From assembly GCF_902833045.1 (NCBI RefSeq), contig NZ_CADFDU010000012.1, positions 169,959 through 233,958 of the forward strand: DNA of 64,000 nucleotides, read 5' to 3'. The notes beneath the pieces were generated by a model. That model was not told where the DNA came from. It was given only the letters and a program-made list of their open reading frames with translations, and ran no database searches. Position numbers and translations under genes: made by a program. Below are positions 1-64,000 of the stretch, piece by piece. Each line of letters begins with the position of its first letter. The first letter of the stretch is position 1. Source of the stretch: Burkholderia sp. BCC0322. Its GTDB lineage: Bacteria; Pseudomonadota; Gammaproteobacteria; Burkholderiales; Burkholderiaceae.

Positions 1-531
1 GCGGTGCTCGACGGCACCGACGCGGTGATGCTGTCGGCCGAGACGGCTGCCGGCAAGTACCCGGTCGTCACGATCGAGACGATGGCGGCCGTGTGCGTCG
101 AGGCGGAAAAGTCCGAAGAGGTCGAGCTGGACAAGGATTTCCTCGACCGCACGTTCACGCGGATCGACCAGTCGATCGCGATGGGCGCGCTGTTCACCGC
201 GTATCACCTGGGCGCGAAAGCGATCATCGCGCTGACCGAATCGGGCGCGACCGCGCTGTGGATGTCGCGTCACTACACGCACGTGCCGATCTTCGCGCTG
301 ACGCCCCGCGTCGGCAGCGAGCGCACGATGGCGCTGTACCGGAACGTGACGCCGCTGCACGTCGACTTCAACAGCGACCGCGACTCGGCACTGCAGGCGG
401 CGCTCGAGATCGTCGTCAAGCAGGGCTACGTGCAGCACGGCGACATGGTCGTGCTGACCGTCGGCGAGCCGATGGGGCAGGCGGGCGGCACCAACACGCT
501 GAAGATCGTGCGGGTCGGCGAGCACTATTGA
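1..531 (+). CDS. pyk: Pyruvate kinase, C-terminal part (5' end outside window)
   Basis: Pyruvate kinase converts phosphoenolpyruvate and ADP to pyruvate and ATP, the last step of glycolysis. The frame is open from base 1 and encodes only the last 176 residues; the family is usually about 470-480 residues, so roughly the first 300 lie upstream of the window. The visible part starts in the conserved LDGTDAVMLSAETAAGKYP segment at the end of the catalytic barrel and continues through the C-terminal (allosteric) domain, ending in GGTNTLKIVRVGEHY. A strong terminator follows at 611-648. Neighbouring fructose-bisphosphate aldolase fits a glycolysis/gluconeogenesis locus. Identity is certain from the motif; isozyme type cannot be judged. 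Confidence 0.97.
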   Translation, partial: AVLDGTDAVMLSAETAAGKYPVVTIETMAAVCVEAEKSEEVELDKDFLDRTFTRIDQSIAMGALFTAYHLGAKAIIALTESGATALWMSRHYTHVPIFALTPRVGSERTMALYRNVTPLHVDFNSDRDSALQAALEIVVKQGYVQHGDMVVLTVGEPMGQAGGTNTLKIVRVGEHY

Positions 532-548
532 GCGCCGACTGAGCATCG

Positions 549-568
549 GGCCGGCCTGCAGGCCGGCC
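549..568. repeat. 20-nt perfect palindrome after pyk
   Basis: GGCCGGCCTGCAGGCCGGCC is a perfect GC palindrome 18 bases after the pyk stop codon. It is not followed by a T run, so it is more likely a 3'-end stabilising hairpin ahead of the true terminator at 611-648 than a terminator itself. Confidence 0.5.
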
Positions 569-610
569 GGATCGGCTGAAGAATCGATCCGACACCGTTT
601 TTCACGCGAA

Positions 611-648
611 AGCCGCGTGGGGTCCGAAGCCCCGCGCGGCTTTTTTTC
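611..648 (+). terminator. Rho-independent terminator of pyk
   Basis: GCCGCGTGGGG and CCCCGCGCGGC pair (one G-T) around the loop TCCGAA and are followed by TTTTTTT. This separates pyk from the aldolase gene. The remaining 532-844 interval holds this terminator and the untranslated leader of fba; a TAAAAT at 734-739 could be a -10 box, but no convincing -35 is visible. Confidence 0.9.
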
Positions 649-844
649 TCTTTTTTGCCCGCATTGTGCCGTGCCAACGTAACAAATTGCGAGTCGGCGC
701 CACCGGGCGGTCGGAATCGGAGGCGCTTCGCGATAAAATGCGGCTATTCGACGCTCAGCCGCGCCGCGCCACCCCGGGTTCGACCGGGAGCGAGCGCCGC
801 GCCGGCGTCAGGGCGCACCGGTTTTCATTCCAAGGAGTTCCACA

Positions 845-1909
845 ATGCCTCTCGTATCAATGCGTCAATTGCTGGACCACGCGGCAGAGCACGGTTACGG
901 CCTGCCGGCCTTCAACGTGAACAACCTGGAGCAGGTCCAGGCGATCATGGCGGCGGCGGACCAGGTCGGCGCGCCCGTGATCATGCAGGCATCGGCCGGC
1001 GCGCGTAAGTACGCGGGCGAGCCGTTCCTGCGCCACCTGATCGAAGCAGCCGTCGAGTCGTACCCGCACATTCCGGTCGTGATGCACCAGGATCACGGCC
1101 AGTCGCCGGCGGTCTGCATGGCCGCGATCCGCAGCGGCTTCACCAGCGTGATGATGGACGGTTCGCTGGAAGCCGACGGCAAGACGGTCGCGTCGTACGA
1201 GTACAACGTCGACGTGTCGCGCAAGGTCGTCGAGATGGCGCACTCGATCGGTGTGACGGTCGAAGCCGAACTCGGCGTGCTCGGCTCGCTCGAGACGATG
1301 AAGGGCGACAAGGAAGACGGTCACGGCGCGGAAGGCACGATGACCCGCGAGCAACTGCTGACCGATCCGGAGCAGGCTGCCGACTTCGTGAAGCTCACGC
1401 AGTGCGATGCGCTCGCGATCGCGATCGGTACGTCGCACGGCGCGTACAAGTTCTCGAAGAAGCCGACGGGCGACATCCTGTCGATCCAGCGCATCAAGGA
1501 AATCCACGCGCGCATCCCGAATACCCACCTCGTGATGCACGGTTCGTCGTCGGTGCCGCAGGAACTGCTGGCCGAGATCCGCGAATTCGGCGGCGACATG
1601 AAGGAAACCTACGGCGTGCCGGTCGAGGAAATCCAGGAAGGCATCAAGCACGGCGTGCGCAAGATCAACATCGACACCGACCTGCGTCTCGCGATCACCG
1701 GTGCGATCCGCCGCTACCTGTTCGAGAACCCGGGCAAGTTCGATCCGCGCGACTACCTGAAGCCCGCGCGCGAAGCGACGAAGCAGGTCTGCGTCGACCG
1801 CTACCTCGCGTTCGGCTGCGAAGGCCAGGCCGGCAAGATCAAGCCGGTGTCGCTCGACAAGATCGCCGAGCAGTACAAGTCCGGCGCGCTCGCACAGGTC
1901 GTGCGCTGA
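845..1909 (+). CDS. fba: Fructose-bisphosphate aldolase, class II
   Basis: Zinc-dependent aldolase that interconverts fructose 1,6-bisphosphate with dihydroxyacetone phosphate and glyceraldehyde 3-phosphate (glycolysis, gluconeogenesis, and the Calvin cycle where present). The 354 residues match the class IIB family length. Metal and active-site motifs are in order: [11 protein letters not shown] (H81, D83, H84), the GTSHGAYK histidine near residue 199, VMHGSSS near 233 and INIDTDLR near 277. The start is ATG 845, nine bases after a clear AAGGAG (831-836). Expressed on its own: a terminator precedes it and another follows at 2074-2116. The closest relatives known to me are the cbbA/fbaA type of beta-proteobacteria. 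Confidence 0.97.
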
Positions 1910-1929
1910 GACTGTAGTACGATTGCCGC

Positions 1930-1949
1930 GCCCGATGCTGGCATCGGGC
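1930..1949. repeat. 9-bp inverted repeat after fba
   Basis: GCCCGATGC-TG-GCATCGGGC lies 20 bases after the fba stop codon. The arms are perfect but the two-base loop is too tight for a full stem and no T run follows, so its role is uncertain (3'-end hairpin or protein site). Confidence 0.4.
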
Positions 1950-2073
1950 AACGGCAAGGCCGTCCTGCCGGGTCTGATCCGGCCCCGGGCAGCCGCTCCG
2001 TCCGGCCGAACGAGGGCCGGCCGGCAATCGCCCGGGCGCCGTCGCCCGGCCGGTTCGCCGACGTATTGCAAGA

Positions 2074-2116
2074 CCGCCGTTCCCGCCTGCCGCGGGGAAC
2101 GGCGTTTCCCTTTTGG
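2074..2116 (+). terminator. Rho-independent terminator between fba and purC
   Basis: CGCCGTTCCCGC pairs with GCGGGGAACGGCG around a short loop and is followed by TTTCCCTTTT. It ends only about 27 bases before the purC start, so the purC promoter must lie upstream of or within it, or purC depends partly on read-through. Confidence 0.75.
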
Positions 2117-2142
2117 TTTGGCTCCTTATCTGCGAAAAGACG

Positions 2143-3033
2143 ATGTCTACCCTCTACGAATCCACGCTCCGCTCGCTGCCGCTCCTCGGTCGCGGCAAGG
2201 TCCGCGATAACTACGCGGTCGGCAACGACAAGCTCCTGATCGTCACGACCGATCGCCTGTCGGCATTCGACGTGGTGATGGGCGAGCCGATTCCGAACAA
2301 GGGCCGCGTGCTGAACCAGATGGCGAACTTCTGGTTCGACAAGCTCGCGCACATCGTGCCGAACCACCTGACGGGCGACGCGCCGGAAGCCGTCGTCGCG
2401 GCCGACGAGGTCGAGCAGGTGAAGGGCCGCGGCGTGGTCGTCAAGCGCCTCGAGCCGATCATGATCGAAGCGGTCGTGCGCGGCTACCTGGCCGGCAGCG
2501 GCTGGAAGGAATACCAGGCGTCGGGCGCCGTGTGCGGCGTGCCGCTGCCGGCAGGCCTGCAGAACGCGCAGAAGCTGCCCGAGCCGATCTTCACGCCGGC
2601 CGCGAAGGCCGAGATGGGCGAGCACGACGAGAACATCACGTTCGAGGAAACCGAGCGCCGCATCGGCACCGAGCTGGCCGCGACGATCCGCGACATCTCG
2701 ATCAAGCTGTACAAGGAAGCGGCCGACTACGCGGCAACGCGCGGCATCATCATCGCCGACACGAAGTTCGAATTCGGCCTCGACAACCACGGCAAGCTGT
2801 ACCTGATGGACGAAGTGCTGACGGCCGACTCGTCGCGCTTCTGGCCGGCCGACCAGTACGAAGTCGGCACGAACCCGCCGTCGTTCGACAAGCAGTTCGT
2901 GCGCGACTGGCTCGAGGCGCAGCCGTGGGGCAAGACGGCACCGGCGCCGGCGCTGCCGGCCGACGTCGTCGAGAAGACGGCCGCGAAGTACCAGGAAGCG
3001 CTCGAGCGCATCACGGGCCAGGCGCTCGCTTGA
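2143..3033 (+). CDS. purC: SAICAR synthetase (phosphoribosylaminoimidazole-succinocarboxamide synthase)
   Basis: Joins aspartate to CAIR with ATP to form SAICAR in de novo purine synthesis. The 296 residues show the family signatures [12 protein letters not shown] (ATP loop, near residue 17), [25 protein letters not shown] and [14 protein letters not shown] chose ATG 2143 (MSTLYES...) because homologues start there; an in-frame GTG at 2113 would add ten atypical residues and overlap the terminator stem. It heads the cluster purC-purE-purK-tsaC, 16 bases before purE, so the three purine enzymes that act around the CAIR step are made together. Confidence 0.96.
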
Positions 3034-3049
3034 TCGGGGAACGGAACAC

Positions 3050-3571
3050 ATGAGCGAAGTTCAGACTGCCCACACGCACAGCGCGCCGCTCGTCGGCGTG
3101 CTGATGGGTTCGAGTTCCGACTGGGACGTGATGAAGCACGCGGTTGCCATCCTGCAGGAATTCGGCGTGCCGTACGAAGCGAAGGTCGTGTCCGCGCACC
3201 GGATGCCCGACGAGATGTTCGACTATGCCGAGAAGGCGCGCGAGCGCGGGCTGCGCGCGATCATCGCGGGCGCCGGCGGCGCCGCGCACCTGCCCGGCAT
3301 GCTGGCCGCGAAAACCACGGTGCCGGTGCTCGGCGTGCCGGTCGCGAGCAAGTACCTGAAGGGTGTCGATTCGCTGCACTCGATCGTGCAGATGCCGAAG
3401 GGCGTGCCGGTCGCGACGTTCGCGATCGGCGAGGCCGGCGCTGCGAACGCCGCGCTGTTCGCGGTGTCGATCCTGTCCGGCAACTCGGTCGACTATGCGA
3501 ACCGGCTCGCCGCGTTCCGCGTGCGTCAGAACGAAGCCGCGCACGCTATGGTGCTGCCGCCGCTGGAATGA
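3050..3571 (+). CDS. purE: N5-carboxyaminoimidazole ribonucleotide mutase
   Basis: Class I PurE, which moves the carboxyl group of N5-CAIR (the PurK product) to C4, giving CAIR for PurC. The 173 residues contain the phosphate-binding GSSSDWDVM (residues ~21-29), SAHRMPDEM with the catalytic histidine, and [21 protein letters not shown]. The N terminus is slightly longer than in short homologues ([20 protein letters not shown]). Located between purC and purK, 80 bases before purK, which supports the bacterial two-enzyme PurK/PurE route rather than a class II PurE. Confidence 0.96.
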
Positions 3572-3651
3572 CGGCGCACCGGCGGCCGCGCGTCGCGGCC
3601 GCCTGACCTCCCCACTGCGGCGGGCAGCGCCCGCCGCGACCGACCACTGAC

Positions 3652-4848
3652 ATGACCGCAACTCCTGATTCCGTTTCCCCGATCCTGCCCGGCGCGTGGC
3701 TTGGCATGGTCGGCGGCGGCCAGCTCGGCCGCATGTTCTGCTTTGCCGCCCAGTCGATGGGCTATCGCGTCGCCGTGCTCGATCCCGATCCGACGAGCCC
3801 CGCCGGCGCGGTCGCCGACCGCCACCTGCGCGCGGCCTACGACGACGAAGCCGCGCTCGCCGAGCTGGCCGACCTGTGCGACGCGGTGTCGACGGAGTTC
3901 GAGAACGTGCCGGCCGCGAGCCTCGATTTCCTCGCGCGCACGACGTTCGTCGCGCCGGCCGGCCGCTGCGTCGCGATCGCACAGGACCGGATCGCGGAGA
4001 AGCGCTTCATCGAAGCGTCGGGCGTGCCCGTCGCGCCGCACGTCGTGATCGAATCGCCGGCGGCACTCGCTGCGCTCGACGATGCCGCGCTCGACGCGGT
4101 GCTGCCGGGCATCCTGAAGACCGCGCGGCTCGGCTACGACGGCAAGGGCCAGGTGCGCGTGAGCACCGCACAGGAAGCGCGCGACGCGCATGCGGCGCTG
4201 AACGGCGTGCCGTGCGTGCTCGAGAAGCGCCTGCCGCTGAAATACGAAGTGTCGGCGCTGATCGCGCGCGGCGCGGACGGCCGCTCGGCCGCGTTCCCGC
4301 TCGCGCAGAACGTGCATCACAACGGCATCCTCGCGCTGACGGTCGTGCCCGCGCCGGCCGCCGATGCCGCGCGCGTCGAAGAGGCGCAGCAGGCCGCCGT
4401 GCGGATTGCCGATACGCTCGACTACGTCGGCGTGCTGTGCGTCGAATTCTTCGTGCTGGAAGACGGTTCGTTCGTCGCGAACGAGATGGCGCCACGCCCG
4501 CACAACTCCGGCCACTACACGGTCGATGCGTGCGCAACGAGCCAGTTCGAGCAGCAGGTGCGCGCCATGACGCGCATGCCGCTCGGCAACCCGCGCCAGC
4601 ATTCGCCGGCCGCGATGCTGAACATCCTCGGCGACGTGTGGTTCCCGAACGGGGCCGCGGCCGATGCCGTCACGCCGCCGTGGGACACGGTCGCGGCGAT
4701 GCCCGCAGCGCACCTGCACCTGTACGGCAAGGAAGAGGCGCGCGTCGGCCGCAAGATGGGTCACGTGAACTTCACGGCTGAAACGCGCGACGAAGCCGTT
4801 GCCGCGGCCACCGCGTGCGCGCAGCTGCTGCGCGTGCCGCTCGACTGA
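3652..4848 (+). CDS. purK: N5-carboxyaminoimidazole ribonucleotide synthase
   Basis: ATP-grasp enzyme that carboxylates aminoimidazole ribonucleotide with bicarbonate and ATP, supplying N5-CAIR to PurE. The 398 residues start with [12 protein letters not shown] (residues ~17-28), carry the ATP-grasp lysines in [12 protein letters not shown] and [13 protein letters not shown], and the metal-binding [15 protein letters not shown]. The start ATG 3652 lies 80 bases after purE. The tsaC start follows only 8 bases after its stop, so the two are likely co-translated. Confidence 0.96.
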
Positions 4849-4856
4849 GCCGGCCG

Positions 4857-5885
4857 ATGTCCATCGATCTCCCGAACTCGGTGACGGCCGCGCAGATCGA
4901 CGCGGCCGCCGCGCTGCTCGATGCGGGCCAGCTCGTCGCCTTTCCGACCGAAACCGTCTACGGGCTTGGCGGTGACGCGGCGAATCCCGAGGCCGTCGCA
5001 CGCATCTACGCGGCGAAGGGGCGCCCCGCGAATCATCCGGTGATCGTGCACCTGCCGCCGGGCGGCGATCCCGGTTACTGGGCCGACGATCTGCCGGCCG
5101 ACGCGCAGGCGTTGATCGATGCGTTCTGGCCGGGCCCGCTGACGCTGATCCTGAAGCGTCATGCGCGCATTCCGGACGCCGTGAGCGGCGGCCAGGATTC
5201 GGTCGGGCTGCGCTGTCCGTCGCATCCGGTCGCGCAGGCGCTGCTGGCCGCGTTCAGCGCGCGGCGCGGCGGGCATGGCGGCGTGGCCGCACCGTCCGCG
5301 AACCGGTTCGGCCATGTGAGCCCGACCACCGCGCAGCACGTACGCGACGAATTCGGCGACACCGTGCACGTGCTTGACGGCGGCGCATCGGAAGTCGGTA
5401 TCGAATCGACGATTCTCGACCTGTCGCGCGGCTTTCCGGCGCTGCTGCGTCCGGGCCACGTGACGCCGCAGCAGATCGCCGACGTGCTCGGTCGCGCCCC
5501 GCGGCTGCCGGACGGCAGCGATGCGACCGCGCCGCGTGCGTCGGGTACGCTGAAAGCGCATTACGCGCCGCGCACGCCGCTCGCGCTGCTGCCGTTCGAC
5601 GCGCTCGAGCCGCTGCTCGCGGCCGCGCAGACCGATGGCGAGCGTGTCGCGCTCGTCGCACGCGCCTCGCGCGCGGGACGCTGGGCGCAGGCCGACGGCG
5701 TGCATTTCGTCGCGGCGCCGGAAGATCCGCAGGCGTATGCGCGCGACCTGTACGGGATGTTGCGTGCGCTCGACCGCGCGCAGGTTGCGCGGATTCTCGT
5801 CGAGAAGCTGCCCGAGACCGTCGAATGGATCGCGGTCAACGATCGCCTCGGCCGCGCGGCGGCCGCGTTCGAAGCGCGCGATTGA
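4857..5885 (+). CDS. tsaC: L-threonylcarbamoyladenylate synthase (Sua5/YrdC/YwlC family)
   Basis: Makes L-threonylcarbamoyl-AMP from threonine, bicarbonate and ATP, the first step of the t6A37 modification of ANN-decoding tRNAs. The YrdC domain fills roughly residues 10-205 (AFPTETVYGLGGDA, KGRPANHPVIVHL, APSANRFGHVSPTTAQHV) and a Sua5 C-terminal domain follows (SGTLKAHYAPRTPL onward), so the 342-residue protein is the long Sua5 form, not the short TsaC. ATG 4857 was chosen over an in-frame start at 4815 that overlaps purK and lacks similarity. It closes the purine cluster; the bidirectional terminator 5909-5946 follows. Confidence 0.93.
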   Translation: MSIDLPNSVTAAQIDAAAALLDAGQLVAFPTETVYGLGGDAANPEAVARIYAAKGRPANHPVIVHLPPGGDPGYWADDLPADAQALIDAFWPGPLTLILKRHARIPDAVSGGQDSVGLRCPSHPVAQALLAAFSARRGGHGGVAAPSANRFGHVSPTTAQHVRDEFGDTVHVLDGGASEVGIESTILDLSRGFPALLRPGHVTPQQIADVLGRAPRLPDGSDATAPRASGTLKAHYAPRTPLALLPFDALEPLLAAAQTDGERVALVARASRAGRWAQADGVHFVAAPEDPQAYARDLYGMLRALDRAQVARILVEKLPETVEWIAVNDRLGRAAAAFEARD

Positions 5886-5908
5886 CGCCAATCCCGGCAC
5901 TGGAATGA

Positions 5909-5946
5909 AAAAACGCCCGACCGGCAAACCGGTCGGGCGTTTTCGT
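5909..5946. terminator. Bidirectional terminator between tsaC and the lipase gene
   Basis: AAAAAACGCCCGACCGG, a short loop and CCGGTCGGGCGTTTT form a perfect stem with A and T runs at either side, so it can end transcription from tsaC (+) and from the convergent lipase gene (-). Confidence 0.92.
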
Positions 5947-5966
5947 TTGGGCGCGTGGCCGGCTGC

Positions 5967-7106
5967 TTACTTGCCGACGCCGGACTTCGCGATCTGCTGT
6001 TCGACGTACTGCGCGAACAGCGCATGCAGGCGCGTCGTCGGGTGGACCGTGTCGGCGAACATGTAGGTCTGGTCCGCGTTCGCGACCGTGTAGGTCTGCG
6101 GCGAGCAGAACAGCGACGAGCCGAATGCGGTTGCGTTCGCGACGCCGTACTGCGTGGCGGCCTGGACCATCGCCTTCAGGTTGCAGGCGGTGTCGGTGTT
6201 CGACACGCTGAAGCCGTTCGCCTGGTAGTTGGCCGCGATGCCGTCCTGCCACGTGAACGAATCGACCACCGCGTACTTCGTCGTGTCGACCTTCAGCGCG
6301 GCGAGCGTGCCGACGAGCGTCTGGTTGAACAGCCCCGACAGTTGCGTGAACGCGGCTTGCGTGCCGCCCTGCAGCGCGAGCGGCGTGCCGCCGATGTCCG
6401 GCACGTTCGCGACGAACACGTGCGTTGCGCCAGCCGCGACGATCTGCTGGACGATCCCGCCGAGCTGCTGCGCGGCCAGGCCGATCGCCTGCGCTGCCGC
6501 GAGCTGGGCGGCCGGCGTGTTGCCTTGCGCCTGCGCGACTTGCGCCTGGTAGAAGATGTCGTTCGCGCCGCCGTTGATCAGCACGATCTGGCCGGCGTTG
6601 AAGCTGCCGTGCTGCGACAGGTATTGCTTGACCTGGTCGGCGATCGGCGTCGTGGTCGCCTGCGCGTAGTCGGCGTTCGGCACGCTGGCGTCCGCGTGGC
6701 CGATGCCCGGCTGTTGCGTCACGCGCGAGCCGCCCTGTGCGTAGCCGAGGCCGCCGGTGGCCTGCAGCGGAATGCCGAAACCGCCCTGGTTCGCGGGCTG
6801 CAGCGTGTCGCCGTAGTACTGCGCGACGTTCTGCGTCCACACCTGACCCGGGTTGGTCGTGAAGCGGCCGCCGCCGAAGCCGAGCTTGATCTGCGAGTAG
6901 GTGCCCGCGTCGGACAGGCTGTCGCCGAACGACACGATCTGCATTTTTACGCCCGACGGCGGCGTGTTCGATGCGCTGCTGCTGTTGTTGTCGTCACCGC
7001 CGCCGCATGCGGCGAGCAGCGCGAGCGCGGCGCCGGCGATCGCGACCTGCGCGGTGCGCAGCATGCGTTGGCGGGTGCGGGCGGGTGCGTGTTGTTGTGT
7101 CTGCAT
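5967..7106 (-). CDS. SGNH/GDSL-family lipase or esterase, lipoprotein
   Basis: Predicted exported lipid esterase. The 379-residue protein starts with a lipoprotein signal whose lipobox LLAAC ends at about residue 34, followed by GGGDDNNSSS, a flexible tether. SGNH family blocks follow: FGDSLSDAGTYSQIK (catalytic Ser), a Gly in GLGYAQGGSRV, INGGANDIFY (Asn) and DTVHPTTRLHALFAQYV (Asp and His) near the C terminus. Enzymes with this layout include secreted phospholipase/lecithinase/hemolysin-type esterases, but substrate cannot be read from sequence. ATG 7106 has GGAGATC upstream. It is the last of three minus-strand genes before the terminator 5909-5946. Confidence 0.88.
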   Translation of the reverse strand: MQTQQHAPARTRQRMLRTAQVAIAGAALALLAACGGGDDNNSSSASNTPPSGVKMQIVSFGDSLSDAGTYSQIKLGFGGGRFTTNPGQVWTQNVAQYYGDTLQPANQGGFGIPLQATGGLGYAQGGSRVTQQPGIGHADASVPNADYAQATTTPIADQVKQYLSQHGSFNAGQIVLINGGANDIFYQAQVAQAQGNTPAAQLAAAQAIGLAAQQLGGIVQQIVAAGATHVFVANVPDIGGTPLALQGGTQAAFTQLSGLFNQTLVGTLAALKVDTTKYAVVDSFTWQDGIAANYQANGFSVSNTDTACNLKAMVQAATQYGVANATAFGSSLFCSPQTYTVANADQTYMFADTVHPTTRLHALFAQYVEQQIAKSGVGK

Positions 7107-7201
7107 CGTTCGATCTCCTCGTAGATATGGCCTGATGTGTTTCTCATCTGCCGCGTGCCTGCTCGGTTCCGGGCTGCGCGGCGGCCGTTGGCTGAAACGG
7201 T

Positions 7202-8116
7202 TTATTGGTCTCGCGCAGCCGCAAGCGGCACGGTGCGCGGATCGGGGTTCGCGGCCTCGGCAATCTGCGCATGATAAGCGCTCGCCCATTCGGGCGGGCC
7301 GAAAATCGCGCGCAGCTTGTTGCGCCAGCCGTCGACGCGCAACGCGTCGCCGGCCATCGATACCCACTCGTGGAACGTCGCGACGAGCGGGTTGTTGGAG
7401 TCGAGCCGCTCGACGATCCCGTACTGCGGCGGATCGTCGGGCGCTTCCTCGACATAGCTGCCGAACAGGCGATCCCAGATCACAAGGACGCCTGCGTAAT
7501 TGCGGTCGATGTAGCGCGGGTTGCGCGCATGGTGTGCGCGGTGGATCGACGGCGTGTTCAGCACGTATTCGAGCCAGCCGAGCTTGCCGATCGCCTGCGT
7601 GTGCACGAAGAACTGGAACGCGAGGTTGATCAGCACGATGCCGACGACCTGTTGCGGCGGAAAGCCCGCGAACGCGAGCGGCAGCCAGAACACCCACATC
7701 CCCGCGACCGGGTACATCAGGCTCTGGCGGAACGCGGTCGAGAAATTCATCCGTTCGGACGAGTGGTGCACGACGTGCGCGGCCCACAGCCAGCGCACGC
7801 GATGGCTTGCGCGATGGAATACGTAGTAGAGGAAATCCTGCGCGACGAACAGCACGGTGAACGACAGCCAGCCGTCGTGCCACGTGAACAGGCGATAGTG
7901 CTGGTAGCAGTACGCATAGACGGGGATCACGAACAGCCACGCGATCTTGTCGGCGCCCTGGTGCATCAGCGCGAGCGCCGCGTTGCACAGCGTGTCGCGC
8001 CACGCATAGACATGGTCCTGCGCACGAGTGCGGGCGAGGTGCCAGGCCTCCCACGCGATGCAGAGCAGGAAGACGGGCGCCAGCGCGAGCAGAAGCAATT
8101 CGACGTCGAATCGCAT
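7202..8116 (-). CDS. Membrane fatty-acid hydroxylase / sterol desaturase family protein
   Basis: Integral membrane di-iron oxygenase family. The 304 residues have several hydrophobic segments (near residues 5-20, 50-70, 80-95 and 140-170) and the three histidine boxes expected of the family: HRASH, HVVHHS and HRAHHARN, which bind the two irons. Bacterial relatives hydroxylate or desaturate lipids such as ornithine lipids or hopanoid/sterol-type molecules; the substrate here is unknown. ATG 8116 is preceded by AAGGAGACACGCCC; an upstream in-frame TTG at 8143 would swallow this ribosome site and was rejected. It ends 95 bases before the lipase start. Confidence 0.88.
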   Translation of the reverse strand: MRFDVELLLLALAPVFLLCIAWEAWHLARTRAQDHVYAWRDTLCNAALALMHQGADKIAWLFVIPVYAYCYQHYRLFTWHDGWLSFTVLFVAQDFLYYVFHRASHRVRWLWAAHVVHHSSERMNFSTAFRQSLMYPVAGMWVFWLPLAFAGFPPQQVVGIVLINLAFQFFVHTQAIGKLGWLEYVLNTPSIHRAHHARNPRYIDRNYAGVLVIWDRLFGSYVEEAPDDPPQYGIVERLDSNNPLVATFHEWVSMAGDALRVDGWRNKLRAIFGPPEWASAYHAQIAEAANPDPRTVPLAAARDQ

Positions 8117-8509
8117 GGGCGTGTCTCCTTCTTTCCCCTGCAAGCCTTGAGGCCGGGCGTATGGCCCGTTGTAGATATCGGTCAGGCCAACAGCCTACGC
8201 AATCGCCACGCGCTAGGCGAGGGGGGAGCGTAGAGGGTTCCCTCTGAGGACAGGGTTTTTACGGAAGCCGCGCGGCACGGGGCCGGGCGGTATGGCCCTG
8301 TTTTGCGGGCGCAGGTGCTGCGCGGTGCGTCGCGCGCCGGAGGCGGCTACCGTTTCAAACCGGGGAGGGCGCAGGTCGGTGTGCAGGCGCGCTGGCGGGT
8401 CGCCCCGGCGGCCCGCCAGGTCGACCCGTTGTGCGGGTGCGGCTCAATGCGGAGGCGAGCCGACGCGCGCCGGCCGCAGGCCCGCCGTGTGTCGCGGCGC
8501 GCGGAAACG
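8117..8509. other. Intergenic region, no gene seen
   Basis: 393 bases between dacB and the desaturase gene, both on the minus strand. Several frames are open by GC bias only. No convincing promoter, terminator or repeat was seen; the desaturase promoter should be here. Confidence 0.5.
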
Positions 8510-10036
8510 TCAGTGGGCGCCCGCGTAGATCCACTCGAGCAGCGAGTCGTGCGCGGCGCGCGCGCCTTCCGCGTGATCGTTGTTGATGAAGCTCACGACG
8601 ACGTAGCTCTGGCCGTCCGCGCCGGCGACGTAGCCGGCGATCGCGCGCACGTCGCGTAGCGTGCCGGTCTTGATGTGCGCGTTGCCGAGCACGCCGGCGT
8701 TGGTGAGGCGGTTCTTCATCGTGCCGTCGATGCCGGCGATCGGCAGCGAATCGATGAAGGCCTGCGCGACGGGGCTCGCGTTCGCGGCCTGCAGCAGCGC
8801 GGCGAGCGACAGCGCGCTCACATGCTCTTCGCGCGACAGACCCGAGCCGTTTTCAAGCATGAGGTCGGGCATCGCGATGCCGTTCTTCTGCAGGAACGCC
8901 TGGATCACGCGGCTCGACTGCTCGGGCGTCGCGGGCGGCTTGCCGCCGACCGCGCCGATCGTCAGGAACAGGTTGCGCGCCATCACGTTGTTGCTGAACT
9001 TGTTGATGTCGTAGACGATGCTGCCGAGCACCGGGCTGTGATGCACGGCGAGGGGCCGCGCGGTGGGCGGCACCTTGCCTTCGCTCACCGGCCCGGCGAT
9101 CGTGCCGCCGTCCTGCTGCCACAGCGCGAGGAAGCCGCGCGCGAAGAACGTCGTGTGATCGAGGATCGCGAGGTTGGTCGTGTGCGCGCCGCAACGCAAC
9201 GGGTAGTCGCCGGCGAACGAGGCGGTCATGATCCCGCCGCCGGCGGTCAGTGTCGGACGCGCGGCCGCGGCGGCCGCGCTGCACGAGCCGGTACCTTCGA
9301 CCAGCTGGTTGTCGATCGACAGGTCCGCGAGCGGCGGCAGCACGTCGACGGCCACCTTGCCGTCGTCGCCCGGCGTGACGGTGAACGACACGGCCTTGAA
9401 CGCGTACAGAAGCGGATCGGGGCCGACGTTGTACGGCGCGCTCGCGTCGTCGTCGAACGAAGGGAGATCGCGCGTCGATGTCGCGAAGTAGCTCTTGTCG
9501 AGCACCAGGCCGCCGCTCACGCGCTTGACGCCGGCCTTGCGCAGCTTGTCGACGAGGTCGATCAGCTCTTCGGGCACGAGCTTCGGATCGCCGGTGCCCT
9601 TGATGTACAGGTTGCCCTGCAGCGTGCCGTCGGGATCGATCGTGCCGTCCGTGTAGGCGGTCGTGCGCCAGCGGTAGTCGGGGCCGAGGATCGACAGGCC
9701 CGAGAAGGTCGTCACGAGCTTCATCGTCGACGCGGGCAGCATCGGCCGGCTCGCATTCCACGCGATCAGCGGTTCCGGATCGCCGACGCGCTCGACGATG
9801 ACGCTCATCGCCGACGCCGGCACCTTCGCGCGCTGCAGCGCGACGAGCACGGACGCCGGCAGGCCGGCCGCGCGTGCGGCGGGCGACACGACGGTCGTCT
9901 TGTGCGCTTCCTTGTGGGATTTCTTGCGGGCCTGCGCGGCGGGCGCGAAGGCGAGGGCCGTGCAGGTGGCGACGACGGCGGCTGCCCGCAGGCAGGCACG
10001 GGGGGCGAACCGGGTGGAAAGATCGGAAATCGGCAT
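8510..10036 (-). CDS. dacB: D-alanyl-D-alanine carboxypeptidase/endopeptidase (PBP4 type)
   Basis: Periplasmic class C penicillin-binding protein that trims peptidoglycan peptides (peptidase S13). The 508 residues start with a signal peptide (hydrophobic stretch ~16-35 ending PAAQA) and show the three active-site motifs in order: STMK (S103-K106), SNN near residue 345 in KFSNNVMARNLF, and KTG in HIKTGTLRDVRAIAG near 455. The long insert between SxxK and SxN is typical of PBP4. ATG 10036 was chosen because the signal peptide follows it directly; the frame stays open far upstream but there it lies opposite the two-component genes. It diverges from the response regulator gene. Confidence 0.95.
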   Translation of the reverse strand: MPISDLSTRFAPRACLRAAAVVATCTALAFAPAAQARKKSHKEAHKTTVVSPAARAAGLPASVLVALQRAKVPASAMSVIVERVGDPEPLIAWNASRPMLPASTMKLVTTFSGLSILGPDYRWRTTAYTDGTIDPDGTLQGNLYIKGTGDPKLVPEELIDLVDKLRKAGVKRVSGGLVLDKSYFATSTRDLPSFDDDASAPYNVGPDPLLYAFKAVSFTVTPGDDGKVAVDVLPPLADLSIDNQLVEGTGSCSAAAAAARPTLTAGGGIMTASFAGDYPLRCGAHTTNLAILDHTTFFARGFLALWQQDGGTIAGPVSEGKVPPTARPLAVHHSPVLGSIVYDINKFSNNVMARNLFLTIGAVGGKPPATPEQSSRVIQAFLQKNGIAMPDLMLENGSGLSREEHVSALSLAALLQAANASPVAQAFIDSLPIAGIDGTMKNRLTNAGVLGNAHIKTGTLRDVRAIAGYVAGADGQSYVVVSFINNDHAEGARAAHDSLLEWIYAGAH

Positions 10037-10222
10037 GAGCGAATACGGGAGAAGCACGACGTTCGGGCAGGGCGCGCGCGGCGCCAAAGCGCACATTGTA
10101 GAGACAAGTCCGGACAGCCCCCTTGCAATCCGCCTTTCTGTTGCATTGCACGGTGCCGCGCATGCGATTCGCGGCGCTACAATGGTCGGCGTGTTTGACC
10201 TGCCCCATGGATGCCTGTCCCG

Positions 10223-10885
10223 ATGCGGATTCTGCTTGTCGAAGATGATCGAATGATTGCCGAAGGCGTGCGCAAGGCGCTGCGCTCGGACGGCTTTGCG
10301 GTCGACTGGGTTCAGGACGGCGACGCCGCCCTGACGGCGCTCGGCGGCGAGGCGTACGACCTGCTGCTGCTCGATCTCGGCCTGCCGAAGCGCGACGGCA
10401 TCGACGTGCTGCGCACGCTGCGCGCACGCGGGCTGGCGCTGCCGGTGCTGATCGTCACCGCGCGCGACGCGGTGGCCGATCGCGTGAAGGGGCTCGACGC
10501 GGGCGCCGACGACTACCTCGTCAAGCCGTTCGACCTCGATGAACTGGGCGCGCGGATGCGCGCGCTGATCCGCCGCCAGGCCGGGCGCAGCGAATCGCTG
10601 ATCCGCCATGGCGCGCTGACACTCGATCCCGCTTCGCACCAGGTGACGCTCGACGGCGTGCCCGTCGCGTTGTCCGCGCGCGAGTTCGCGCTGCTCGAGG
10701 CGCTGCTCGCACGGCCCGGCGCGGTGCTGTCGAAGAGCCAGCTCGAGGAGAAGATGTACGGCTGGGGCGAGGAGATCGGCAGCAACACGGTCGAGGTCTA
10801 CATCCACGCGCTGCGCAAGAAGCTCGGCTCGGACCTGATCCGCAACGTGCGCGGGCTCGGCTACATGGTCGTCAAGGAAAGCTGA
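10223..10885 (+). CDS. OmpR-family response regulator (QseB/PmrA/IrlR type)
   Basis: DNA-binding response regulator. The 220 residues comprise a receiver domain (acidic pair ED near residues 7-9, phosphoacceptor D51 in LLLLDLGLP, T in IVTARD, K in LVKPFD) and a winged-helix effector domain (ALTLDPASHQVTLDG... to EVYIHALRKKLGSDLIRNVRGLGYMV). I start it at ATG 10223 (MRILLVEDD); an in-frame ATG at 10211 is possible. The sensor kinase gene begins three bases after its stop. Its likely target is htrA, which has four phased TTAAG elements (12267-12303) of the kind bound by PmrA/QseB-type regulators. Confidence 0.94.
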   Translation: MRILLVEDDRMIAEGVRKALRSDGFAVDWVQDGDAALTALGGEAYDLLLLDLGLPKRDGIDVLRTLRARGLALPVLIVTARDAVADRVKGLDAGADDYLVKPFDLDELGARMRALIRRQAGRSESLIRHGALTLDPASHQVTLDGVPVALSAREFALLEALLARPGAVLSKSQLEEKMYGWGEEIGSNTVEVYIHALRKKLGSDLIRNVRGLGYMVVKES

Positions 10886-10888
10886 CGC

Positions 10889-12235
10889 GTGAGGTCGATT
10901 CGTCATCAATTGCTGATCTGGCTGCTCGCGATCGTCGTCGCGGGCGTGGGTATCGCGGGCTGGCTCATCTACCGGCAGGCGCTCGCCGAGGCGAACGAAC
11001 TGTTCGACTACCAGTTGCAGGAAATCGCAGCGGCCCTGCCGTCCGAGCCGTTCTCGCAGGTGTTCGGTTCGCGCACCAACGGCGACGAAGGCATCGTGAT
11101 CCAGATATGGAACCGCAACGGCGTGCTGATGTACTTCTCGCATCCGCGTGCGCCGATCGCGCCGCGCGCGGAGCTCGGCTTCTCGACCGAGCGCACCGAT
11201 CGCGGCGAATGGCGCGTGTACGGGGCGATCGTCGGCGACAACGTCGTGCAGCTCGCGCAGCCGCTGTCGGTGCGTAACCGGCTCGCGGCGAACGTCGCGC
11301 TGCGCACGCTGTGGCCGCTGATCGTGCTGCTGCCGTTCCTCGGCGCGGCCGTGTGGGTGATCGTCGGGCGCGGGCTCGCACCGCTCGGCCGCGTGACGCG
11401 CGCGGTCGAGGCACGCCGGCCGGAGGCGCTCGATCCGCTCCCCGATGCGCGCCTGCCGCTCGAGGTGCAGCCGCTCGTACGGGCGCTGAACGGGCTGCTC
11501 GCGAGGCTGTCGGCCGCACTCGACACGCAGAAGGCCTTCGTGGCCGACGCCGCGCACGAACTGCGCACGCCGCTCGCGGCCGTGCAGATCCAGGCGCAGC
11601 TCGTCGCCCGCGCGAAGGACGACGCATCGCGCCGCGAGGCGGTTGCGGATCTCCAGGATGGTGTGTCGCGTGCGACGCGCCTCACGGAGCAACTGCTTGC
11701 GCTCGCACGCGCCGAACCGGATGGCGCGACGATGCGCGAGCCGGTCGACCTGCAGGCGCTGCTCGCCGAATGCGTGGCCGCGCTTGCGCCGCTCGCGCAG
11801 CGGCGCGACATCGATCTCGGTTTCGAGGAGACGCGCGCGGCGAGCGTCGTCGCGGACGTCGGCGCGCTGCGCGTGATGTTCGGCAACCTGCTCGACAACG
11901 CGGTGAAGTACACGCCGGACGGCGGCCGCATCGACGTGTCGCTGACCCGCGACGCGGCCGGTCGCGCATGCGTGCAGATCGGCGACAGCGGGCCCGGCAT
12001 TCCGGCCGACGAGCGCGAGCGCGTGTTCGACCGCTTCTACCGCGACAGCTCCGCGCGGGCGCGCACCGACGTGTCGGGCAGCGGGCTCGGGCTCGCGATC
12101 GTCAAGCGCGTGGCGGCGCAGCAGGGCGCGACGGTGTCGCTCGGCGACGCGGCCGCGGGCGGCCTGCTCGTCAGCGTCGTGTTCTGCGATGCCGAGATGC
12201 CGGCCGAGGCGCCGCAGCCGTCCGAATCCGTGTGA
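10889..12235 (+). CDS. Sensor histidine kinase (QseC type)
   Basis: Inner-membrane kinase partner of the upstream regulator. The 448 residues have two membrane segments (~8-28 and ~141-160) framing a short periplasmic sensor domain, a short linker, the dimerisation domain with phosphoacceptor H223 in DAAHELRTPLAAVQ, and a HATPase domain (N box NLLDNAVKYTPDGG, G1 GDSGPGIP, G2 GSGLGLAIVKRV). It starts with GTG 10889 three bases after the regulator gene, so translation is coupled. The signal is unknown. By memory, the same kinase-regulator-htrA order is described in B. cenocepacia, where htrA is a stress and virulence gene. Confidence 0.94.
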   Translation: MRSIRHQLLIWLLAIVVAGVGIAGWLIYRQALAEANELFDYQLQEIAAALPSEPFSQVFGSRTNGDEGIVIQIWNRNGVLMYFSHPRAPIAPRAELGFSTERTDRGEWRVYGAIVGDNVVQLAQPLSVRNRLAANVALRTLWPLIVLLPFLGAAVWVIVGRGLAPLGRVTRAVEARRPEALDPLPDARLPLEVQPLVRALNGLLARLSAALDTQKAFVADAAHELRTPLAAVQIQAQLVARAKDDASRREAVADLQDGVSRATRLTEQLLALARAEPDGATMREPVDLQALLAECVAALAPLAQRRDIDLGFEETRAASVVADVGALRVMFGNLLDNAVKYTPDGGRIDVSLTRDAAGRACVQIGDSGPGIPADERERVFDRFYRDSSARARTDVSGSGLGLAIVKRVAAQQGATVSLGDAAAGGLLVSVVFCDAEMPAEAPQPSESV

Positions 12236-12265
12236 AGAACGCCGCCGGGCGGGCGCCGGCGGCCG

Positions 12266-12303
12266 CTTAAGCCCCGCTTAAGGCTGATTAAGCCTCCTTT
12301 AAG
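12266..12303 (+). promoter_or_regulatory. Four phased TTAAG elements upstream of htrA (candidate regulator boxes)
   Basis: TTAAG occurs at 12267, 12278, 12288 and 12299, i.e. at steps of 11, 10 and 11 bases, one helical turn each. PmrA/QseB-type OmpR regulators bind tandem CTTAAG/CTTAAT-like hexamers spaced by 5 bases; the first two copies here are exactly CTTAAG-N5-CTTAAG. The array ends 43 bases before the htrA start, a suitable place for activation by the adjacent response regulator. Confidence 0.7.
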
Positions 12304-12346
12304 TCAGGGTCGTTACGCTGCGTTCTAACAAAGAGGAGGTCCTACG

Positions 12347-13831
12347 ATGAACACCCGATTCCTTGCGCGCGGCGCCGTCGCGGTCGCCGTGGCGGCCGCC
12401 CTGTCCGCCGGCTACGTCGCCGGCACGCGCCGCGCCGATCCGCAGATCATCACGCCCGCGCAGGCTGCCGCGCTGATGCCGGCCGAAGCGGCCGCCAAGA
12501 CCGGCATCCCCGATTTCTCCGGGCTCGTCGAGACCTACGGCCCGGCGGTCGTGAACATCAGCGCGAAGCACGTCGTGAAGCAGGTGTCGCGGCGCGTCCC
12601 GCAGCCGCAACTGCCGATCGACCCGAGCGATCCGTTCTACCAGTTCTTCAAGCATTTCTACGGCCAGGTGCCGGGCATGGGCGGCGACGCGCAGCCGGAC
12701 GACCAGCCGAGCGCGAGCCTCGGTTCCGGGTTCGTCATCAGCTCCGACGGGTACATCCTCACCAATGCGCACGTGATCGACGGCGCGAACGTCGTCACGG
12801 TCAAGCTGACCGACAAGCGCGAATACAAGGCGAAGGTCGTCGGCTCGGACAAGCAGTCCGATGTCGCGGTGCTGAAGATCGACGCGAGCGGCCTGCCGAC
12901 CGTGAAGATCGGCGACCCGGCGCAGAGCAAGGTCGGCCAGTGGGTCGTCGCGATCGGTTCGCCGTACGGCTTCGACAACACGGTCACGTCGGGCATCATC
13001 AGCGCGAAGTCGCGCGCGCTGCCGGACGAGAACTACACGCCGTTCATCCAGACCGACGTGCCGGTGAACCCCGGCAACTCGGGCGGCCCGCTATTCAACC
13101 TGCAAGGCGAGGTGATCGGCATCAACTCGATGATCTATTCGCAGACGGGCGGCTTCCAGGGCCTGTCGTTCGCGATCCCGATCAACGAGGCGATCAAGGT
13201 GAAGGACGAGCTCGTGAAGACGGGCCACGTGAGCCGCGGCCGCCTCGGTGTCGCCGTGCAGGGGCTGAACCAGACGCTCGCGAGCTCGTTCGGACTGCAG
13301 AAGCCGGACGGCGCGCTCGTCAGCTCCGTCGACCCGAACGGCCCGGCCGCGAAGGCGGGCCTGCAACCGGGCGACGTGATCCTGTCGGTCAACGGCTCGC
13401 CGGTCGCCGATTCGACGTCGCTGCCCGCGCAGATCGCGAACCTGAAGCCGGGTTCGAAGGCCGACCTGCAGATCTGGCGCGACAAGTCGAAGAAGTCGAT
13501 CAGCGTGACGCTCGGCGCGATGGCCGATGCGAAACTCGCGTCGAACGACAACGGGCCGGTCGAGCAGGGCCGCCTGGGCGTCGCGGTGCGTCCGCTGTCG
13601 CCGCAGGAGCGCAGTGCCGACAACCTGTCGCACGGGCTGATCGTGCAGCAGGCCGGCGGGCCGGCCGCCAACGCGGGCATCCAGCCCGGCGACGTGATCC
13701 TCGCGGTCAACGGCCGCCCGGTCACGAGCCCCGAGCAGCTGCGCGACGCGGTGAAGGGGGCGGGCAACAGTCTTGCTCTGCTGATCCAGCGCGATAATGC
13801 GCAGATCTTCGTGCCGGTCGACCTGAGCTGA
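12347..13831 (+). CDS. htrA: Periplasmic serine protease, HtrA/DegP family
   Basis: Periplasmic quality-control protease/chaperone. The 494 residues start with a signal-anchor-like hydrophobic stretch (~5-25). The trypsin-like domain carries the triad H142 (TNAHVID), D172 (SDVAVLK) and S245 (GNSGGPLF). Two PDZ domains follow, ~270-365 (GRLGVAVQGLNQ...) and ~405-490 (GRLGVAVRPLSP...), as in DegP/MucD. A strong Shine-Dalgarno AGAGGAGG precedes ATG 12347. It lies 111 bases after the sensor kinase, with its own regulatory region holding the TTAAG array, so it is probably both downstream of and controlled by the two-component system. Confidence 0.95.
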   Translation: MNTRFLARGAVAVAVAAALSAGYVAGTRRADPQIITPAQAAALMPAEAAAKTGIPDFSGLVETYGPAVVNISAKHVVKQVSRRVPQPQLPIDPSDPFYQFFKHFYGQVPGMGGDAQPDDQPSASLGSGFVISSDGYILTNAHVIDGANVVTVKLTDKREYKAKVVGSDKQSDVAVLKIDASGLPTVKIGDPAQSKVGQWVVAIGSPYGFDNTVTSGIISAKSRALPDENYTPFIQTDVPVNPGNSGGPLFNLQGEVIGINSMIYSQTGGFQGLSFAIPINEAIKVKDELVKTGHVSRGRLGVAVQGLNQTLASSFGLQKPDGALVSSVDPNGPAAKAGLQPGDVILSVNGSPVADSTSLPAQIANLKPGSKADLQIWRDKSKKSISVTLGAMADAKLASNDNGPVEQGRLGVAVRPLSPQERSADNLSHGLIVQQAGGPAANAGIQPGDVILAVNGRPVTSPEQLRDAVKGAGNSLALLIQRDNAQIFVPVDLS

Positions 13832-13936
13832 CCGGCCACGGCCGACGGCCGGCCAGGCCGGCCGCGGCGGGCGCCGCCGCCGTTCTGAATGGGTGACTCG
13901 GCGCCCTGTATGTGTTCCGACCCCAAGGAGAGAGCC

Positions 13937-14374
13937 ATGCAATATCTACGCAACGTGTCCCGATTTGCCGTCGCCGCGGCGCTGGCCGCCGGCCTCGCAG
14001 CCGGGGCGACCGGCGCGTACGCGCAGTCGGACGGCTTGCCCGCCGCGCGCCAGCAGGGCGACGTCACCTTCGTGTCCGGCGGCGTCGGACAGGACGAATC
14101 GACGGCGTTCCAGCGCAACGAGTCGAGTTGGCCGCTGGCGCTGCGGTTCACCGGCAAGGGCGGCGAGTTCCTGGCCGACGTCCATGTGCGGATCGTCGAC
14201 GGCAAGGGTACCGAAGTGCTGAAGACCGACGCGCGCGGGCCATACATGCTCGTGAAGGTGCCGCCGGGCCGCTATACGGTGCATGCGTCGTACCAGGGCA
14301 ACGAGGAATCCCGCGCCGTCACGGTCGGCGCGAAGGGTGGTGCGAAAACCGCATTCCAGTGGAGCGCGCAGTAG
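13937..14374 (+). CDS. Small secreted protein with carboxypeptidase-regulatory-like fold
   Basis: 145-residue exported protein of unknown role. A signal peptide covers residues 1-~30 (hydrophobic AAALAAGLAAG, cleavage after AYAQ). The mature part resembles a single prealbumin-like beta-sandwich domain (VHVRIVDGKGTEVLKTDARGPY, PPGRYTVHASYQGNEES), as found in many periplasmic 'carboxypeptidase regulatory-like' proteins that bind peptides or surfaces. ATG 13937 follows AAGGAGAGAGCC. It is 105 bases after htrA and ended by the terminator 14432-14464, so it may be a cell-envelope stress gene transcribed with htrA; that is inference. Confidence 0.75.
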   Translation: MQYLRNVSRFAVAAALAAGLAAGATGAYAQSDGLPAARQQGDVTFVSGGVGQDESTAFQRNESSWPLALRFTGKGGEFLADVHVRIVDGKGTEVLKTDARGPYMLVKVPPGRYTVHASYQGNEESRAVTVGAKGGAKTAFQWSAQ

Positions 14375-14431
14375 CTCGCCGCGCGCGGCCCCGAGCGGGT
14401 CGCGCATTCGGCTGCGGTTTCGCCCATAATG

Positions 14432-14464
14432 AAAGCCACGGCACCCGTGCCGTGGCTTTTTCGT
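14432..14464 (+). terminator. Rho-independent terminator
   Basis: AAAGCCACGGCAC and GTGCCGTGGCTTTTT form a perfect stem with a T run. It closes the htrA/small exported protein unit. Confidence 0.9.
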
Positions 14465-14505
14465 TTCCTGAGCCTGGCTTGGCCTGACCGCCCCAAGGAG
14501 AAACG

Positions 14506-14865
14506 ATGTCCGACGCAGCCGACCCTCGTCTCGAAATCGTGCCGAACCGCCATCGCGTTCGCGTTATCCATCGCGGCATCACGTACGCCGATTCGCACGG
14601 CGCGCTGACCGTGCGCGAAACGGGCCTGCCGGACACCCACTACCTGCCGCGCGGCGACGTCAACATGCGCCGGCTTGTGAAATCAGGCGTCACGTCGGCC
14701 TGCCCGCTCAGGGGCGAGGCCGTGCACTTCGACTTGCAGACCGAAGACGGCGTGATCGAGAACGCCGCATGGAGTTACGAGGAACCGAAGGAGGCCGCGC
14801 TGGCGCTCGCGCACTACGTGGCCTTCGACGCTGCACGGATCGACAGTCTCGTCGAGACGTCCTGA
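14506..14865 (+). CDS. DUF427 domain protein
   Basis: 119-residue cytoplasmic protein of the DUF427 family (beta-tent fold), function unknown. Typical features are the ITYADSHGALTVRETGLPDTHYLPRGDV segment (split: start VIHRGITYADS, end HYLPRGDVNM) and WSYEEPKE near residue 88. CCAAGGAGAAACG precedes ATG 14506. The next gene begins 29 bases later, so the two form a small unit behind the terminator at 14432-14464. Confidence 0.85.
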   Translation: MSDAADPRLEIVPNRHRVRVIHRGITYADSHGALTVRETGLPDTHYLPRGDVNMRRLVKSGVTSACPLRGEAVHFDLQTEDGVIENAAWSYEEPKEAALALAHYVAFDAARIDSLVETS

Positions 14866-14894
14866 TGCAGCGCGTGTTCATCGGGGGAGGCGTC

Positions 14895-15602
14895 ATGGAA
14901 CTGAACGACACGTTACGCATACCGCTCGCCCCGCCTGTCGTGCGGGAAGCGTTCGAGGATCTCGCGTTGCTGCGCGCGAGCTTCGAGCATTGCGAATCCT
15001 TCGTGAAGCTTGCGCATGGCGAGTTTGCGTTGACGATCACGGTGCCGCTCGGCCCGCTGCGCGCGCGCTACGACGTGCGTGCGCATGCTGCCGCCGAGCA
15101 GGGCGACGCGGAAGGGCAGCCGCGCCGCGTGCTCAACTTCAAGGCGCGGGCCGACGGGCTCGGCGCGCTGCGCGGCCAGGTCGAACTTGTCCTGATGCCG
15201 GATGACGACGCCAACGCCACGCGCATCGAGTACGTGGTCTGGGCGACGGCGAGCGGCCCGCTCACCGAGCTTCCGGGGCGGCAGATCGAAAATACGCTGC
15301 GCGAATGGACCGACGATTTCTTCCGTGAATTCTGTGCGGTCGTGCAGGCGAAGCACGGTCTTGCGCCGAATCGCGCGCGCTCGGCCGCGCCACGGCGCCA
15401 GCACGTGTTCCTGCGGCCGGCGTCGCTGGTGGCCGCGACCAAGCGTGCGTTGCCGCCGCACCTCGGCGGCGCGCTGACCGGGCGTGCCGCCAGCGCGCTC
15501 CCGCATCGCGGCTCCGGCACGGTGCCCGTGTGGGCGTGGGCCGCGATGATCGTCTTCGTCGCGCTGCTGCTTTACGCGGCACGCTGGATCAACGGCGGCT
15601 GA
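14895..15602 (+). CDS. SRPBCC/CoxG-like protein with C-terminal membrane anchor
   Basis: 235-residue protein. The first ~150 residues look like the START/SRPBCC fold of the CoxG family (MELNDTLRIPLAPPVVREAFEDLALLRA, FVKLAHGEFALTITVPLGPL, LPGRQIENTLREWTDDFF). The last ~20 residues (VPVWAWAAMIVFVALLLYAA) form one membrane helix. CoxG-type proteins often accompany CO dehydrogenase, but no cox genes are present here, so the role is open. I use ATG 14895, which follows GGGGGAGG; an upstream ATG at 14865 overlaps the previous stop region and is weaker. Confidence 0.75.
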   Translation: MELNDTLRIPLAPPVVREAFEDLALLRASFEHCESFVKLAHGEFALTITVPLGPLRARYDVRAHAAAEQGDAEGQPRRVLNFKARADGLGALRGQVELVLMPDDDANATRIEYVVWATASGPLTELPGRQIENTLREWTDDFFREFCAVVQAKHGLAPNRARSAAPRRQHVFLRPASLVAATKRALPPHLGGALTGRAASALPHRGSGTVPVWAWAAMIVFVALLLYAARWINGG

Positions 15603-15644
15603 GCGGCCGGGCGGTTCCGCTGCGAGGCCCGCTCGACACGCGCG

Positions 15645-16661
15645 TTACCGCACGACCTCGGCGCCGGCTCCGGCGCCGCGAAATTCCCTTCGATACGCCG
15701 ACGGCGACGTGCCGAGCGTGCCCGCGAAATGCTGGCGCAGCGACACGCTCGACCCGTAGCCGGCCGCTTGCGCGATCGCGTCGATCGATTGTCCGGTGGT
15801 CTCCAGCAGATGCTGCGCGCGCGCGAGCCGCTCGGCCTGCAGCCACGCGGTGACGGTCGTGCCGGTCGCCTGGCGGAAGTGGCGCGTGAACGTGCGCCGG
15901 CTCATCAGCACGCGTTCGGCGAGCGAGTCGACGCTGTGCGCCGCGTCGAGGTGGGCGCGCACCCAGTCGAGCAGCCCCGCGAGCCGTGCATCGCGCGGGT
16001 GCGCGGCGACCGGCTGCGGCACGTATTGCGCCTGCCCGCCCTGGCGGTGCGGCGGGATCACGAGGCGGCGCGCGATCTGGTTCGCGGCGTCGGAGCCGAA
16101 GCGCAGCCGGACGACGTGCAGGCAGCAGTCGAGCCCGGCTGCCGTGCCGGCCGACGTCATCAGGTTGCCGTCGTCCACGTACAGCACGTCCGGATCGAGC
16201 TTCACGCGCGGAAAGCGTCGCGCGAAGTCTTCGGCCCACGCCCAGTGCGTGGTGGCCGGGCGGCCGTCGAGCAGGCCGGCCGCGGCGAGCACGTAGGCGC
16301 CGAGGCACAGCCCGACGAGCTGCGCGCCACGTGCGGCGACCGCGCGGACGGCGTCGAGCAGCACGTCGGGCGGCGCTTCGTCCGGATCGCGCCATGCCGG
16401 CACGATGACGATGTCCGCATCGTCGAGCCCGTCGAGCCCGTATGGCGCGGTGATCGTGAAGCCGCCCGTCGTCGACAGCGGGCCACGCTCGGCCGAGCAG
16501 ACGCGAAACTCGAACGCAGGCGACGCGGCCGCGTCGCGCTCCTTGCCGAACACGACCGACGGCACCGACAGGTGGAACGGGCTGATGCCGTCGTACGCGA
16601 TCACGGCAACGACGGTCGGAACGGGCGGGGCGGGCCGGGTGGACGAGGCGGCGGCGGTCAT
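15645..16661 (-). CDS. GlxA-family transcriptional regulator (DJ-1/PfpI + AraC HTH)
   Basis: 338-residue regulator with an N-terminal amidotransferase-like (DJ-1/PfpI) domain (~15-200, LVGLCLGAYVLAAAGLLDGRPATTHW holding the nucleophile-elbow cysteine: see GLCLGAYVLA) and a C-terminal AraC double helix-turn-helix (~225-325: SVDSLAERVLMSRRTFTRHF, IDAIAQAAGYGS). Such proteins control amine or ligand catabolism. It diverges from the cysteine hydrolase gene at 16822, its probable target. It ends 42 bases from the convergent CoxG-like gene. Confidence 0.9.
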   Translation of the reverse strand: MTAAASSTRPAPPVPTVVAVIAYDGISPFHLSVPSVVFGKERDAAASPAFEFRVCSAERGPLSTTGGFTITAPYGLDGLDDADIVIVPAWRDPDEAPPDVLLDAVRAVAARGAQLVGLCLGAYVLAAAGLLDGRPATTHWAWAEDFARRFPRVKLDPDVLYVDDGNLMTSAGTAAGLDCCLHVVRLRFGSDAANQIARRLVIPPHRQGGQAQYVPQPVAAHPRDARLAGLLDWVRAHLDAAHSVDSLAERVLMSRRTFTRHFRQATGTTVTAWLQAERLARAQHLLETTGQSIDAIAQAAGYGSSVSLRQHFAGTLGTSPSAYRREFRGAGAGAEVVR

Positions 16662-16745
16662 GGGGGCTCCGGAATGGCGATGGCCCGATTTTATCGAAGA
16701 ATGACTATCGGGCCACTATCTGCGTGAACGATGCGCACCGACAAT

Positions 16746-16765
16746 GCATCGCATCGCATCGCATC
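16746..16765. repeat. Four tandem GCATC pentamers
   Basis: GCATC is repeated four times without interruption at 16746-16765 between the GlxA-type regulator and the cysteine hydrolase gene, 57 bases before the hydrolase start. It could be a short variable repeat or part of an operator. Confidence 0.6.
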
Positions 16766-16821
16766 GCGCCGCTGGCCGTCCCGTTCCGGGGCGGGGCCGC
16801 GCCCCGGACCAGGAGCCCGTC

Positions 16822-17499
16822 ATGTCGAACGCCGTCCCGCATTCCGCTTCCCCGATCGTTTCCCCTCCGGCTTCCCGCCGTGCGCTGATCGTGATCGACG
16901 TCCAGAACGAATACGTGACGGGCAATCTGCCCATCGAGTATCCGCCGCTCGACGTGTCGCTCGCGAACATCGGCCGCGCGATCGATGCCGCGCATGCGGC
17001 CGGCGTGCCCGTGATCGTCGTCCAGCACGTCGCGCCGGCCGGCGCGCCGATCTTCGCGCCCGGCTCCGACGGCGTCGCGCTGCACGCGGTCGTCGCCGGC
17101 CGGCCGTACGCGCACCTGATCGAGAAGAAGCAGGCAAGCTCGTTTGCCGGGACCGACCTCGCCGCGTGGCTCGAGGCGCACGGGATCGACACGCTCGCGG
17201 TTGCCGGCTACATGACGCACAACTGCAATGCGTCGACGGTTTATCACGCGGCGCACGCGGGGCTGAATGTCGAGTACCTGGACGACGCGACGGGCGCGCT
17301 GCCTTACGAGAACGAAGCCGGCGCGGCGAGCGCCGAGGAGATTCACCGCGCGTACACGGTGGTGTTCCAGTCGAATTTCGCGGCCGTGATGCCGACCGAC
17401 GCGTGGATCGCGGGACTGGCCGGTGCGCCGATGCCCAAGCGTGGCTCGGTCGCCGCATCGAACCAGCTGGCCCGCGCGCAACGCGCGAAGGCGGCCTGA
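16822..17499 (+). CDS. Cysteine hydrolase, isochorismatase family
   Basis: 225-residue enzyme of the isochorismatase-like hydrolase superfamily, which cleaves amides, N-carbamoyl groups or vinyl ethers. Candidate catalytic residues are the Asp in VIDVQNEYVTG (~residue 32), a Lys in EKKQASSF and the Cys in GYMTHNCNAST. The family often hydrolyses nicotinamide or ureido compounds; the substrate is not evident. ATG 16822 follows CAGGAGCCCGTC. The divergent GlxA-type regulator suggests induction by the substrate. Confidence 0.88.
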   Translation: MSNAVPHSASPIVSPPASRRALIVIDVQNEYVTGNLPIEYPPLDVSLANIGRAIDAAHAAGVPVIVVQHVAPAGAPIFAPGSDGVALHAVVAGRPYAHLIEKKQASSFAGTDLAAWLEAHGIDTLAVAGYMTHNCNASTVYHAAHAGLNVEYLDDATGALPYENEAGAASAEEIHRAYTVVFQSNFAAVMPTDAWIAGLAGAPMPKRGSVAASNQLARAQRAKAA

Positions 17500-17586
17500 A
17501 CCGGGCGGGGGGAAGGGGGCAGCGCGTTGGTGCGGCACGGTGCGCCGCCCGATGAAACGAAAACCGCAGGCGCGCGCGTCGCGCGG

Positions 17587-18228
17587 TCAGTCGCCGTCTT
17601 TCAGCATCGCCGGGCTGTAGCGCAGCATGTCGAAACAGCCGTCGACGAGCTTTTCCGCATGCTGCTCGGCGTCGATCTCGTCGGGCAGCATCAGCATGTC
17701 GCGCACGAAACCGCTGACGAGCGTGTGCAGCATCAGCGTCGCGCGCCACGTATCGAGCCGCTCGGGCAGCAGCTTGAGCCGCACGGCCCCCGCGAGATCG
17801 GCGTCGATCGCATGCAGCGCCTCGCTCATTCCCGCACGGTTGCGCTGCAACAACGGCTCCAGGTCGGCGACGTACTCGCACTTCATGAACAGGATGCTGA
17901 ACACGCGGCGCAACTGCGCGTCGCGTTGCACGCCGAGCAGGCACCAGATCAGGATCTGTCGAATCTTCTCGAGCGGATTGCCGCCCGGCGCGTCGAGCGG
18001 CATCCGCTTCAGCTCGTCGATCGGCAGAAACACGCGGTCGAACATCGCGTCGAACAGTTCGCTCTTGTTCGAGAAATGCCAGTAGATTGCGCCGCGCGTC
18101 ACGCCGGCATGCTGGGCGATGTCCGCGAGCGACGTATGCGACACGCCCTTCTCGAAGAACACGTGCTCGGCGGCGTCGAGAATGCGATTGCGCGTCTCGA
18201 GCGCCTCCTCCTTGGTACGTCTGACCAT
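17587..18228 (-). CDS. TetR-family repressor of the RND efflux operon (AmrR/AcrR type)
   Basis: 213-residue regulator with the N-terminal TetR helix-turn-helix (RILDAAEHVFFEKGVSHTSL, ADIAQHAGVTRGAIYWHFSNK, residues ~12-55) and a ligand-binding C-terminal domain like AcrR/TtgR (LLGVQRDAQLRRVFSILFMKCEY). It diverges from the pump operon and is expected to repress it and itself through the palindrome 18366-18383. The equivalents in other Burkholderia are AmrR/BpeR. ATG 18228 is used; the frame remains open upstream to about 18375 but that part overlaps the operator. Confidence 0.93.
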   Translation of the reverse strand: MVRRTKEEALETRNRILDAAEHVFFEKGVSHTSLADIAQHAGVTRGAIYWHFSNKSELFDAMFDRVFLPIDELKRMPLDAPGGNPLEKIRQILIWCLLGVQRDAQLRRVFSILFMKCEYVADLEPLLQRNRAGMSEALHAIDADLAGAVRLKLLPERLDTWRATLMLHTLVSGFVRDMLMLPDEIDAEQHAEKLVDGCFDMLRYSPAMLKDGD

Positions 18229-18360
18229 GTGCAGGCCTGATTGGAATGATCGTAGGTGAATATGGGGTCTGCAACCCTCGTCGCAGCCAGACAGACCGGC
18301 TATGCTTGCGACTGGTAACAATCCGTAAGACTGGACCGCGGGCGGAGCATAAACGGGCTT

Positions 18361-18390
18361 TTTACATACATTCATGAATGTATATACAAT
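18361..18390. promoter_or_regulatory. Divergent promoters overlapping an AcrR-like palindrome
   Basis: ATACATTCATGAATGTAT (18366-18383) is a perfect 18-base palindrome. The flanks extend the match to the E. coli AcrR operator as I recall it (differences only at the centre and one flank base). On the plus strand TTACAT (18362-18367) and TACAAT (18385-18390) form a -35/-10 pair with a 17-base spacer; on the minus strand TTGTAT and TGTAAA form another with the same spacer. A bound repressor would therefore block both the pump operon and tetR. Confidence 0.8.
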
Positions 18391-18630
18391 ACCACCCTAC
18401 GATCGAATGACCCAAGTGGCAATCAGTTAATATCCCACTCTGCTGATTCCCGCCAAAGTACCAGTCCGCAGTTGCGGGGCAACCTGTCGGCACGGAGGTT
18501 TCGTGCCGCTTGCTGTATCTAGCAGTCCAGTATTTCAGGTGTTCGATCTGCGCCGTGAGGCGCATCCGTGTTGCACTCCCTCCGGTGGGGTGCGGCACTT
18601 ATTCCATTGGTTACACACAGAGGTCGCTCC
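18391..18630 (+). other. Long untranslated leader of the efflux operon
   Basis: If the promoter at 18362-18390 is right, the mRNA has a leader of roughly 230 bases before the pump start. Three stems can form: CGGCACG/CGTGCCG (18488-18508) with GAGG in its loop, GCGCC/GGCGC (18550-18563), and GCACTCC/GGGGTGC (18573-18593). No gene is supported here. The structure may affect translation or mRNA stability. Confidence 0.45.
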
Positions 18631-19908
18631 ATGCGCGTCGAACGGGTTCCATACCGCTTAATCACTGTCGCGACGGCCGCCGTTTTCCTGGCCGCGTGCG
18701 GAAAAAAAGAATCGGCACCGCCGCCGCAAGTACCGGAAGTCGGCGTCGTCACCGTCCAGCCGCAAGCCGTACCGGTCTTCACCGACCTGCCGGGCCGCAC
18801 CAGTGCATTCCTCGTTGCGCAGGTCCGCGCACGGGTCGACGGCATCGTGCTGCGCCGTGAATTCACCGAAGGCACCGACGTCAAGGCCGGTCAGCGCCTG
18901 TACAAGATCGATCCGGCGCCGTACGTCGCCGCGCTGAACAGCGCGAAGGCGACGCTCGCGAAGGCGCAGGCGAACCTCGTCACGCAGAACGCGCTGGTCG
19001 CACGCTACAAGGTGCTGGTGGCCGCGAACGCGGTCAGCAAGCAGGACTACGACAACGCGGTGGCCACGCAAGGCCAGGCCGCGGCGGACGTCGCGGCCGG
19101 CAAGGCAGCGGTCGACACCGCGCAGATCAACCTCGGCTATACCGATGTCGTGTCGCCGATCACCGGCCGCGTCGGCATCTCGCAGGTGACGCCGGGTGCC
19201 TACGTGCAGGCGAGCCAGGCGACGCTGATGTCGACGGTGCAGCAGCTCGATCCGGTGTACGTGGACCTCACGCAGTCGAGCCTCGACGGGCTGAAGCTGC
19301 GCCAGGACGTGCAGAGCGGCCGCCTGAAGACGAGCGGCCCGGGCGCGGCGAAGGTGTCGCTGATCCTGGAAGACGGCAAGACCTACTCGGAGCCGGGCAA
19401 GCTGCAGTTCTCGGACGTGACGGTCGACCAGACCACCGGCTCGGTGACGATCCGCGCGGTGTTCCCGAACCCGGGCCGCGTGCTGCTGCCGGGCATGTTC
19501 GTGCGTGCGCGGATCGAGGAAGGCGTGAACGAGAACGCGTTCCTGGTGCCGCAGATCGGCGTGACGCATGACCAGAAGGGCCAGGCGATCGCGATGGTGG
19601 TGAACGCCAGCAACAAGGTCGAGCCGCGTCCGCTGAAGACGACGGGCATGCAGGGCCCGAACTGGATCGTCGAAGGCGGTCTACAGGCGGGCGATCACGT
19701 GATCGTGCAGGGCGTCGAGAAGGTGCGCCCGGGTGCGACCGTGAAGACCGTCGCCGCGCAGCTCGCACCGGCGGCCGATGCCGCTTCGGGTGCTGCTGCC
19801 GCGTCCGCCGCGCCGGCTGCCGCCGGTTCCGGCGCCGCTGCCGCTTCCGGTGCTGCCGCATCGGGCGCTGCGCCGGCGAGTGCTGCCGCTGCTTCGAGCG
19901 CGCAATAA
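18631..19908 (+). CDS. RND efflux periplasmic adaptor (AmrA/BpeA/MexA type)
   Basis: Membrane-fusion lipoprotein that links the inner-membrane pump to the outer-membrane channel. 425 residues; the signal ends in the lipobox FLAAC (Cys23). Lipoyl and hairpin regions follow (PGRTSAFLVAQVRARVDGIV, then a coiled-coil ~100-165, and ITGRVGISQVTPGAYVQ), then beta-barrel and membrane-proximal domains (LLPGMFVRARIEEGV). The last ~45 residues are an unusual Ala/Ser/Pro-rich tail with no conserved motif. ATG 18631 follows AGAGGTCGCTCC. It is 15 bases ahead of the pump gene. The order adaptor-pump-channel matches AmrAB-OprA, BpeAB-OprB and, in B. cenocepacia, RND-4. Confidence 0.95.
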   Translation: MRVERVPYRLITVATAAVFLAACGKKESAPPPQVPEVGVVTVQPQAVPVFTDLPGRTSAFLVAQVRARVDGIVLRREFTEGTDVKAGQRLYKIDPAPYVAALNSAKATLAKAQANLVTQNALVARYKVLVAANAVSKQDYDNAVATQGQAAADVAAGKAAVDTAQINLGYTDVVSPITGRVGISQVTPGAYVQASQATLMSTVQQLDPVYVDLTQSSLDGLKLRQDVQSGRLKTSGPGAAKVSLILEDGKTYSEPGKLQFSDVTVDQTTGSVTIRAVFPNPGRVLLPGMFVRARIEEGVNENAFLVPQIGVTHDQKGQAIAMVVNASNKVEPRPLKTTGMQGPNWIVEGGLQAGDHVIVQGVEKVRPGATVKTVAAQLAPAADAASGAAAASAAPAAAGSGAAAASGAAASGAAPASAAAASSAQ

Positions 19909-19923
19909 CAGGGAGCCTGTTTC

Positions 19924-22900
19924 ATGGCAAAGTTTTTTATCGATCGCCCGATCTTTGCGTGGGTGATCGCCATCATCCTGATGCTGGCCGGGGTTGCAGC
20001 GATCTTCACGCTGCCGATCTCGCAGTATCCGACGATCGCGCCGCCATCGATCCAGATCACCGCGAACTACCCGGGCGCTTCCGCGAAGACGGTGGAAGAC
20101 ACGGTGACGCAGGTGATCGAGCAGCAGATGAGCGGTCTCGACAACTTCCTGTACATGTCGTCGACCAGTGACGACTCGGGCAACGCGACGATCACGCTGA
20201 CCTTCGCGCCGGGTACCAACGCCGACATCGCACAGGTTCAGGTGCAGAACAAGCTGTCGCTCGCGACGCCGATCCTGCCGCAGGTCGTGCAGCAGCTCGG
20301 CCTCTCGGTGACGAAGTCGAGCAGCAGCTTCCTGCTGGTGCTCGCCTTCAACTCCGAAGACGGCAGCATGAACAAGTACGACCTCGCGAACTTCGTGGCG
20401 TCGCACGTGAAGGACCCGATCAGCCGGTTGAACGGCGTCGGTACCGTCACGCTGTTCGGCTCGCAGTACGCGATGCGGATCTGGCTCGATGCCAACCGCC
20501 TGACGAACTACAGCCTCACGCCGGTCGACGTGTCGACCGCGATCTCCGCACAGAACGTGCAGATCGCGGGCGGCCAGATCGGCGGCACGCCGGCCAAGCC
20601 GGGCACGATGCTGCAGGCGACGATCACCGAATCGACGCTGCTGCAGACGCCCGCGCAGTTCGGCAACATCCTGCTGAAGGTCAACCAGGACGGCTCGCAG
20701 GTTCGCCTGAAGGATGTCGCGAAGATCGAACTCGGTGGTGAAAACTACAACTTCGACACGAAGTACAACGGTCAGCCGACCGCGGCACTCGGTATCCAGC
20801 TCGCGACCAACGCGAACGCGCTCGCGACCGCGAAGGCCGTGCGCGCGAAGATCGACGAACTGGCACCGTTCTTCCCGCACGGCCTCGTCGTGAAGTACCC
20901 GTACGACACGACGCCGTTCGTGAAGCTGTCGATCGAGGAAGTGGTCAAGACGCTGCTCGAAGGTATCGTGCTGGTGTTCCTCGTGATGTATCTGTTCCTG
21001 CAGAACCTGCGGGCGACGATCATCCCGACGATCGCGGTGCCGGTCGTGCTGCTCGGCACGTTCGCGATCATGTCGATGGTGGGCTTCTCGATCAACACGC
21101 TGTCGATGTTCGGCCTCGTGCTCGCCATCGGCCTGCTGGTGGACGATGCGATCGTGGTCGTGGAGAACGTCGAGCGGGTGATGGCGGAAGAGGGCCTGTC
21201 ACCGAAGGAGGCGACCCGCAAGGCGATGGGCCAGATCACCGGCGCACTCGTCGGCGTGGCGCTCGTGCTGTCGGCGGTGTTCGTGCCGGTGGCGTTCTCC
21301 GGCGGGTCGGTCGGCGCGATCTATCGCCAGTTCTCGCTGACGATCGTGTCGGCGATGGTGCTGTCGGTGCTCGTTGCGTTGATTCTGACGCCGGCGCTGT
21401 GCGCGACGATCCTCAAGCCGATCCCGCAAGGGCATCACGAAGAGAAGAAGGGCTTCTTCGGCTGGTTCAACCGCACGTTCAACAACAGCCGCGACAAGTA
21501 CCACGTCGGCGTGCACCACGTGATCAAGCGCTCGGGCCGCTGGCTCATCATCTACCTGGTCGTGATCGTCGCGGTCGGCCTGCTGTTCGTACGCCTGCCG
21601 AAGTCGTTCCTGCCGGATGAAGACCAGGGCCTGATGTTCGTGATCGTGCAGACGCCGTCGGGCTCGACGCAGGAAACGACCGCGAAGACGCTCGCGAACA
21701 TTTCCGACTACCTGCTGAAGGACGAGAAGGACATCGTCGAATCGGCGTTCACGGTCAACGGCTTCAGCTTCGCCGGCCGCGGCCAGAACTCCGGTCTCGT
21801 GTTCGTGCGCCTGAAGGACTACTCGCAGCGTCAGCATGCGAACCAGAAGGTGCAGGCGCTGATCGGCCGGATGTTCGGGCGCTACGCGGGCTACAAGGAC
21901 GCGATGGTGATCCCGTTCAACCCGCCGTCGATTCCCGAACTCGGTACGGCTGCCGGCTTCGACTTCGAGCTGACGGACAACGCGGGTCTCGGCCACGACG
22001 CGCTGATGGCCGCGCGTAACCAACTGCTCGGGATGGCCTCGAAGGATCCGACGCTGCAGGGTGTGCGTCCGAACGGCCTGAACGATACGCCGCAGTACAA
22101 GGTCGACATCGACCGCGAGAAGGCGAACGCGCTCGGCGTGACGGCGGATGCGATCGACCAGACGTTCTCGATCGCATGGGCGTCGAAGTACGTGAACAAC
22201 TTCCTCGATACCGATGGCCGGATCAAGAAGGTCTACGTGCAGGCAGACGCACCGTTCCGGATGACGCCGGACGACCTGAACATCTGGTACGTGCGCAACG
22301 GGTCGGGCGGGATGGTGCCGTTCAGTTCGTTCGCGACCGGTCACTGGACGTATGGTTCGCCGAAGCTCGAGCGCTACAACGGCGTGTCGGCGATGGAAAT
22401 CCAGGGTCAGGCCGCACCGGGCAAGTCGACCGGCCAGGCGATGGCCGCGATGGAAGGGCTCGCGAAGAAGCTGCCGGTCGGTATCGGCTATTCGTGGACC
22501 GGCCTGTCGTTCCAGGAAATCCAGTCCGGCTCGCAGGCGCCGATCCTGTACGCGATCTCGATCCTCGTCGTGTTCCTGTGTCTCGCGGCGCTGTATGAAA
22601 GCTGGTCGATCCCGTTCTCGGTGATCATGGTGGTGCCGCTCGGCGTGATCGGTGCACTGCTTGCGGCAACGATGCGCGGCCTCGAGAACGACGTGTTCTT
22701 CCAGGTCGGCCTGCTGACGACCGTGGGCTTGTCCGCGAAGAACGCGATCCTGATCGTGGAGTTCGCGCGCGAACTGCAGACGACGGAGAAGATGGGGCCG
22801 ATCGAGGCCGCGCTGGAAGCGGCGCGCCTGCGGCTGCGTCCGATCCTGATGACGTCGCTCGCGTTCATTCTCGGCGTGATGCCGCTCGCGATCAGCAACG

Positions 22901-23124
22901 GCGCGGGTTCGGCCAGCCAGCACGCAATCGGTACGGGCGTGATCGGCGGGATGATCACGGCGACGTTCCTCGCGATCTTCATGATCCCGATGTTCTTCGT
23001 GAAGATCCGCGCGATCTTCAGCGGCGAGAAGGAGGACGTCGACGAGGCGCTGCGCCTGGCTCAGGAGCACTCGCACCACGAAGAGAAGCCGGGCAACGGC
23101 GACGAAGGCAACAAGGGACAGTGA
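19924..23124 (+). CDS. RND multidrug efflux pump, inner-membrane transporter (AmrB/BpeB/MexB type)
   Basis: Proton-driven HAE1-family exporter. 1066 residues, the usual length, beginning [17 protein letters not shown]. Twelve hydrophobic helices with two large periplasmic loops after helices 1 and 7 are evident. The proton-relay aspartates are in [18 protein letters not shown] (helix 4). Other hallmarks are [16 protein letters not shown] and the C-terminal [20 protein letters not shown] region. The last ~30 residues are charged ([14 protein letters not shown]). Likely substrates by family are aminoglycosides, macrolides, fluoroquinolones and homoserine lactones, but specificity is not readable. 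The stop codon overlaps the next start. Confidence 0.97.
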
Positions 23125-24647
23125 TGATGCAAAAACACGCTTTGACTGCAATCGCGGTCGCGCTCCTTGCCACGGGCTGCACGATGGCGCCGCATTACAA
23201 GCGGCCCGACGCGCCCGTCGCGCAGGCGTACCCTGCCGGCGGCGTCTACGCGACGCAGCCGGGTGCGGCCGGCGCGCGCAGCGCGAACGGCCAGGCGGCG
23301 ACCGCCATCGGCTGGCGCGAGTTCTTCGTCGATCCGCGCCTGCAGCGGCTGATCGAGATCGCGCTGAAAAACAACCGCGACCTGCGCGTGTCGGTGCTGA
23401 ACATCGAGGCGGCGCGCGCGCAGTACCAGATCACGCGCGCGGGGCTGTTCCCGACGCTCGACGGTACGGGCACGGGTAACGTCCAGCGCGTGCCGCAGGG
23501 CCTGTCGACGACGGGCGCGCCGTACATCTCGCGTGCCTACAACGTCGGCCTTTCGGCGTCGTGGGAACTCGACCTGTTCGGCCGCGTGCAGAGCCTGAAG
23601 GACCAGGCGCTCGCGCAGTACCTGTCGACGTCTTATGCGCGTCAAGCGCAGGAGATCTCGCTGGTATCGCAGGTGGCCGATCAATACCTGACGCTGCTGT
23701 CGACCGAGGATCTGCTGAAGGTTACCGAGAACACGCTGAAGACGGCGCAGGACTCGTACAACCTGACGAAGCTGCAGTTCGACAACGGCACGGGCACCGA
23801 GCTCGACCTGCGCCAGGCGCAGACGGTCGTCGAGACGGCGCTCGCGAACCAGCAGGAGCAGGCGCGTGCGCGTGCGCAGGCGCTGAACTATCTGGTGCTG
23901 CTGATCGGCGAGCCGCTGCCGGACGATCTGCCGGCGGGCATGCCGCTCGACGCGCAGAACCTGCTGACGGACGTGCCGGCGGGCCTTCCGTCGGATCTGC
24001 TGACGCGTCGCCCCGACGTGATGCAGGCCGAGCAGTCGCTGCTGGCCGCGAACGCGAACATCGGTGCGGCGCGCGCGGCGTTCTTCCCGAAGATCTCGCT
24101 GACGGGCGCGTTCGGCACCGGAAGCCCGACGCTCGGCGGCCTGTTCAAGGCCGGCACGGCGGCGTGGTCGTTTGCGCCGCAGATCACGATGCCGATCTTC
24201 GAGGGCGGTCAGAACATCGCGAACCTGAACCTGGCGCACGTGCAGAAGCGCATCGAGATCGCCAACTACGAGAAGGCGATCCAGTCGGCGTTCCGCGACG
24301 TGGCCGACGGGCTGGCTGCACGCGGCACGTACGACCAGCAGATCGCCGCGCTCGAGCGCAACGAGCACGCGCAGCAGCGACGTTTCGACCTGTCGGACCT
24401 GCGTTACAAGAACGGTGTCGACAGCTACCTGTTGGTGCTGACCGCGCAGACGGACCTGTACAACGCGCAGCAGACGCTGATCAATGCACGTCTCGCACGC
24501 TGGACCAACCTGGTCAACCTGTACCGTTCGCTGGGCGGCGGGTGGATCGAGCGGGCCGGCGAGACGCCGCGCGCGCCGGATGCGCCGGTCGACTACGACA
24601 AGGCGGCCGCTCCGGCGCCTGCGTCGGCAGCGGCAGCGAACGGGTAA
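23124..24647 (+). CDS. RND efflux outer-membrane channel lipoprotein (OprA/OprB/OprM type)
   Basis: TolC-like channel of the NodT family that completes the pump. 507 residues with lipobox LLATGC (Cys19) and two repeated outer-membrane efflux domains (~70-265 and ~280-475; for example RRPDVMQAEQSLLAANANIGAARA in the second: see DVMQAEQSLLAANANIGAA). The start is ATG 23124, whose A is the last base of the pump's TGA stop; ATG 23127 is an alternative. A Pro/Ala-rich tail ends the protein. The terminator 24713-24750 closes the operon. Confidence 0.95.
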   Translation: MMQKHALTAIAVALLATGCTMAPHYKRPDAPVAQAYPAGGVYATQPGAAGARSANGQAATAIGWREFFVDPRLQRLIEIALKNNRDLRVSVLNIEAARAQYQITRAGLFPTLDGTGTGNVQRVPQGLSTTGAPYISRAYNVGLSASWELDLFGRVQSLKDQALAQYLSTSYARQAQEISLVSQVADQYLTLLSTEDLLKVTENTLKTAQDSYNLTKLQFDNGTGTELDLRQAQTVVETALANQQEQARARAQALNYLVLLIGEPLPDDLPAGMPLDAQNLLTDVPAGLPSDLLTRRPDVMQAEQSLLAANANIGAARAAFFPKISLTGAFGTGSPTLGGLFKAGTAAWSFAPQITMPIFEGGQNIANLNLAHVQKRIEIANYEKAIQSAFRDVADGLAARGTYDQQIAALERNEHAQQRRFDLSDLRYKNGVDSYLLVLTAQTDLYNAQQTLINARLARWTNLVNLYRSLGGGWIERAGETPRAPDAPVDYDKAAAPAPASAAAANG

Positions 24648-24712
24648 GCGCAAGGAGGGGCAGGCGCGGTCTCGATCGCGCTTGTCCTTCGAACCGGCTG
24701 TTTGCGGTATCG

Positions 24713-24750
24713 AAAACGCCACGGACGAAAGTCCGTGGCGTTTTCTTTTG
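24713..24750. terminator. Terminator of the efflux operon
   Basis: AAAACGCCACGGAC-GAAA-GTCCGTGGCGTTTT is a perfect 14-base stem with a GAAA tetraloop followed by CTTTT. The A and T flanks make it potentially bidirectional. The 380-base gap 24648-25027 contains this, the second hairpin at 24963-24992 and nothing else recognisable. Confidence 0.93.
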
Positions 24751-24962
24751 CATGCCTGAATCGAGCGGCGCGAAGACGGATCGGGTGACGATGCGCGCAT
24801 CGGACTCCGGTGCGATTTGTTGCGCCGGCCCCATCATTCTGCGTGGCCAACCGAACCGGCATCCGGTGCCGCGCCCGCGGGCGACCGGCTTTCACGCGCC
24901 ATGACCGGCTGTCTGGCCGTCAGGCCGTCCGATCCCCGCGTACAGTCCCGCCCCCGCCAAGC

Positions 24963-24992
24963 AAAACGCCACGGCATGCCGTGGCGTCTTTC
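24963..24992 (-). terminator. Terminator of the nucleobase permease gene
   Basis: A perfect 22-base palindrome (24966-24987; halves ACGCCACGGCA and TGCCGTGGCGT) flanked by AAAA on the left, which reads as a T run on the minus strand, and by CTTT on the right. It ends the convergent permease transcript. Its stem shares the ACGCCACGG arm with the terminator at 24713. Confidence 0.85.
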
Positions 24993-25027
24993 GTGACCGC
25001 TTCGCGCCGTCGTCCGGCGCGTGGCGA

Positions 25028-26404
25028 TCAGTGGTGCACGTCGGCGGGCCGCCCGTCGAAGTCGTGTCCGGCGCGGCGGATGTCGCAGCGTGCGTCCTTT
25101 TCGCCTTTCACGCCGTTGAACACGACGTTCAGGATCACGGCCGTCGCCGATGCCAGCAGGATGCCGCTGTGCAGGATCGGGGCGAGCGCGGGCGGCAGCT
25201 TCGAGAAGAAGTGCGGCGACACGACCGGCACGAGGCCCATGCCGACGCTCACGGCGACGATGAACAGGTTGTGGCTGTTGTTCACGAAGTCGACCTTCGA
25301 CAGCACCTTGATGCCGTTCGCGGCCACCATCCCGAACATCACGATGCCTGCGCCGCCGAGCACGAACGGCGGCACCGACGCGACGACCTGCGCCATCTTC
25401 GGGAACAGGCCGAGCAGCACGAGGATCACGCCGCCGGTGGCGCATACGAAACGGCTTTTCACGCCCGTCACGCCGATCAGGCCGACGTTCTGCGAGAACG
25501 ACGTGTGCGGGAACGAGTTGAAGATGCCGCCGATCAGCGTGCCGAGGCCGTCGACGCGCAGGCTGCGCACGAGGCGCTCCTGGTTGACCGGGCGATCGAC
25601 CATGTCGCCGACCGCGAGGAACATGCCGGTCGATTCGATGAACGTGACGAACATCACCGTGACCATCGTCACGATCGACAGCGGGTCGAAATGCGGCAGG
25701 CCGAAGTGGAACGGCATCACAAAGCCGACCCACGGTGCGTGCGCGACGCCGTCGGTATTCACGCGGCCGATCGCGAAGGCGATCGCGAAGCCGGCGACGA
25801 TGCCGAGCAGCACCGAGATGTTCGCGATGAAGCCGCGGCCGTATTTGTTGATCAGCAGAATCAGTGTCAGCACGAGCAGCGACAGGCCGAGATAGACGGG
25901 GCTGCCGTATTCGGGGTTGCCGACGCCGCCGGCCGCCCAGTTGATGCCCACTTCCATCAGCGACAGTCCGATCACCGCGATCACGGTGCCGACGACCACG
26001 GGCGGGAAGAACCGCAACAGCTTGCCGATCATCGGCGCCAGCACGATGCCGATGATGCCGGCCGCGATGGTCGAGCCGAAGATGTCGAGGATGCCGAGGC
26101 CGGGGTTGGTGCCGATCGCGATCATCGGGCCGACTGCCGCGAACGTGCAGCCCATGATGACGGGCAGGCGGATCCCGAAGATCCACAGGCCGAGTGTCTG
26201 GATCAGCGTGGCGACGCCGCACGAAAACAGATCGGCGCTGATCAGGAACGCGATCTGGTCTTTCGGCAGCTTGAGCGCGGCGCCGACGATAAGCGGCACG
26301 GCGACAGCGCCGGCGTACATGACGAGGACGTGTTGCAGGCCAAGCGTTACCAGCTTGCCGGTCGGCAGCACCTCATCGCACGGATGGACCGTGTTCGATT
26401 GCAT
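25028..26404 (-). CDS. Nucleobase:cation symporter-2 (NCS2) permease, xanthine/uric acid type
   Basis: Inner-membrane purine or pyrimidine base importer driven by H+ or Na+. 458 residues with about 12-14 hydrophobic helices. The family markers are LGLQHVLVMYAGAVAVPLI in helix 1 (with the QH pair) and SFSQNVGLIGVTGVKSRF, the QNxGxxxxTxV signature. ATG 26404 (MQSNTVHPCDEVLPTGK) is the family-like start; the open frame upstream adds atypical residues. No purine-pathway genes sit nearby, and the adjacent sugar kinase is divergent. Substrate (xanthine, urate or uracil) cannot be decided. Confidence 0.9.
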   Translation of the reverse strand: MQSNTVHPCDEVLPTGKLVTLGLQHVLVMYAGAVAVPLIVGAALKLPKDQIAFLISADLFSCGVATLIQTLGLWIFGIRLPVIMGCTFAAVGPMIAIGTNPGLGILDIFGSTIAAGIIGIVLAPMIGKLLRFFPPVVVGTVIAVIGLSLMEVGINWAAGGVGNPEYGSPVYLGLSLLVLTLILLINKYGRGFIANISVLLGIVAGFAIAFAIGRVNTDGVAHAPWVGFVMPFHFGLPHFDPLSIVTMVTVMFVTFIESTGMFLAVGDMVDRPVNQERLVRSLRVDGLGTLIGGIFNSFPHTSFSQNVGLIGVTGVKSRFVCATGGVILVLLGLFPKMAQVVASVPPFVLGGAGIVMFGMVAANGIKVLSKVDFVNNSHNLFIVAVSVGMGLVPVVSPHFFSKLPPALAPILHSGILLASATAVILNVVFNGVKGEKDARCDIRRAGHDFDGRPADVHH

Positions 26405-26843
26405 CTGTCTCACTCCATGATCTTGTTTTCGGGGTGATACGAAGTTATGCGGAATGAATCCACGCAACAAGAGCGCTGGGTACTATTCCGCTCTTTGCGG
26501 GTTCGATATGCCAATTCGGCATGAAACAGGGTGTCGATCATCGGGAAACAGCCGCAGGAGTGAGGTTTCCCGGTTTTATAGCCCTTCAAAATAGCGCTGG
26601 CCCCCGTGTCAAATATCGGCCGCTTTATGGTGTGTATCGGGCGGGGTGCATAGTGGCAAAAAGTGCCTGGGAAAAATCGTGGCGGGTTAACCCGCGAACG
26701 GCCGCTTTTGCCCGCAAGGCGCAGCCGGGTTGAACCCGGCCGGCATCCGCGTTTTCGGCCTGCCGCGGTGGCGGCAAAAAACGGGGCGCGCATCGCGATC
26801 CCGTTATCATCGACATCCGTTCATTCGAATTCGCCCCCACGTC
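26405..26843. other. Divergent regulatory region between permease and sugar kinase
   Basis: 439 bases without a supported gene. It is less GC-rich than its surroundings in 26405-26680, and contains GC-poor runs such as GGTTTTATAGCCC near 26572, plus the small inverted repeats CGGGTTAACCCG (26683-26694 area) and CCGGGTTGAACCCGG (~26727-26741). No riboswitch consensus was recognised. Confidence 0.4.
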
Positions 26844-28280
26844 ATGCGCCTGCTCGGAATCGACCTTGGCACCGGCTCCGTCAAACTCGTCACGCTCGAT
26901 GCCGACGGCGTCGAGCGCGCGGTCGCGAGCGAACCTTATGCGCTGTCGTCGCCGCAGCCCGGCTGGGCGGAGATCGCGCCGCACACGTGGTGGCAGGCGC
27001 TCGTGCGCGCGGCCGCGCGGCTGCCGGCCGACGAGCGTGCGCAGGTGGCGGCGATCGGGTTCTCGGGGCAGATGCACGGCGTCGTGCTGATCGACGCGGC
27101 GGGGCAGCCGGTGCGGCCCGCGCTGCTGTGGCCCGACACACGCGCGGTGCGCGAAGCGGATGCGGCCGATTGGCCCACTGCGCCGAATCCCGTCGCGCCG
27201 GGCATGGCCGGCCCGCTGTTGCGCTGGCTGGCCGCGCACGAACCGGATGCGCTGCGTGCCGCCCGCTGGGCCGTGCAGCCGAAGGACTGGTTGCGCATCG
27301 TGCTGGGCGGCGACGTCGCGGCCGATCCGAGCGACGCGTGCGCGACCGCGCTCGCGACCCCCGACGGCGCATGGGATCTCGCATTGATCGACGCGCTGGG
27401 CCTGCCGGCCGACCGGTTTGCGCCGGTCCGTTCGTCGACCGCGCACTGCGGCACGCTCGGCGCGCAGGCTGCGGCGGTGCTTGGCCTGCCTGCCGGCGTG
27501 CCGCTGGCGACGGGCGCGGCCGACACCGCATGCGCGGCGCTCGGCAGCGGGCTCGCCGCCGCCGGCGATGCACTGCTGACGACGGGCAGCGGTGGCCAGA
27601 TCGTCGTGCTCGCGGATGCGCTGCCGCCCGCGCGACGCGGGTTGCATCGGTATCGCGCGGCGGCCGGCGGCGGCTATTACACGATGGCCGCGATGCAGAA
27701 CGTCGGGCTGGCGCTCGAAGCCGTGCGCGGCTGGCTCGGTTACGCGCGGTGGGCCGATGCGTATGACGATGCGTTCGCCCACGCTGCGTCGGAACGTCTG
27801 TGCTTCCTGCCGTACCTGACCGGTGAGCGTTCGCCGTGGATGAATCCCGATGCGCGCGGCGGCTGGCTCGGCCTTGGGCTCGGCGACACGCGCGGCGCGA
27901 TGATGCGCGCCGCGTTCGAAGGCGTCGCGTTCGCGTTGCGCGCCGGGCTCGATGCGATTCGCGATGCCGATCGCGGCGATCCGGTCGCGACGCTGCGTCT
28001 CGCGGGCGGCGGCTCGGTCGATCCGCGCTGGCGCCAGCTGCTGGCCGACGCGCTGGGCGCGTCGCTCCACGCGATCGACTGCCCGAACGCCGCGACGCGC
28101 GGCGCCGCGCTGCTCGCGGGCGTCGCGATCGGGCACTGGCGGGAAGGCGCACTGCACGCGCTGGCGCCGGCCGCGTCGCCGGTTGCCGAGCCGCGCGACG
28201 ATCGCGCGCTGGCCGCGCGCCACGCACGCTTCATCGATCTGTATGCGCGAACGGATGCATGGTTCACGACGGGCGTTTAA
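26844..28280 (+). CDS. FGGY-family carbohydrate kinase (xylulokinase-like)
   Basis: Cytoplasmic sugar kinase of 478 residues. N-terminal FGGY domain: LGIDLGTGSVKLV (phosphate 1), GFSGQMHGVVL and PALLWPDTRA (xylulokinase-like substrate segment). C-terminal FGGY domain: LTTGSGGQIVV, YLTGERSPWMNPDARG and LAGGGSVDPRWRQLLADALG. These match XylB best, but it is clearly different from the second xylulokinase at 46919-48400, which sits with the polyol genes. Placed alone between a nucleobase permease and the formaldehyde genes, its substrate is uncertain. ATG 26844 was chosen from the conserved MRLLGIDLG start. Confidence 0.85.
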   Translation: MRLLGIDLGTGSVKLVTLDADGVERAVASEPYALSSPQPGWAEIAPHTWWQALVRAAARLPADERAQVAAIGFSGQMHGVVLIDAAGQPVRPALLWPDTRAVREADAADWPTAPNPVAPGMAGPLLRWLAAHEPDALRAARWAVQPKDWLRIVLGGDVAADPSDACATALATPDGAWDLALIDALGLPADRFAPVRSSTAHCGTLGAQAAAVLGLPAGVPLATGAADTACAALGSGLAAAGDALLTTGSGGQIVVLADALPPARRGLHRYRAAAGGGYYTMAAMQNVGLALEAVRGWLGYARWADAYDDAFAHAASERLCFLPYLTGERSPWMNPDARGGWLGLGLGDTRGAMMRAAFEGVAFALRAGLDAIRDADRGDPVATLRLAGGGSVDPRWRQLLADALGASLHAIDCPNAATRGAALLAGVAIGHWREGALHALAPAASPVAEPRDDRALAARHARFIDLYARTDAWFTTGV

Positions 28281-28299
28281 ACTCGAACACTTGTTCTTT

Positions 28300-28317
28300 T
28301 GCGTCAGCCATGACGCA
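28300..28317. repeat. Inverted repeat TGCGTCA-N4-TGACGCA
   Basis: Seven-base perfect arms with a 4-base spacer, 20 bases after the kinase stop codon. No T run follows. It could be an operator for the formaldehyde genes or a weak 3' hairpin. Confidence 0.4.
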
Positions 28318-28463
28318 TCGTGGCAAGCCGGCGACCGTTTCCCGCACGCGATGCGCGGCCGGAGCGGCCATCATGGCGAGCACGAGATTCTTTCGCCGTG
28401 CCGTGCGCGATGCCGTGCGGCACGGTTTCGACAGCGTTGCACGGACCCCGGTGCGGAGCATGG

Positions 28464-28497
28464 GACCGGCGTGGGTGCTGACGCACCCACGCCGGTC
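28464..28497 (+). repeat. 15-bp perfect hairpin upstream of the formaldehyde genes
   Basis: GACCGGCGTGGGTGC (28464-28478), loop TGAC, and GCACCCACGCCGGTC (28483-28497) form a perfect 15-base stem 58 bases before the dehydrogenase start. There is no T run, so it is not a standard terminator. It lies where a leader or promoter would be. Confidence 0.65.
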
Positions 28498-28555
28498 GAC
28501 ATGAGCGCTGACGCGCCAACCCGGGCCGACCTCACACACAGACAGGAGTCACACG

Positions 28556-29662
28556 ATGAAGACGAAAGCAGCGATTGCATGGAAGGCGGGCGCGCCGCTG
28601 ACGATCGAGGAAGTCGATCTGGAAGGGCCGCGCGCCGGCGAAGTGCTGATCGAGGTGAAGGCGACGGGCATCTGTCACACCGACTACTACACGCTGTCGG
28701 GCGCCGATCCGGAAGGGATCTTCCCGGCGATCCTCGGCCATGAAGGCGCGGGCGTCGTGGTCGACGTCGGCCCCGGCGTCGGCACCTTGAGGAAGGGCGA
28801 CCACGTGATTCCGCTTTACACGCCCGAATGCCGCGAGTGCAAGTTCTGCCTGTCGCGCAAGACCAACCTGTGCCAGAAGATCCGCGCGACGCAGGGCAAG
28901 GGGCTGATGCCCGACGCGACGTCGCGCTTCTCGCTCGACGGCAAGCCGCTGTTCCACTACATGGGCACGTCGACGTTCTCGAACTACATCGTCGTGCCGG
29001 AGATCGCGGTCGCGAAGGTGCGCGAGGACGCGCCGTTCGACAAGATCTGCTACATCGGCTGCGGCGTGACCACGGGTGTCGGCGCGGTCGTGTACTCGGC
29101 GAAGGTCGAGGCCGGCGCGAACGTCGTCGTGTTCGGCCTCGGCGGGATCGGCCTGAACGTGATCCAGGGCGCGAAGATGGTCGGCGCGGACAAGATCATC
29201 GGCGTCGACATCAACCCGAAGCGCGTCGAGCTCGCGAAGAAGTTCGGAATGACGCACTTCATCAACCCGAACGAAGTCGAGAACGTGGTCGACCACATCG
29301 TGCAGCTGACCGACGGCGGCGCCGACTACTCGTTCGAATGCGTGGGCAACGTGAAGCTGATGCGCCAGGCGCTCGAGTGCACGCACAAGGGCTGGGGCCA
29401 GTCGTTCATCATCGGCGTGGCGGCAGCCGGCGAGGAAATCAGCACGCGTCCGTTCCAGCTCGTGACGGGCCGCGAATGGAAGGGCTCGGCGTTCGGCGGC
29501 GCGCGCGGCCGCACCGACGTGCCGAAGATCGTCGACTGGTACATGGAAGGCAAGATCAACATCGACGACCTGATCACGCACACGCTGCCGCTCGAGCGGA
29601 TCAACGAAGGCTTCGACCTGATGAAGGCCGGCGAGTCGATCCGCTCGGTCGTGCTGTACTGA
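28556..29662 (+). CDS. frmA: S-(hydroxymethyl)glutathione dehydrogenase / class III alcohol dehydrogenase
   Basis: Oxidises the spontaneous formaldehyde-glutathione adduct to S-formylglutathione with NAD+; the family also reduces S-nitrosoglutathione. 368 residues. Catalytic zinc ligands are C40 ([10 protein letters not shown]), the His of GHEGAGVV (~62) and a Cys of [12 protein letters not shown] (~168). Structural zinc cysteines are in [17 protein letters not shown]. The NAD fold has [15 protein letters not shown] and the acidic D of [13 protein letters not shown] 28556 follows AGGAGTCACACG. The hydrolase for its product begins 16 bases downstream. Confidence 0.97.
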
Positions 29663-29678
29663 CCGGGAGCGCACCGCG

Positions 29679-30527
29679 ATGCTCGAACTCGTTTCCTCGC
29701 ACGCATGCCACGGCGGCGAGCAGCGTTTCTACCGTCACGATTCGGCGGCCATCGGCCTGCCGATGAAGTTCTCGGTGTACCTGCCGCCGCAGGCCGCGCA
29801 CGGCCGCGTGCCGGCGCTGTTCTATCTCGCGGGGCTCACGTGCACCGACGAGACGTTCGCGATCAAGGCCGGCGCGCAGCAATACGCGGCGCAGCACGGC
29901 ATCGCGCTCGTGATGCCCGACACCAGCCCGCGCGGCGCGGGCGTGCCGGGCGAGACCGACGCGTGGGATTTCGGCGTCGGCGCGGGCTTCTATGTCGATG
30001 CGACCGAAGCGCCGTGGTCGACGCACTACCGGATGGAGTCGTACGTGACGGGCGAGCTGCGCGCGCTCGTCACGGCCGAGCTGCCGATCGACGGCGCGCG
30101 GCTCGGGATCTTCGGGCATTCGATGGGTGGGCACGGCGCGCTGACCCTCGCGTTGCGCCATCCGGGCCTGTACCGGTCGGTATCGGCGTTCGCGCCGATC
30201 GCCGCGCCGACACGCTGCCCGTGGGGCGAGAAGGCGTTCTCGGGTTACCTCGGCGCCGATCGTGACGCGTGGAAGGCGCACGATGCGAGCGAACTCGTCG
30301 CGCGTGCCGATGCGCCGAAGTTCGCGGACGGCATCCTCGTCGATCAGGGCCTCGCCGACCCGTTCCTTGCGAACCAACTGAACCCCGACGTATTCGAAGC
30401 CGCCTGTGCGAAGGCCGGCCAGCCGCTGACGCTACGCCGCCATCCGGGCTACGACCACGGGTACTACTTCATCTCGACGTTCATCGCCGATCACATCGCG
30501 CATCACGCGCGCGTGCTAGCACGATGA
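29679..30527 (+). CDS. frmB: S-formylglutathione hydrolase
   Basis: Serine esterase (esterase D family) that splits S-formylglutathione into formate and glutathione, completing glutathione-dependent formaldehyde detoxification. 282 residues with an alpha/beta-hydrolase fold: oxyanion region YLAGLTCTDETF, nucleophile elbow GHSMGGHGALT (~residue 149), Asp in ILVDQGLADPF and catalytic His in RHPGYDHGYYF. Operon partner of the dehydrogenase 16 bases upstream. The bidirectional terminator 30582-30622 follows. Confidence 0.97.
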   Translation: MLELVSSHACHGGEQRFYRHDSAAIGLPMKFSVYLPPQAAHGRVPALFYLAGLTCTDETFAIKAGAQQYAAQHGIALVMPDTSPRGAGVPGETDAWDFGVGAGFYVDATEAPWSTHYRMESYVTGELRALVTAELPIDGARLGIFGHSMGGHGALTLALRHPGLYRSVSAFAPIAAPTRCPWGEKAFSGYLGADRDAWKAHDASELVARADAPKFADGILVDQGLADPFLANQLNPDVFEAACAKAGQPLTLRRHPGYDHGYYFISTFIADHIAHHARVLAR

Positions 30528-30581
30528 ACGGGAAGGGAAGCCGGTGACGCACACGGCGCGCCGCACGATCGCGGACGCATG

Positions 30582-30622
30582 AAAAACGCCGGCGCTGCCC
30601 TCGGGCACGCCGGCGTTTTTGA
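30582..30622. terminator. Bidirectional terminator between frmB and znuB
   Basis: AAAAACGCCGGCG and CGCCGGCGTTTTT pair with additional inner pairing (CTGCC/GGGCA) and have A and T runs on either side, serving both convergent operons. Confidence 0.92.
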
Positions 30623-30653
30623 TTTCGTCGGCCGATGATCCGCCAGGCGGCGA

Positions 30654-31436
30654 TCAGTGACGCCGCAACAGGCTTGCGCCGTACACGAGCGCCGACAGCG
30701 CGGTAATCCAGAAGCTCGTCGGCCAGTCGGTGTGATACGCGAGCACGATGCCGAGCCACGCTTCGAACAACGCGAACAGCGCGGCGAGCAGCACGCCGGT
30801 CGACAGCCGCGTCGTCACGTTCTGCGCGGCGGCAGCCGGCCCGACCAGCAGCGTGAACACCAGCAGCACGCCGACGATCTGCGTCGCGGCGGCCACCGCA
30901 AGCGCACACACCGCGAGGAACAGCACCGACACCGTGCGCAGCGACACGCCCTTGGCTTCGGCCAGTTCGGGCTGCAGCGACGCGAACAGCAGCGGCCGTG
31001 CGATCAGCGCGAGCGCGAGCAGGCTCACGGCGCCGATGCCGGCGAGTACCGCGAGCGTATCGTGGCTCACCGCGAGCACGTTGCCGAACAAGAGCGCGGT
31101 GACCTGCGTCGCGAACGACGTATAGAAATGCAGGAACAGCAGGCCGAAGCCGAGCGCGCCCGACAGGATCACGCCGATCGCGACGTCGCGGCCCGCGAGC
31201 TTCTCGCCGAGCGCGCCCATCCCGATCCCGGCGGCGAGCGTGAAACCGACCATCCCCCAGATCGGCGAGATGCCGAGCAGCACCGCGCCCGTCGCGCCGG
31301 TGAAGCCGACGTGCGACAGCGCATGGCCGGCGAAGGTCTGCCCGCGCAGCACCAGGAAGTAGCCGACGATGCCTGCGAGCACCGCGACGATCCCCGACGC
31401 CGCGAAGGCGTTGATCATGAAGTCGTATTCAAACAT
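30654..31436 (-). CDS. znuB: Zinc ABC transporter, permease
   Basis: Integral membrane subunit of the high-affinity zinc importer (ABC-3 family). 260 residues with about eight hydrophobic helices; family landmarks are LRGQTFAGHALSHVGFTGA near the N terminus and QIVGVLLVFTLLVGPAAAA near residue 200. I use ATG 31436 (MFEYDFMINAF); ATG 31445 would add MLT. The start lies inside the end of znuC (8-base overlap), so translation is coupled. Last gene of zur-znuA-znuC-znuB. Confidence 0.94.
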   Translation of the reverse strand: MFEYDFMINAFAASGIVAVLAGIVGYFLVLRGQTFAGHALSHVGFTGATGAVLLGISPIWGMVGFTLAAGIGMGALGEKLAGRDVAIGVILSGALGFGLLFLHFYTSFATQVTALLFGNVLAVSHDTLAVLAGIGAVSLLALALIARPLLFASLQPELAEAKGVSLRTVSVLFLAVCALAVAAATQIVGVLLVFTLLVGPAAAAQNVTTRLSTGVLLAALFALFEAWLGIVLAYHTDWPTSFWITALSALVYGASLLRRH

Positions 31437-32319
31437 CGTGAGCATGCCCGGGATGAGCGTGTCCGTGGTGGTGATGGCCGTGGCCGCCGCCACCGCGGTG
31501 CGAGTGGCCGTCGTCGTCCTCGTGTTCGTGATCGTGCTTCTCGATCTCGACGTCGCCCGACATCACGAAGATCTTGCCGTTCACGCGCATCACGTCGATC
31601 GGCGACCCGTAGAGCCGCGACAGCACGGGCTTCGTGATCACCTCGTCGACGGTGCCGAGCGCGGCAACGCCGTTGCCGAGATACAGCACGCGGTCGAGCG
31701 CGTTCAACAGCGGATTCAGTTCGTGCGCGGAGAACAGCACGGTGATGCCGAGCTCGCGCTGCACGTTGCGCACGAGCTCGACGACGCCGCGCTGGTGGTT
31801 CGGGTCGAGGCTGATCAGCGGCTCGTCGAGCAGCAGCAGCTTCGGGCTGCCGAGCAGGCATTGCGCGAGCAGCAGGCGCTGCCGCTCGCCGCCGGACAGT
31901 TCCGACAGCGGCCGGCGCGCGAGCGCCGCACCGCCGACGAGATCGAGCACGCGGTCGACGTCGCGGCGCGTCGCCGCATTCGCGTGCGGCAGCCCCCAGC
32001 GGTGGCCGTCGGCGGCCATCGCGACGAAGTCGTAGCCGCGCATCCTGCGGTTCGCGAGGCCGCTCCGGATCTGCGGCATGTAGCCGATCGACGCGTTGCC
32101 GCGCACGACCGGCACACCGCCGACGGACAGCGTGCCGGCCGACACGGGCACGAGGCCGAGGACCGCGCGCATCAGCGTCGTCTTGCCCGCACCGTTCGGC
32201 CCGAGCACGCCGACGAATTCGCCGGGTTCGATCGAGAAGCTGACGTCGCGCAGGATCGTGCGTCCGCCCAGTTCGAGCGTGACGCGATCGACGGCGAGTG
32301 CGTGAGGAGTGACGGTCAT
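31429..32319 (-). CDS. znuC: Zinc ABC transporter, ATP-binding subunit with His-rich tail
   Basis: ATPase of the zinc importer. 296 residues: Walker A GPNGAGKTT, Q loop MPQIRSG, signature LSGGERQRLL, Walker B LLLLDEP, H loop SAHELNP. About the last 35 residues are an Asp/Glu/Gly stretch with many histidines (KHDHEHEDDDGHSH, then GHGHHHHGHAHPGHAHDV), typical of zinc-handling proteins and a likely metal buffer or sensor. ATG 32319 is the family-like start (MTVTPHALAVDRV). It begins 14 bases after the znuA stop and overlaps znuB. Confidence 0.95.
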   Translation of the reverse strand: MTVTPHALAVDRVTLELGGRTILRDVSFSIEPGEFVGVLGPNGAGKTTLMRAVLGLVPVSAGTLSVGGVPVVRGNASIGYMPQIRSGLANRRMRGYDFVAMAADGHRWGLPHANAATRRDVDRVLDLVGGAALARRPLSELSGGERQRLLLAQCLLGSPKLLLLDEPLISLDPNHQRGVVELVRNVQRELGITVLFSAHELNPLLNALDRVLYLGNGVAALGTVDEVITKPVLSRLYGSPIDVMRVNGKIFVMSGDVEIEKHDHEHEDDDGHSHRGGGGHGHHHHGHAHPGHAHDV

Positions 32320-32333
32320 TTCGTTGCGGTTGC

Positions 32334-33248
32334 TTATTCCTTGCCGGCGGCCAGCGCGGCCGAGAGCGCGTCGAGCTGGCTGGCCATCCATTGCTGGAAG
32401 GTCTTGCCGGCCGGCTGCGTCTCGGTGACGCTGACGGTCGGCACGCCGCCGTCGCGCGCGATCTTCAGCATGCGCTTGGTCATCGGTTCTTCAGCCTGGC
32501 TGTTGTAGATCAGCACGCGCACCTGCTTCTTGCGCAGGTCGCTCTCGAACGCGGCGACGTCCTGCGCGCTCGCCTCGGTGTCGTTCATCGTCGCGAGCTG
32601 GAAGCGCTGGTTGCGCATGTCGAGGCCGATCGCGTCGGACATGTAGCCGAACACGGGCTCGGTGGCCGTGACCGGCACGCCCTTGTACTGCGCGCGCAGC
32701 GCGGCAACCTTGTCGTCGACGGGCTTCAGCGACGCGACGAACTTCCGCAGGTTCGCGTCGTAGTCGGCCTTGTTCGCCGGGTCGGCGCGGCCAAGCTCGG
32801 CCGCGATCGCGCGCGCGGTGGCCGGCATCGTCGCCGGGTCGTACCACAGGTGCGGGTTGTCGCCGGCCTTCTTGCCGACCAGATCGGCGACGACGATCGT
32901 CGCGCGCTTCGCCTGCTTCGACGCGCCGAGCAGCTTGCTCATCCACGGATCGTAGTTGGCGCCGTTGTAGATCACGACCTGCGCGTGCTGGAGCGCGCGG
33001 GCCGTCTTCGGGCTCGCTTCGAACAGGTGCGGATCCTGGTCCGGATTGCTGAGGATGCTCGTCACCGCGACATGGCTGCCGCCGATCTGCGTCGCGACAT
33101 CGCCGTAGAAATTCTCGGCGGCCACGACGTTGACGGTCGCGGCCTGCGCGAAGGCGGGCGCCGCGAGCGACAGGACGGCAACGGTGCTGGCGAGCCAGCG
33201 GACAGGCGACAGGGCACGCCGCGGCGCGCGCTTCAGGGCAATGGACAT
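32334..33248 (-). CDS. znuA: Zinc ABC transporter, periplasmic binding protein
   Basis: Captures zinc in the periplasm (cluster A-I binding protein). 304 residues with a signal peptide (cleavage near AFAQA, ~36). Likely metal ligands are the His of NPDQDPHLFEAS (~73), NPHLWYDP (~130) and the Glu/Asp region of TATEPVFGYM. It lacks the long His-rich loop seen in many ZnuA proteins; the His cluster here sits on ZnuC instead. ATG 33248 follows the zur gene by 46 bases. Confidence 0.94.
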   Translation of the reverse strand: MSIALKRAPRRALSPVRWLASTVAVLSLAAPAFAQAATVNVVAAENFYGDVATQIGGSHVAVTSILSNPDQDPHLFEASPKTARALQHAQVVIYNGANYDPWMSKLLGASKQAKRATIVVADLVGKKAGDNPHLWYDPATMPATARAIAAELGRADPANKADYDANLRKFVASLKPVDDKVAALRAQYKGVPVTATEPVFGYMSDAIGLDMRNQRFQLATMNDTEASAQDVAAFESDLRKKQVRVLIYNSQAEEPMTKRMLKIARDGGVPTVSVTETQPAGKTFQQWMASQLDALSAALAAGKE

Positions 33249-33294
33249 GGAACTCCTCGTTGGAAGGGGCGGCGCGTGCGCCGCACGATACGCG

Positions 33295-33756
33295 TCAGCG
33301 TTGCACGGGCTTGTGCTTGCAGTGCCCGCACAGGCCGCTCAGCTCGACGACCTGGTGGTGGACTTCGAAGCCGTGCGCGGGCTCGCTCGCGGACAACTGC
33401 TTGGCGAGGTCGCCGCCGGGAATCTCGACGGTGTCGCCGCACGAATCGCAGATCAGGAACTGCCCTTCGTGCGGCACGCCGATCTCGCAGCACGCGAAGA
33501 ATGCGTTCTTCGATTCGATCCGGTGGATGAAGCCGTGCTCGACGAGGAAATCCAGTGCGCGATAGACGGTCGTGGGCGGCACGCGGCCGCGCTGCGGCTC
33601 GAGTTCGGCGAGCAGGTCGTACGCGCCGATCGGGCGTTGCGCGGCCAGCACGTGTTCGTAGACCTGGCGGCGCAGCGGCGTCCACGCGAGCCCGTGCTCG
33701 GCGGCGAATGCGTCGGCCCGGGACAGCCGGGCGTCAATGGACGATGAGGTAGCCAT
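33295..33756 (-). CDS. zur: Fur-family zinc uptake regulator
   Basis: Zinc-responsive repressor. 153 residues with the Fur winged helix (AWTPLRRQVYEHVLAAQRPIGAYDLL, VPPTTVYRALDFLVEHGFIHRI) and two CxxC structural zinc pairs (CDSCGD near 104 and CGHCKH near 145). The position at the head of the znu operon supports Zur over Fur or PerR. ATG 33756 (MATSSSIDARLS) is preferred; the frame is open further upstream over the putative operator. A candidate Zur box lies at 33787-33808. Confidence 0.94.
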   Translation of the reverse strand: MATSSSIDARLSRADAFAAEHGLAWTPLRRQVYEHVLAAQRPIGAYDLLAELEPQRGRVPPTTVYRALDFLVEHGFIHRIESKNAFFACCEIGVPHEGQFLICDSCGDTVEIPGGDLAKQLSASEPAHGFEVHHQVVELSGLCGHCKHKPVQR

Positions 33757-33786
33757 GGCGTGAGGCAGGGCGATGAAACACAGTAC

Positions 33787-33808
33787 GGCGATGATATAAC
33801 GTATCGCC
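33787..33808. promoter_or_regulatory. Candidate Zur box
   Basis: GGCGAT (33787-33792) and ATCGCC (33803-33808) are perfect inverted arms around the AT-rich centre GATATAACGT, which includes ATATAAC as in known Zur boxes. It lies 31 bases before the zur start, the right place for autoregulation of zur-znuACB. Confidence 0.6.
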
Positions 33809-33970
33809 GCGCCGTGCAGCGCGAATTCCCCTTTCCGTCCTCGTTCCGTCCCCTTCATCGCGATTCCGACCGCGCCGCACCGCGCGCGCCGCGCCTTGCC
33901 GGGCGTGCGCGGCGGGCCGCCACGCTGCGCGGTTGTGCCGCAGCGCATCATAGAAAGCCGTCACGCCGCC

Positions 33971-34026
33971 TTGACAGCGCGAATCGCGTATCCGATCATT
34001 CGATCACTACTAGAGCAATTGATCGG
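33971..34026 (+). promoter_or_regulatory. Promoter-operator module of the polyol operon
   Basis: -35 TTGACA (33971-33976), 17-base spacer, -10 GATCAT (33994-33999). Operator halves CGATCATTCGATC (33993-34005) and GAGCAATTGATCG (34013-34025) are separated by 7 bases. The same module, in the same geometry, precedes the arabinitol dehydrogenase gene at 49925-49985. A repressor bound here would cover the -10 box. The start codon of the operon is 60 bases downstream. Confidence 0.8.
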
Positions 34027-34085
34027 TTGGCGAGCGTTCGCTCACCTCGCGGCCGTCGTAAAGCAGAACGAACCGGAGACAGCCA

Positions 34086-34862
34086 GTGAGACTGGAAGAC
34101 AAGGTCGCGATCCTGACGGGCGCCGCAAGCGGCATCGGCGAGGCGGTCGCGCAACGCTATCTGGACGAGGGCGCGCGCTGCGTGCTCGTCGACGTGAAGC
34201 CGGCAGGCGGCTCGCTCGCGCGGCTCATCGATGCGAACCCCGGCCGCGCGGTGGCCGTCACCGCGGACGTCACGCGCCGCGACGACATCGAGCGGATCGT
34301 CACCACGACGGTCGAACGCTTCGGCGGCGTCGACATCCTGTTCAACAACGCGGCGCTGTTCGACATGCGCCCGATCCTCGACGAATCGTGGGACGTGTTC
34401 GACCGGCTGTTCGCGGTCAACGTGAAAGGGCTGTTCTTCCTGATGCAGGCCGTCGCACAGCGGATGGTCGAGCAGGGGCGCGGCGGCAAGATCGTCAACA
34501 TGTCGTCGCAGGCCGGGCGTCGCGGCGAGGCGCTCGTTTCGCACTACTGCGCGACCAAGGCCGCGGTGATCAGCTATACGCAGTCGGCCGCGCTCGCGCT
34601 CGCGCCGCACCGGATCAACGTGAACGGCATCGCGCCGGGCGTCGTCGACACGCCGATGTGGGAACAGGTCGATGCGCTGTTCGCGCGCTACGAGAACCGG
34701 CCGCTCGGCGAGAAGAAGCGGCTGGTCGGCGAAGCCGTGCCGCTCGGCCGCATGGGCGTGCCGGGCGACCTGACCGGCGCCGCATTGTTCCTCGCGTCGT
34801 CCGACGCCGATTACATCACCGCCCAGACGCTGAACGTCGACGGCGGCAACTGGATGAGCTGA
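34086..34862 (+). CDS. Polyol dehydrogenase, short-chain type (sorbitol/galactitol)
   Basis: 258-residue SDR enzyme that oxidises a sugar alcohol to a ketose with NAD+. NAD motif TGAASGIGEAV (~residues 11-21), DVKPAG at the end of strand 2 (NAD choice), NNAALF, catalytic Ser (MSSQAG), Tyr and Lys in HYCATKAAVIS (~Y153, K157). It resembles SmoS/PolS L-iditol 2-dehydrogenase, which converts sorbitol to fructose and galactitol to tagatose. GTG 34086 follows GGAGACAGCC. It is the first gene of the eight-gene operon and lies behind the operator at 33993-34025. Confidence 0.88.
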   Translation: MRLEDKVAILTGAASGIGEAVAQRYLDEGARCVLVDVKPAGGSLARLIDANPGRAVAVTADVTRRDDIERIVTTTVERFGGVDILFNNAALFDMRPILDESWDVFDRLFAVNVKGLFFLMQAVAQRMVEQGRGGKIVNMSSQAGRRGEALVSHYCATKAAVISYTQSAALALAPHRINVNGIAPGVVDTPMWEQVDALFARYENRPLGEKKRLVGEAVPLGRMGVPGDLTGAALFLASSDADYITAQTLNVDGGNWMS

Positions 34863-34958
34863 CATGGCGCCGCTCGCACGCGCCACTTGCCTGCCGGCCT
34901 GCGACGCAGCGGCATGGCCGCACGTCGAGGCCGCCGTCGAACGAGGAGGGCACGCCTG

Positions 34959-35915
34959 ATGGCCGAGATCGTCGTCGCCGGCGAACTGCTCGCCGAATTC
35001 GTCGCCGCCGAGCGCGGCCAGGGTTTCGATGCGCCGGGCCTGTTCGAGGGGCCGTTCCCGAGCGGCGCGCCGGCGATCTTCGCCGACCAGGCCGCGCGGC
35101 TCGGTGCGCGCGTCGCGTACGCGGGCTGCGTCGGCCGCGACGCGTTTGGTGATGCGATCGTCGCGCGGCTCGAACGCGACGGGGTCGACGTCGCGCGCAT
35201 CCGCCGCGTCGCGCGCCCGACCGGCACCGCGTTCGTCGCGTATCGCGACGACGGCTCGCGCAGCTTCGTCTTTAGTCTTTCCACCAGCGCGGCCGCGTGC
35301 GTCGATGCATCCGACGTCGATACCGCGATGTTCGACGGCTGCCGCTACTTCCACGTGATGGGCTCGTCGCTGACGAGCGAATCGGCGATCGCGGCGGTGC
35401 AGCGCGGCGTGATCGAGGCGGCGCGCGCCGGCGCGAAGGTGTCGTTCGATCCGAACGTGCGGCCCGAAATGCTGGCTTTTCGGCCGATGCGCGCGGCGCT
35501 CGACGCGATGCTCGCCGCGTGCCACCTGTTCCTGCCGAGCGAAGCCGACCTGCCGTTCTTCTGCGGGCCTCAGCCTGCCGAGCGCGCGATCGCGGGCCTG
35601 CTCGCGACGCATCCGCTGCTCGAGCGTGTCGTGCTGAAACGCGGCGCGCAGGGCAGCGTCGCGTTCGACCGGGCGAACCGCGTGGAAGCGCCCGCGTTCC
35701 AGGTCGACGAAGTCGATCCGACCGGCGCCGGCGACTGCTTCGGCGGCACGCTGGTCGCGAGCCTCGTCGCGGGCGTGCCGATCGAGATCGCGCTGCGCCG
35801 CGCGAACGCGGCCGGTGCGATCGCGGTCACGCGGCGCGGCCCGATGGAGGGCAACAGCAGTGCAGTCGAAATCGACCGTTTCCTGACCGAACGAGGTATT
35901 GCATGTCCGGCGTGA
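34959..35915 (+). CDS. PfkB-family sugar kinase (probable tagatose or fructose kinase)
   Basis: 318-residue ribokinase-family enzyme. N-terminal VAGELLAEFVA, substrate region FPSGAPAIFADQAARLGARVAYAGCVGRD, FDPNVRPEM and the anion-hole/catalytic signature DPTGAGDCFGG (~residues 258-268, catalytic Asp). In Agrobacterium a PF00294 kinase makes D-tagatose 6-phosphate together with a PF08013 protein, the same pair found here, so tagatose kinase is a good guess; fructokinase or 2-keto-3-deoxygluconate kinase are alternatives. ATG 34959 follows GAGGAGGG. It overlaps the next start by 13 bases. Confidence 0.82.
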   Translation: MAEIVVAGELLAEFVAAERGQGFDAPGLFEGPFPSGAPAIFADQAARLGARVAYAGCVGRDAFGDAIVARLERDGVDVARIRRVARPTGTAFVAYRDDGSRSFVFSLSTSAAACVDASDVDTAMFDGCRYFHVMGSSLTSESAIAAVQRGVIEAARAGAKVSFDPNVRPEMLAFRPMRAALDAMLAACHLFLPSEADLPFFCGPQPAERAIAGLLATHPLLERVVLKRGAQGSVAFDRANRVEAPAFQVDEVDPTGAGDCFGGTLVASLVAGVPIEIALRRANAAGAIAVTRRGPMEGNSSAVEIDRFLTERGIACPA

Positions 35916-37264
35916 CGACCTTCGTCGAGCGTTCGCGCACCGCGCACGCGGACGCCGTGCTGCGGATGATCTTCGACGCGAACCGGGCGGACGCGCAGCG
36001 CGGCATTTACGCGATCTGCAGCGCGCACCGGCTCGTGCTGGAGGCCGCGTGCGAAGCGGCGCGCGCGGACGGCTCGCCGCTGCTGATCGAAGCGACCTGC
36101 AACCAGGTCAACCATCTCGGCGGTTACACGGGCATGACGCCTGCCGATTTCCGCCGTGACGTCGACGCGATCGCGCAGCGTTGCGGGCTTGCCCCGTCGG
36201 CGCTCGTGCTCGGCGGCGACCATCTCGGCCCGAACCCGTGGCGGCATCGCCGCGCGGCCGACGCGATGCGCGAAGCGTGCGCGATGGTCGCCGCGTACGT
36301 CGAAGCCGGTTTCGAAAAGATCCACCTCGATGCGAGCATGGCGTGCGCGGACGATCCGGTGCGGCTCGACGATCGCACGATCGCCGCACGCGCGACCGAA
36401 CTGTGCCGCGTGGCGGAGGACGCGGCGGCCCGCGCCGGCATCGCGCCCGTCTATGTGATCGGCACCGAGGTGCCGACGCCGGGCGGCGAAGTCAGCGGCA
36501 ATACGGGCGAGGCGGGCGACACGGCGATCGCGCGGATCGCGGTCACGCGCAGCGACAGCATCGCGGCGACGCTCGACGCGCACCGCCACGCGTTCGCGGC
36601 TGCCGGTCTCGACCACGCATGGACGCGTGTCGTCGCGATCGTCGCGCAACCGGGCGTCGACTTCGACGATCGCCACGTGCTCGACTACGACAGCACGAAG
36701 GCCGCCTCGCTCGGCGCGAGTATCCTGCAGACACCGCGCCTCGTGTTCGAGGCGCATTCGACCGACTACCAGACCGAGGGCGCACTCGCCGCGCTCGTGC
36801 GCGACCACTTCGCGGTGCTGAAGGTCGGCCCCGCGCTGACGTTCGCGCTGCGCGAGGCGCTGTTCGCGCTGACCTTCATCGAGGACGCGCTGATCGGCGA
36901 GCTCGCGCAGCGCTCGCGGTTGCGCGACGTCGTCGACGCCGCGATGCGCGCGCAGCCCGAGCACTGGGCGCCGTACTACCGTGGCGACGAAGCCGAGCAG
37001 CGGCTCGCGCGCCAGTTCAGCTATAGCGACCGGATCCGCTACTACTGGCTGCAGCCGGCCGTCGCGGCCGCGGTCGAGCAACTGTTCGACAACCTGGCGC
37101 GCCAGCCGGTGCCGGAAACGCTCGTCGCGCAGTGGTTGCCGGACGTGTACGCGGCATGCCGCGCGGGCGGCCTCGCGAAAGAGCCGCGCGCATGGGTGCG
37201 CCACCGGATACGCGACGTGATCGCGCACTATGCGCGCGCGTGCGGAATGCAGCGGCCGGCATGA
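35903..37264 (+). CDS. GatZ/KbaZ-family protein (D-tagatose 6-phosphate 4-epimerase or aldolase subunit)
   Basis: 453-residue TIM-barrel protein of family PF08013. Characteristic segments are GIYAICSAHRLVLEAA, LIEATCNQVNHLGGYTGM, LGGDHLGPNPWR, FEKIHLDASMAC, YVIGTEVPTPGG and VFEAHSTDYQT. Enteric GatZ supports tagatose-bisphosphate aldolase GatY, but no gatY is present here. An Agrobacterium member epimerises D-tagatose 6-phosphate to fructose 6-phosphate, which fits the adjacent PfkB kinase. ATG 35903 lies within the kinase gene (translational coupling). Confidence 0.85.
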   Translation: MSGVTTFVERSRTAHADAVLRMIFDANRADAQRGIYAICSAHRLVLEAACEAARADGSPLLIEATCNQVNHLGGYTGMTPADFRRDVDAIAQRCGLAPSALVLGGDHLGPNPWRHRRAADAMREACAMVAAYVEAGFEKIHLDASMACADDPVRLDDRTIAARATELCRVAEDAAARAGIAPVYVIGTEVPTPGGEVSGNTGEAGDTAIARIAVTRSDSIAATLDAHRHAFAAAGLDHAWTRVVAIVAQPGVDFDDRHVLDYDSTKAASLGASILQTPRLVFEAHSTDYQTEGALAALVRDHFAVLKVGPALTFALREALFALTFIEDALIGELAQRSRLRDVVDAAMRAQPEHWAPYYRGDEAEQRLARQFSYSDRIRYYWLQPAVAAAVEQLFDNLARQPVPETLVAQWLPDVYAACRAGGLAKEPRAWVRHRIRDVIAHYARACGMQRPA

Positions 37265-37322
37265 CGGGCCGCGAGCGAAACGCAGTACCGACGACACTTC
37301 GAAAAAACACAGGAGACATGCC

Positions 37323-38648
<1,326 letters not shown>

Positions 38649-38747
38649 CGCGGCCCGCACCGTGCGCGGTGGCGCACGGTGCGCGTCGTCGAAGCTGAAA
38701 GGCGGGCTGGCCTTCGCGCCCGCGCATCAACCGGAGGGACTCCGATC

Positions 38748-39701
38748 ATGCGTCACCTGCGTCTTCCCCTGAGCCATGCCCACGCGCCGTCGGTCGGCGA
38801 CGCGTCGTCGCCGCCCGGCGCGCCGCGCCGCGCGCGCGGCGGCGCGAGCTGGCTCGTCTCGCCGTCCGTCGCGGTGCTGCTGCTGTGGATGTCGATTCCG
38901 CTCGCGATGACGATCTGGTATTCGTTCTCGCGCTACAACCTGCTGAATCCGGACGTGAAGGGTTTCGCCGGGCTCGACAACTACCGTTTCCTCGCGACCG
39001 ATCCGTCGTTCCTGCCCGCGATCTGGCACACGCTCGTGCTGATCGGCGCGGTGCTCGCGATCACGGTGATCGGCGGCGTGCTGATGTCCGTGCTGTTCGA
39101 CCGCAAGTTCTACGGACAGGGCGTGGCACGCCTGCTCGCGATCGCGCCGTTCTTCGTGATGCCGACGGTATCCGCGCTGATCTGGAAGAACATGATCCTG
39201 CACCCGGTGTACGGGCTCGTCGCGAACGCGATGCGCGCGCTCGGGATGACGCCGATCGACTGGTTCGCGGATTACCCGCTCACCGCGGTGATCATCATCG
39301 TCGCGTGGCAATGGCTGCCGTTCGCGTTCCTGATCCTGTTCACCGCGATCCAGTCGCTCGACCAGGAGCAGAAGGAAGCCGCGCGCATCGACGGCGCGGG
39401 CCCGATCGCGATGTTCTTCTACATCACGCTGCCGCACCTGAAGCGCGCGATCGCCGTGGTCGTGATGATGGAGACGATCTTCCTGCTGTCGATCTTCGCG
39501 GAGATCTACACGACGACCGGCGGCGGCCCGGGCAACGCGACGACCAACCTGTCGTACCTGATCTACGCGCTCGGCCTGCAGCAGTTCGACGTCGGCCTCG
39601 CGTCCGCCGGCGGCATCATCGCCGTGGTGGTCGCGAACGTCGTGTCGTTCTTCCTCGTGCGGATGCTCGCGCGCAACCTGAAGGGAGAGTACGAGAAATG
39701 A
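38748..39701 (+). CDS. Polyol ABC transporter, permease 1 (MtlF/SmoF type)
   Basis: 317-residue inner-membrane protein of the MalF/UgpA family. After a hydrophilic, Ala/Arg-rich N terminus (~40 residues) there are six hydrophobic helices. The EAA loop that contacts the ATPase is EQKEAARIDGAGPIAMFFYI, about residue 210. ATG 38748 follows CCGGAGGGAC. The stop codon overlaps the next start by four bases (ATGA). Confidence 0.94.
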   Translation: MRHLRLPLSHAHAPSVGDASSPPGAPRRARGGASWLVSPSVAVLLLWMSIPLAMTIWYSFSRYNLLNPDVKGFAGLDNYRFLATDPSFLPAIWHTLVLIGAVLAITVIGGVLMSVLFDRKFYGQGVARLLAIAPFFVMPTVSALIWKNMILHPVYGLVANAMRALGMTPIDWFADYPLTAVIIIVAWQWLPFAFLILFTAIQSLDQEQKEAARIDGAGPIAMFFYITLPHLKRAIAVVVMMETIFLLSIFAEIYTTTGGGPGNATTNLSYLIYALGLQQFDVGLASAGGIIAVVVANVVSFFLVRMLARNLKGEYEK

Positions 39702-40549
39702 GCGACCTGACCTCCGAGGGCCGGCGCGTACCGGCCGTGTTCGACCTCGTGCGGCGCGCGCTGCCGGGCGCGCTCGCGTGGCTGATCGCGCTGCTGCTGT
39801 TCTTTCCGATCTTCTGGATGGCGATTACCGCGTTCAAGACCGAGCAGCAGGCGTATGCGTCGACGCTGTTCTTCATGCCGACGCTCGACAGCTTTCGCGA
39901 GGTGTTTGCGCGCAGCAACTACTTCGCGTTCGCGTGGAATTCGGTGCTGATCTCGGCGGGCGTCACGGTGATCTCGCTGCTGTTCGCGGTGCCGGCCGCG
40001 TACGCGATGGCGTTCTTCCCGAATCACCGCACGCAGAAGGTGCTGCTGTGGATGCTGTCGACGAAGATGATGCCGTCGGTCGGCGTGCTCGTGCCGATCT
40101 ACCTGCTGTGGAAGAACGCGGGGCTGCTCGATACGGTGTCGGGCCTCGTGATCGTCTACACGCTGATCAACCTGCCGATCGCGGTGTGGATGACCTTCAC
40201 GTACTTCAACGAGATCCCGAAGGACATCCTCGAAGCCGGGCGCATCGACGGCGCATCGACGTGGCAGGAGATCGTCTACCTGCTGATGCCGATGGCGCTG
40301 CCGGGGCTCGCGTCCACCGCGCTGCTGCTCGTGATCCTGTCGTGGAACGAGGCGTTCTGGAGCATCAACCTGTCGAGCTCGAACGCGGCGCCGCTGACCG
40401 TGTTCATCGCGTCGTACTCGAGCCCCGAAGGATTGTTCTGGGCGAAGCTGTCCGCGGCTTCGCTGCTGGCGGTCGCGCCGATCCTGATCGTCGGCTGGCT
40501 GTCGCAGAAGCAGCTCGTGCGCGGGCTCACGTTCGGAGCGGTCAAATGA
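39698..40549 (+). CDS. Polyol ABC transporter, permease 2 (MtlG/SmoG type)
   Basis: 283-residue MalG-type permease with six hydrophobic helices starting at about residue 25. The EAA loop is KDILEAGRIDGASTWQEIVY (~184-203). It pairs with permease 1. Start ATG 39698 overlaps the upstream stop, and its own stop overlaps the HAD phosphatase start in the same way, showing tight translational coupling through the operon. Confidence 0.94.
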   Translation: MSDLTSEGRRVPAVFDLVRRALPGALAWLIALLLFFPIFWMAITAFKTEQQAYASTLFFMPTLDSFREVFARSNYFAFAWNSVLISAGVTVISLLFAVPAAYAMAFFPNHRTQKVLLWMLSTKMMPSVGVLVPIYLLWKNAGLLDTVSGLVIVYTLINLPIAVWMTFTYFNEIPKDILEAGRIDGASTWQEIVYLLMPMALPGLASTALLLVILSWNEAFWSINLSSSNAAPLTVFIASYSSPEGLFWAKLSAASLLAVAPILIVGWLSQKQLVRGLTFGAVK

Positions 40550-41229
40550 CGACGAACGTACTGATCTGCGATTGCGACGGCGTACTGATCGACAGCGAGG
40601 CGGTGGCCGCCGACGTGCTCGTGCGCGAACTCGATGCGCGCTGGCCGGGCGTCGATGCACGGCCGGCCGTGATGCCGTTGCTCGGGCTGCGCATCGAGCG
40701 CGTGCTGGCCGGCGCGAGCGAGGCCGTCGGGCGCAGGCTGTCGAACGACGACGTGGTCGAAATCCGCGCCGCGGTCGAGGCGGCGGCCGTCAACGCGCCG
40801 ATGGTCGACGGCATCGATGCGGCGCTGGGTGCGATTCAACTGACGACGGCCTGCGCGAGCAACAGCTACCGCGCGTACGTCGAGGCGGCACTGACACGCA
40901 CGGGCCTCGCGCGCTTTTTCGGCGACCGGCTGTTCTGCGCGGATGCCGTCGCGCGGCCGAAGCCGGCGCCCGACGTGTATCTCGCGGCGGCGCGCACGCT
41001 CGGCGTCGCGCCCGCCCAGTGCCTCGTGGTCGAGGACAGCGTGACCGGCATCACCGCGGCCGCCGCGGCCGGCATGACCGTGCTCGGCTTCGTCGGCGGC
41101 GGGCATGCGTCGGCCGCGCAGATCGACGCGCTGCGCGGGATCGGCGCGCGTCACGTATTCGACGACATGCACGAGCTGCCCGGTTACGTCGCGCGCTGGC
41201 AGGCGAGCGGCACGGTGCTGCCGAACTAG
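40546..41229 (+). CDS. HAD-superfamily phosphatase
   Basis: 227-residue HAD subfamily IA hydrolase (beta-phosphoglucomutase-like). Motif I DCDGVLIDSE (nucleophile D9 and acid D11), motif II T/S in TTACASNSYRA, motif III K in ARPKPAPDVY, motif IV VVEDSVTGI. In this operon it could dephosphorylate a sugar or polyol phosphate, for instance as a safety valve against toxic phosphates. The substrate is not known. ATG 40546 overlaps the permease stop. Confidence 0.88.
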   Translation: MTTNVLICDCDGVLIDSEAVAADVLVRELDARWPGVDARPAVMPLLGLRIERVLAGASEAVGRRLSNDDVVEIRAAVEAAAVNAPMVDGIDAALGAIQLTTACASNSYRAYVEAALTRTGLARFFGDRLFCADAVARPKPAPDVYLAAARTLGVAPAQCLVVEDSVTGITAAAAAGMTVLGFVGGGHASAAQIDALRGIGARHVFDDMHELPGYVARWQASGTVLPN

Positions 41230-41291
41230 CAACCACGAACGACTGCGCGCCGCGTTCGGCGCGGCGCATCACGAACGAACGGAGACAGATC

Positions 41292-42401
<1,110 letters not shown>

Positions 42402-42414
42402 CGGTCGGCTTCGG

Positions 42415-43299
42415 TCAGAGGTGCAGGTGCGCGGCCATGTAATCGACGAACGCGCGCAGCTTCGGCGTCGAGTGGCGGCCTGACGGCCACAGCACGTAGA
42501 GCGGCGTGCGGCTCGCGACGTGTTCGTCGAGCACCGCGCGCAGCGCGCCGTCATCGAGCGCGCCGCGCACGAAGAATTCGGGCAGGCACGCGATGCCGAG
42601 CCCGCGCAGCGCGAAGCACAGGCGCGTTTCCGCGTTGTTGCTGACCATCGATACCGGCACGTCCGGCGGCGCGCCCGAGCGCGGCATGCGCAGCGGCCAG
42701 GTTTCGAGCTTGCCGCTGCTCGGGAAGCGGTAATGCAGGCAGCGGTGCCGCGCGAGATCGGCCGGCGCGCGCGGCGTGCCGTGCCGGTCGAGATAGTCGG
42801 GCGATGCGACGAGGTGCTGGCGGAAATGGCCGAGCAGCCGCGACGACAGCCGCGAATCCGACGGCCGGCCGGTGCGCAGCACCGCGTCGAAACCTTCGTC
42901 GACGACGTCGACGAGCCGGTCGCTGAAATCGATGTCGAGTTCGATTTCCGGATACGCGGCCATGAAATCCGCGAGCACCGGCAGCAGCAGCGTGCCGATC
43001 GTCGGCAGGCTCACGCGCAAGCGCCCGCGCGGCGCTTCGGCGCTGTGCGTCAGTTCCCGTTCGGCCGCGTCGATCTCGGCGATCACGCGCCGGCACCGCT
43101 CGAGAAAGCGCGTGCCTTCGGCCGTCAGCGTGATGCTGCGCGTGCTGCGATGAAACAACCGCACGTTCAGGCGCGCCTCGAGCCGCGCGATGCGCTTGCC
43201 GACCGCCGACGCCGACAGCCCGAGCGCGCGGCCGGCCGCGACGAAGCTGCGCGTTTCCGCGACCTGAACGAACACGACGAACCCGCCGAGATTTTCCAT
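42415..43299 (-). CDS. LysR-family transcriptional regulator
   Basis: 294 residues: N-terminal winged helix-turn-helix (FVVFVQVAETRSFVAAGRAL, GLSASAVGKRIARLEARL, residues ~7-45) and a LysR substrate-binding domain (GRLRVSLPTIGTLLLPVL onward). It belongs to the DsdA/CrgA-like branch that controls nearby divergent genes. The divergent serine hydrolase/MFS pair at 43413 is the likely target; the 113-base gap contains the inverted repeat at 43315-43330. Confidence 0.92.
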   Translation of the reverse strand: MENLGGFVVFVQVAETRSFVAAGRALGLSASAVGKRIARLEARLNVRLFHRSTRSITLTAEGTRFLERCRRVIAEIDAAERELTHSAEAPRGRLRVSLPTIGTLLLPVLADFMAAYPEIELDIDFSDRLVDVVDEGFDAVLRTGRPSDSRLSSRLLGHFRQHLVASPDYLDRHGTPRAPADLARHRCLHYRFPSSGKLETWPLRMPRSGAPPDVPVSMVSNNAETRLCFALRGLGIACLPEFFVRGALDDGALRAVLDEHVASRTPLYVLWPSGRHSTPKLRAFVDYMAAHLHL

Positions 43300-43314
43300 G
43301 CAAGTTTCCGATTG

Positions 43315-43330
43315 CGGACGCCAGCGTCCG
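43315..43330. promoter_or_regulatory. Inverted repeat between LysR and serine hydrolase genes
   Basis: CGGACGC-CA-GCGTCCG, seven-base perfect arms, in the divergent gap. It is followed by two CCGGA copies (TCCGGAGTGTCCGGAA, 43327-43342). It is a candidate operator, although it does not have the classic T-N11-A layout. Confidence 0.45.
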
Positions 43331-43412
43331 GAGTGTCCGGAACTCTAACCCGGTTTTTCTCGTTGCGTCGGCCCCCTACGATGGACGCTCGTTCACGCTA
43401 TGAGGTCACGCC

Positions 43413-44609
43413 ATGTCATCCCTGCCTGTTACAGCTTCCCGCGCCGATCCGGACGCCGCGCTGCGCCGCCGGCTCGACGCCGCGCTCGACGCCGCGCTTG
43501 CCGACGAGCGCGTGGTCGGCGCGGTCGTGCTGGTCGCGCGCGACGGCGAGCTGCGCTATGCGCGCGCCGCCGGGCTTGCCGATCGCGAAGCCGGTACGCC
43601 GATGCGGGAAGACGCGCTGTTCCGGCTCGCGTCGGTCACGAAGCCGGTCGTCACGGCCGCCGCGATGCGGCTCGTCGCGGCGGGGCGCATCGCGCTAGAC
43701 GAACCCGTCGCGCGCCGGTTGCCCGAATTCCGTCCGGCGCTGCCCGATGGCGCGCCCGCCGCGATCACGTTGCGCCATCTGCTGTCGCATACGGCCGGCC
43801 TCGGCTACCGCTTTCTCGAAGCCGACGGCGACGGCCCGTATGCGCGCGCCGGCGTGTCCGACGGGATGGATCGCGCGGGCATCTCGCTCGCCGAGAACGT
43901 GCGGCGCATCGCCGGCGTGCCGCTGCAGTTCGCGCCCGGCACGGCGTGGGGCTATTCACTCGCGACCGACGTGGTCGGCGCGCTGATCGAGGCGGTCGAC
44001 GGCCGGCCGCTCGCCGATGCGGTCGCCGCGCTCGTCACGGGGCCGCTCGGGATGACCGACACCGCGTTCGTCGCGCACGACGCCGCGCGTGTCGCGACGC
44101 CTTACGTGAGCACGCCGGGCGCCCCGCGCCGGATGGCCGATATCGATCTCGTGCCGGCGTTCGACGGCACGGTCGGCATCCGCTTCGAACCGGCCCGCGC
44201 GTTCGATCGCGATGCGTGGCCGTCGGGCGGCGCGGGGATGGTCGGCACCGCGCGCGATTGCGTGACGCTGCTCGACGCGCTGCGCACCGGCCGCGACGGC
44301 TGGCTCGAACCCGCGTGGATCGACGAGATGGCGCGCATCCAGCCGGGCGCGCACGAACTGCAGGATGCGCCGGGTTTCGGCTTCGGGTTCGGCTTTTCGG
44401 TGCTGCGCGATCCGGCGGCCGCGCGGTCGCCGGAATCGGTCGGCACCTGGCGCTGGGGCGGCGCTTACGGGCATGCATGGTTCGTCGACCGCGCCGCCGG
44501 GCTGACGGTCGTCGCGCTGACCAACACGCTGTACGAGGGCATGCACGGGCGGATCGTGACCGACGTGCGCGATGCGGTCTACGGCGTCGATACCGGGAGC
44601 GCGTCATGA
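43413..44609 (+). CDS. Serine hydrolase of the beta-lactamase/class C PBP family
   Basis: 398 residues without a signal peptide, therefore probably cytoplasmic. SxxK motif in FRLASVTKPVV (S and K near residues 74-77), a YSL in GYSLATDVVGALIE at the YxN position, and GGAYGHAWFVD at the KTG/HxG position near the C terminus. Relatives include EstB-type esterases and D-aminopeptidase-like enzymes; the substrate is unknown. The MFS gene overlaps by four bases (ATGA), suggesting a hydrolase-exporter pair under the divergent LysR regulator. Confidence 0.87.
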   Translation: MSSLPVTASRADPDAALRRRLDAALDAALADERVVGAVVLVARDGELRYARAAGLADREAGTPMREDALFRLASVTKPVVTAAAMRLVAAGRIALDEPVARRLPEFRPALPDGAPAAITLRHLLSHTAGLGYRFLEADGDGPYARAGVSDGMDRAGISLAENVRRIAGVPLQFAPGTAWGYSLATDVVGALIEAVDGRPLADAVAALVTGPLGMTDTAFVAHDAARVATPYVSTPGAPRRMADIDLVPAFDGTVGIRFEPARAFDRDAWPSGGAGMVGTARDCVTLLDALRTGRDGWLEPAWIDEMARIQPGAHELQDAPGFGFGFGFSVLRDPAAARSPESVGTWRWGGAYGHAWFVDRAAGLTVVALTNTLYEGMHGRIVTDVRDAVYGVDTGSAS

Positions 44610-45823
44610 GCGACTGCACGTCGATCGAGATGGACGATCAAGTTGCCGCCGCGCCCGCGCAGGCACGCGCTCGCCTGCCGGTCGCGAACCTGCTGGCGCT
44701 CGCGACCGCCGCCTTCATCACGATCCTCACCGAGGCGTTGCCGGCCGGCCTGCTGCCGTTGATGAGCGTCGACCTGCGCGTGCCCCAGGCGCTGATCGGC
44801 CAGCTCGTGACCGTGTATGCGCTCGGCTCGATCGTCGCGGCGATTCCGCTCGTCGCCGCGACGCGCGCGATGCGCCGGCGCCGCCTGCTGCTCGCGGCGC
44901 TGGCCGGCTTCGTCGTGTCGAATGCGCTGACGGCCGTGTCGCCGTACTACGCGCTCACGCTCGCCGCGCGTTTCGTCGCGGGGATGGCGGCCGGGCTGCT
45001 GTGGGCATTGCTGGCCGGCTACGCGAGCCGGATGGTCGATGCGTCGCTGCGCGGCCGCGCGATCGCGGTCGCGATGCTCGGCGCGCCGGTCGCGATGTCG
45101 ATCGGTATCCCGGCCGGCACCGCACTCGGCGCGGCCCTGGGGTGGCGTGTTGCGTTCGCGGCCATCACGTTCGCGGCGCTCGCGCTGATCGGCTGGATCC
45201 GCTTGCGCATACCCGATTATCCGGGGCAGCAGGCCGGCGCGCGCGAGCCGGTGCTCGGCGTGATGACGCTGCCCGGCGTGCGGCCGGTGCTGACCGTGAT
45301 GTTCGCGTACGTGCTTGCGCACAACATGCTGTACACATACGTTGCGCCGTTTCTCGCCGGCGTGCGGATGGGTGCGCAGGTCGATGCGGTGCTGCTGGTG
45401 TTCGGTATCGCGTCGCTCGCCGGCATCGCGCTGACGGGCGCGTGGATCGGCGCCGCGCAACGGCGCCTGACGCTCGCCAGCATCGCGCTGTTCGCGCTGG
45501 CGGCGGCGATGCTCGGCGCCGGATCGGGGATGACGATCGTCTATGCGGGCGTCGCGCTGTGGGGGCTCGCGTTCGGCGGCGCGCCGACGCTGTTCCAGAC
45601 CGCTGCCGCGAATGCGGCAGGGGAGTCGGCCGACGTCGCGCAGTCGATGCTCGTGACGGTGTGGAATCTCGCGATCGCCGGTGGCGGCATTGCAGGCGGG
45701 ATGTTGCTCGGCGCAACGGGCGCCGGCGCGATTCCGTGGGTGCTCGTTGCGCTGCTGGCGGCCGCGTGGGTCGGTGCGTGGCGTGCGCGCCGGCATGGGT
45801 TTCCGGCGCCGCGCGCAGCCTGA
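44606..45823 (+). CDS. MFS transporter (drug/sugar exporter type)
   Basis: 405-residue inner-membrane protein with 12 hydrophobic helices starting at about residue 30. The N-terminal FITILTEALPAGLLPLMSVDL and the arginine-rich cytoplasmic loop TRAMRRRRLLL resemble the DHA1 family (AraJ, SotB, YdhP). ATG 44606 overlaps the hydrolase stop. It converges with the SorC-type regulator 16 bases away. Likely an efflux protein, substrate unknown. Confidence 0.88.
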   Translation: MSDCTSIEMDDQVAAAPAQARARLPVANLLALATAAFITILTEALPAGLLPLMSVDLRVPQALIGQLVTVYALGSIVAAIPLVAATRAMRRRRLLLAALAGFVVSNALTAVSPYYALTLAARFVAGMAAGLLWALLAGYASRMVDASLRGRAIAVAMLGAPVAMSIGIPAGTALGAALGWRVAFAAITFAALALIGWIRLRIPDYPGQQAGAREPVLGVMTLPGVRPVLTVMFAYVLAHNMLYTYVAPFLAGVRMGAQVDAVLLVFGIASLAGIALTGAWIGAAQRRLTLASIALFALAAAMLGAGSGMTIVYAGVALWGLAFGGAPTLFQTAAANAAGESADVAQSMLVTVWNLAIAGGGIAGGMLLGATGAGAIPWVLVALLAAAWVGAWRARRHGFPAPRAA

Positions 45824-45839
45824 ACGTTCGGCCGCCGCG

Positions 45840-46796
45840 TCAGTCGGCCTTCGCGTCGAGCGCGGCGCGCGCGCAGGTTTCGTCGGTGACGAGCCCGGAC
45901 AGCCAGCCGCCGCGCAGCGCGGCGATCACCGCGTCGCGTTTCTTCGGGCCGCCGGCGAACGCGATCGTCGGGCGTTTCGGCGGCGCGGCGAGCGATACGC
46001 TCGTCACGCGCGCACTGGTCGACACGTCGATCATCTTGCCGTGCGCGTCGATCGGCATGCCGAGCAGTTCGGCCACCGCGCCGAGCGCGGTCATCTCGTC
46101 GAGTTCCTGTTCGGTGATGAAGCCGTCTTCGTAGAGCGGGCAGTGCGGGCCGGTGTTGCCGATCCCGACGAACGCGACATCGGCCTGGCCCGACAGCGCC
46201 TCGACGATCCGGTACAGCCGGTGATTGCACCACTGCGCGCGTTCGGTGGCGCTGTCGGCGAACAGCGGCGCGGGCAGCAGGAAGTGCTTGCTGCCGGTTT
46301 TCTCGGAGATGTACTGCGCGACGTCGTAGCGGTTCGACGAACCGTCGGCCGCGATCGCGCCGACCATCGACACGAGCCGGTGCTGCGGGCGGTCGATCTG
46401 CGCGATCTGCGCGACTGCTGCCTTCAGCGTCCGGCCGCTGCTGACCGCGATCACCATCGGCCGCGTTTCGCTCAGGTAGCGCTCCATCACCTGCGCGCCG
46501 GCGACCGCGAGCTTGCGGTCGATCGCGTCGGGCGCATCGGCATCGACGGGCACGACTTCGCACATCGCGAGGCCGTAGCGCTTCGACAGTTGCGCGCCGA
46601 GATCGAGGCAGTCGGCGAGCTGATGGTCGACGCGCACGCGGATCAGGTTCTTTTCGACCGCGAACGCGACGAGGCGCTGCGCGACCGGGCGCGACACCTG
46701 CAGCTTTTCCGCGATTTCGTTCTGCGTGTCGCCCGCGACGTAGTAGAGCCACGCGGCACGCGTGGCGAGATCGAGTTTTTCTGAGGACTTGGACAC
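45840..46796 (-). CDS. SorC/DeoR-type sugar-binding transcriptional regulator
   Basis: 318 residues with an N-terminal helix-turn-helix (YYVAGDTQNEIAEKLQVSRP, residues ~18-45) and a large sugar-phosphate-binding domain (VAVSSGRTLKAAV-like segment VIAVSSGRTLKAAVAQ, VGIGNTGPHCPLYEDGF, SVSLAAPPKRPTIAFAGGPKK). It is the same group as DalR/SorC and controls pentitol/hexitol operons. I start it at GTG 46796 (VSKSSEKLDLATRAAW); an upstream ATG at 46853 would add 19 Pro/Arg/Gly-rich residues. It lies downstream of xylB and is the prime candidate for binding the operators at 33993-34025 and 49931-49963. Confidence 0.88.
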   Translation of the reverse strand: MSKSSEKLDLATRAAWLYYVAGDTQNEIAEKLQVSRPVAQRLVAFAVEKNLIRVRVDHQLADCLDLGAQLSKRYGLAMCEVVPVDADAPDAIDRKLAVAGAQVMERYLSETRPMVIAVSSGRTLKAAVAQIAQIDRPQHRLVSMVGAIAADGSSNRYDVAQYISEKTGSKHFLLPAPLFADSATERAQWCNHRLYRIVEALSGQADVAFVGIGNTGPHCPLYEDGFITEQELDEMTALGAVAELLGMPIDAHGKMIDVSTSARVTSVSLAAPPKRPTIAFAGGPKKRDAVIAALRGGWLSGLVTDETCARAALDAKAD

Positions 46797-46918
46797 GATA
46801 GCGATTCGATTCGGATCTGGGGGCCGCCCCGCGGGCCGGCCGATGGGCCGCATGACGGCATCCACTGTACCGCATGTCGCGCAAGCGGCCGACGGCCGCC
46901 ACGCTTGGCTTGCGGCGC

Positions 46919-48400
46919 TTACGCGAGCCGTGTGCGCGACGGTTCGTACAGCGGCCGCACGTGGCGGTACAACGCGCGGAATGCATCGAGGCGTTCGCGC
47001 AGCCGCGCATGGCGGGCGGCATCCGGCGTGTATTCGGCGCGCACCGGCGGCTTGGTCAGCACCGTCTGCGGATCGCCGCCGACGGCCAGCCAGCCGAGCC
47101 GGGCCGCGCCGAGCGCCGCGCCCGTTTCGCCGCCGCCGATCTGGCGCGTGCGCACGTTCAGCGCGTCCGCGATCAGTTGCGCCCAGAACGCGCTGCGTGC
47201 ACCGCCGCCGATCAGCGACAGCCGGTCGGTTTCGACGCCGGCCGCATGCAGCGCGTCGAGACCGTCGGCGAGGCCGAGCGTCACGCCTTCGAGTACCGCG
47301 TAGCCGAGATGCGCACGTTCGGTCGCATGCGTCATCCCGAAGAACACGCCCTGCGCGTACGGATCGTTGTGTGGCGTACGCTCGCCGGACAGGTAGGGCA
47401 GGAACAGCGGCGCCGTCGCGAGCGCGTCGGCGTCGAGCGCCTCGACTTCGGCGAGCAGCGCGGGCTCGTCGGTGCCGGTCAGCTTGCAGACCCAGCGCAG
47501 GCAGCTCGCGGCCGACAGCACGACGCTCATCAATTGCCAGCGATCGGGAATCGCATGGCAGAACGCATGCACGGCCGATGCCGGATTCGGCATGAAACGA
47601 TCGCCGACCACGCTCAGCACGCCCGATGTGCCGAGCGACACGAAGCCGTCGCCCGCTTGGATCGCGCCGATGCCGAGCGCGCTCGTCGCGTTGTCGCCGC
47701 CGCCGCCGGCGACCACGACGGCTTCCGAGAGCCCGAGTTCGCGGGCGATGTCCGCGCGCAGCGTGCCGGACGTCGCATTGCCTTCGACGATGCGCGGCAT
47801 CTGGTCACGCGACATCCCGCACGCGGCGAGCAGCGCATCGGACCAGTCGCGGCGCGCGACATCGAGCCACAGCGTGCCGGCCGCGTCCGACGGATCGGAC
47901 ACCTTCGCGCCGGTCAGCCGGAACCGCAGGTAATCCTTCGGCATCAGCACGCAGGCGGTCGCCGCGAACACGTCGGGTTCGTGCTTCGCGACCCACAGCA
48001 GTTTCGGCGCGGTGAAGCCCGGCATCGCGAGATTGCCGGCGAGGGCGTGGAGATCGGGCGCGCGTTCGGTGAGCAGCGCGCATTCGTCGGCGCTGCGCAT
48101 GTCGTTCCACAGGATCGCGGGGCGCAGCACGCGGTCGTCGCGTCCGAGCAGCACGGCGCCGTGCATCTGGCCCGACAGCCCGATCCCGCGCACGGCCGCG
48201 AACGCCTGGCGGTGCCGTTCGCGCAGGGCCGCGAGCGCGGCGAGCGTGCCTTGCCACCAGTCCTCCGGATGCTGTTCGGCCCAGCGCGGATGCGGCCGCG
48301 ACACGGTGAACGGCGAGCCGGCGGTGCCGACGACCGTGCCGTCCGGGGCGAGCAGCAGCACCTTCACTTCCGAGGTGCCGAGGTCGATGCCGAGATACAT
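46919..48400 (-). CDS. xylB: Xylulokinase
   Basis: Phosphorylates D-xylulose to xylulose 5-phosphate. 493 residues, standard FGGY two-domain kinase: YLGIDLGTSEVKVLLL, GIGLSGQMHGAVLL, PAILWNDMRS (substrate Asp), GGGGDNATSALGIG, FVSLGTSGVLSVV, YLSGERTPHNDPYAQG, LIGGGARSAFWAQLIADAL. These fit XylB closely and better than the kinase at 26844. It follows the arabinitol dehydrogenase gene by 83 bases and precedes the regulator gene, making a D-arabitol to xylulose 5-phosphate route. Confidence 0.95.
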   Translation of the reverse strand: MYLGIDLGTSEVKVLLLAPDGTVVGTAGSPFTVSRPHPRWAEQHPEDWWQGTLAALAALRERHRQAFAAVRGIGLSGQMHGAVLLGRDDRVLRPAILWNDMRSADECALLTERAPDLHALAGNLAMPGFTAPKLLWVAKHEPDVFAATACVLMPKDYLRFRLTGAKVSDPSDAAGTLWLDVARRDWSDALLAACGMSRDQMPRIVEGNATSGTLRADIARELGLSEAVVVAGGGGDNATSALGIGAIQAGDGFVSLGTSGVLSVVGDRFMPNPASAVHAFCHAIPDRWQLMSVVLSAASCLRWVCKLTGTDEPALLAEVEALDADALATAPLFLPYLSGERTPHNDPYAQGVFFGMTHATERAHLGYAVLEGVTLGLADGLDALHAAGVETDRLSLIGGGARSAFWAQLIADALNVRTRQIGGGETGAALGAARLGWLAVGGDPQTVLTKPPVRAEYTPDAARHARLRERLDAFRALYRHVRPLYEPSRTRLA

Positions 48401-48483
48401 GTGCGATCCGTTCCGTCAGTGGGGAGTCGCTACTTTAGCCGCGCGGCCGCGCCCGTGCCAAGGCAGGTTCGCCCGGAGGCGGG

Positions 48484-49878
48484 TCAGCGTGCCGCGAGCC
48501 ATGCGTCGACCCGCGCGAGCCCGGCGCGCAGCGCCTCGAACAGCGCCGCATTGCCGGCGAGCGAGCCCCACAGCGCTCGGCTCGCGCACAGCGCGACGAC
48601 CGGGTCGTCGGCGGCGACGATCGCCCGCGCGGCGCCTTCGTCCATCACGCCGTCCTGGTACGCGTACGGCAAGGTGCCGCGCGCCCAGCGTTCGAGAAAG
48701 CGCAGGAACAGCGCGGGCAGCACGGCGGTGGCGACCGGCGCCGCGCCGCGTGCGAACGATTCGACGAGCGTCGGCGCGATGAAGCCGGGGATCTTCGAGA
48801 AGCCGTCGGCCGCGACGCGCTGGTTCGTGTCGAGGACGTACGGGTTGCCGAAGCGCTCGAGCACGACGTCGCGGTAGCGCGCGAGATCGAGCGGGCTCGG
48901 CGTGAGGCACGGGATCACGTCCTGCGTCACGTAGTCGTGCGCGAAGCGCTGGATCGCCGCGTCCTGCGTGCCTTCGTGAATGTAGGTGTAGCCCGCGAGC
49001 GTGCCGGCCCACGCGATGCAGCTGTGCGTCGCGTTGAGGATGCGGATCTTCGCTTCCTCGTACGGGTGCACGTCGTCGACGAGTTCGGCGCCGGCCAGCT
49101 CCCAGCGCGGCCGGCCGGCCGCGAAGCGGTCCTCGATCACCCACTGGATGAACGATTCGCCCATCACCGGGCAAGCGTCGTCGATGCCGGTGGCGGCCAG
49201 CACGCGTTCGCGCACGTCGGCGGTCGGGCGCGGCGTGATGCGGTCGACCATCGCGCTCGGCGTGGCGACGTTCGCATCGAACCACGCGAGCAGGTCGGCC
49301 TGCCCGCGCCGTTCGAGGAATTCGCGCATCCCCGCGCGAAAGCGCGCGCCGTTGTTGCGCAGGTTGTCGCAGCTCTGCAGCGTGAGCGGGCCCGCGCCGC
49401 GCTTCACGCGTTCGGCGAGCAGCGCCGCGAGCGCGCCGTACAGCGTCGTGCGCGCGCCTTGCAGATCGGCCGCGAGATCGGCGTTCGCGATGTCGAGCCG
49501 GTTGTGTTCGTCGAGGTAGTAGCCGCCTTCGGTGACGGTGAACGACACGATCCGGCAGGCCGGATCGGCGCCGGCGTCGATCAGCGCGGCGAGGTCGATC
49601 GACCACGGCAGCACGCGCGTGATCGCCCGGATCGTCTCGTACGCGCGTTCGCCTTGCGGCGTGACGGTTTCGAGCGTGTAGGCGCCGTGCTGCGCGGCGA
49701 GTGCGTCCATCGTCGCGTGCATGTCGTCGCGGATGTTGCCGACGGTCAGCGACCAGCGCTCGTCGGCCGGTACGGCCGCGTTCACGCGATGCAGATACCA
49801 CGCCTGGTGCGCGCGGTGAAACGAGCCCGCGCCGATGTGCAGCAGCACGGGCGTGCGGGCGGAGGGCGATGCGCTCAT
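48484..49878 (-). CDS. dalD: D-arabinitol 4-dehydrogenase / mannitol dehydrogenase family
   Basis: 464-residue long-chain polyol dehydrogenase. N-terminal NAD domain ([19 protein letters not shown], then [10 protein letters not shown]), [19 protein letters not shown], and the C-terminal catalytic segment [20 protein letters not shown] (K and H of the KxxxxNxxH motif). Length and the xylB partner favour D-arabitol to D-xylulose (DalD); mannitol to fructose is an alternative since the families overlap. ATG 49878 follows CAGGAGACACCGG. First gene of the minus-strand polyol unit, behind the operator 49925-49969. Confidence 0.88.
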
Positions 49879-49908
49879 CCGGTGTCTCCTGTTCGTGCCT
49901 GACTGTCC

Positions 49909-49922
49909 GGTCGCATGCGACC
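49909..49922. repeat. 14-base perfect palindrome in the dalD leader
   Basis: GGTCGCATGCGACC lies between the dalD operator and its start codon. It could be a second binding site or a leader hairpin. Confidence 0.5.
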
Positions 49923-49924
49923 GA

Positions 49925-49985
49925 CGAATACGATCATTTGCTCTTTGTGTGAGCGAATGATCGTATTCGGGCGAGCGAAAGTCAA
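49925..49985 (-). promoter_or_regulatory. Promoter-operator module of the dalD-xylB-regulator unit
   Basis: Read on the minus strand: -35 TTGACT (49985-49980), 17-base spacer, -10 GATCAT (49962-49957). Two 19-base arms, 49925-49943 and 49951-49969, are inverted repeats with a single mismatch and a 7-base spacer; the core CGATCATT/AATGATCG is shared with the module at 33971-34026. From GATCATTCG to TGATCG, 26 of 32 bases are identical between the two sites on the coding strands. Confidence 0.85.
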
Positions 49986-50076
49986 GGCGGGGAAACCGCA
50001 TTTCGATGGTGCGCTGCGGTGGCGGCGCGGGCAGGGCGGGGCGCGCGCGAACGGGCGGCCGGTGCGCGAAGTGCCG

Positions 50077-50988
50077 TCAGCGTCCTTCGCGCGTCAACGC
50101 GACGAGTTCGTCGAGCAGCTTGCCGGCCGGCCCCGGCAGGATGCCGTGGCGGCGCCGGAACGCGGTGAGCGTGCGTACCGCGACGACCTCGCGCACCGGC
50201 AGCGTGTCGATCGTGCCGGCGCGCTGCTCGGCACCGTACATCGGCTCGGCCATCCAGCTGAGGAAGCCCGCATGCGCGACGAGGCTCTTCAACGTTGTGA
50301 CCGAGCGCGTCTCGACCGCGATGTCGGGCAGCGCGAGCCCGTCCGCGTCGAAGGTCGCGCGCATGTGGTCGAACGGCGCGGTGCCGCGCGGCGGAATCGC
50401 CCAGCGCGCGTGCAGCGTATCGGCGAGCGTCGGCGCGCGGCCGAGCGCGCGCAGCGGATGGTGCGGCGCCGCAACGATATGGCTGCGATCTTCCCAGCGG
50501 CACTCGGGAATCGCGACGATCTCGTCGGTGTCGGGCCCGTGCGCGGACAGCGCGAGATCGATCTCGTGCTTGTTCAGCCCTTCCGCGAGCCGGTCCCACA
50601 CGCCTTCGATGATCTCGACGCGCAGGTTCGGCCAGCGGTCGAGCACGCGGCCCACCGCGACCGGCAGCACGAGGCTCGCGATGCTGCCCACCGTGCCGAC
50701 CTTGATCGTGCCCTTCGCGAACCCGCGCATCGCGTCGAGCTCCTCGCGCGCGTGCTCGGCCTCGTGCTGCAGCAGCGTCGCGTGCGGCAGCAGCGCCTCG
50801 CCGAACGCGGTCAGCTGCACGCCCTTCGAGTGACGCTCGAACAACGGCGCACCGACCTGGTCCTCGAGCCGCTTCAGGATCCGGCTCAGCGCCGGCTGGG
50901 TCACGTGCAGCGCGTCGGCCGCGCGGCCGAGGCTGCCGCACGCGACGATCGTCGTGAAGGCGCGCAATTGTCGGAGATCGAAAGTCAT
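50077..50988 (-). CDS. LysR-family regulator of the benzoylformate genes
   Basis: 303 residues with an N-terminal helix-turn-helix (LRQLRAFTTIVACGSLGRAA, HVTQPALSRILKRLEDQV, residues ~4-45) and a LysR effector domain (GTIKVGTVGSIASLVLPVAV onward). It diverges from the decarboxylase gene across 97 bases holding the inverted repeat 51019-51053, so it probably senses mandelate, benzoylformate or a related aromatic acid. ATG 50988 is the family-like start (MTFDLRQLRAF). Confidence 0.92.
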   Translation of the reverse strand: MTFDLRQLRAFTTIVACGSLGRAADALHVTQPALSRILKRLEDQVGAPLFERHSKGVQLTAFGEALLPHATLLQHEAEHAREELDAMRGFAKGTIKVGTVGSIASLVLPVAVGRVLDRWPNLRVEIIEGVWDRLAEGLNKHEIDLALSAHGPDTDEIVAIPECRWEDRSHIVAAPHHPLRALGRAPTLADTLHARWAIPPRGTAPFDHMRATFDADGLALPDIAVETRSVTTLKSLVAHAGFLSWMAEPMYGAEQRAGTIDTLPVREVVAVRTLTAFRRRHGILPGPAGKLLDELVALTREGR

Positions 50989-51018
50989 GACGGAATGGTA
51001 TGGCTTATCGCAGAAAAT

Positions 51019-51053
51019 ACAGTATCCGAGAATGGCTTGCGCTTCGATACTGT
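51019..51053. promoter_or_regulatory. Inverted repeat in the LysR/mdlC divergent region
   Basis: ACAGTATC (51019-51026) and GATACTGT (51046-51053) are perfect 8-base inverted arms with a 19-base spacer. It lies 33 bases upstream of the decarboxylase start and 31 bases from the LysR start. ATAC-rich arms suit a LysR recognition/activation site. Confidence 0.6.
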
Positions 51054-51085
51054 GGAAACCGCCAAGCCATCGAGGAGCGCCGAGC

Positions 51086-52693
51086 ATGTCCGGCCATTCG
51101 CCCCCTTCCGCCGCATCGATCACCGTTCGCGATGCGGTGATCGACCTGCTTCGCCAGTTCGGCATCGACCGCGTGTTCGGCAATCCCGGCTCGACCGAGC
51201 TGCCGATGTTCCGCGACTTCCCGGACGATTTCCGTTACGTGCTCGGTTTGCATGAGGCCGTCGTGGTCGGGATGGCCGACGGCCATGCGCAGGCCAGCGG
51301 CAACGCGGCGGTCGTCAACCTGCATTCGGCGGCGGGCGTCGGCAACGCGATGGGCAACCTCTTCACCGCATTCAAGAACCGCACGCCGCTGATCGTCACC
51401 GCGGGCCAGCAGGCGCGCGCGATCCTGCCGTTCGACCCGTTCCTCGGCGCGACGCAGGCCGCCGAGCTGCCGAAGCCGTACGTGAAGTGGAGCATCGAGC
51501 CCGCGCGCGCGCAGGACGTGCCGGCCGCGATCGCGCGGGCGTACCGCATCGCGATGCAGGAACCGCGCGGCCCGGTGTTCGTGTCGATCCCGGTCGACGA
51601 CTGGGACCAGCCGGCCGAACTGCTGCCGCGCCGCGACGTCAGCAGCATCGTGCGGCCCGATCCCGATGCGCTGGCGCGGCTCGGCCACGCGCTCGACGCC
51701 GCGCGGCGTCCCGCGTTCGTGGTCGGTGCGGCCGTCGATCGCGCCGGTGCGTGGGATGAAGCCGTGCGGCTCGCCGAGCGGCACCGTGCGCGCGTGTACG
51801 TCGCGCCGATGTCGGGGCGCTGCAGTTTCCCCGAGGACCATCCGCTGTTCGCCGGCTTCCTGCCCGCGATCCGCGAGAAGATCGTCGCGCGGCTCGACGG
51901 GCACGACCTCGTGTTCGCGTTCGGCGGGCCCGCGTTCACCTATCACATCGAGGGCTTCGGCCCGCACGTGCCGCCGGGCGCGACGCTCGTGCAGCTGGTC
52001 GACGATCCGGGTGTCGCCGCGTGGACGCCGTCGGGCGATGCGGTCGTCGGCAACCTGCGGCTCGCGGCGCGCGACCTGCTCGCGCGCCCGGCGCCGCCCG
52101 AGCGGCCGATGCCCGCACCGCGGCCGCCGCGCGCGCGTGTCGAAGCGCCGGCCGCCGGCGAGCGCATGCCGGTCGCGTTCGCGCTGCAGACGCTCGCCGA
52201 CGTGCGCGACGCGCACGACATCGTCGTCGAGGAAGCGCCGAGCGCACGGCCCGTGATGCAGGAACACCTGCCGTTCACGCGCAGCGGCACGTTCTACACG
52301 ATGGACAGCGGCGGGCTCGGCTACGGGATGCCGGCCGCCGTCGGCGTCGCGCTCGCGCAGCCGGGGCGGCGCGTGATCGGGCTGATCGGCGACGGGTCGA
52401 GCCTGTATTCGATCCAGGCCTTGTGGAGCGCCGCGCAACTGAAGCTGCCCATCACGTTCGTGATCCTGAACAACCGGCGCTACGCGGCGCTGCAGGATTT
52501 CGCGCCGGTGTTCGGCTTCGGCCCGGATGACCCCGTGCAGGGCACCGATCTGCCGAACCTGGATTTCGTCGCGCTCGCGCAAGGAATGGGCTGCCGCGGT
52601 GTGCGCGTGACCGATGCCGCGCACCTGCGCGACACGTTGACCGATGCGCTGCGTGCGGCGACGCCGGTCGTCGTCGAAGTCGAGATTGCCTGA
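51086..52693 (+). CDS. mdlC: Benzoylformate decarboxylase
   Basis: Thiamine-diphosphate enzyme converting benzoylformate to benzaldehyde and CO2. 535 residues. Matches to the Pseudomonas enzyme at catalytic positions include the Ser of GNPGSTELP, the Glu of GLHEAVVVGMADG, the His of NLHSAAG and the His of FTYH. The ThDP-binding motif GDGSSLYSIQALW...NN lies near residue 435-465. This set of two active-site histidines distinguishes it from acetolactate synthase or pyruvate decarboxylase. ATG 51086 follows CGAGGAGCGCC. First of a likely operon with the dehydrogenase genes downstream. Confidence 0.92.
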   Translation: MSGHSPPSAASITVRDAVIDLLRQFGIDRVFGNPGSTELPMFRDFPDDFRYVLGLHEAVVVGMADGHAQASGNAAVVNLHSAAGVGNAMGNLFTAFKNRTPLIVTAGQQARAILPFDPFLGATQAAELPKPYVKWSIEPARAQDVPAAIARAYRIAMQEPRGPVFVSIPVDDWDQPAELLPRRDVSSIVRPDPDALARLGHALDAARRPAFVVGAAVDRAGAWDEAVRLAERHRARVYVAPMSGRCSFPEDHPLFAGFLPAIREKIVARLDGHDLVFAFGGPAFTYHIEGFGPHVPPGATLVQLVDDPGVAAWTPSGDAVVGNLRLAARDLLARPAPPERPMPAPRPPRARVEAPAAGERMPVAFALQTLADVRDAHDIVVEEAPSARPVMQEHLPFTRSGTFYTMDSGGLGYGMPAAVGVALAQPGRRVIGLIGDGSSLYSIQALWSAAQLKLPITFVILNNRRYAALQDFAPVFGFGPDDPVQGTDLPNLDFVALAQGMGCRGVRVTDAAHLRDTLTDALRAATPVVVEVEIA

Positions 52694-52731
52694 ATTACGT
52701 GATGCGCAACGCGCGTCCTTCCGGAGCCTTC

Positions 52732-54183
52732 ATGCAAACCGTATCGATGCTGATCGGCGGCGAACGCCGTCACTCGTCCAGCGGCGCGACCTTCGTGCGC
52801 CGCAACCCGCTTGATGGCGAAATCGCGTCCGAAGCGCCCGCCTGCACCGTCGACGATGCGCGTGCGGCAGCCGACGCGGCCGCGCGCGCGTTTCCCGAAT
52901 GGGCCGCGCTCGGTCCCGGCGCACGCCGCGCGCTGCTGCTGAAGGCGGCCGCCGCGCTCGAAGCGAAACACGATCAGTTCGTCGCCGCGATGGCGGCCGA
53001 GACGGGCGCGTCCGCGCTGTGGGCCGGCTTCAACGTGCATCTTGCCGCGAGCGGGCTCGTCGAGGCTGCGTCGCTGACCACGCAGGTCGGCGGCGAGCTG
53101 ATTCCGTCCGACGTGCCGGGCTCGCTCGCGATGGGCGTGCGGCAGCCGGCAGGCATCGTGCTCGGCATCGCGCCGTGGAACGCGCCGGTGATCCTCGCGA
53201 CGCGCGCGCTCGCGCTGCCGCTCGCGTGCGGCAACACGGTCGTGCTGAAGGGTTCGGAGCTGTGCCCCGTCACGCACGGGCTGATCGTCGAGGCGCTGCA
53301 GGAAGCCGGGTTGCCGCCGGGCGTCGTCAATTTCGTGACGAACGCGCCCGAGGACGCGGGCGCCATCGTCGATGCGTTGATCGCGCATCCGGCCGTGCGC
53401 CGCGTGAATTTCACGGGCTCGACGCGTGTCGGCAGGATCGTCGCCGAAGCCTGCGCACGTCACCTGAAACCGTCGGTGCTGGAACTCGGCGGCAAGGCGC
53501 CGTTCGTCGTGCTCGACGATGCCGATCTCGACGCGGCGGTCGCGGCGGCCGCGTTCGGCGCGTTCGCGAATTCCGGGCAGATCTGCATGTCGACCGAACG
53601 CATCGTCGTCGACGCGTCGATCGCCGATGCGTTCGTCGCGAAGCTCGCCGACAAGGCCGCGTCGCTGCCGCTCGGCGATCCGCGCAAGGGCCCCGTCGTG
53701 CTCGGTTCGCTGATCGACATGAAGGCCGTCGAGCGCTGCAATGCGCTGGTCGACGATGCGCTCGCGCACGGCGCGACGCTCGTGTGCGGCGGCAAGGCCG
53801 ACAGCACGCTGTATCCGGCCACGCTGCTCGACCATGTGACGCCGGCGATGCGCATCTATGCGGAAGAATCGTTCGGCCCGGTGAAGGGCATCGTGCGCGT
53901 CGACGGCGAGGAGGCCGCGATCCGTTGCGCGAACGACAACGCGTTCGGGCTGTCGTCGGCCGTCTTCAGCCGCGACGTCGCGCGTGCGATGCGCGTCGCG
54001 GGGCGCATCGAGTCGGGCATCTGCCACGTGAACGGCCCGACCGTGCACGACGAGGCGCAGATGCCGTTCGGCGGCGTGAAGGACAGCGGCTTCGGCCACT
54101 TCGGCGGCAAGGCCGGCATCGCGGCGTTCACGGACCTGCGCTGGATCACCGTGCAGACCGCACCGCGCCACTATCCGTTCTGA
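52732..54183 (+). CDS. NAD(P)-dependent aldehyde dehydrogenase (benzaldehyde type)
   Basis: 483-residue ALDH-superfamily enzyme, likely oxidising benzaldehyde made by the upstream decarboxylase to benzoate. Motifs: GIAPWNAPVILATRALALPLA, cofactor segment FTGSTRVGR, catalytic Glu in LELGGKAPFVV and catalytic Cys in NSGQICMSTERI, near residue 285. It resembles vanillin/salicylaldehyde/benzaldehyde dehydrogenases. ATG 52732 (MQTVSMLIGGER) follows TCCGGAGCC, 38 bases after the decarboxylase stop. Confidence 0.9.
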   Translation: MQTVSMLIGGERRHSSSGATFVRRNPLDGEIASEAPACTVDDARAAADAAARAFPEWAALGPGARRALLLKAAAALEAKHDQFVAAMAAETGASALWAGFNVHLAASGLVEAASLTTQVGGELIPSDVPGSLAMGVRQPAGIVLGIAPWNAPVILATRALALPLACGNTVVLKGSELCPVTHGLIVEALQEAGLPPGVVNFVTNAPEDAGAIVDALIAHPAVRRVNFTGSTRVGRIVAEACARHLKPSVLELGGKAPFVVLDDADLDAAVAAAAFGAFANSGQICMSTERIVVDASIADAFVAKLADKAASLPLGDPRKGPVVLGSLIDMKAVERCNALVDDALAHGATLVCGGKADSTLYPATLLDHVTPAMRIYAEESFGPVKGIVRVDGEEAAIRCANDNAFGLSSAVFSRDVARAMRVAGRIESGICHVNGPTVHDEAQMPFGGVKDSGFGHFGGKAGIAAFTDLRWITVQTAPRHYPF

Positions 54184-54197
54184 CGAGGCCGCCGACC

Positions 54198-55142
54198 ATG
54201 AGGATTGCGATTCTGGGCGCCGGCGCGATGGGCTCGCTGTTCGGCGGGCTGCTGGCCGAAAGCGGTGAGGCCGTCACGCTGATCGACGTGAACGACGCGC
54301 ACCTCGATGCGATTCGCCGCGACGGGCTGCGCATCGATGACGATCGTGGTGAACGACGCGTCCGCACGTTGCAGGCCGTGCGGCCGGAAACCGCGCAAGC
54401 GGATGCGGCCGCATCGTCCGATACGCCATTCGACCTGCTGATCGTTTTCACGAAGTCGCTGCATACGCGCACCGCGCTCGACGGCGTGCGCGCGCTGCTG
54501 ACGCCGCACACGCACGTGCTCACGTTGCAGAACGGGCTCGGCAACGTGGAGACGCTGAATGCGTTCGTGCCGCTCGAGCGCATCCTGGTTGGCGTGACGA
54601 CGTGGCCCGCCGACGCCGTGGGGCCTGCACACGTGCGCTCGCACGGCGCGGGCACGATCCGCATGATGACGGCCGACGGCGCGGCGCGCCCGTTCGCGAC
54701 GGCCGTGGCCGATACGCTGTCGCGCGCGGGGCTCGCGTGCACGCTGGATGCCGACGTGTGGGCCGCGATCTGGGAGAAGGTCGCGTTCAACGCGGCGCTC
54801 AACACGCTGTGCGCGGTGACGGGCTGCATGGTCGACCAGCTCGGCAATCATCACGACGGGCCGCGGCTCGCGCTCGCGATTGCGGCCGAGGTGGCCGCCG
54901 TTGCCCGCGCGAAGGGCATGGCGGTCGACGGCGAACGCATCGCGCGCAACGTCGAGCATGCGATCCGCGCGCATCGCGGTCATCGCCCGTCGATGCTGCA
55001 GGACGTGCTCGCGGGCCGCCGCACGGAAATCGACGCGATCGGCGGCAAGGTCGTCGCGGCCGCGCGCGAAGCGGGCGTGGCGGTGCCGCATGCGGAAACG
55101 CTGCTCACGCTGGTCCGGCTGATCGACGCGCGGATGAGCTGA
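54198..55142 (+). CDS. Ketopantoate reductase family protein (possible D-mandelate dehydrogenase)
   Basis: 314-residue PanE/ApbA-family 2-ketoacid reductase. Rossmann motif LGAGAMGSLFGG, FTKSLHT and LQNGLGNVE, then the C-terminal catalytic segment IWEKVAFNAALNTLCAV (Lys and Asn) and RPSMLQDVLAGRRTEIDAI. D-mandelate dehydrogenases of Enterococcus belong to this family, so in this operon reversible D-mandelate/benzoylformate conversion is more plausible than pantothenate synthesis. It starts 14 bases after the aldehyde dehydrogenase stop. Confidence 0.85.
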   Translation: MRIAILGAGAMGSLFGGLLAESGEAVTLIDVNDAHLDAIRRDGLRIDDDRGERRVRTLQAVRPETAQADAAASSDTPFDLLIVFTKSLHTRTALDGVRALLTPHTHVLTLQNGLGNVETLNAFVPLERILVGVTTWPADAVGPAHVRSHGAGTIRMMTADGAARPFATAVADTLSRAGLACTLDADVWAAIWEKVAFNAALNTLCAVTGCMVDQLGNHHDGPRLALAIAAEVAAVARAKGMAVDGERIARNVEHAIRAHRGHRPSMLQDVLAGRRTEIDAIGGKVVAAAREAGVAVPHAETLLTLVRLIDARMS

Positions 55143-55328
55143 GCATCGGGCCGGCGGCGCTGCTTGCGCCGCACGACGATACGAGCGCGTCGCGCGCAGG
55201 CGACCGCATCGGATCGGGACGGGTTGGACGAGACACCGGGGCCGGCGCCGCTGCGTCGGCACCGGCCGCCTGCGCAGCACGGGATCCGGGCACGCGCCAC
55301 CGCGCCAGCCCGGGCCACAGGAGACGCC

Positions 55329-55412
55329 ATGAAAGCCATCGAATGCCGTTGTCTTGCCGCGCGCCGTTCGCGCACGTTGCCGCCTCGGCGCGGCGAACGG
55401 GAGGCCGCATGA
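55329..55412 (+). CDS. 27-residue small frame coupled to the MFS gene (hypothetical)
   Basis: A 27-codon frame (MKAIECRCLAARRSRTLPPR then RGEREAA) has a good ribosome site, CAGGAGACGCC, and its TGA overlaps the ATG of the following transporter gene (ATGA). The product is Arg- and Cys-rich with no recognised domain. It may serve to couple translation of the transporter, or be a leader peptide. The rest of the 55143-55408 gap contains only a GGCGGCGC/GCGCCGC hairpin near 55154. Confidence 0.4.
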   Translation: MKAIECRCLAARRSRTLPPRRGEREAA

Positions 55413-56806
55413 GCACGCGCGACGGAGTTCAGTCGCCGTCCGTCGACATCGGCGCGACGCTCGACGACGGGCCGTTTACGACGATGCAGCGCGGCGTGGT
55501 GCTGCTCGCCGCGCTCGCGATCGTGCTCGACGGCTTCGACGGCCAGTTGATCGGTTTCGCGATTCCGGTGCTGATCCGCGAATGGGGCATCACGCGCGGC
55601 GCGTTCGCGCCGGCCGTCGCGGCCGGGCTGATCGGGATGGGTATCGGCAGCGCGTGCGCGGGGATCGTCGCGGATCGCTTCGGCCGCCGCCAGGCCGTGA
55701 TCGGCAGCGTGTTCCTGTTCGGCGTCGCGACCTGCGCGATCGGCTTCGCGCCCGACGTCGCGGCGATCGCGATGCTGCGCTTCTGCGCGGGGCTCGGGAT
55801 CGGCGGCGCGCTGCCGACCGCCACGACGATGACGGCCGAATACACGCCCGCGCGGCGTCGCACGATGATGGTGACCGCGACGATCGTCTGCGTGCCGCTC
55901 GGCGGGATGCTGGCCGGCCTGTTCGCGCACGAGGTGCTGCCGCGCTACGGCTGGCGCGGGCTGTTCTTCGCGGGCGGCGCATTGCCGCTCGTGCTCGGTT
56001 TCGTGCTCGTGCGTGCGTTGCCCGAATCGCCGCGCTATCTCGCGCGGCGCCCCGCGCGCTGGCCGGAGCTCGGCGCGCTGCTTGCGCGGATGGAGCGGCC
56101 GGTCGCACCGGGCACCGCCTTTACCGACATGAGGGACGCGCGCGCGGCAGGCGGGCGCGGCGGCTTCGGTGCGCTGTTCGCGAGCGGTCAGGCGCGCGAC
56201 ACGATCGCGCTGTGGTGCGCCTTCTTCATGTGCCTGCTCGCCGTGTATGCGGCGTTCAGCTGGCTGCCGACGATGCTGGCGGCAAGCGGGCTGAGCGTGT
56301 CGGTCGCCGGTACGGGCCTCACCGCGTACAACCTCGGCGGCGTGATCGGCGCGCTGTTGTGCGCGTGGACGATCGCGCATGCCGGGTCGCGCTGGCCGCT
56401 CGTGCTATGCAGTATCGGCGGCGCGGCGAGCGCGGTGTGGCTGATGGGTGTCGATGCAAGCCGCCACACGGGCTGGCTGATCGTCGGGCTCGGCCTGCAC
56501 GGGTTGTTCGTCAATGCGGTGCAGTCGACGATGTATGCGCTCTGTGCGTACATCTATCCGACAGCCGTGCGCGCGACGGGGACGGCCAGCGCGCTCGCGT
56601 TCGGGCGGCTCGGCGCGATCCTCAGCGCGTTCGCGGGCGCGATCGTGATCACCACGGGCGGCGCTGTGGCCTATCTGACGATGCTGGCGATCGCGATGGG
56701 GATTGTTTGCGTCGCGCTGCTCGTCGTGCGACGGCATATCCCGCGACTGTCGAGCGCGGCCGCGCAGCCGCGCGAAGGGGAGGCGCTGGCCCGCACGTCG
56801 TCGTGA
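55409..56806 (+). CDS. Aromatic acid:H+ symporter family MFS transporter
   Basis: 465-residue MFS protein with 12 hydrophobic helices. LDGFDGQLIGFAIPVLIREWG in helix 1 is the DGxD motif of the AAHS family (BenK, PcaK, MhbT), and GIVADRFGRRQAV is the loop 2-3 motif. It probably imports mandelate, benzoylformate or benzoate-like acids for the enzymes upstream. ATG 55409 follows GGGAGGCC. It converges with kynA 30 bases away; no terminator is evident between them. Confidence 0.88.
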   Translation: MSTRDGVQSPSVDIGATLDDGPFTTMQRGVVLLAALAIVLDGFDGQLIGFAIPVLIREWGITRGAFAPAVAAGLIGMGIGSACAGIVADRFGRRQAVIGSVFLFGVATCAIGFAPDVAAIAMLRFCAGLGIGGALPTATTMTAEYTPARRRTMMVTATIVCVPLGGMLAGLFAHEVLPRYGWRGLFFAGGALPLVLGFVLVRALPESPRYLARRPARWPELGALLARMERPVAPGTAFTDMRDARAAGGRGGFGALFASGQARDTIALWCAFFMCLLAVYAAFSWLPTMLAASGLSVSVAGTGLTAYNLGGVIGALLCAWTIAHAGSRWPLVLCSIGGAASAVWLMGVDASRHTGWLIVGLGLHGLFVNAVQSTMYALCAYIYPTAVRATGTASALAFGRLGAILSAFAGAIVITTGGAVAYLTMLAIAMGIVCVALLVVRRHIPRLSSAAAQPREGEALARTSS

Positions 56807-56836
56807 CGGCGCGCGGGCCCGGGGGCGAGTCGTGCG

Positions 56837-57784
56837 TTACAGCGTGGTGCGCACGTGCCAGAGCTCCGGGAACAGCACGACGTCGAGCATCTTGCGCAGG
56901 TACGGCGCGCCGCTGGTGCCGCCCGTGCCCTGCTTGAAGCCGATGATGCGCTCGACGGTCGTCACGTGACGGAAGCGCCACTGGCGGAACGCGTCCTCGA
57001 GATCGACGAGTTCCTCGGCCATCTCGTACAGTTCCCAGTGCTGCTGCGGGTGTCGATACACCTCGAGCCACGCGGCCTCGACCGTCTCGTCATGCCGGGT
57101 CGGCTGGGTCCAGTCGCGCTCGAGCCGCTCCGCCGCGATCGGGAAGCCGCGCCGCGCGAGCAGGCGCACGACTTCGTCGTAGAACGACGGCGCCTCGAGC
57201 GTTGCACGCACCTGTTCGAGGAGGTCGGGCCGGTGCGCATGCGGTTGCAGCATCTGCACGTTCTTGTTGCCGAGCAGGAATTCGAGCTGCCGGTACTGGT
57301 ACGACTGAAAGCCCGACGACTGCCCGAGATAGGGCCGCATCGCCGAATATTCGGACGGCGTCATCGTCGACAGCACGTTCCACGCCTGCACGAGCTGCTC
57401 GAGAATCCGCGACACGCGCGCGAGCATCTTGAACGCGGGCGGCAGCGCGTCGGTGCGTACCGCATCGAGGGCGCCGCGCAGCTCGAACAGCGCGAGCTTC
57501 ATCCACAGCTCGCTCGTCTGATGCTGGATGATGAACAGCATCTCGTTGTGATCGGGCGACAGCGGGTGCTGCGCATCGAGGATCGAATTCAGCGACAGGT
57601 AGTCGCCGTAGCTCATCGACTTCGAGAAATCGAGCTGCGCGTTGTGCCAGCCGGCGTCGCCCGGCACGTGCGACGCTTCGTGCGCGGCCTGGGCCGCCGG
57701 TGCCGGATGCGCGGCGCGTGCGCCCGAGAACGGGCAGCCCGCCGGCGCGTCGTCGCGGGGGGGCTCCATATGACCAGAATTCAC
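56837..57784 (-). CDS. kynA: Tryptophan 2,3-dioxygenase
   Basis: Heme enzyme that opens the indole ring of tryptophan to N-formylkynurenine, the first kynurenine-pathway step. 315 residues. After a ~45-residue Ala/Pro-rich N-terminal extension comes the conserved core: [33 protein letters not shown] (His near the active site), [48 protein letters not shown] (split: [11 protein letters not shown] with the heme-ligand His and GTGGTSG). I use GTG 57784 because GGAGAGAG lies at the right distance; ATG 57769 is an alternative. Confidence 0.96.
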
Positions 57785-57848
57785 GACTCTCTCCAGATTT
57801 GAATGACGGGGGCGCGGCGCGCGTCATGCGTGCGCCGCGCGAAGCGGG

Positions 57849-59102
57849 TCAGGTCACCGCGCCGCGTTCGGCGAACTCGGGCGCCTTCCACGCGCCGGTG
57901 GCGAGGATGTCGCGCAGCGTCTCGACGGCATCCCACACGTCGGCGAAGCGCGTATAGAGCGGCGTGAAGCCGAAGCGCAGCACGTACGGCTCGCGGTAGT
58001 CGCCGATCACGCCGCGCGCGATCAGCGCCTGCATCACCTCGTAGCCGTGCGGATGCTCGAAGCTCGCCTGCGAGCCGCGCTGGTGATGCGCGCGCGGCGT
58101 GACGAGCTTCAGCGACAGGCCCGCGCAGCGCGCTTCGACGAGCGCGATGAACGCATCGGTCAGCGCGAGCGACTTGCGGCGGATCGCGTGCATGTCGGTC
58201 TGCAGGAACACGTCGAGCCCGCATTCGACCATCGACATCGACACGATCGGCTGCGTGCCGCACAGGAAGCGCGCGATGCCCGGATCGGGCGCGAAGCCCG
58301 GCTGCATCGCGAACGGTGCGCGGTGGCCCCACCAGCCGGACAGCGGCTGCGAGAAGTGCGCGTGATGGCGCTGCGGCACCCACACGAAGGCGGGCGAACC
58401 GGGGCCGCCGTTCAGGTACTTGTACGTGCAGCCGACCGCGCCGTCCGCGCGCGCGCCGTTCAGGTCGACCGGCACCGCGCCGGCCGAGTGCGCGAGATCC
58501 CACAGCATCAGCGCGCCCGCGTCGTGCACGAGTTGCGTGACCGCCGGCATGTCGTGCATGTAGCCGGTGCGGTAGTTCACGTGCGTGATCATCGCGACGG
58601 CCGTGTCCGTGCCGAGCGCGCCGGGCAGGTCGGCCGGATCGTCGATCAGGCGCAGTTCGTAGTCGCCGCCGAGCTGTTCGATCAGCCCCTGCGCGATATA
58701 CAGGTCGGTCGGGAAGTTCGAGCGTTCCGACACGATCACGCGGCGCTCGGGCGCGCGCTCGGCCTGGTGGCGCACCATCGCCGACAGCAGCTTGAACAGG
58801 TTGATCGAGATCGTATCGGTCACGACCGTTTCGCCGGGGGCGCCGCCGATCAGCGTGGCGAGCTTGTCGCCGAGACGGCGCGGCAGCGCGAACCAGCCGG
58901 CCGTGTTCCAGCTGCGGATCAGGCCTTCGCCCCATTCGGCGCCGATTACCTGCTGCGCGCGGACGGCCGATGCGCGCGGCTGCGCGCCGAGCGAGTTGCC
59001 GTCGAGGTAGATCACGCCGTCGGGCAGGGAGAACTGGTCGCGCAGCGGGGCGAGCGGGTCGTCGCGGTCGAGCGCGAGCGCGTCTTCACGGGTCTTGATC
59101 AT
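57849..59102 (-). CDS. kynU: Kynureninase
   Basis: PLP enzyme that cleaves kynurenine to anthranilate and alanine. 417 residues. Motifs: [45 protein letters not shown] and the PLP lysine in [16 protein letters not shown] (~residue 229). Third step of the kynA-kynU-kynB set. The start ATG 59102 is 25 bases after kynB and kynA follows 64 bases later, consistent with one transcript kynB-kynU-kynA. Confidence 0.97.
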
Positions 59103-59127
59103 GATGTTGGGTAGTCAGTCGGGGTAA

Positions 59128-59769
59128 TCAGGCGGCACGCGCGGGCAGCGCGCGCAGCACCGCGCGCACGGGGCTCGCGTCGAGCGTCGCGAATTTCAGC
59201 GGCAGTGCGATCAGTTCGTAGTCGCCGGGCGGCACGTCGTCGAGCACGATGCCTTCGAGAATCGCCATCCGGTGCGCGCGCACGCGGTGATGCGCATCCA
59301 TCGTCTTCGATTCCTGCGGGTCGAGCGACGGCGTGTCGATGCCGATCAGCTTCACGCCGTGCGCGGCGAGCAGGTCGATGGTTTCAGGCGCGACCGCGCA
59401 GAAGCCGGGATCCCATTGCGTGAGCGGCGCTTGCGCACAGGTGCGCAGCAGCACGCGCGGCGGCACGCCGTCGAGCGCGGCCGCGACGTCGGCCGGCTGC
59501 ACGACGGGCGATGCGCCGATGCAATGGATCACGCGGCACGGGCCGAGGTAAGTATCGAGCGGCACGGCGCCGATCGGCGCGCCGTCGGCGTCGTAGTGCA
59601 GCGGCGCGTCGCAGTGCGCGCCCGTGTGCGGCGACAGCGTCAGGCGTGCGACGTTGACCGGCGAGCCGGCCTCCATCCGCCACACGCGTTCGACGGAAAC
59701 CGGCGTATCGCCCGGCCACACGGGGGTGGCGGGGCTGACGGGCGGCGAGATGTCCCAGAGAGTGTCCAT
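59128..59769 (-). CDS. kynB: Kynurenine formamidase (arylformamidase)
   Basis: Hydrolyses N-formylkynurenine to kynurenine and formate. 213 residues of the cyclase family; the metal-binding [12 protein letters not shown] motif (HxGTHxDxPxH type) lies near residue 48-59, and [13 protein letters not shown] and the [15 protein letters not shown] segment follow. Start ATG 59769 is used; upstream open frame has no similarity. First gene of the kyn operon, divergent from kynR across 130 bases. Confidence 0.95.
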
Positions 59770-59899
59770 GGCATGACGAATCGGTGAATCGATGCTTCGA
59801 ATGATAGGTGGACGCTCGCAGAAAGTGCTTGCGAAATAAACATGGACAATCCGCCGGATTGGCAGATAATTCGACTCAGAGGGAAAACGGGGACCAAAA

Positions 59900-60400
59900 A
59901 TGCACGCGATCACGCTCGATGCCACCGACTGCCGGATTCTGGCGGTACTGCAGGAAGAGGGCAGAATCAGCAATCTCGACTTGGCGGAACGGATTTCGCT
60001 TTCGCCATCCGCCTGTCTGCGCCGCATGCGCCTGCTCGAGGAACAGGGTGTGATCGAGCACTATCGCGCGTGCCTGAGCCGCGAAAAGCTCGGCTTCGAG
60101 CTCGAGGCGTTCGTTCAGGTGTCGATGCGCAACGAAGAAAATCAATGGCACGAGCGCTTCGCGGAAGCGCTGCGCGAATGGCCGGAGGTCGTTGGCGCGT
60201 TCGTCGTGACGGGCGAGAGCCACTATCTGCTGCGCGTGCTCGCGCACAACCTCAAGCACTATTCGGATTTCGTGCTGAACCGGCTCTACAAGGCGCCGGG
60301 CGTGATGGACATCCGTTCGAACATCGTGCTGCAGACGCTGAAGGATGAAGCCGGCGCGCCGGTCGGGCTGGCGCGCACGGGGGCGATCAAAGCGGTGTAA
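59900..60400 (+). CDS. kynR: Lrp/AsnC-family regulator of the kynurenine operon
   Basis: 166-residue feast/famine regulator: N-terminal helix-turn-helix ([20 protein letters not shown], ~23-42) and C-terminal RAM effector domain ([10 protein letters not shown]..., [19 protein letters not shown]). Divergent from kynB, as KynR in Pseudomonas, which activates kyn genes in response to kynurenine. ATG 59900. It overlaps the 3' end of the convergent flavin reductase gene by 14 bases. Confidence 0.93.
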
Positions 60401-60896
60401 GGCCGTGGAAGCCGCCGCCGTGGAACACGAGCGGCGGTGCCGTGTCCGATACCGCGCGCACGCCGCAGCGCTCCACTTCGCCGACGAAGATCACGTGGTC
60501 GCCTTCATCGTAGCGGCTGCGATTGTGGCACTCGAACCAGGCGAGTGCGCCGTCGAGCACGGGCATCCCAGAGTTGCCGGCCGCATGCGCGATCCCTTCG
60601 AAGCGGTCGCCCTTGTAGGTCGAGAAGCGCTTGCACAGGTCGAGCTGCGATGCCGCGAGCACGTTCACCACGTAATGGCTGTTGCCGCGGAACACCGGCG
60701 TCGACGCCGATTTGTGCGCGAGGCTCCACAGCACGAGCGGCGGATCGAGCGAGACCGAGTTGAACGAGCTGGCGGTGATGCCGATCAGCTGGCCGGACGG
60801 CGCGCGCGTCGTGATCACCGTCACGCCCGTCGCGAACTGGCCGAGTGCCTGGCGGAAGGCGGCGGCGTCGAAATCCGGCGGGTTGGCGTGGCTCAT
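60387..60896 (-). CDS. Flavin reductase family protein
   Basis: 169-residue FMN-binding split-barrel protein. FRQALGQFATGVTVITTRAP, GITASSFNSVSLDPPLVLWSL (flavin binding) and DHVIFVGEVERC near residue 140 are the family signatures. It could supply reduced flavin to an oxygenase, possibly in tryptophan/kynurenine breakdown, but no two-component monooxygenase is present in the window. ATG 60896. Confidence 0.9.
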   Translation of the reverse strand: MSHANPPDFDAAAFRQALGQFATGVTVITTRAPSGQLIGITASSFNSVSLDPPLVLWSLAHKSASTPVFRGNSHYVVNVLAASQLDLCKRFSTYKGDRFEGIAHAAGNSGMPVLDGALAWFECHNRSRYDEGDHVIFVGEVERCGVRAVSDTAPPLVFHGGGFHGLTPL

Positions 60897-61206
60897 CGGG
60901 CGGCCATCCGGAACGAAACGGGCGGGCGCGGCGCGACGCGGGTGGGGCGAGCGCGGCGGACGAAAGACGACAAGGCGGTCGGTTGGGAAGGGGTGCGCAT
61001 GGCCCGATTTTAGCGGAATCGGGGCCGCCGGGCCCAGCCGGACGGCGCATCGCGGGGATAGCGTGACGTAGCGAACACTGCGGTGCGATGCCGGGTTCCC
61101 GATGGCGCGTGGTCGGCAAGGCCGCTCTGTCGCGTTCTTGCGCGGTGCGGTAGGCCCGTCCGCCTGCCGATCCGCCGCTCCGCCACGCGTGCCATTGACG
61201 CCCGCG
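60897..61206. other. Intergenic region, no gene seen
   Basis: 310 bases between two minus-strand genes. Only GC-bias frames and short GC hairpins (GGGGCCGCCGGGCCC area, ~61020) are visible; no T-rich terminator. Confidence 0.4.
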
Positions 61207-61872
61207 CTAGCGCGCCGCCGCCAGTCCGAGCGACAACGCGCCCGTCACGATCAGGCTCGACGCCCACACCGCATCGAGATTGAACCAGCTCCGCGACACG
61301 AACTTCAGCCCGAGATAGCGGTACACGAGCCAGGCGAGCCCGCCACCGGCGCCGATCATCGCGATGGCATGCACGGCCGCGACGACGAGCGCCATCCCGA
61401 GATGCGCATCGACGAGCGTGGCCGCCGCCCGGTGACCGGCGTCCTGGTCGAGCCCGCACAGCCCCAGGTAGATCGGCACCAGCATCAGCCCCGCGCCATG
61501 CGCGATCGCGACCGCGAACGACCAGAGGCCGAGCCGCGCCGGCGGAATCCGCGCGAGCGCCCGCGGATGCCGGCGCCGGATCAGCAGCACCGCGCCGAAA
61601 CCGATCACGAGCGCGCTCGCGCCGATCCGGATTGCCGTTTCCCACGCGAGCAGCGCGGCGAGCAGCCCGAACGGCAGCATCACCGCGAAGACCGCGAGCG
61701 CATGGCCGAGCGCGAGATAGCCGAGCGCCGCGACGAGCGCGCCGCCGCGGCGCGTCATCAGTGCGTTCGACACCGCAAGCGGCCAGCCCATCGCGGGATT
61801 GAGGCCGTGATAGATGCCGCTCGCGAGCACGGCCGCCCACAGTGCGAACTGGGCGTGCAGGCCGGCGTTCAC
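61207..61872 (-). CDS. Small polytopic membrane protein with HGLNPAMGWP motif
   Basis: 221 residues, about six hydrophobic helices. The first helix has GIYHGLNPAMGWPLAVSNAL; His residues also occur in later helices (GYLALGHALAVFAV, AIAHGAGLML, DAHLGMALVVAAVHAIAMI), suggesting metal handling. I do not recognise an assigned function. It starts with GTG 61872, whose GTGA overlaps the stop of the methanethiol oxidase gene, so the two are translationally coupled and probably act together. It could be a transporter or maturation factor for the oxidase. Confidence 0.72.
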   Translation of the reverse strand: MNAGLHAQFALWAAVLASGIYHGLNPAMGWPLAVSNALMTRRGGALVAALGYLALGHALAVFAVMLPFGLLAALLAWETAIRIGASALVIGFGAVLLIRRRHPRALARIPPARLGLWSFAVAIAHGAGLMLVPIYLGLCGLDQDAGHRAAATLVDAHLGMALVVAAVHAIAMIGAGGGLAWLVYRYLGLKFVSRSWFNLDAVWASSLIVTGALSLGLAAAR

Positions 61873-63275
61873 CGCTTGACCGACGGATAGCAGAACGAGT
61901 CGGTCGAGCAGTCGCCGCCTTCGAGCCGGATCTGGTGCGCGCGATAGCCGTCGGGGAACTCGACCCAGTAATCGTCGGCGAGCGTCAGCCCGCCTTCCGG
62001 TCCCACATGCGCGAGCACCTGCGCGCCCGGCACGCCGTCCGGATAGAACTGGTCGTCCCACGTCGAATACAGCGAGTTGGTCCAGTACACGCGCTTCCCG
62101 TCGCGGCTGATCTCGACCATCTGCGGGCCGCCCGCGAACCTGCGGCCGTTCGAGTGCGGCGCGCGGCGCGCGATGCCGCCGATCCGTACCGACCCCGCGA
62201 GCACCGGGTGGTGCGGATCCGATACGTCGTACTGGCGCATCTCGCCGGTGCCCCAGCACGACACGTAGAGGAAGCGGTCGTCGAGCGACAGGTCGATGTC
62301 GGTCACGAGCGGCGGCACCGCGCCGAAGGATTTCAGCAGCGGCGGCAGCTCGTCGGCCGCGGCCGGCTCGGCCGGGATCGTCGCCGTTTTCTTCACATGG
62401 AACTTGCCGCCTTCGCGCCACCAGGTCCAGATCGAGCCTTCGAGATTGGTCGTGTCGACCACGACGCCGACGAAGCCGTATTCGCGCGCCGGGTCGTGCG
62501 CGGGCCGCACCTCGAGCGCCATCTGGTGCTGCGCGCCGAGATCGATCGTCTGCACGTTGCGCCGCGCGCGCAGGTCCCAGAAATGCAGCCGGTGCCCGTA
62601 TTTGTTCGCGAGTAGATCCTCGGGCACGATCCCGTTCTCGAATTGCGGCGGCAGCGCCCATTCGCTCGACACCATGTAGTCGCGCGGCAGGTTCCACCAG
62701 AAGTCGTAATGCTTGTCCTGCGGGCCGCGATCGATCTCCCAGCGGCCGAGCACGTCGAAGGTTTCGCAATCCATGATGAAGATGCCGGGTGCGCCGTCGG
62801 TGCCGTCCTTGCCCGCGCCGCCGAGCGTGCTCACGTAGATGCCCTCCGGCCCGCAGTGAACCGTGTGCGGCCGCGAATAGCCGGTCTTCGCGAAGATTTC
62901 GTCGGGCTCGATGATCTTGTGGATGCGCGCCTGCGTCGGGTGCGGCTTCGTATCGATCACGTAGATGCGCGACGAGCGCAGGCCGGGGATGATCAGGAAG
63001 CGGCGCTCGAGGAACGCATGGCCGGTCAGCGGCGACAGCGACGACGAGCATGCATTCCAGCCGAAGTGATGAAACTCGTCGCCGGTGTTCGGCATCGTCA
63101 CCGTGTGCACGATCTTTCCGTAGGTCGACGAGCCGGGCTTCACGTCGATCACGGCGAGCGCGTCGGGTCTGGAAAAATCGGGGCTCAGCAACAACGTATA
63201 GGCAAACGCTTCCGGCGGTGCCTGCATCGCCAGTTCCGGCGAAGCGTGAAACGTCGGGTCAGGCCGCATGCTCAT
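61869..63275 (-). CDS. mtoX: Selenium-binding protein 56 family, methanethiol oxidase
   Basis: 468-residue SBP56 beta-propeller protein. Bacterial members (MtoX) oxidise methanethiol to formaldehyde, H2S and H2O2 using copper. Conserved blocks are HHFGWNACSSS, SRPHTVHCGPEGIYVSTLGG, HYDFWWNLPRDYMVSSEW, DIDLSLDDRFLYVSCWGTGE and GGPQMVEISRDGKRVYWTNSLY, with several histidines that could bind metal. No signal peptide is visible. ATG 63275 follows GAGAGGGCATCACC. Operon with the membrane protein downstream. Confidence 0.9.
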   Translation of the reverse strand: MSMRPDPTFHASPELAMQAPPEAFAYTLLLSPDFSRPDALAVIDVKPGSSTYGKIVHTVTMPNTGDEFHHFGWNACSSSLSPLTGHAFLERRFLIIPGLRSSRIYVIDTKPHPTQARIHKIIEPDEIFAKTGYSRPHTVHCGPEGIYVSTLGGAGKDGTDGAPGIFIMDCETFDVLGRWEIDRGPQDKHYDFWWNLPRDYMVSSEWALPPQFENGIVPEDLLANKYGHRLHFWDLRARRNVQTIDLGAQHQMALEVRPAHDPAREYGFVGVVVDTTNLEGSIWTWWREGGKFHVKKTATIPAEPAAADELPPLLKSFGAVPPLVTDIDLSLDDRFLYVSCWGTGEMRQYDVSDPHHPVLAGSVRIGGIARRAPHSNGRRFAGGPQMVEISRDGKRVYWTNSLYSTWDDQFYPDGVPGAQVLAHVGPEGGLTLADDYWVEFPDGYRAHQIRLEGGDCSTDSFCYPSVKR

Positions 63276-63855
63276 GGTGATGCCCTCTCGATGGTGTCGG
63301 ATCGTGGTCGCACGGCCGTTCGTTGCGGGCGTGCGGGTCGGGGTTGCCGTACGGCGTACGACACGCCGGCGGGAGCGATCGGCAGGCGGATGCACGCGTC
63401 GGTGCGCGTGCGACGCCGTGGATCAGATCGTGAAAGCGGATCAAGGCTGTGCGCCGGATCGCCGCCCGCGAGGCGGGACGGATGCACGCCAACGGGGTGG
63501 CATGGTCGAAGCGGTGGCCTGCGACGCGGCAACGGCCATGCGAGTGACGCGGGTGATGTCTGTTAAGGCATGCATATCGATGTTCCGGCAGATGATGTTT
63601 GCATCAGGGTCGGGCGTGCATCGGGTGCTTTGCGCGAGACAGCGGGTTGGCCGCCGCGCTCGCGCGTGCCTCAGTGTAGACGAGAAAACGGGCGTCCGGC
63701 CGCGCGCGACACCTGTGCACTCTGTCAGGTTCGCGCGCGGGTGAGATACTTGGCGAGGTGCCGTTGCGGCCCGTACGCGAGCGGGCAGCGGCGAGACGGT
63801 ACGGTGGCGCCAGCGCATGCGTGCCGGCTGCCGACATCAACGAGGGACTGATTTC
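63276..63855. other. Divergent intergenic region upstream of mtoX and msrA
   Basis: 580 bases without a supported gene. Open frames on both strands look like GC-bias artefacts (Arg-rich, no ribosome sites). It must contain the divergent promoters of mtoX and of the interrupted msrA; I could not fix them. Confidence 0.4.
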
Positions 63856-63951
63856 ATGGTGAACGAGATGCTTGAAACCGCGACATTGGGAGGCGGGTGT
63901 TTCTGGTGTAAGGTAGCTGTATCGCCTTATAAATCAACAACTTACGGTTAA
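63856..63951 (+). pseudogene. msrA: msrA, methionine sulfoxide reductase A, interrupted after the catalytic motif
   Basis: ATG 63856 (after GAGGGAC) starts MVNEMLETATLGGGCFWC, the MsrA N terminus with the GCFWC motif that contains the catalytic cysteine. The next codons (KVAVSPYKSTTYG, then TAA at 63949) are unrelated to MsrA, which is normally about 170-180 residues. The reading frame is thus cut at 63909/63910. MsrA repairs oxidised methionine; this copy cannot be functional unless the rest is reconstituted elsewhere. The codons of the last native residues (ACA, TTG, GGA, TGT) are unlike the GC-rich codons of neighbouring genes. Confidence 0.8.
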
Positions 63952-64000
63952 TTTTGGGCAGTTGGGCAATTCATTGGGCAAATTGGTAGGTTTTTGGCAA
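63910..64000. mobile_element. Left end of an integrated element (genomic island or prophage) inside msrA
   Basis: From 63910 the sequence has 36 G/C in 91 bases, far below the rest of the window. TTGGGCA is repeated at 63954, 63962 and 63974, a pattern like integrase arm-type sites. The junction lies in the msrA catalytic-motif codons, which would form the attachment core. The element itself lies outside the window, so type and integrase are unknown. Confidence 0.65.

Follow-up and report, generated by a model that had tools for sequence, protein, structure and literature searches.

Two polyol units preceded by a common promoter-operator

The presence of two polyol gene units with closely similar promoters in a 64,000-nucleotide stretch of Burkholderia sp. 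BCC0322 DNA (the window) raises the question of whether both are controlled through one operator, and by which protein. Polyol dehydrogenase, sugar kinase and ABC transporter genes are all present beside the shared operator, arranged as follows.

Operon 1:
34086..34862, +, SDR polyol dehydrogenase (L-iditol 2-dehydrogenase model NF005472, above cut-off)
34887..35915, +, PfkB-family kinase (top NCBIfam match tagatose kinase, under its cut-off)
35903..37264, +, GatZ/AgaZ-type D-tagatose-bisphosphate aldolase non-catalytic subunit (TIGR02810 above cut-off)
37323..38648, +, ABC transporter solute-binding protein (profile match; longer ORF from 37230 scanned)
38748..39701, +, ABC transporter permease 1 (profile match; longer ORF from 38679 scanned)
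39698..40549, +, putative second permease (position and gene order; homologues in 53 of the 57 synteny loci)
40546..41229, +, HAD-family sugar phosphatase-like protein (profile match; longer ORF from 39778 scanned)
41292..42401, +, ABC transporter ATPase, UgpC/MalK-like (profile match)

dalD unit:
48484..49878, -, DalD D-arabinitol 4-dehydrogenase (NF043014 above cut-off)
46919..48400, -, XylB xylulokinase (TIGR01312 above cut-off)
45840..46796, -, SorC/DeoR-subfamily regulator, proposed repressor (profile, PDB matches, synteny)

Neighbouring genes:
33295-33951, Fur-like protein, divergent from operon 1
42415-43299, LysR1, between the two units
50077-51183, LysR2, next gene upstream of dalD

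The putative second permease (39698..40549) gave no family match of its own at 1e-40. The regulator ORF is extensible to 46865, and homologue alignments begin at the 46796 start. The dalD, xylB and sorC genes form a same-direction run downstream of the dalD operator, placing the regulator gene within a predicted operon that carries the operator.

Promoter and operator elements were located as listed below.

33971-34043, +, operon-1 promoter-operator module, conserved in homologous loci
33971..33999, +, operon-1 promoter: -35 TTGACA (33971-33976), 17-base spacer, -10 GATCAT (33994-33999)
33994-34025, +, operon-1 32-base operator (sequence inspection)
49931-49985, -, dalD promoter-operator module, conserved in homologous loci
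49957..49985, -, dalD promoter: -35 TTGACT (49985-49980), 17-base spacer, -10 GATCAT (49962-49957)
49962-49931, -, dalD 32-base operator (sequence inspection)

Re-reading of both sites confirmed the -35 hexamers, 17-base spacer and GATCAT -10 reported in an earlier note. Recomputation likewise returned its values of 26 identical bases of 32 between the operators and a 7-base centre in both, and the -10 does lie within an operator half-site at each promoter. Facing positions of each 33-mer pair at 10/16 in operon 1 and 12/16 in dalD. The sigma-70 -10 consensus is TATAAT, with which GATCAT agrees at only four of six positions. The two promoters also share a stretch located some 15 bases upstream of their -35 elements; this is an addition to the earlier note, as are the third operon-1 dyad and the dyad nature of the operator arms described below.

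Regulator identity and co-occurrence with the motif

The protein encoded at 45840-46796 carries a C-terminal sugar-binding effector domain (PF04198, 182.7 bits against a cut-off of 27) and a short N-terminal homeodomain-like HTH of the type of about 50-60 residues. Full-length PDB matches were obtained to LsrR, DeoR and SorC, the top one being Escherichia coli LsrR (PDB 4go1, E 1e-28). Alignment to the isolated DNA-binding domain of DeoR (PDB 7bhy, E 6e-8) spans residues 27-79, whilst the match to CggR covers the effector domain only. These profile and PDB sequence matches assign the predicted protein to the SorC/DeoR subfamily.

A 33-base pattern, allowing up to 3 mismatches, was searched in 65 Burkholderia genomes with the reversed pattern as control. 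Two sites were found in 62 genomes, one site in one and none in two, and the control gave 0/65; individual site places were listed up to genome G040, with counts alone for later genomes. All 62 two-site genomes encode the SorC-type regulator, two genomes have neither, and the single-site genome, which is 82% complete, yielded no regulator. A PF04198 protein above cut-off is encoded by 62 Burkholderia genomes, and in 55 of these the regulator orthologue is the sole such protein. In G001, the genome nearest to the source strain, the two sites lie 16.0 kb from each other.

A slightly shorter pattern was then applied to 299 genomes of the family, of which 133 matched, the control again giving 0; with this pattern three Burkholderia genomes (G007, G035 and G043) gave an extra 3-mismatch match. 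Hand comparison of the motif and regulator tables assigned 132 family genomes to motif plus regulator, one to motif only, 15 to a diverged regulator only and 151 to neither, counts that are not independent because the genomes are related. The regulators of the 15 motif-free genomes are 36-63% identical, and for the most diverged (g21, 36-39%) a scan of four g21 loci showed no recognisable array. No close orthologue of DalD or of the binding protein occurs in G017, G042, G179, G140 or G196, five genomes that lack the motif but belong to genera bearing it, G140 having a 36% DalD-like protein; in a sixth (G215) DalD is absent and the binding protein is in pieces only. One genome (G304) has kept a site without the regulator, and its transporter gene is in pieces. 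Both sites are present in Paraburkholderia xenovorans LB400. An order-level sample of 300 genomes gave eight matches, comprising four family members and four single 3-mismatch matches.

Gene neighbourhood was compared across 57 loci, chosen around the regulator so that its presence is by construction. Homologues at >50% identity were found in a minority of loci for LysR1 (4/57), LysR2 (6/57) and the Fur-like protein (20/57, where some absences may be locus ends since the loci end at 20 kb), and the beta-lactamase-fold gene between the units was found in 2/57. These three regulator genes are near neighbours of the two units, with LysR2 directly preceding dalD and the Fur-like gene divergent from operon 1, and one of them might bind the operator whilst the SorC protein controls something else. 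However, genome-wide motif presence tracks the SorC orthologue. The three neighbours were set aside as operator binders on the synteny counts, and we consider this explanation highly improbable. We infer instead that the SorC protein is the reader of the motif. The proposal that one SorC-controlled operator type governs the whole 34-50 kb region stands in part: the same operator lies on both units and co-occurs with the regulator genome by genome, but the scarcity of LysR1 and of the beta-lactamase-fold gene reduces the predicted regulon to two transcription units.

The operator as a phased array of dyads

A register scan corrected the description of the operator as one long inverted repeat. 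Every operator arm is itself a dyad of the pattern GA[TGA]C[AG]-NN-mirror, and the operator consists of such 12-bp dyads at a 19-bp period, two at dalD and three at operon 1.

33994..34005, +, operon-1 dyad 1, GATCATTCGATC, includes the -10
34013..34024, +, operon-1 dyad 2, GAGCAATTGATC
34032..34043, +, operon-1 dyad 3, GAGCGTTCGCTC, 19 bp after dyad 2
49951..49962, -, dalD dyad 1, GATCATTCGCTC, includes the -10
49932..49943, -, dalD dyad 2, GAGCAAATGATC

Across 171 loci, 206 pattern matches were collected at 17 bases after a TTGACA-like -35, representing 190 distinct contexts. The sole site without that -35 was in L052, leaving aside matches near the 206 and one site truncated where its contig stops. 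Site counts were made after removal of repeated contexts, of the one or two sites too close to a locus end and of any site lacking a TTGACA-like -35 at a distance of 17 bases. When sites were assigned to operon 1 or dalD by the downstream gene, a third dyad scoring 9-10 of 10 was present at 79 of 83 distinct operon-1 sites, against none of 103 dalD sites.

Within the array half-site centres are spaced 7/12/7 bp. We also weighed a DeoR-like arrangement in which the two inner half-sites, separated by 12 bp, would form the pair. The 12-bp dyad is preferred as the putative binding unit because half-sites 5 and 6 are jointly present at operon 1 and jointly absent at dalD. The spacing differs from that of DeoR and CggR, which bears on which half-sites one dimer would take.

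Outer half-sites often contain GATC, as would be expected if the repeats were a DNA-methylation or sequestration signal and not an operator. However, GAGC predominates both in the inner half-sites of dalD and in the third half-sites of operon 1, many right outer half-sites have GAGC or GAAC in place of GATC, and in 62 of the 65 Burkholderia genomes the motif is confined to two places. A methylation signal, set aside on this replacement of GATC, is scarcely credible.

Proposed mechanism and comparison with known systems

These data are very probably explained by an autoregulated SorC/DeoR-subfamily repressor of a two-unit polyol regulon, acting via dyad arrays. Without inducer the regulator would bind the phased 12-bp dyads as dimers joined through their effector domains, and the bound array would cover the -10 and start of both promoters. 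Three dyads would thereby shut the ABC-transporter/dehydrogenase operon at 34086-42401, and two dyads the dalD-xylB-sorC operon at 49878-45840. As the regulator gene lies inside the latter unit, the repressor would be autoregulated, and since the -10 lies inside the first dyad, occlusion would be the simplest mechanism of repression. The inducer would be formed inside the cell by polyol catabolism; a ketose phosphate is probable, with D-xylulose 5-phosphate, D-fructose 6-phosphate and D-tagatose 6-phosphate as candidates. Its binding would loosen the assembly so that both units are made together.

The protein might instead act as an activator or dual regulator, as the related DeoR-type EryD of Sinorhizobium meliloti is consistent with both positive and negative action (PMC10433430). 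Against this, every dyad at both promoters is located from the -10 downstream, where bound protein blocks polymerase, and SmoC, a nearer functional analogue from the S. meliloti polyol locus, is a negative regulator (PMC10433430). Activation is accordingly judged improbable and repression is retained. At smo a DeoR-type regulator also lies beside a polyol ABC transporter and sorbitol and mannitol dehydrogenases, although smoC is transcribed on its own (PMC10433430) whereas the regulator here ends the dalD unit. That paper contains no instance of the word 'operator'.

A SorC/DeoR-subfamily operator comprises two half-operators about 20-24 bp apart, each containing two recognition elements, an arrangement that the dyads at their 19-bp period fit, although spacing inside a dyad is tighter than in DeoR. 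DeoR and CggR bind DNA as tetramers, one dimer per half-operator, and LsrR also forms tetramers (PMC11229326). Bacillus subtilis DeoR (PDB 8r7y, 7bhy), of the same subfamily, gave both full-length and DNA-binding-domain matches to the regulator here. Its dra-nupC-pdp operator has four half-sites, is read by a tetramer and overlaps the promoter (PMC11229326); here likewise each operator has at least four half-sites and overlaps its promoter. The DeoR operator is placed at -60 to -21 with a poorly conserved right half, whereas the present array begins at the -10 element with every half-site clear, and reaches six half-sites at one promoter. Half-site centres, taken from printed sequences, are about 11/13/9 bp apart for DeoR and 10/10/10 for CggR, against 7/12/7 here. 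At the B. subtilis CggR gapA operator (PDB 8r3g) two dyads repeat at 20 bp, with one dimer on each forming a tetramer, and CggR, as appears to be the case here, is encoded within its own target operon. It differs in having a winged-helix DNA-binding domain and an operator that lies beyond the start, at +32 to +77, for which the description consulted mentions no third dyad. LsrR controls AI-2 quorum-sensing genes and the genes here are for polyols, the likeness being one of protein sequence.

The system looks like a well-conserved new instance of an already known switch type. No description of the operator or of a SorC-type Burkholderia polyol regulator was found in titles and abstract openings of the open-licence PMC literature searched. 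For the SorC/DeoR subfamily it supplies a clean operator present genus-wide, in which one promoter has four half-sites and the other six, all of them clear. In the DeoR model the right half matches poorly; the present sites allow direct tests of how dimers are assigned and how oligomers assemble on DNA. For Burkholderia annotation, the transporter operon and the dalD-xylB-sorC unit are joined into one predicted regulon.

Outgroups and evolution of the module

In g15, g24 and g16 the transporter genes, dalD and xylB lie in one run, which in g15 and g24 stands behind one such promoter-operator module. All ten g15/g24 loci have TTGACA, 17 or 18 bases and GATCAT or GATTAT (AATTAT in one), with an array-like stretch under the promoter before the transporter genes; the g15 arrays scored no better than 27 of 1000 shuffles. 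From these single runs, and from promoter similarity reaching upstream of the -35, it could be argued that the two promoters are merely leftover duplicates from a split operon, with no selection on the operator. The array is, however, near base-for-base constant across genera whilst the 7-base centres, spacers and flanks vary, and the third dyad is retained in operon 1 only. Simple duplication was set aside on these grounds and is given very little credence; a maintained operator is preferred.

In the regulator tree g15 and g24 fall outside the two-unit genera and the one-run g16 is nested inside them (98/92 support), as it is in the dalD tree. Either refusion or two splits is possible because g16 nests in this way, and the direction of operon splitting or fusion is partly resolved by these trees. 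The loci provide a natural series of regulon splitting under kept control, from one run with one module, through two units with two, to a third unit elsewhere.

More tentatively, and with rather less than even confidence, the array may be extendable and the module a portable cassette. SorC-type dimers on 12-bp dyads every 19 bp would be linked via effector domains, and dyad number, which is two for the autoregulated dalD unit and three for the transporter operon, would determine how strongly and in what order the units are repressed. Copying of the module would have accompanied the division of a single ancestral operon into two convergent units, and later the recruitment of a further dehydrogenase gene in another genus. 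In four of 11 motif-bearing g25 genomes a further copy of the module lies before another SDR gene, each with TTGACA, 17 bases and GATCAT.

Two polyol units behind a shared promoter-operator module

Operon 1 encodes a polyol dehydrogenase of the SDR family (above cut-off for the L-iditol 2-dehydrogenase model), a PfkB kinase (closest to the tagatose kinase model but under its cut-off), a GatZ-type protein, a HAD phosphatase-like protein and a carbohydrate ABC transporter with binding protein, permease, ATPase and a second permease assigned by position. The second unit runs on a single strand in the order dalD (D-arabinitol 4-dehydrogenase), xylB (xylulokinase) and the gene for the SorC-type regulator. 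An earlier note had described one promoter-operator architecture upstream of both units, and the -35 elements, 17-base spacers and GATCAT sequences were found in the window as described. Alignment of the two operators from GATCATTCG to TGATCG likewise bore out identity at 26 of 32 bases and a 7-base centre in each.

33295-33951, - strand: Fur-family regulator gene, divergent from operon 1
33971, + strand: operon-1 promoter read from sequence; TTGACA, 17-base spacer, GATCAT at 33994
34032-34043, + strand: third dyad of operon 1, GAGCGTTCGCTC, in 19-bp register
49985, - strand: dalD-unit promoter read from sequence; TTGACT, 17-base spacer, GATCAT from 49962

An extra stretch, CGCAGCGCA[T/C]CAT[A/C]GAAA, is common to both promoters approximately 15 bases 5' of the -35 (33938-33956, +; 50001-50018, -), and its CATCGAAA part was seen again in many homologous loci. 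It may represent an UP element or a site for a second regulator.

The operator is a phased dyad array

The long inverted repeat reported previously is shared by both units, but either arm taken alone forms an imperfect dyad of 12 bp (GA[TGA]C[AG], a two-base gap, mirror image), and these dyads recur at 19-bp intervals. In a register scan with sites split by -35 letter, the operon-1 and dalD sets alike had their highest mean scores at offsets 0 and 19, and the operon-1 set alone had a further peak at offset 38 (9.4 of 10; the remaining offsets averaged 3.8). The half-site scheme was derived from dyads 1 and 2, leaving the third dyad alone as an independent test. When sites were sorted by the gene that follows, a third dyad scoring 9 or 10 was present at 79 of 83 distinct operon-1 sites versus none of 103 dalD sites, and shuffled downstream sequence reached a score of 9 in about 0.1% of trials. 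Two of the four exceptions are loci of g16, another genus of the family in which the genes form a single run, and two score 8. The variants at half-site base 3 (T, G or A) were found again in inner, outer and third half-sites, as expected if a single protein domain reads all of them. A phased array of dyads, to which operon 1 adds a third element, describes the operator better than one long inverted repeat.

Dyad 1 begins with GATCAT at all 103 dalD sites and 79 of 83 operon-1 sites (the others being three GATTAT and one GATGAT), 17 bases after the -35, whose presence was an entry condition for these sites that selects little. Pattern matches in 171 fetched loci included 206 with a TTGACA-like -35 at 17 bases and one more too close to an end; away from these, only a site in L052 and one near a contig end in L110 remained. 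The -10 lies within a half-site, as noted earlier, and the dyads extend from it over the presumed transcription start and the earliest transcribed nucleotides; this position fits repression by occlusion, whereby regulator bound to the dyads would block polymerase access.

Co-occurrence of motif and regulator

A search of other Burkholderia genomes, as the earlier note had proposed, found the motif conserved: a 33-base pattern (≤3 mismatches) matched at two places in 62 of 65 genomes, at one in an 82%-complete genome and at none in two, with zero matches to the reversed pattern in all 65. The regulator was found in 62 of the 65, being absent exactly from the two site-free genomes and the 82%-complete one. 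In a family sample of 299 genomes, many of the same Burkholderia included, a shorter pattern detected the motif in 133 and a threshold of E 1e-60 detected a regulator homologue in 147. Comparison of the two tables by hand gave 132 genomes with both, one with motif only, 15 with regulator only and 151 with neither. Since the genomes are related, neither these nor the other genome counts can be treated as independent trials. All 15 regulator-only genomes carry a diverged regulator (identity 61-63% in g15, 55-57% in g24 and 36-39% in g21, further genera of the family). In the motif-only genome, G304, the transporter binding protein is in pieces, and among the 132, regulator matches were partial only in G210, G225, G250 and G260. 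Five motif-free genomes of motif-bearing genera likewise had no close orthologue of dalD or of the binding protein; in a sixth, G215, dalD is absent and the binding protein is present only in pieces. With the shorter pattern three Burkholderia genomes gave a third match at 3 mismatches. Eight of 300 genomes sampled across the order matched the operator pattern, four being family members and the other four giving single matches at 3 mismatches.

In the small genomes of genus g10 (2.8-4.2 Mb: G210, G225, G250, G260, G304, G215) at most one site is kept, and matches to the regulator or the binding protein are partial or broken up; to judge from these sequences, the regulon appears to be undergoing decay in that genus.

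The regulator

The regulator contains a PF04198 effector domain and, in a PDB sequence search, aligned to LsrR, DeoR and SorC across nearly its full length, its N-terminal portion matching the isolated DeoR DNA-binding domain; it is therefore assigned to the SorC/DeoR subfamily. Its DNA-binding helix region is almost invariant in motif-bearing genera (14 sampled rows, window included). A SorC-family protein above the Pfam cut-off is present in 62 Burkholderia genomes, the orthologue being the sole one in 55 while seven hold more. Among 57 loci fetched around the regulator (cut at approximately 20 kb, two g16 genomes counted twice), a Fur-like gene was present in 20 and neighbouring LysR genes in 4 and 6. 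Because of how these loci were fetched, the regulator's presence in them proves nothing, and it is the whole-genome tables that carry the argument. The putative SorC-type regulon uniting operon 1 and the dalD unit, proposed in the earlier note, is well supported by genome comparison, and the regulator would lie under its own operator if the dalD unit is a single transcript. Searches of the open-access PMC literature listed no description of this operator.

According to PMC11229326, the SorC proteins DeoR and CggR are tetramers on DNA, with each half-operator taken by one dimer, and have sugar phosphates as effectors. By arithmetic from operators printed there, the dyad period is 20 bp for CggR and 22-24 bp for DeoR, close to the 19 bp here. 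Half-site centres within a dyad are 7 bp apart here versus 9-11 bp in the DeoR and CggR operators. Conjecturally, contacts centred on the outermost bases would give a spacing of about 9/10/9, close to CggR.

Arrangement in related genera

Burkholderia and genera g10, g13, g20 and g25 have two units with a module ahead of each, whilst g16 has all genes, regulator included, in a single run behind one module lacking the third dyad. Transporter genes, dalD and xylB also form a single run in g24 and g15; the regulator gene points away from the head of that run in g24 and is convergent at its end in g15. Ahead of the first gene in all 10 g15 and g24 loci are TTGACA, 17 (g24) or 18 (g15) bases and GATTAT or GATCAT (AATTAT in one), together with an array-like stretch. 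Dyad pairs score 17-18 of 20 in g24, where a score of 17 was reached by 6 of 1000 shuffles and 18 by none. The g15 pairs score 16, reached by 27 of 1000 shuffles and equalled elsewhere in the same stretches, so the g15 case rests mainly on promoter and position. Nothing convincing was seen when four g21 loci were scanned for the array. The regulator tree places g16 inside the group of genera with two units, so the split may have happened once or more than once.

Among nine genera fetched, the PfkB and GatZ genes (34887-37264) occur in operon 1 of Burkholderia only, where 10 of the 11 loci carry them and the remaining one is cut; this distribution suggests an added tagatose/galactitol branch. 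A further module copy precedes a different SDR gene (approximately 30% identity) in 4 of 11 g25 genomes (loci L178, L179, L181 and L186); this SDR gene may have joined the regulon within g25. In g24 loci L077-L083 the SorC-SBP intergenic region contains another dyad-like element, which in L078 reads GAGCATTTGCTT. It shares bases with the transporter promoter's -35 and possibly serves the divergent regulator promoter.
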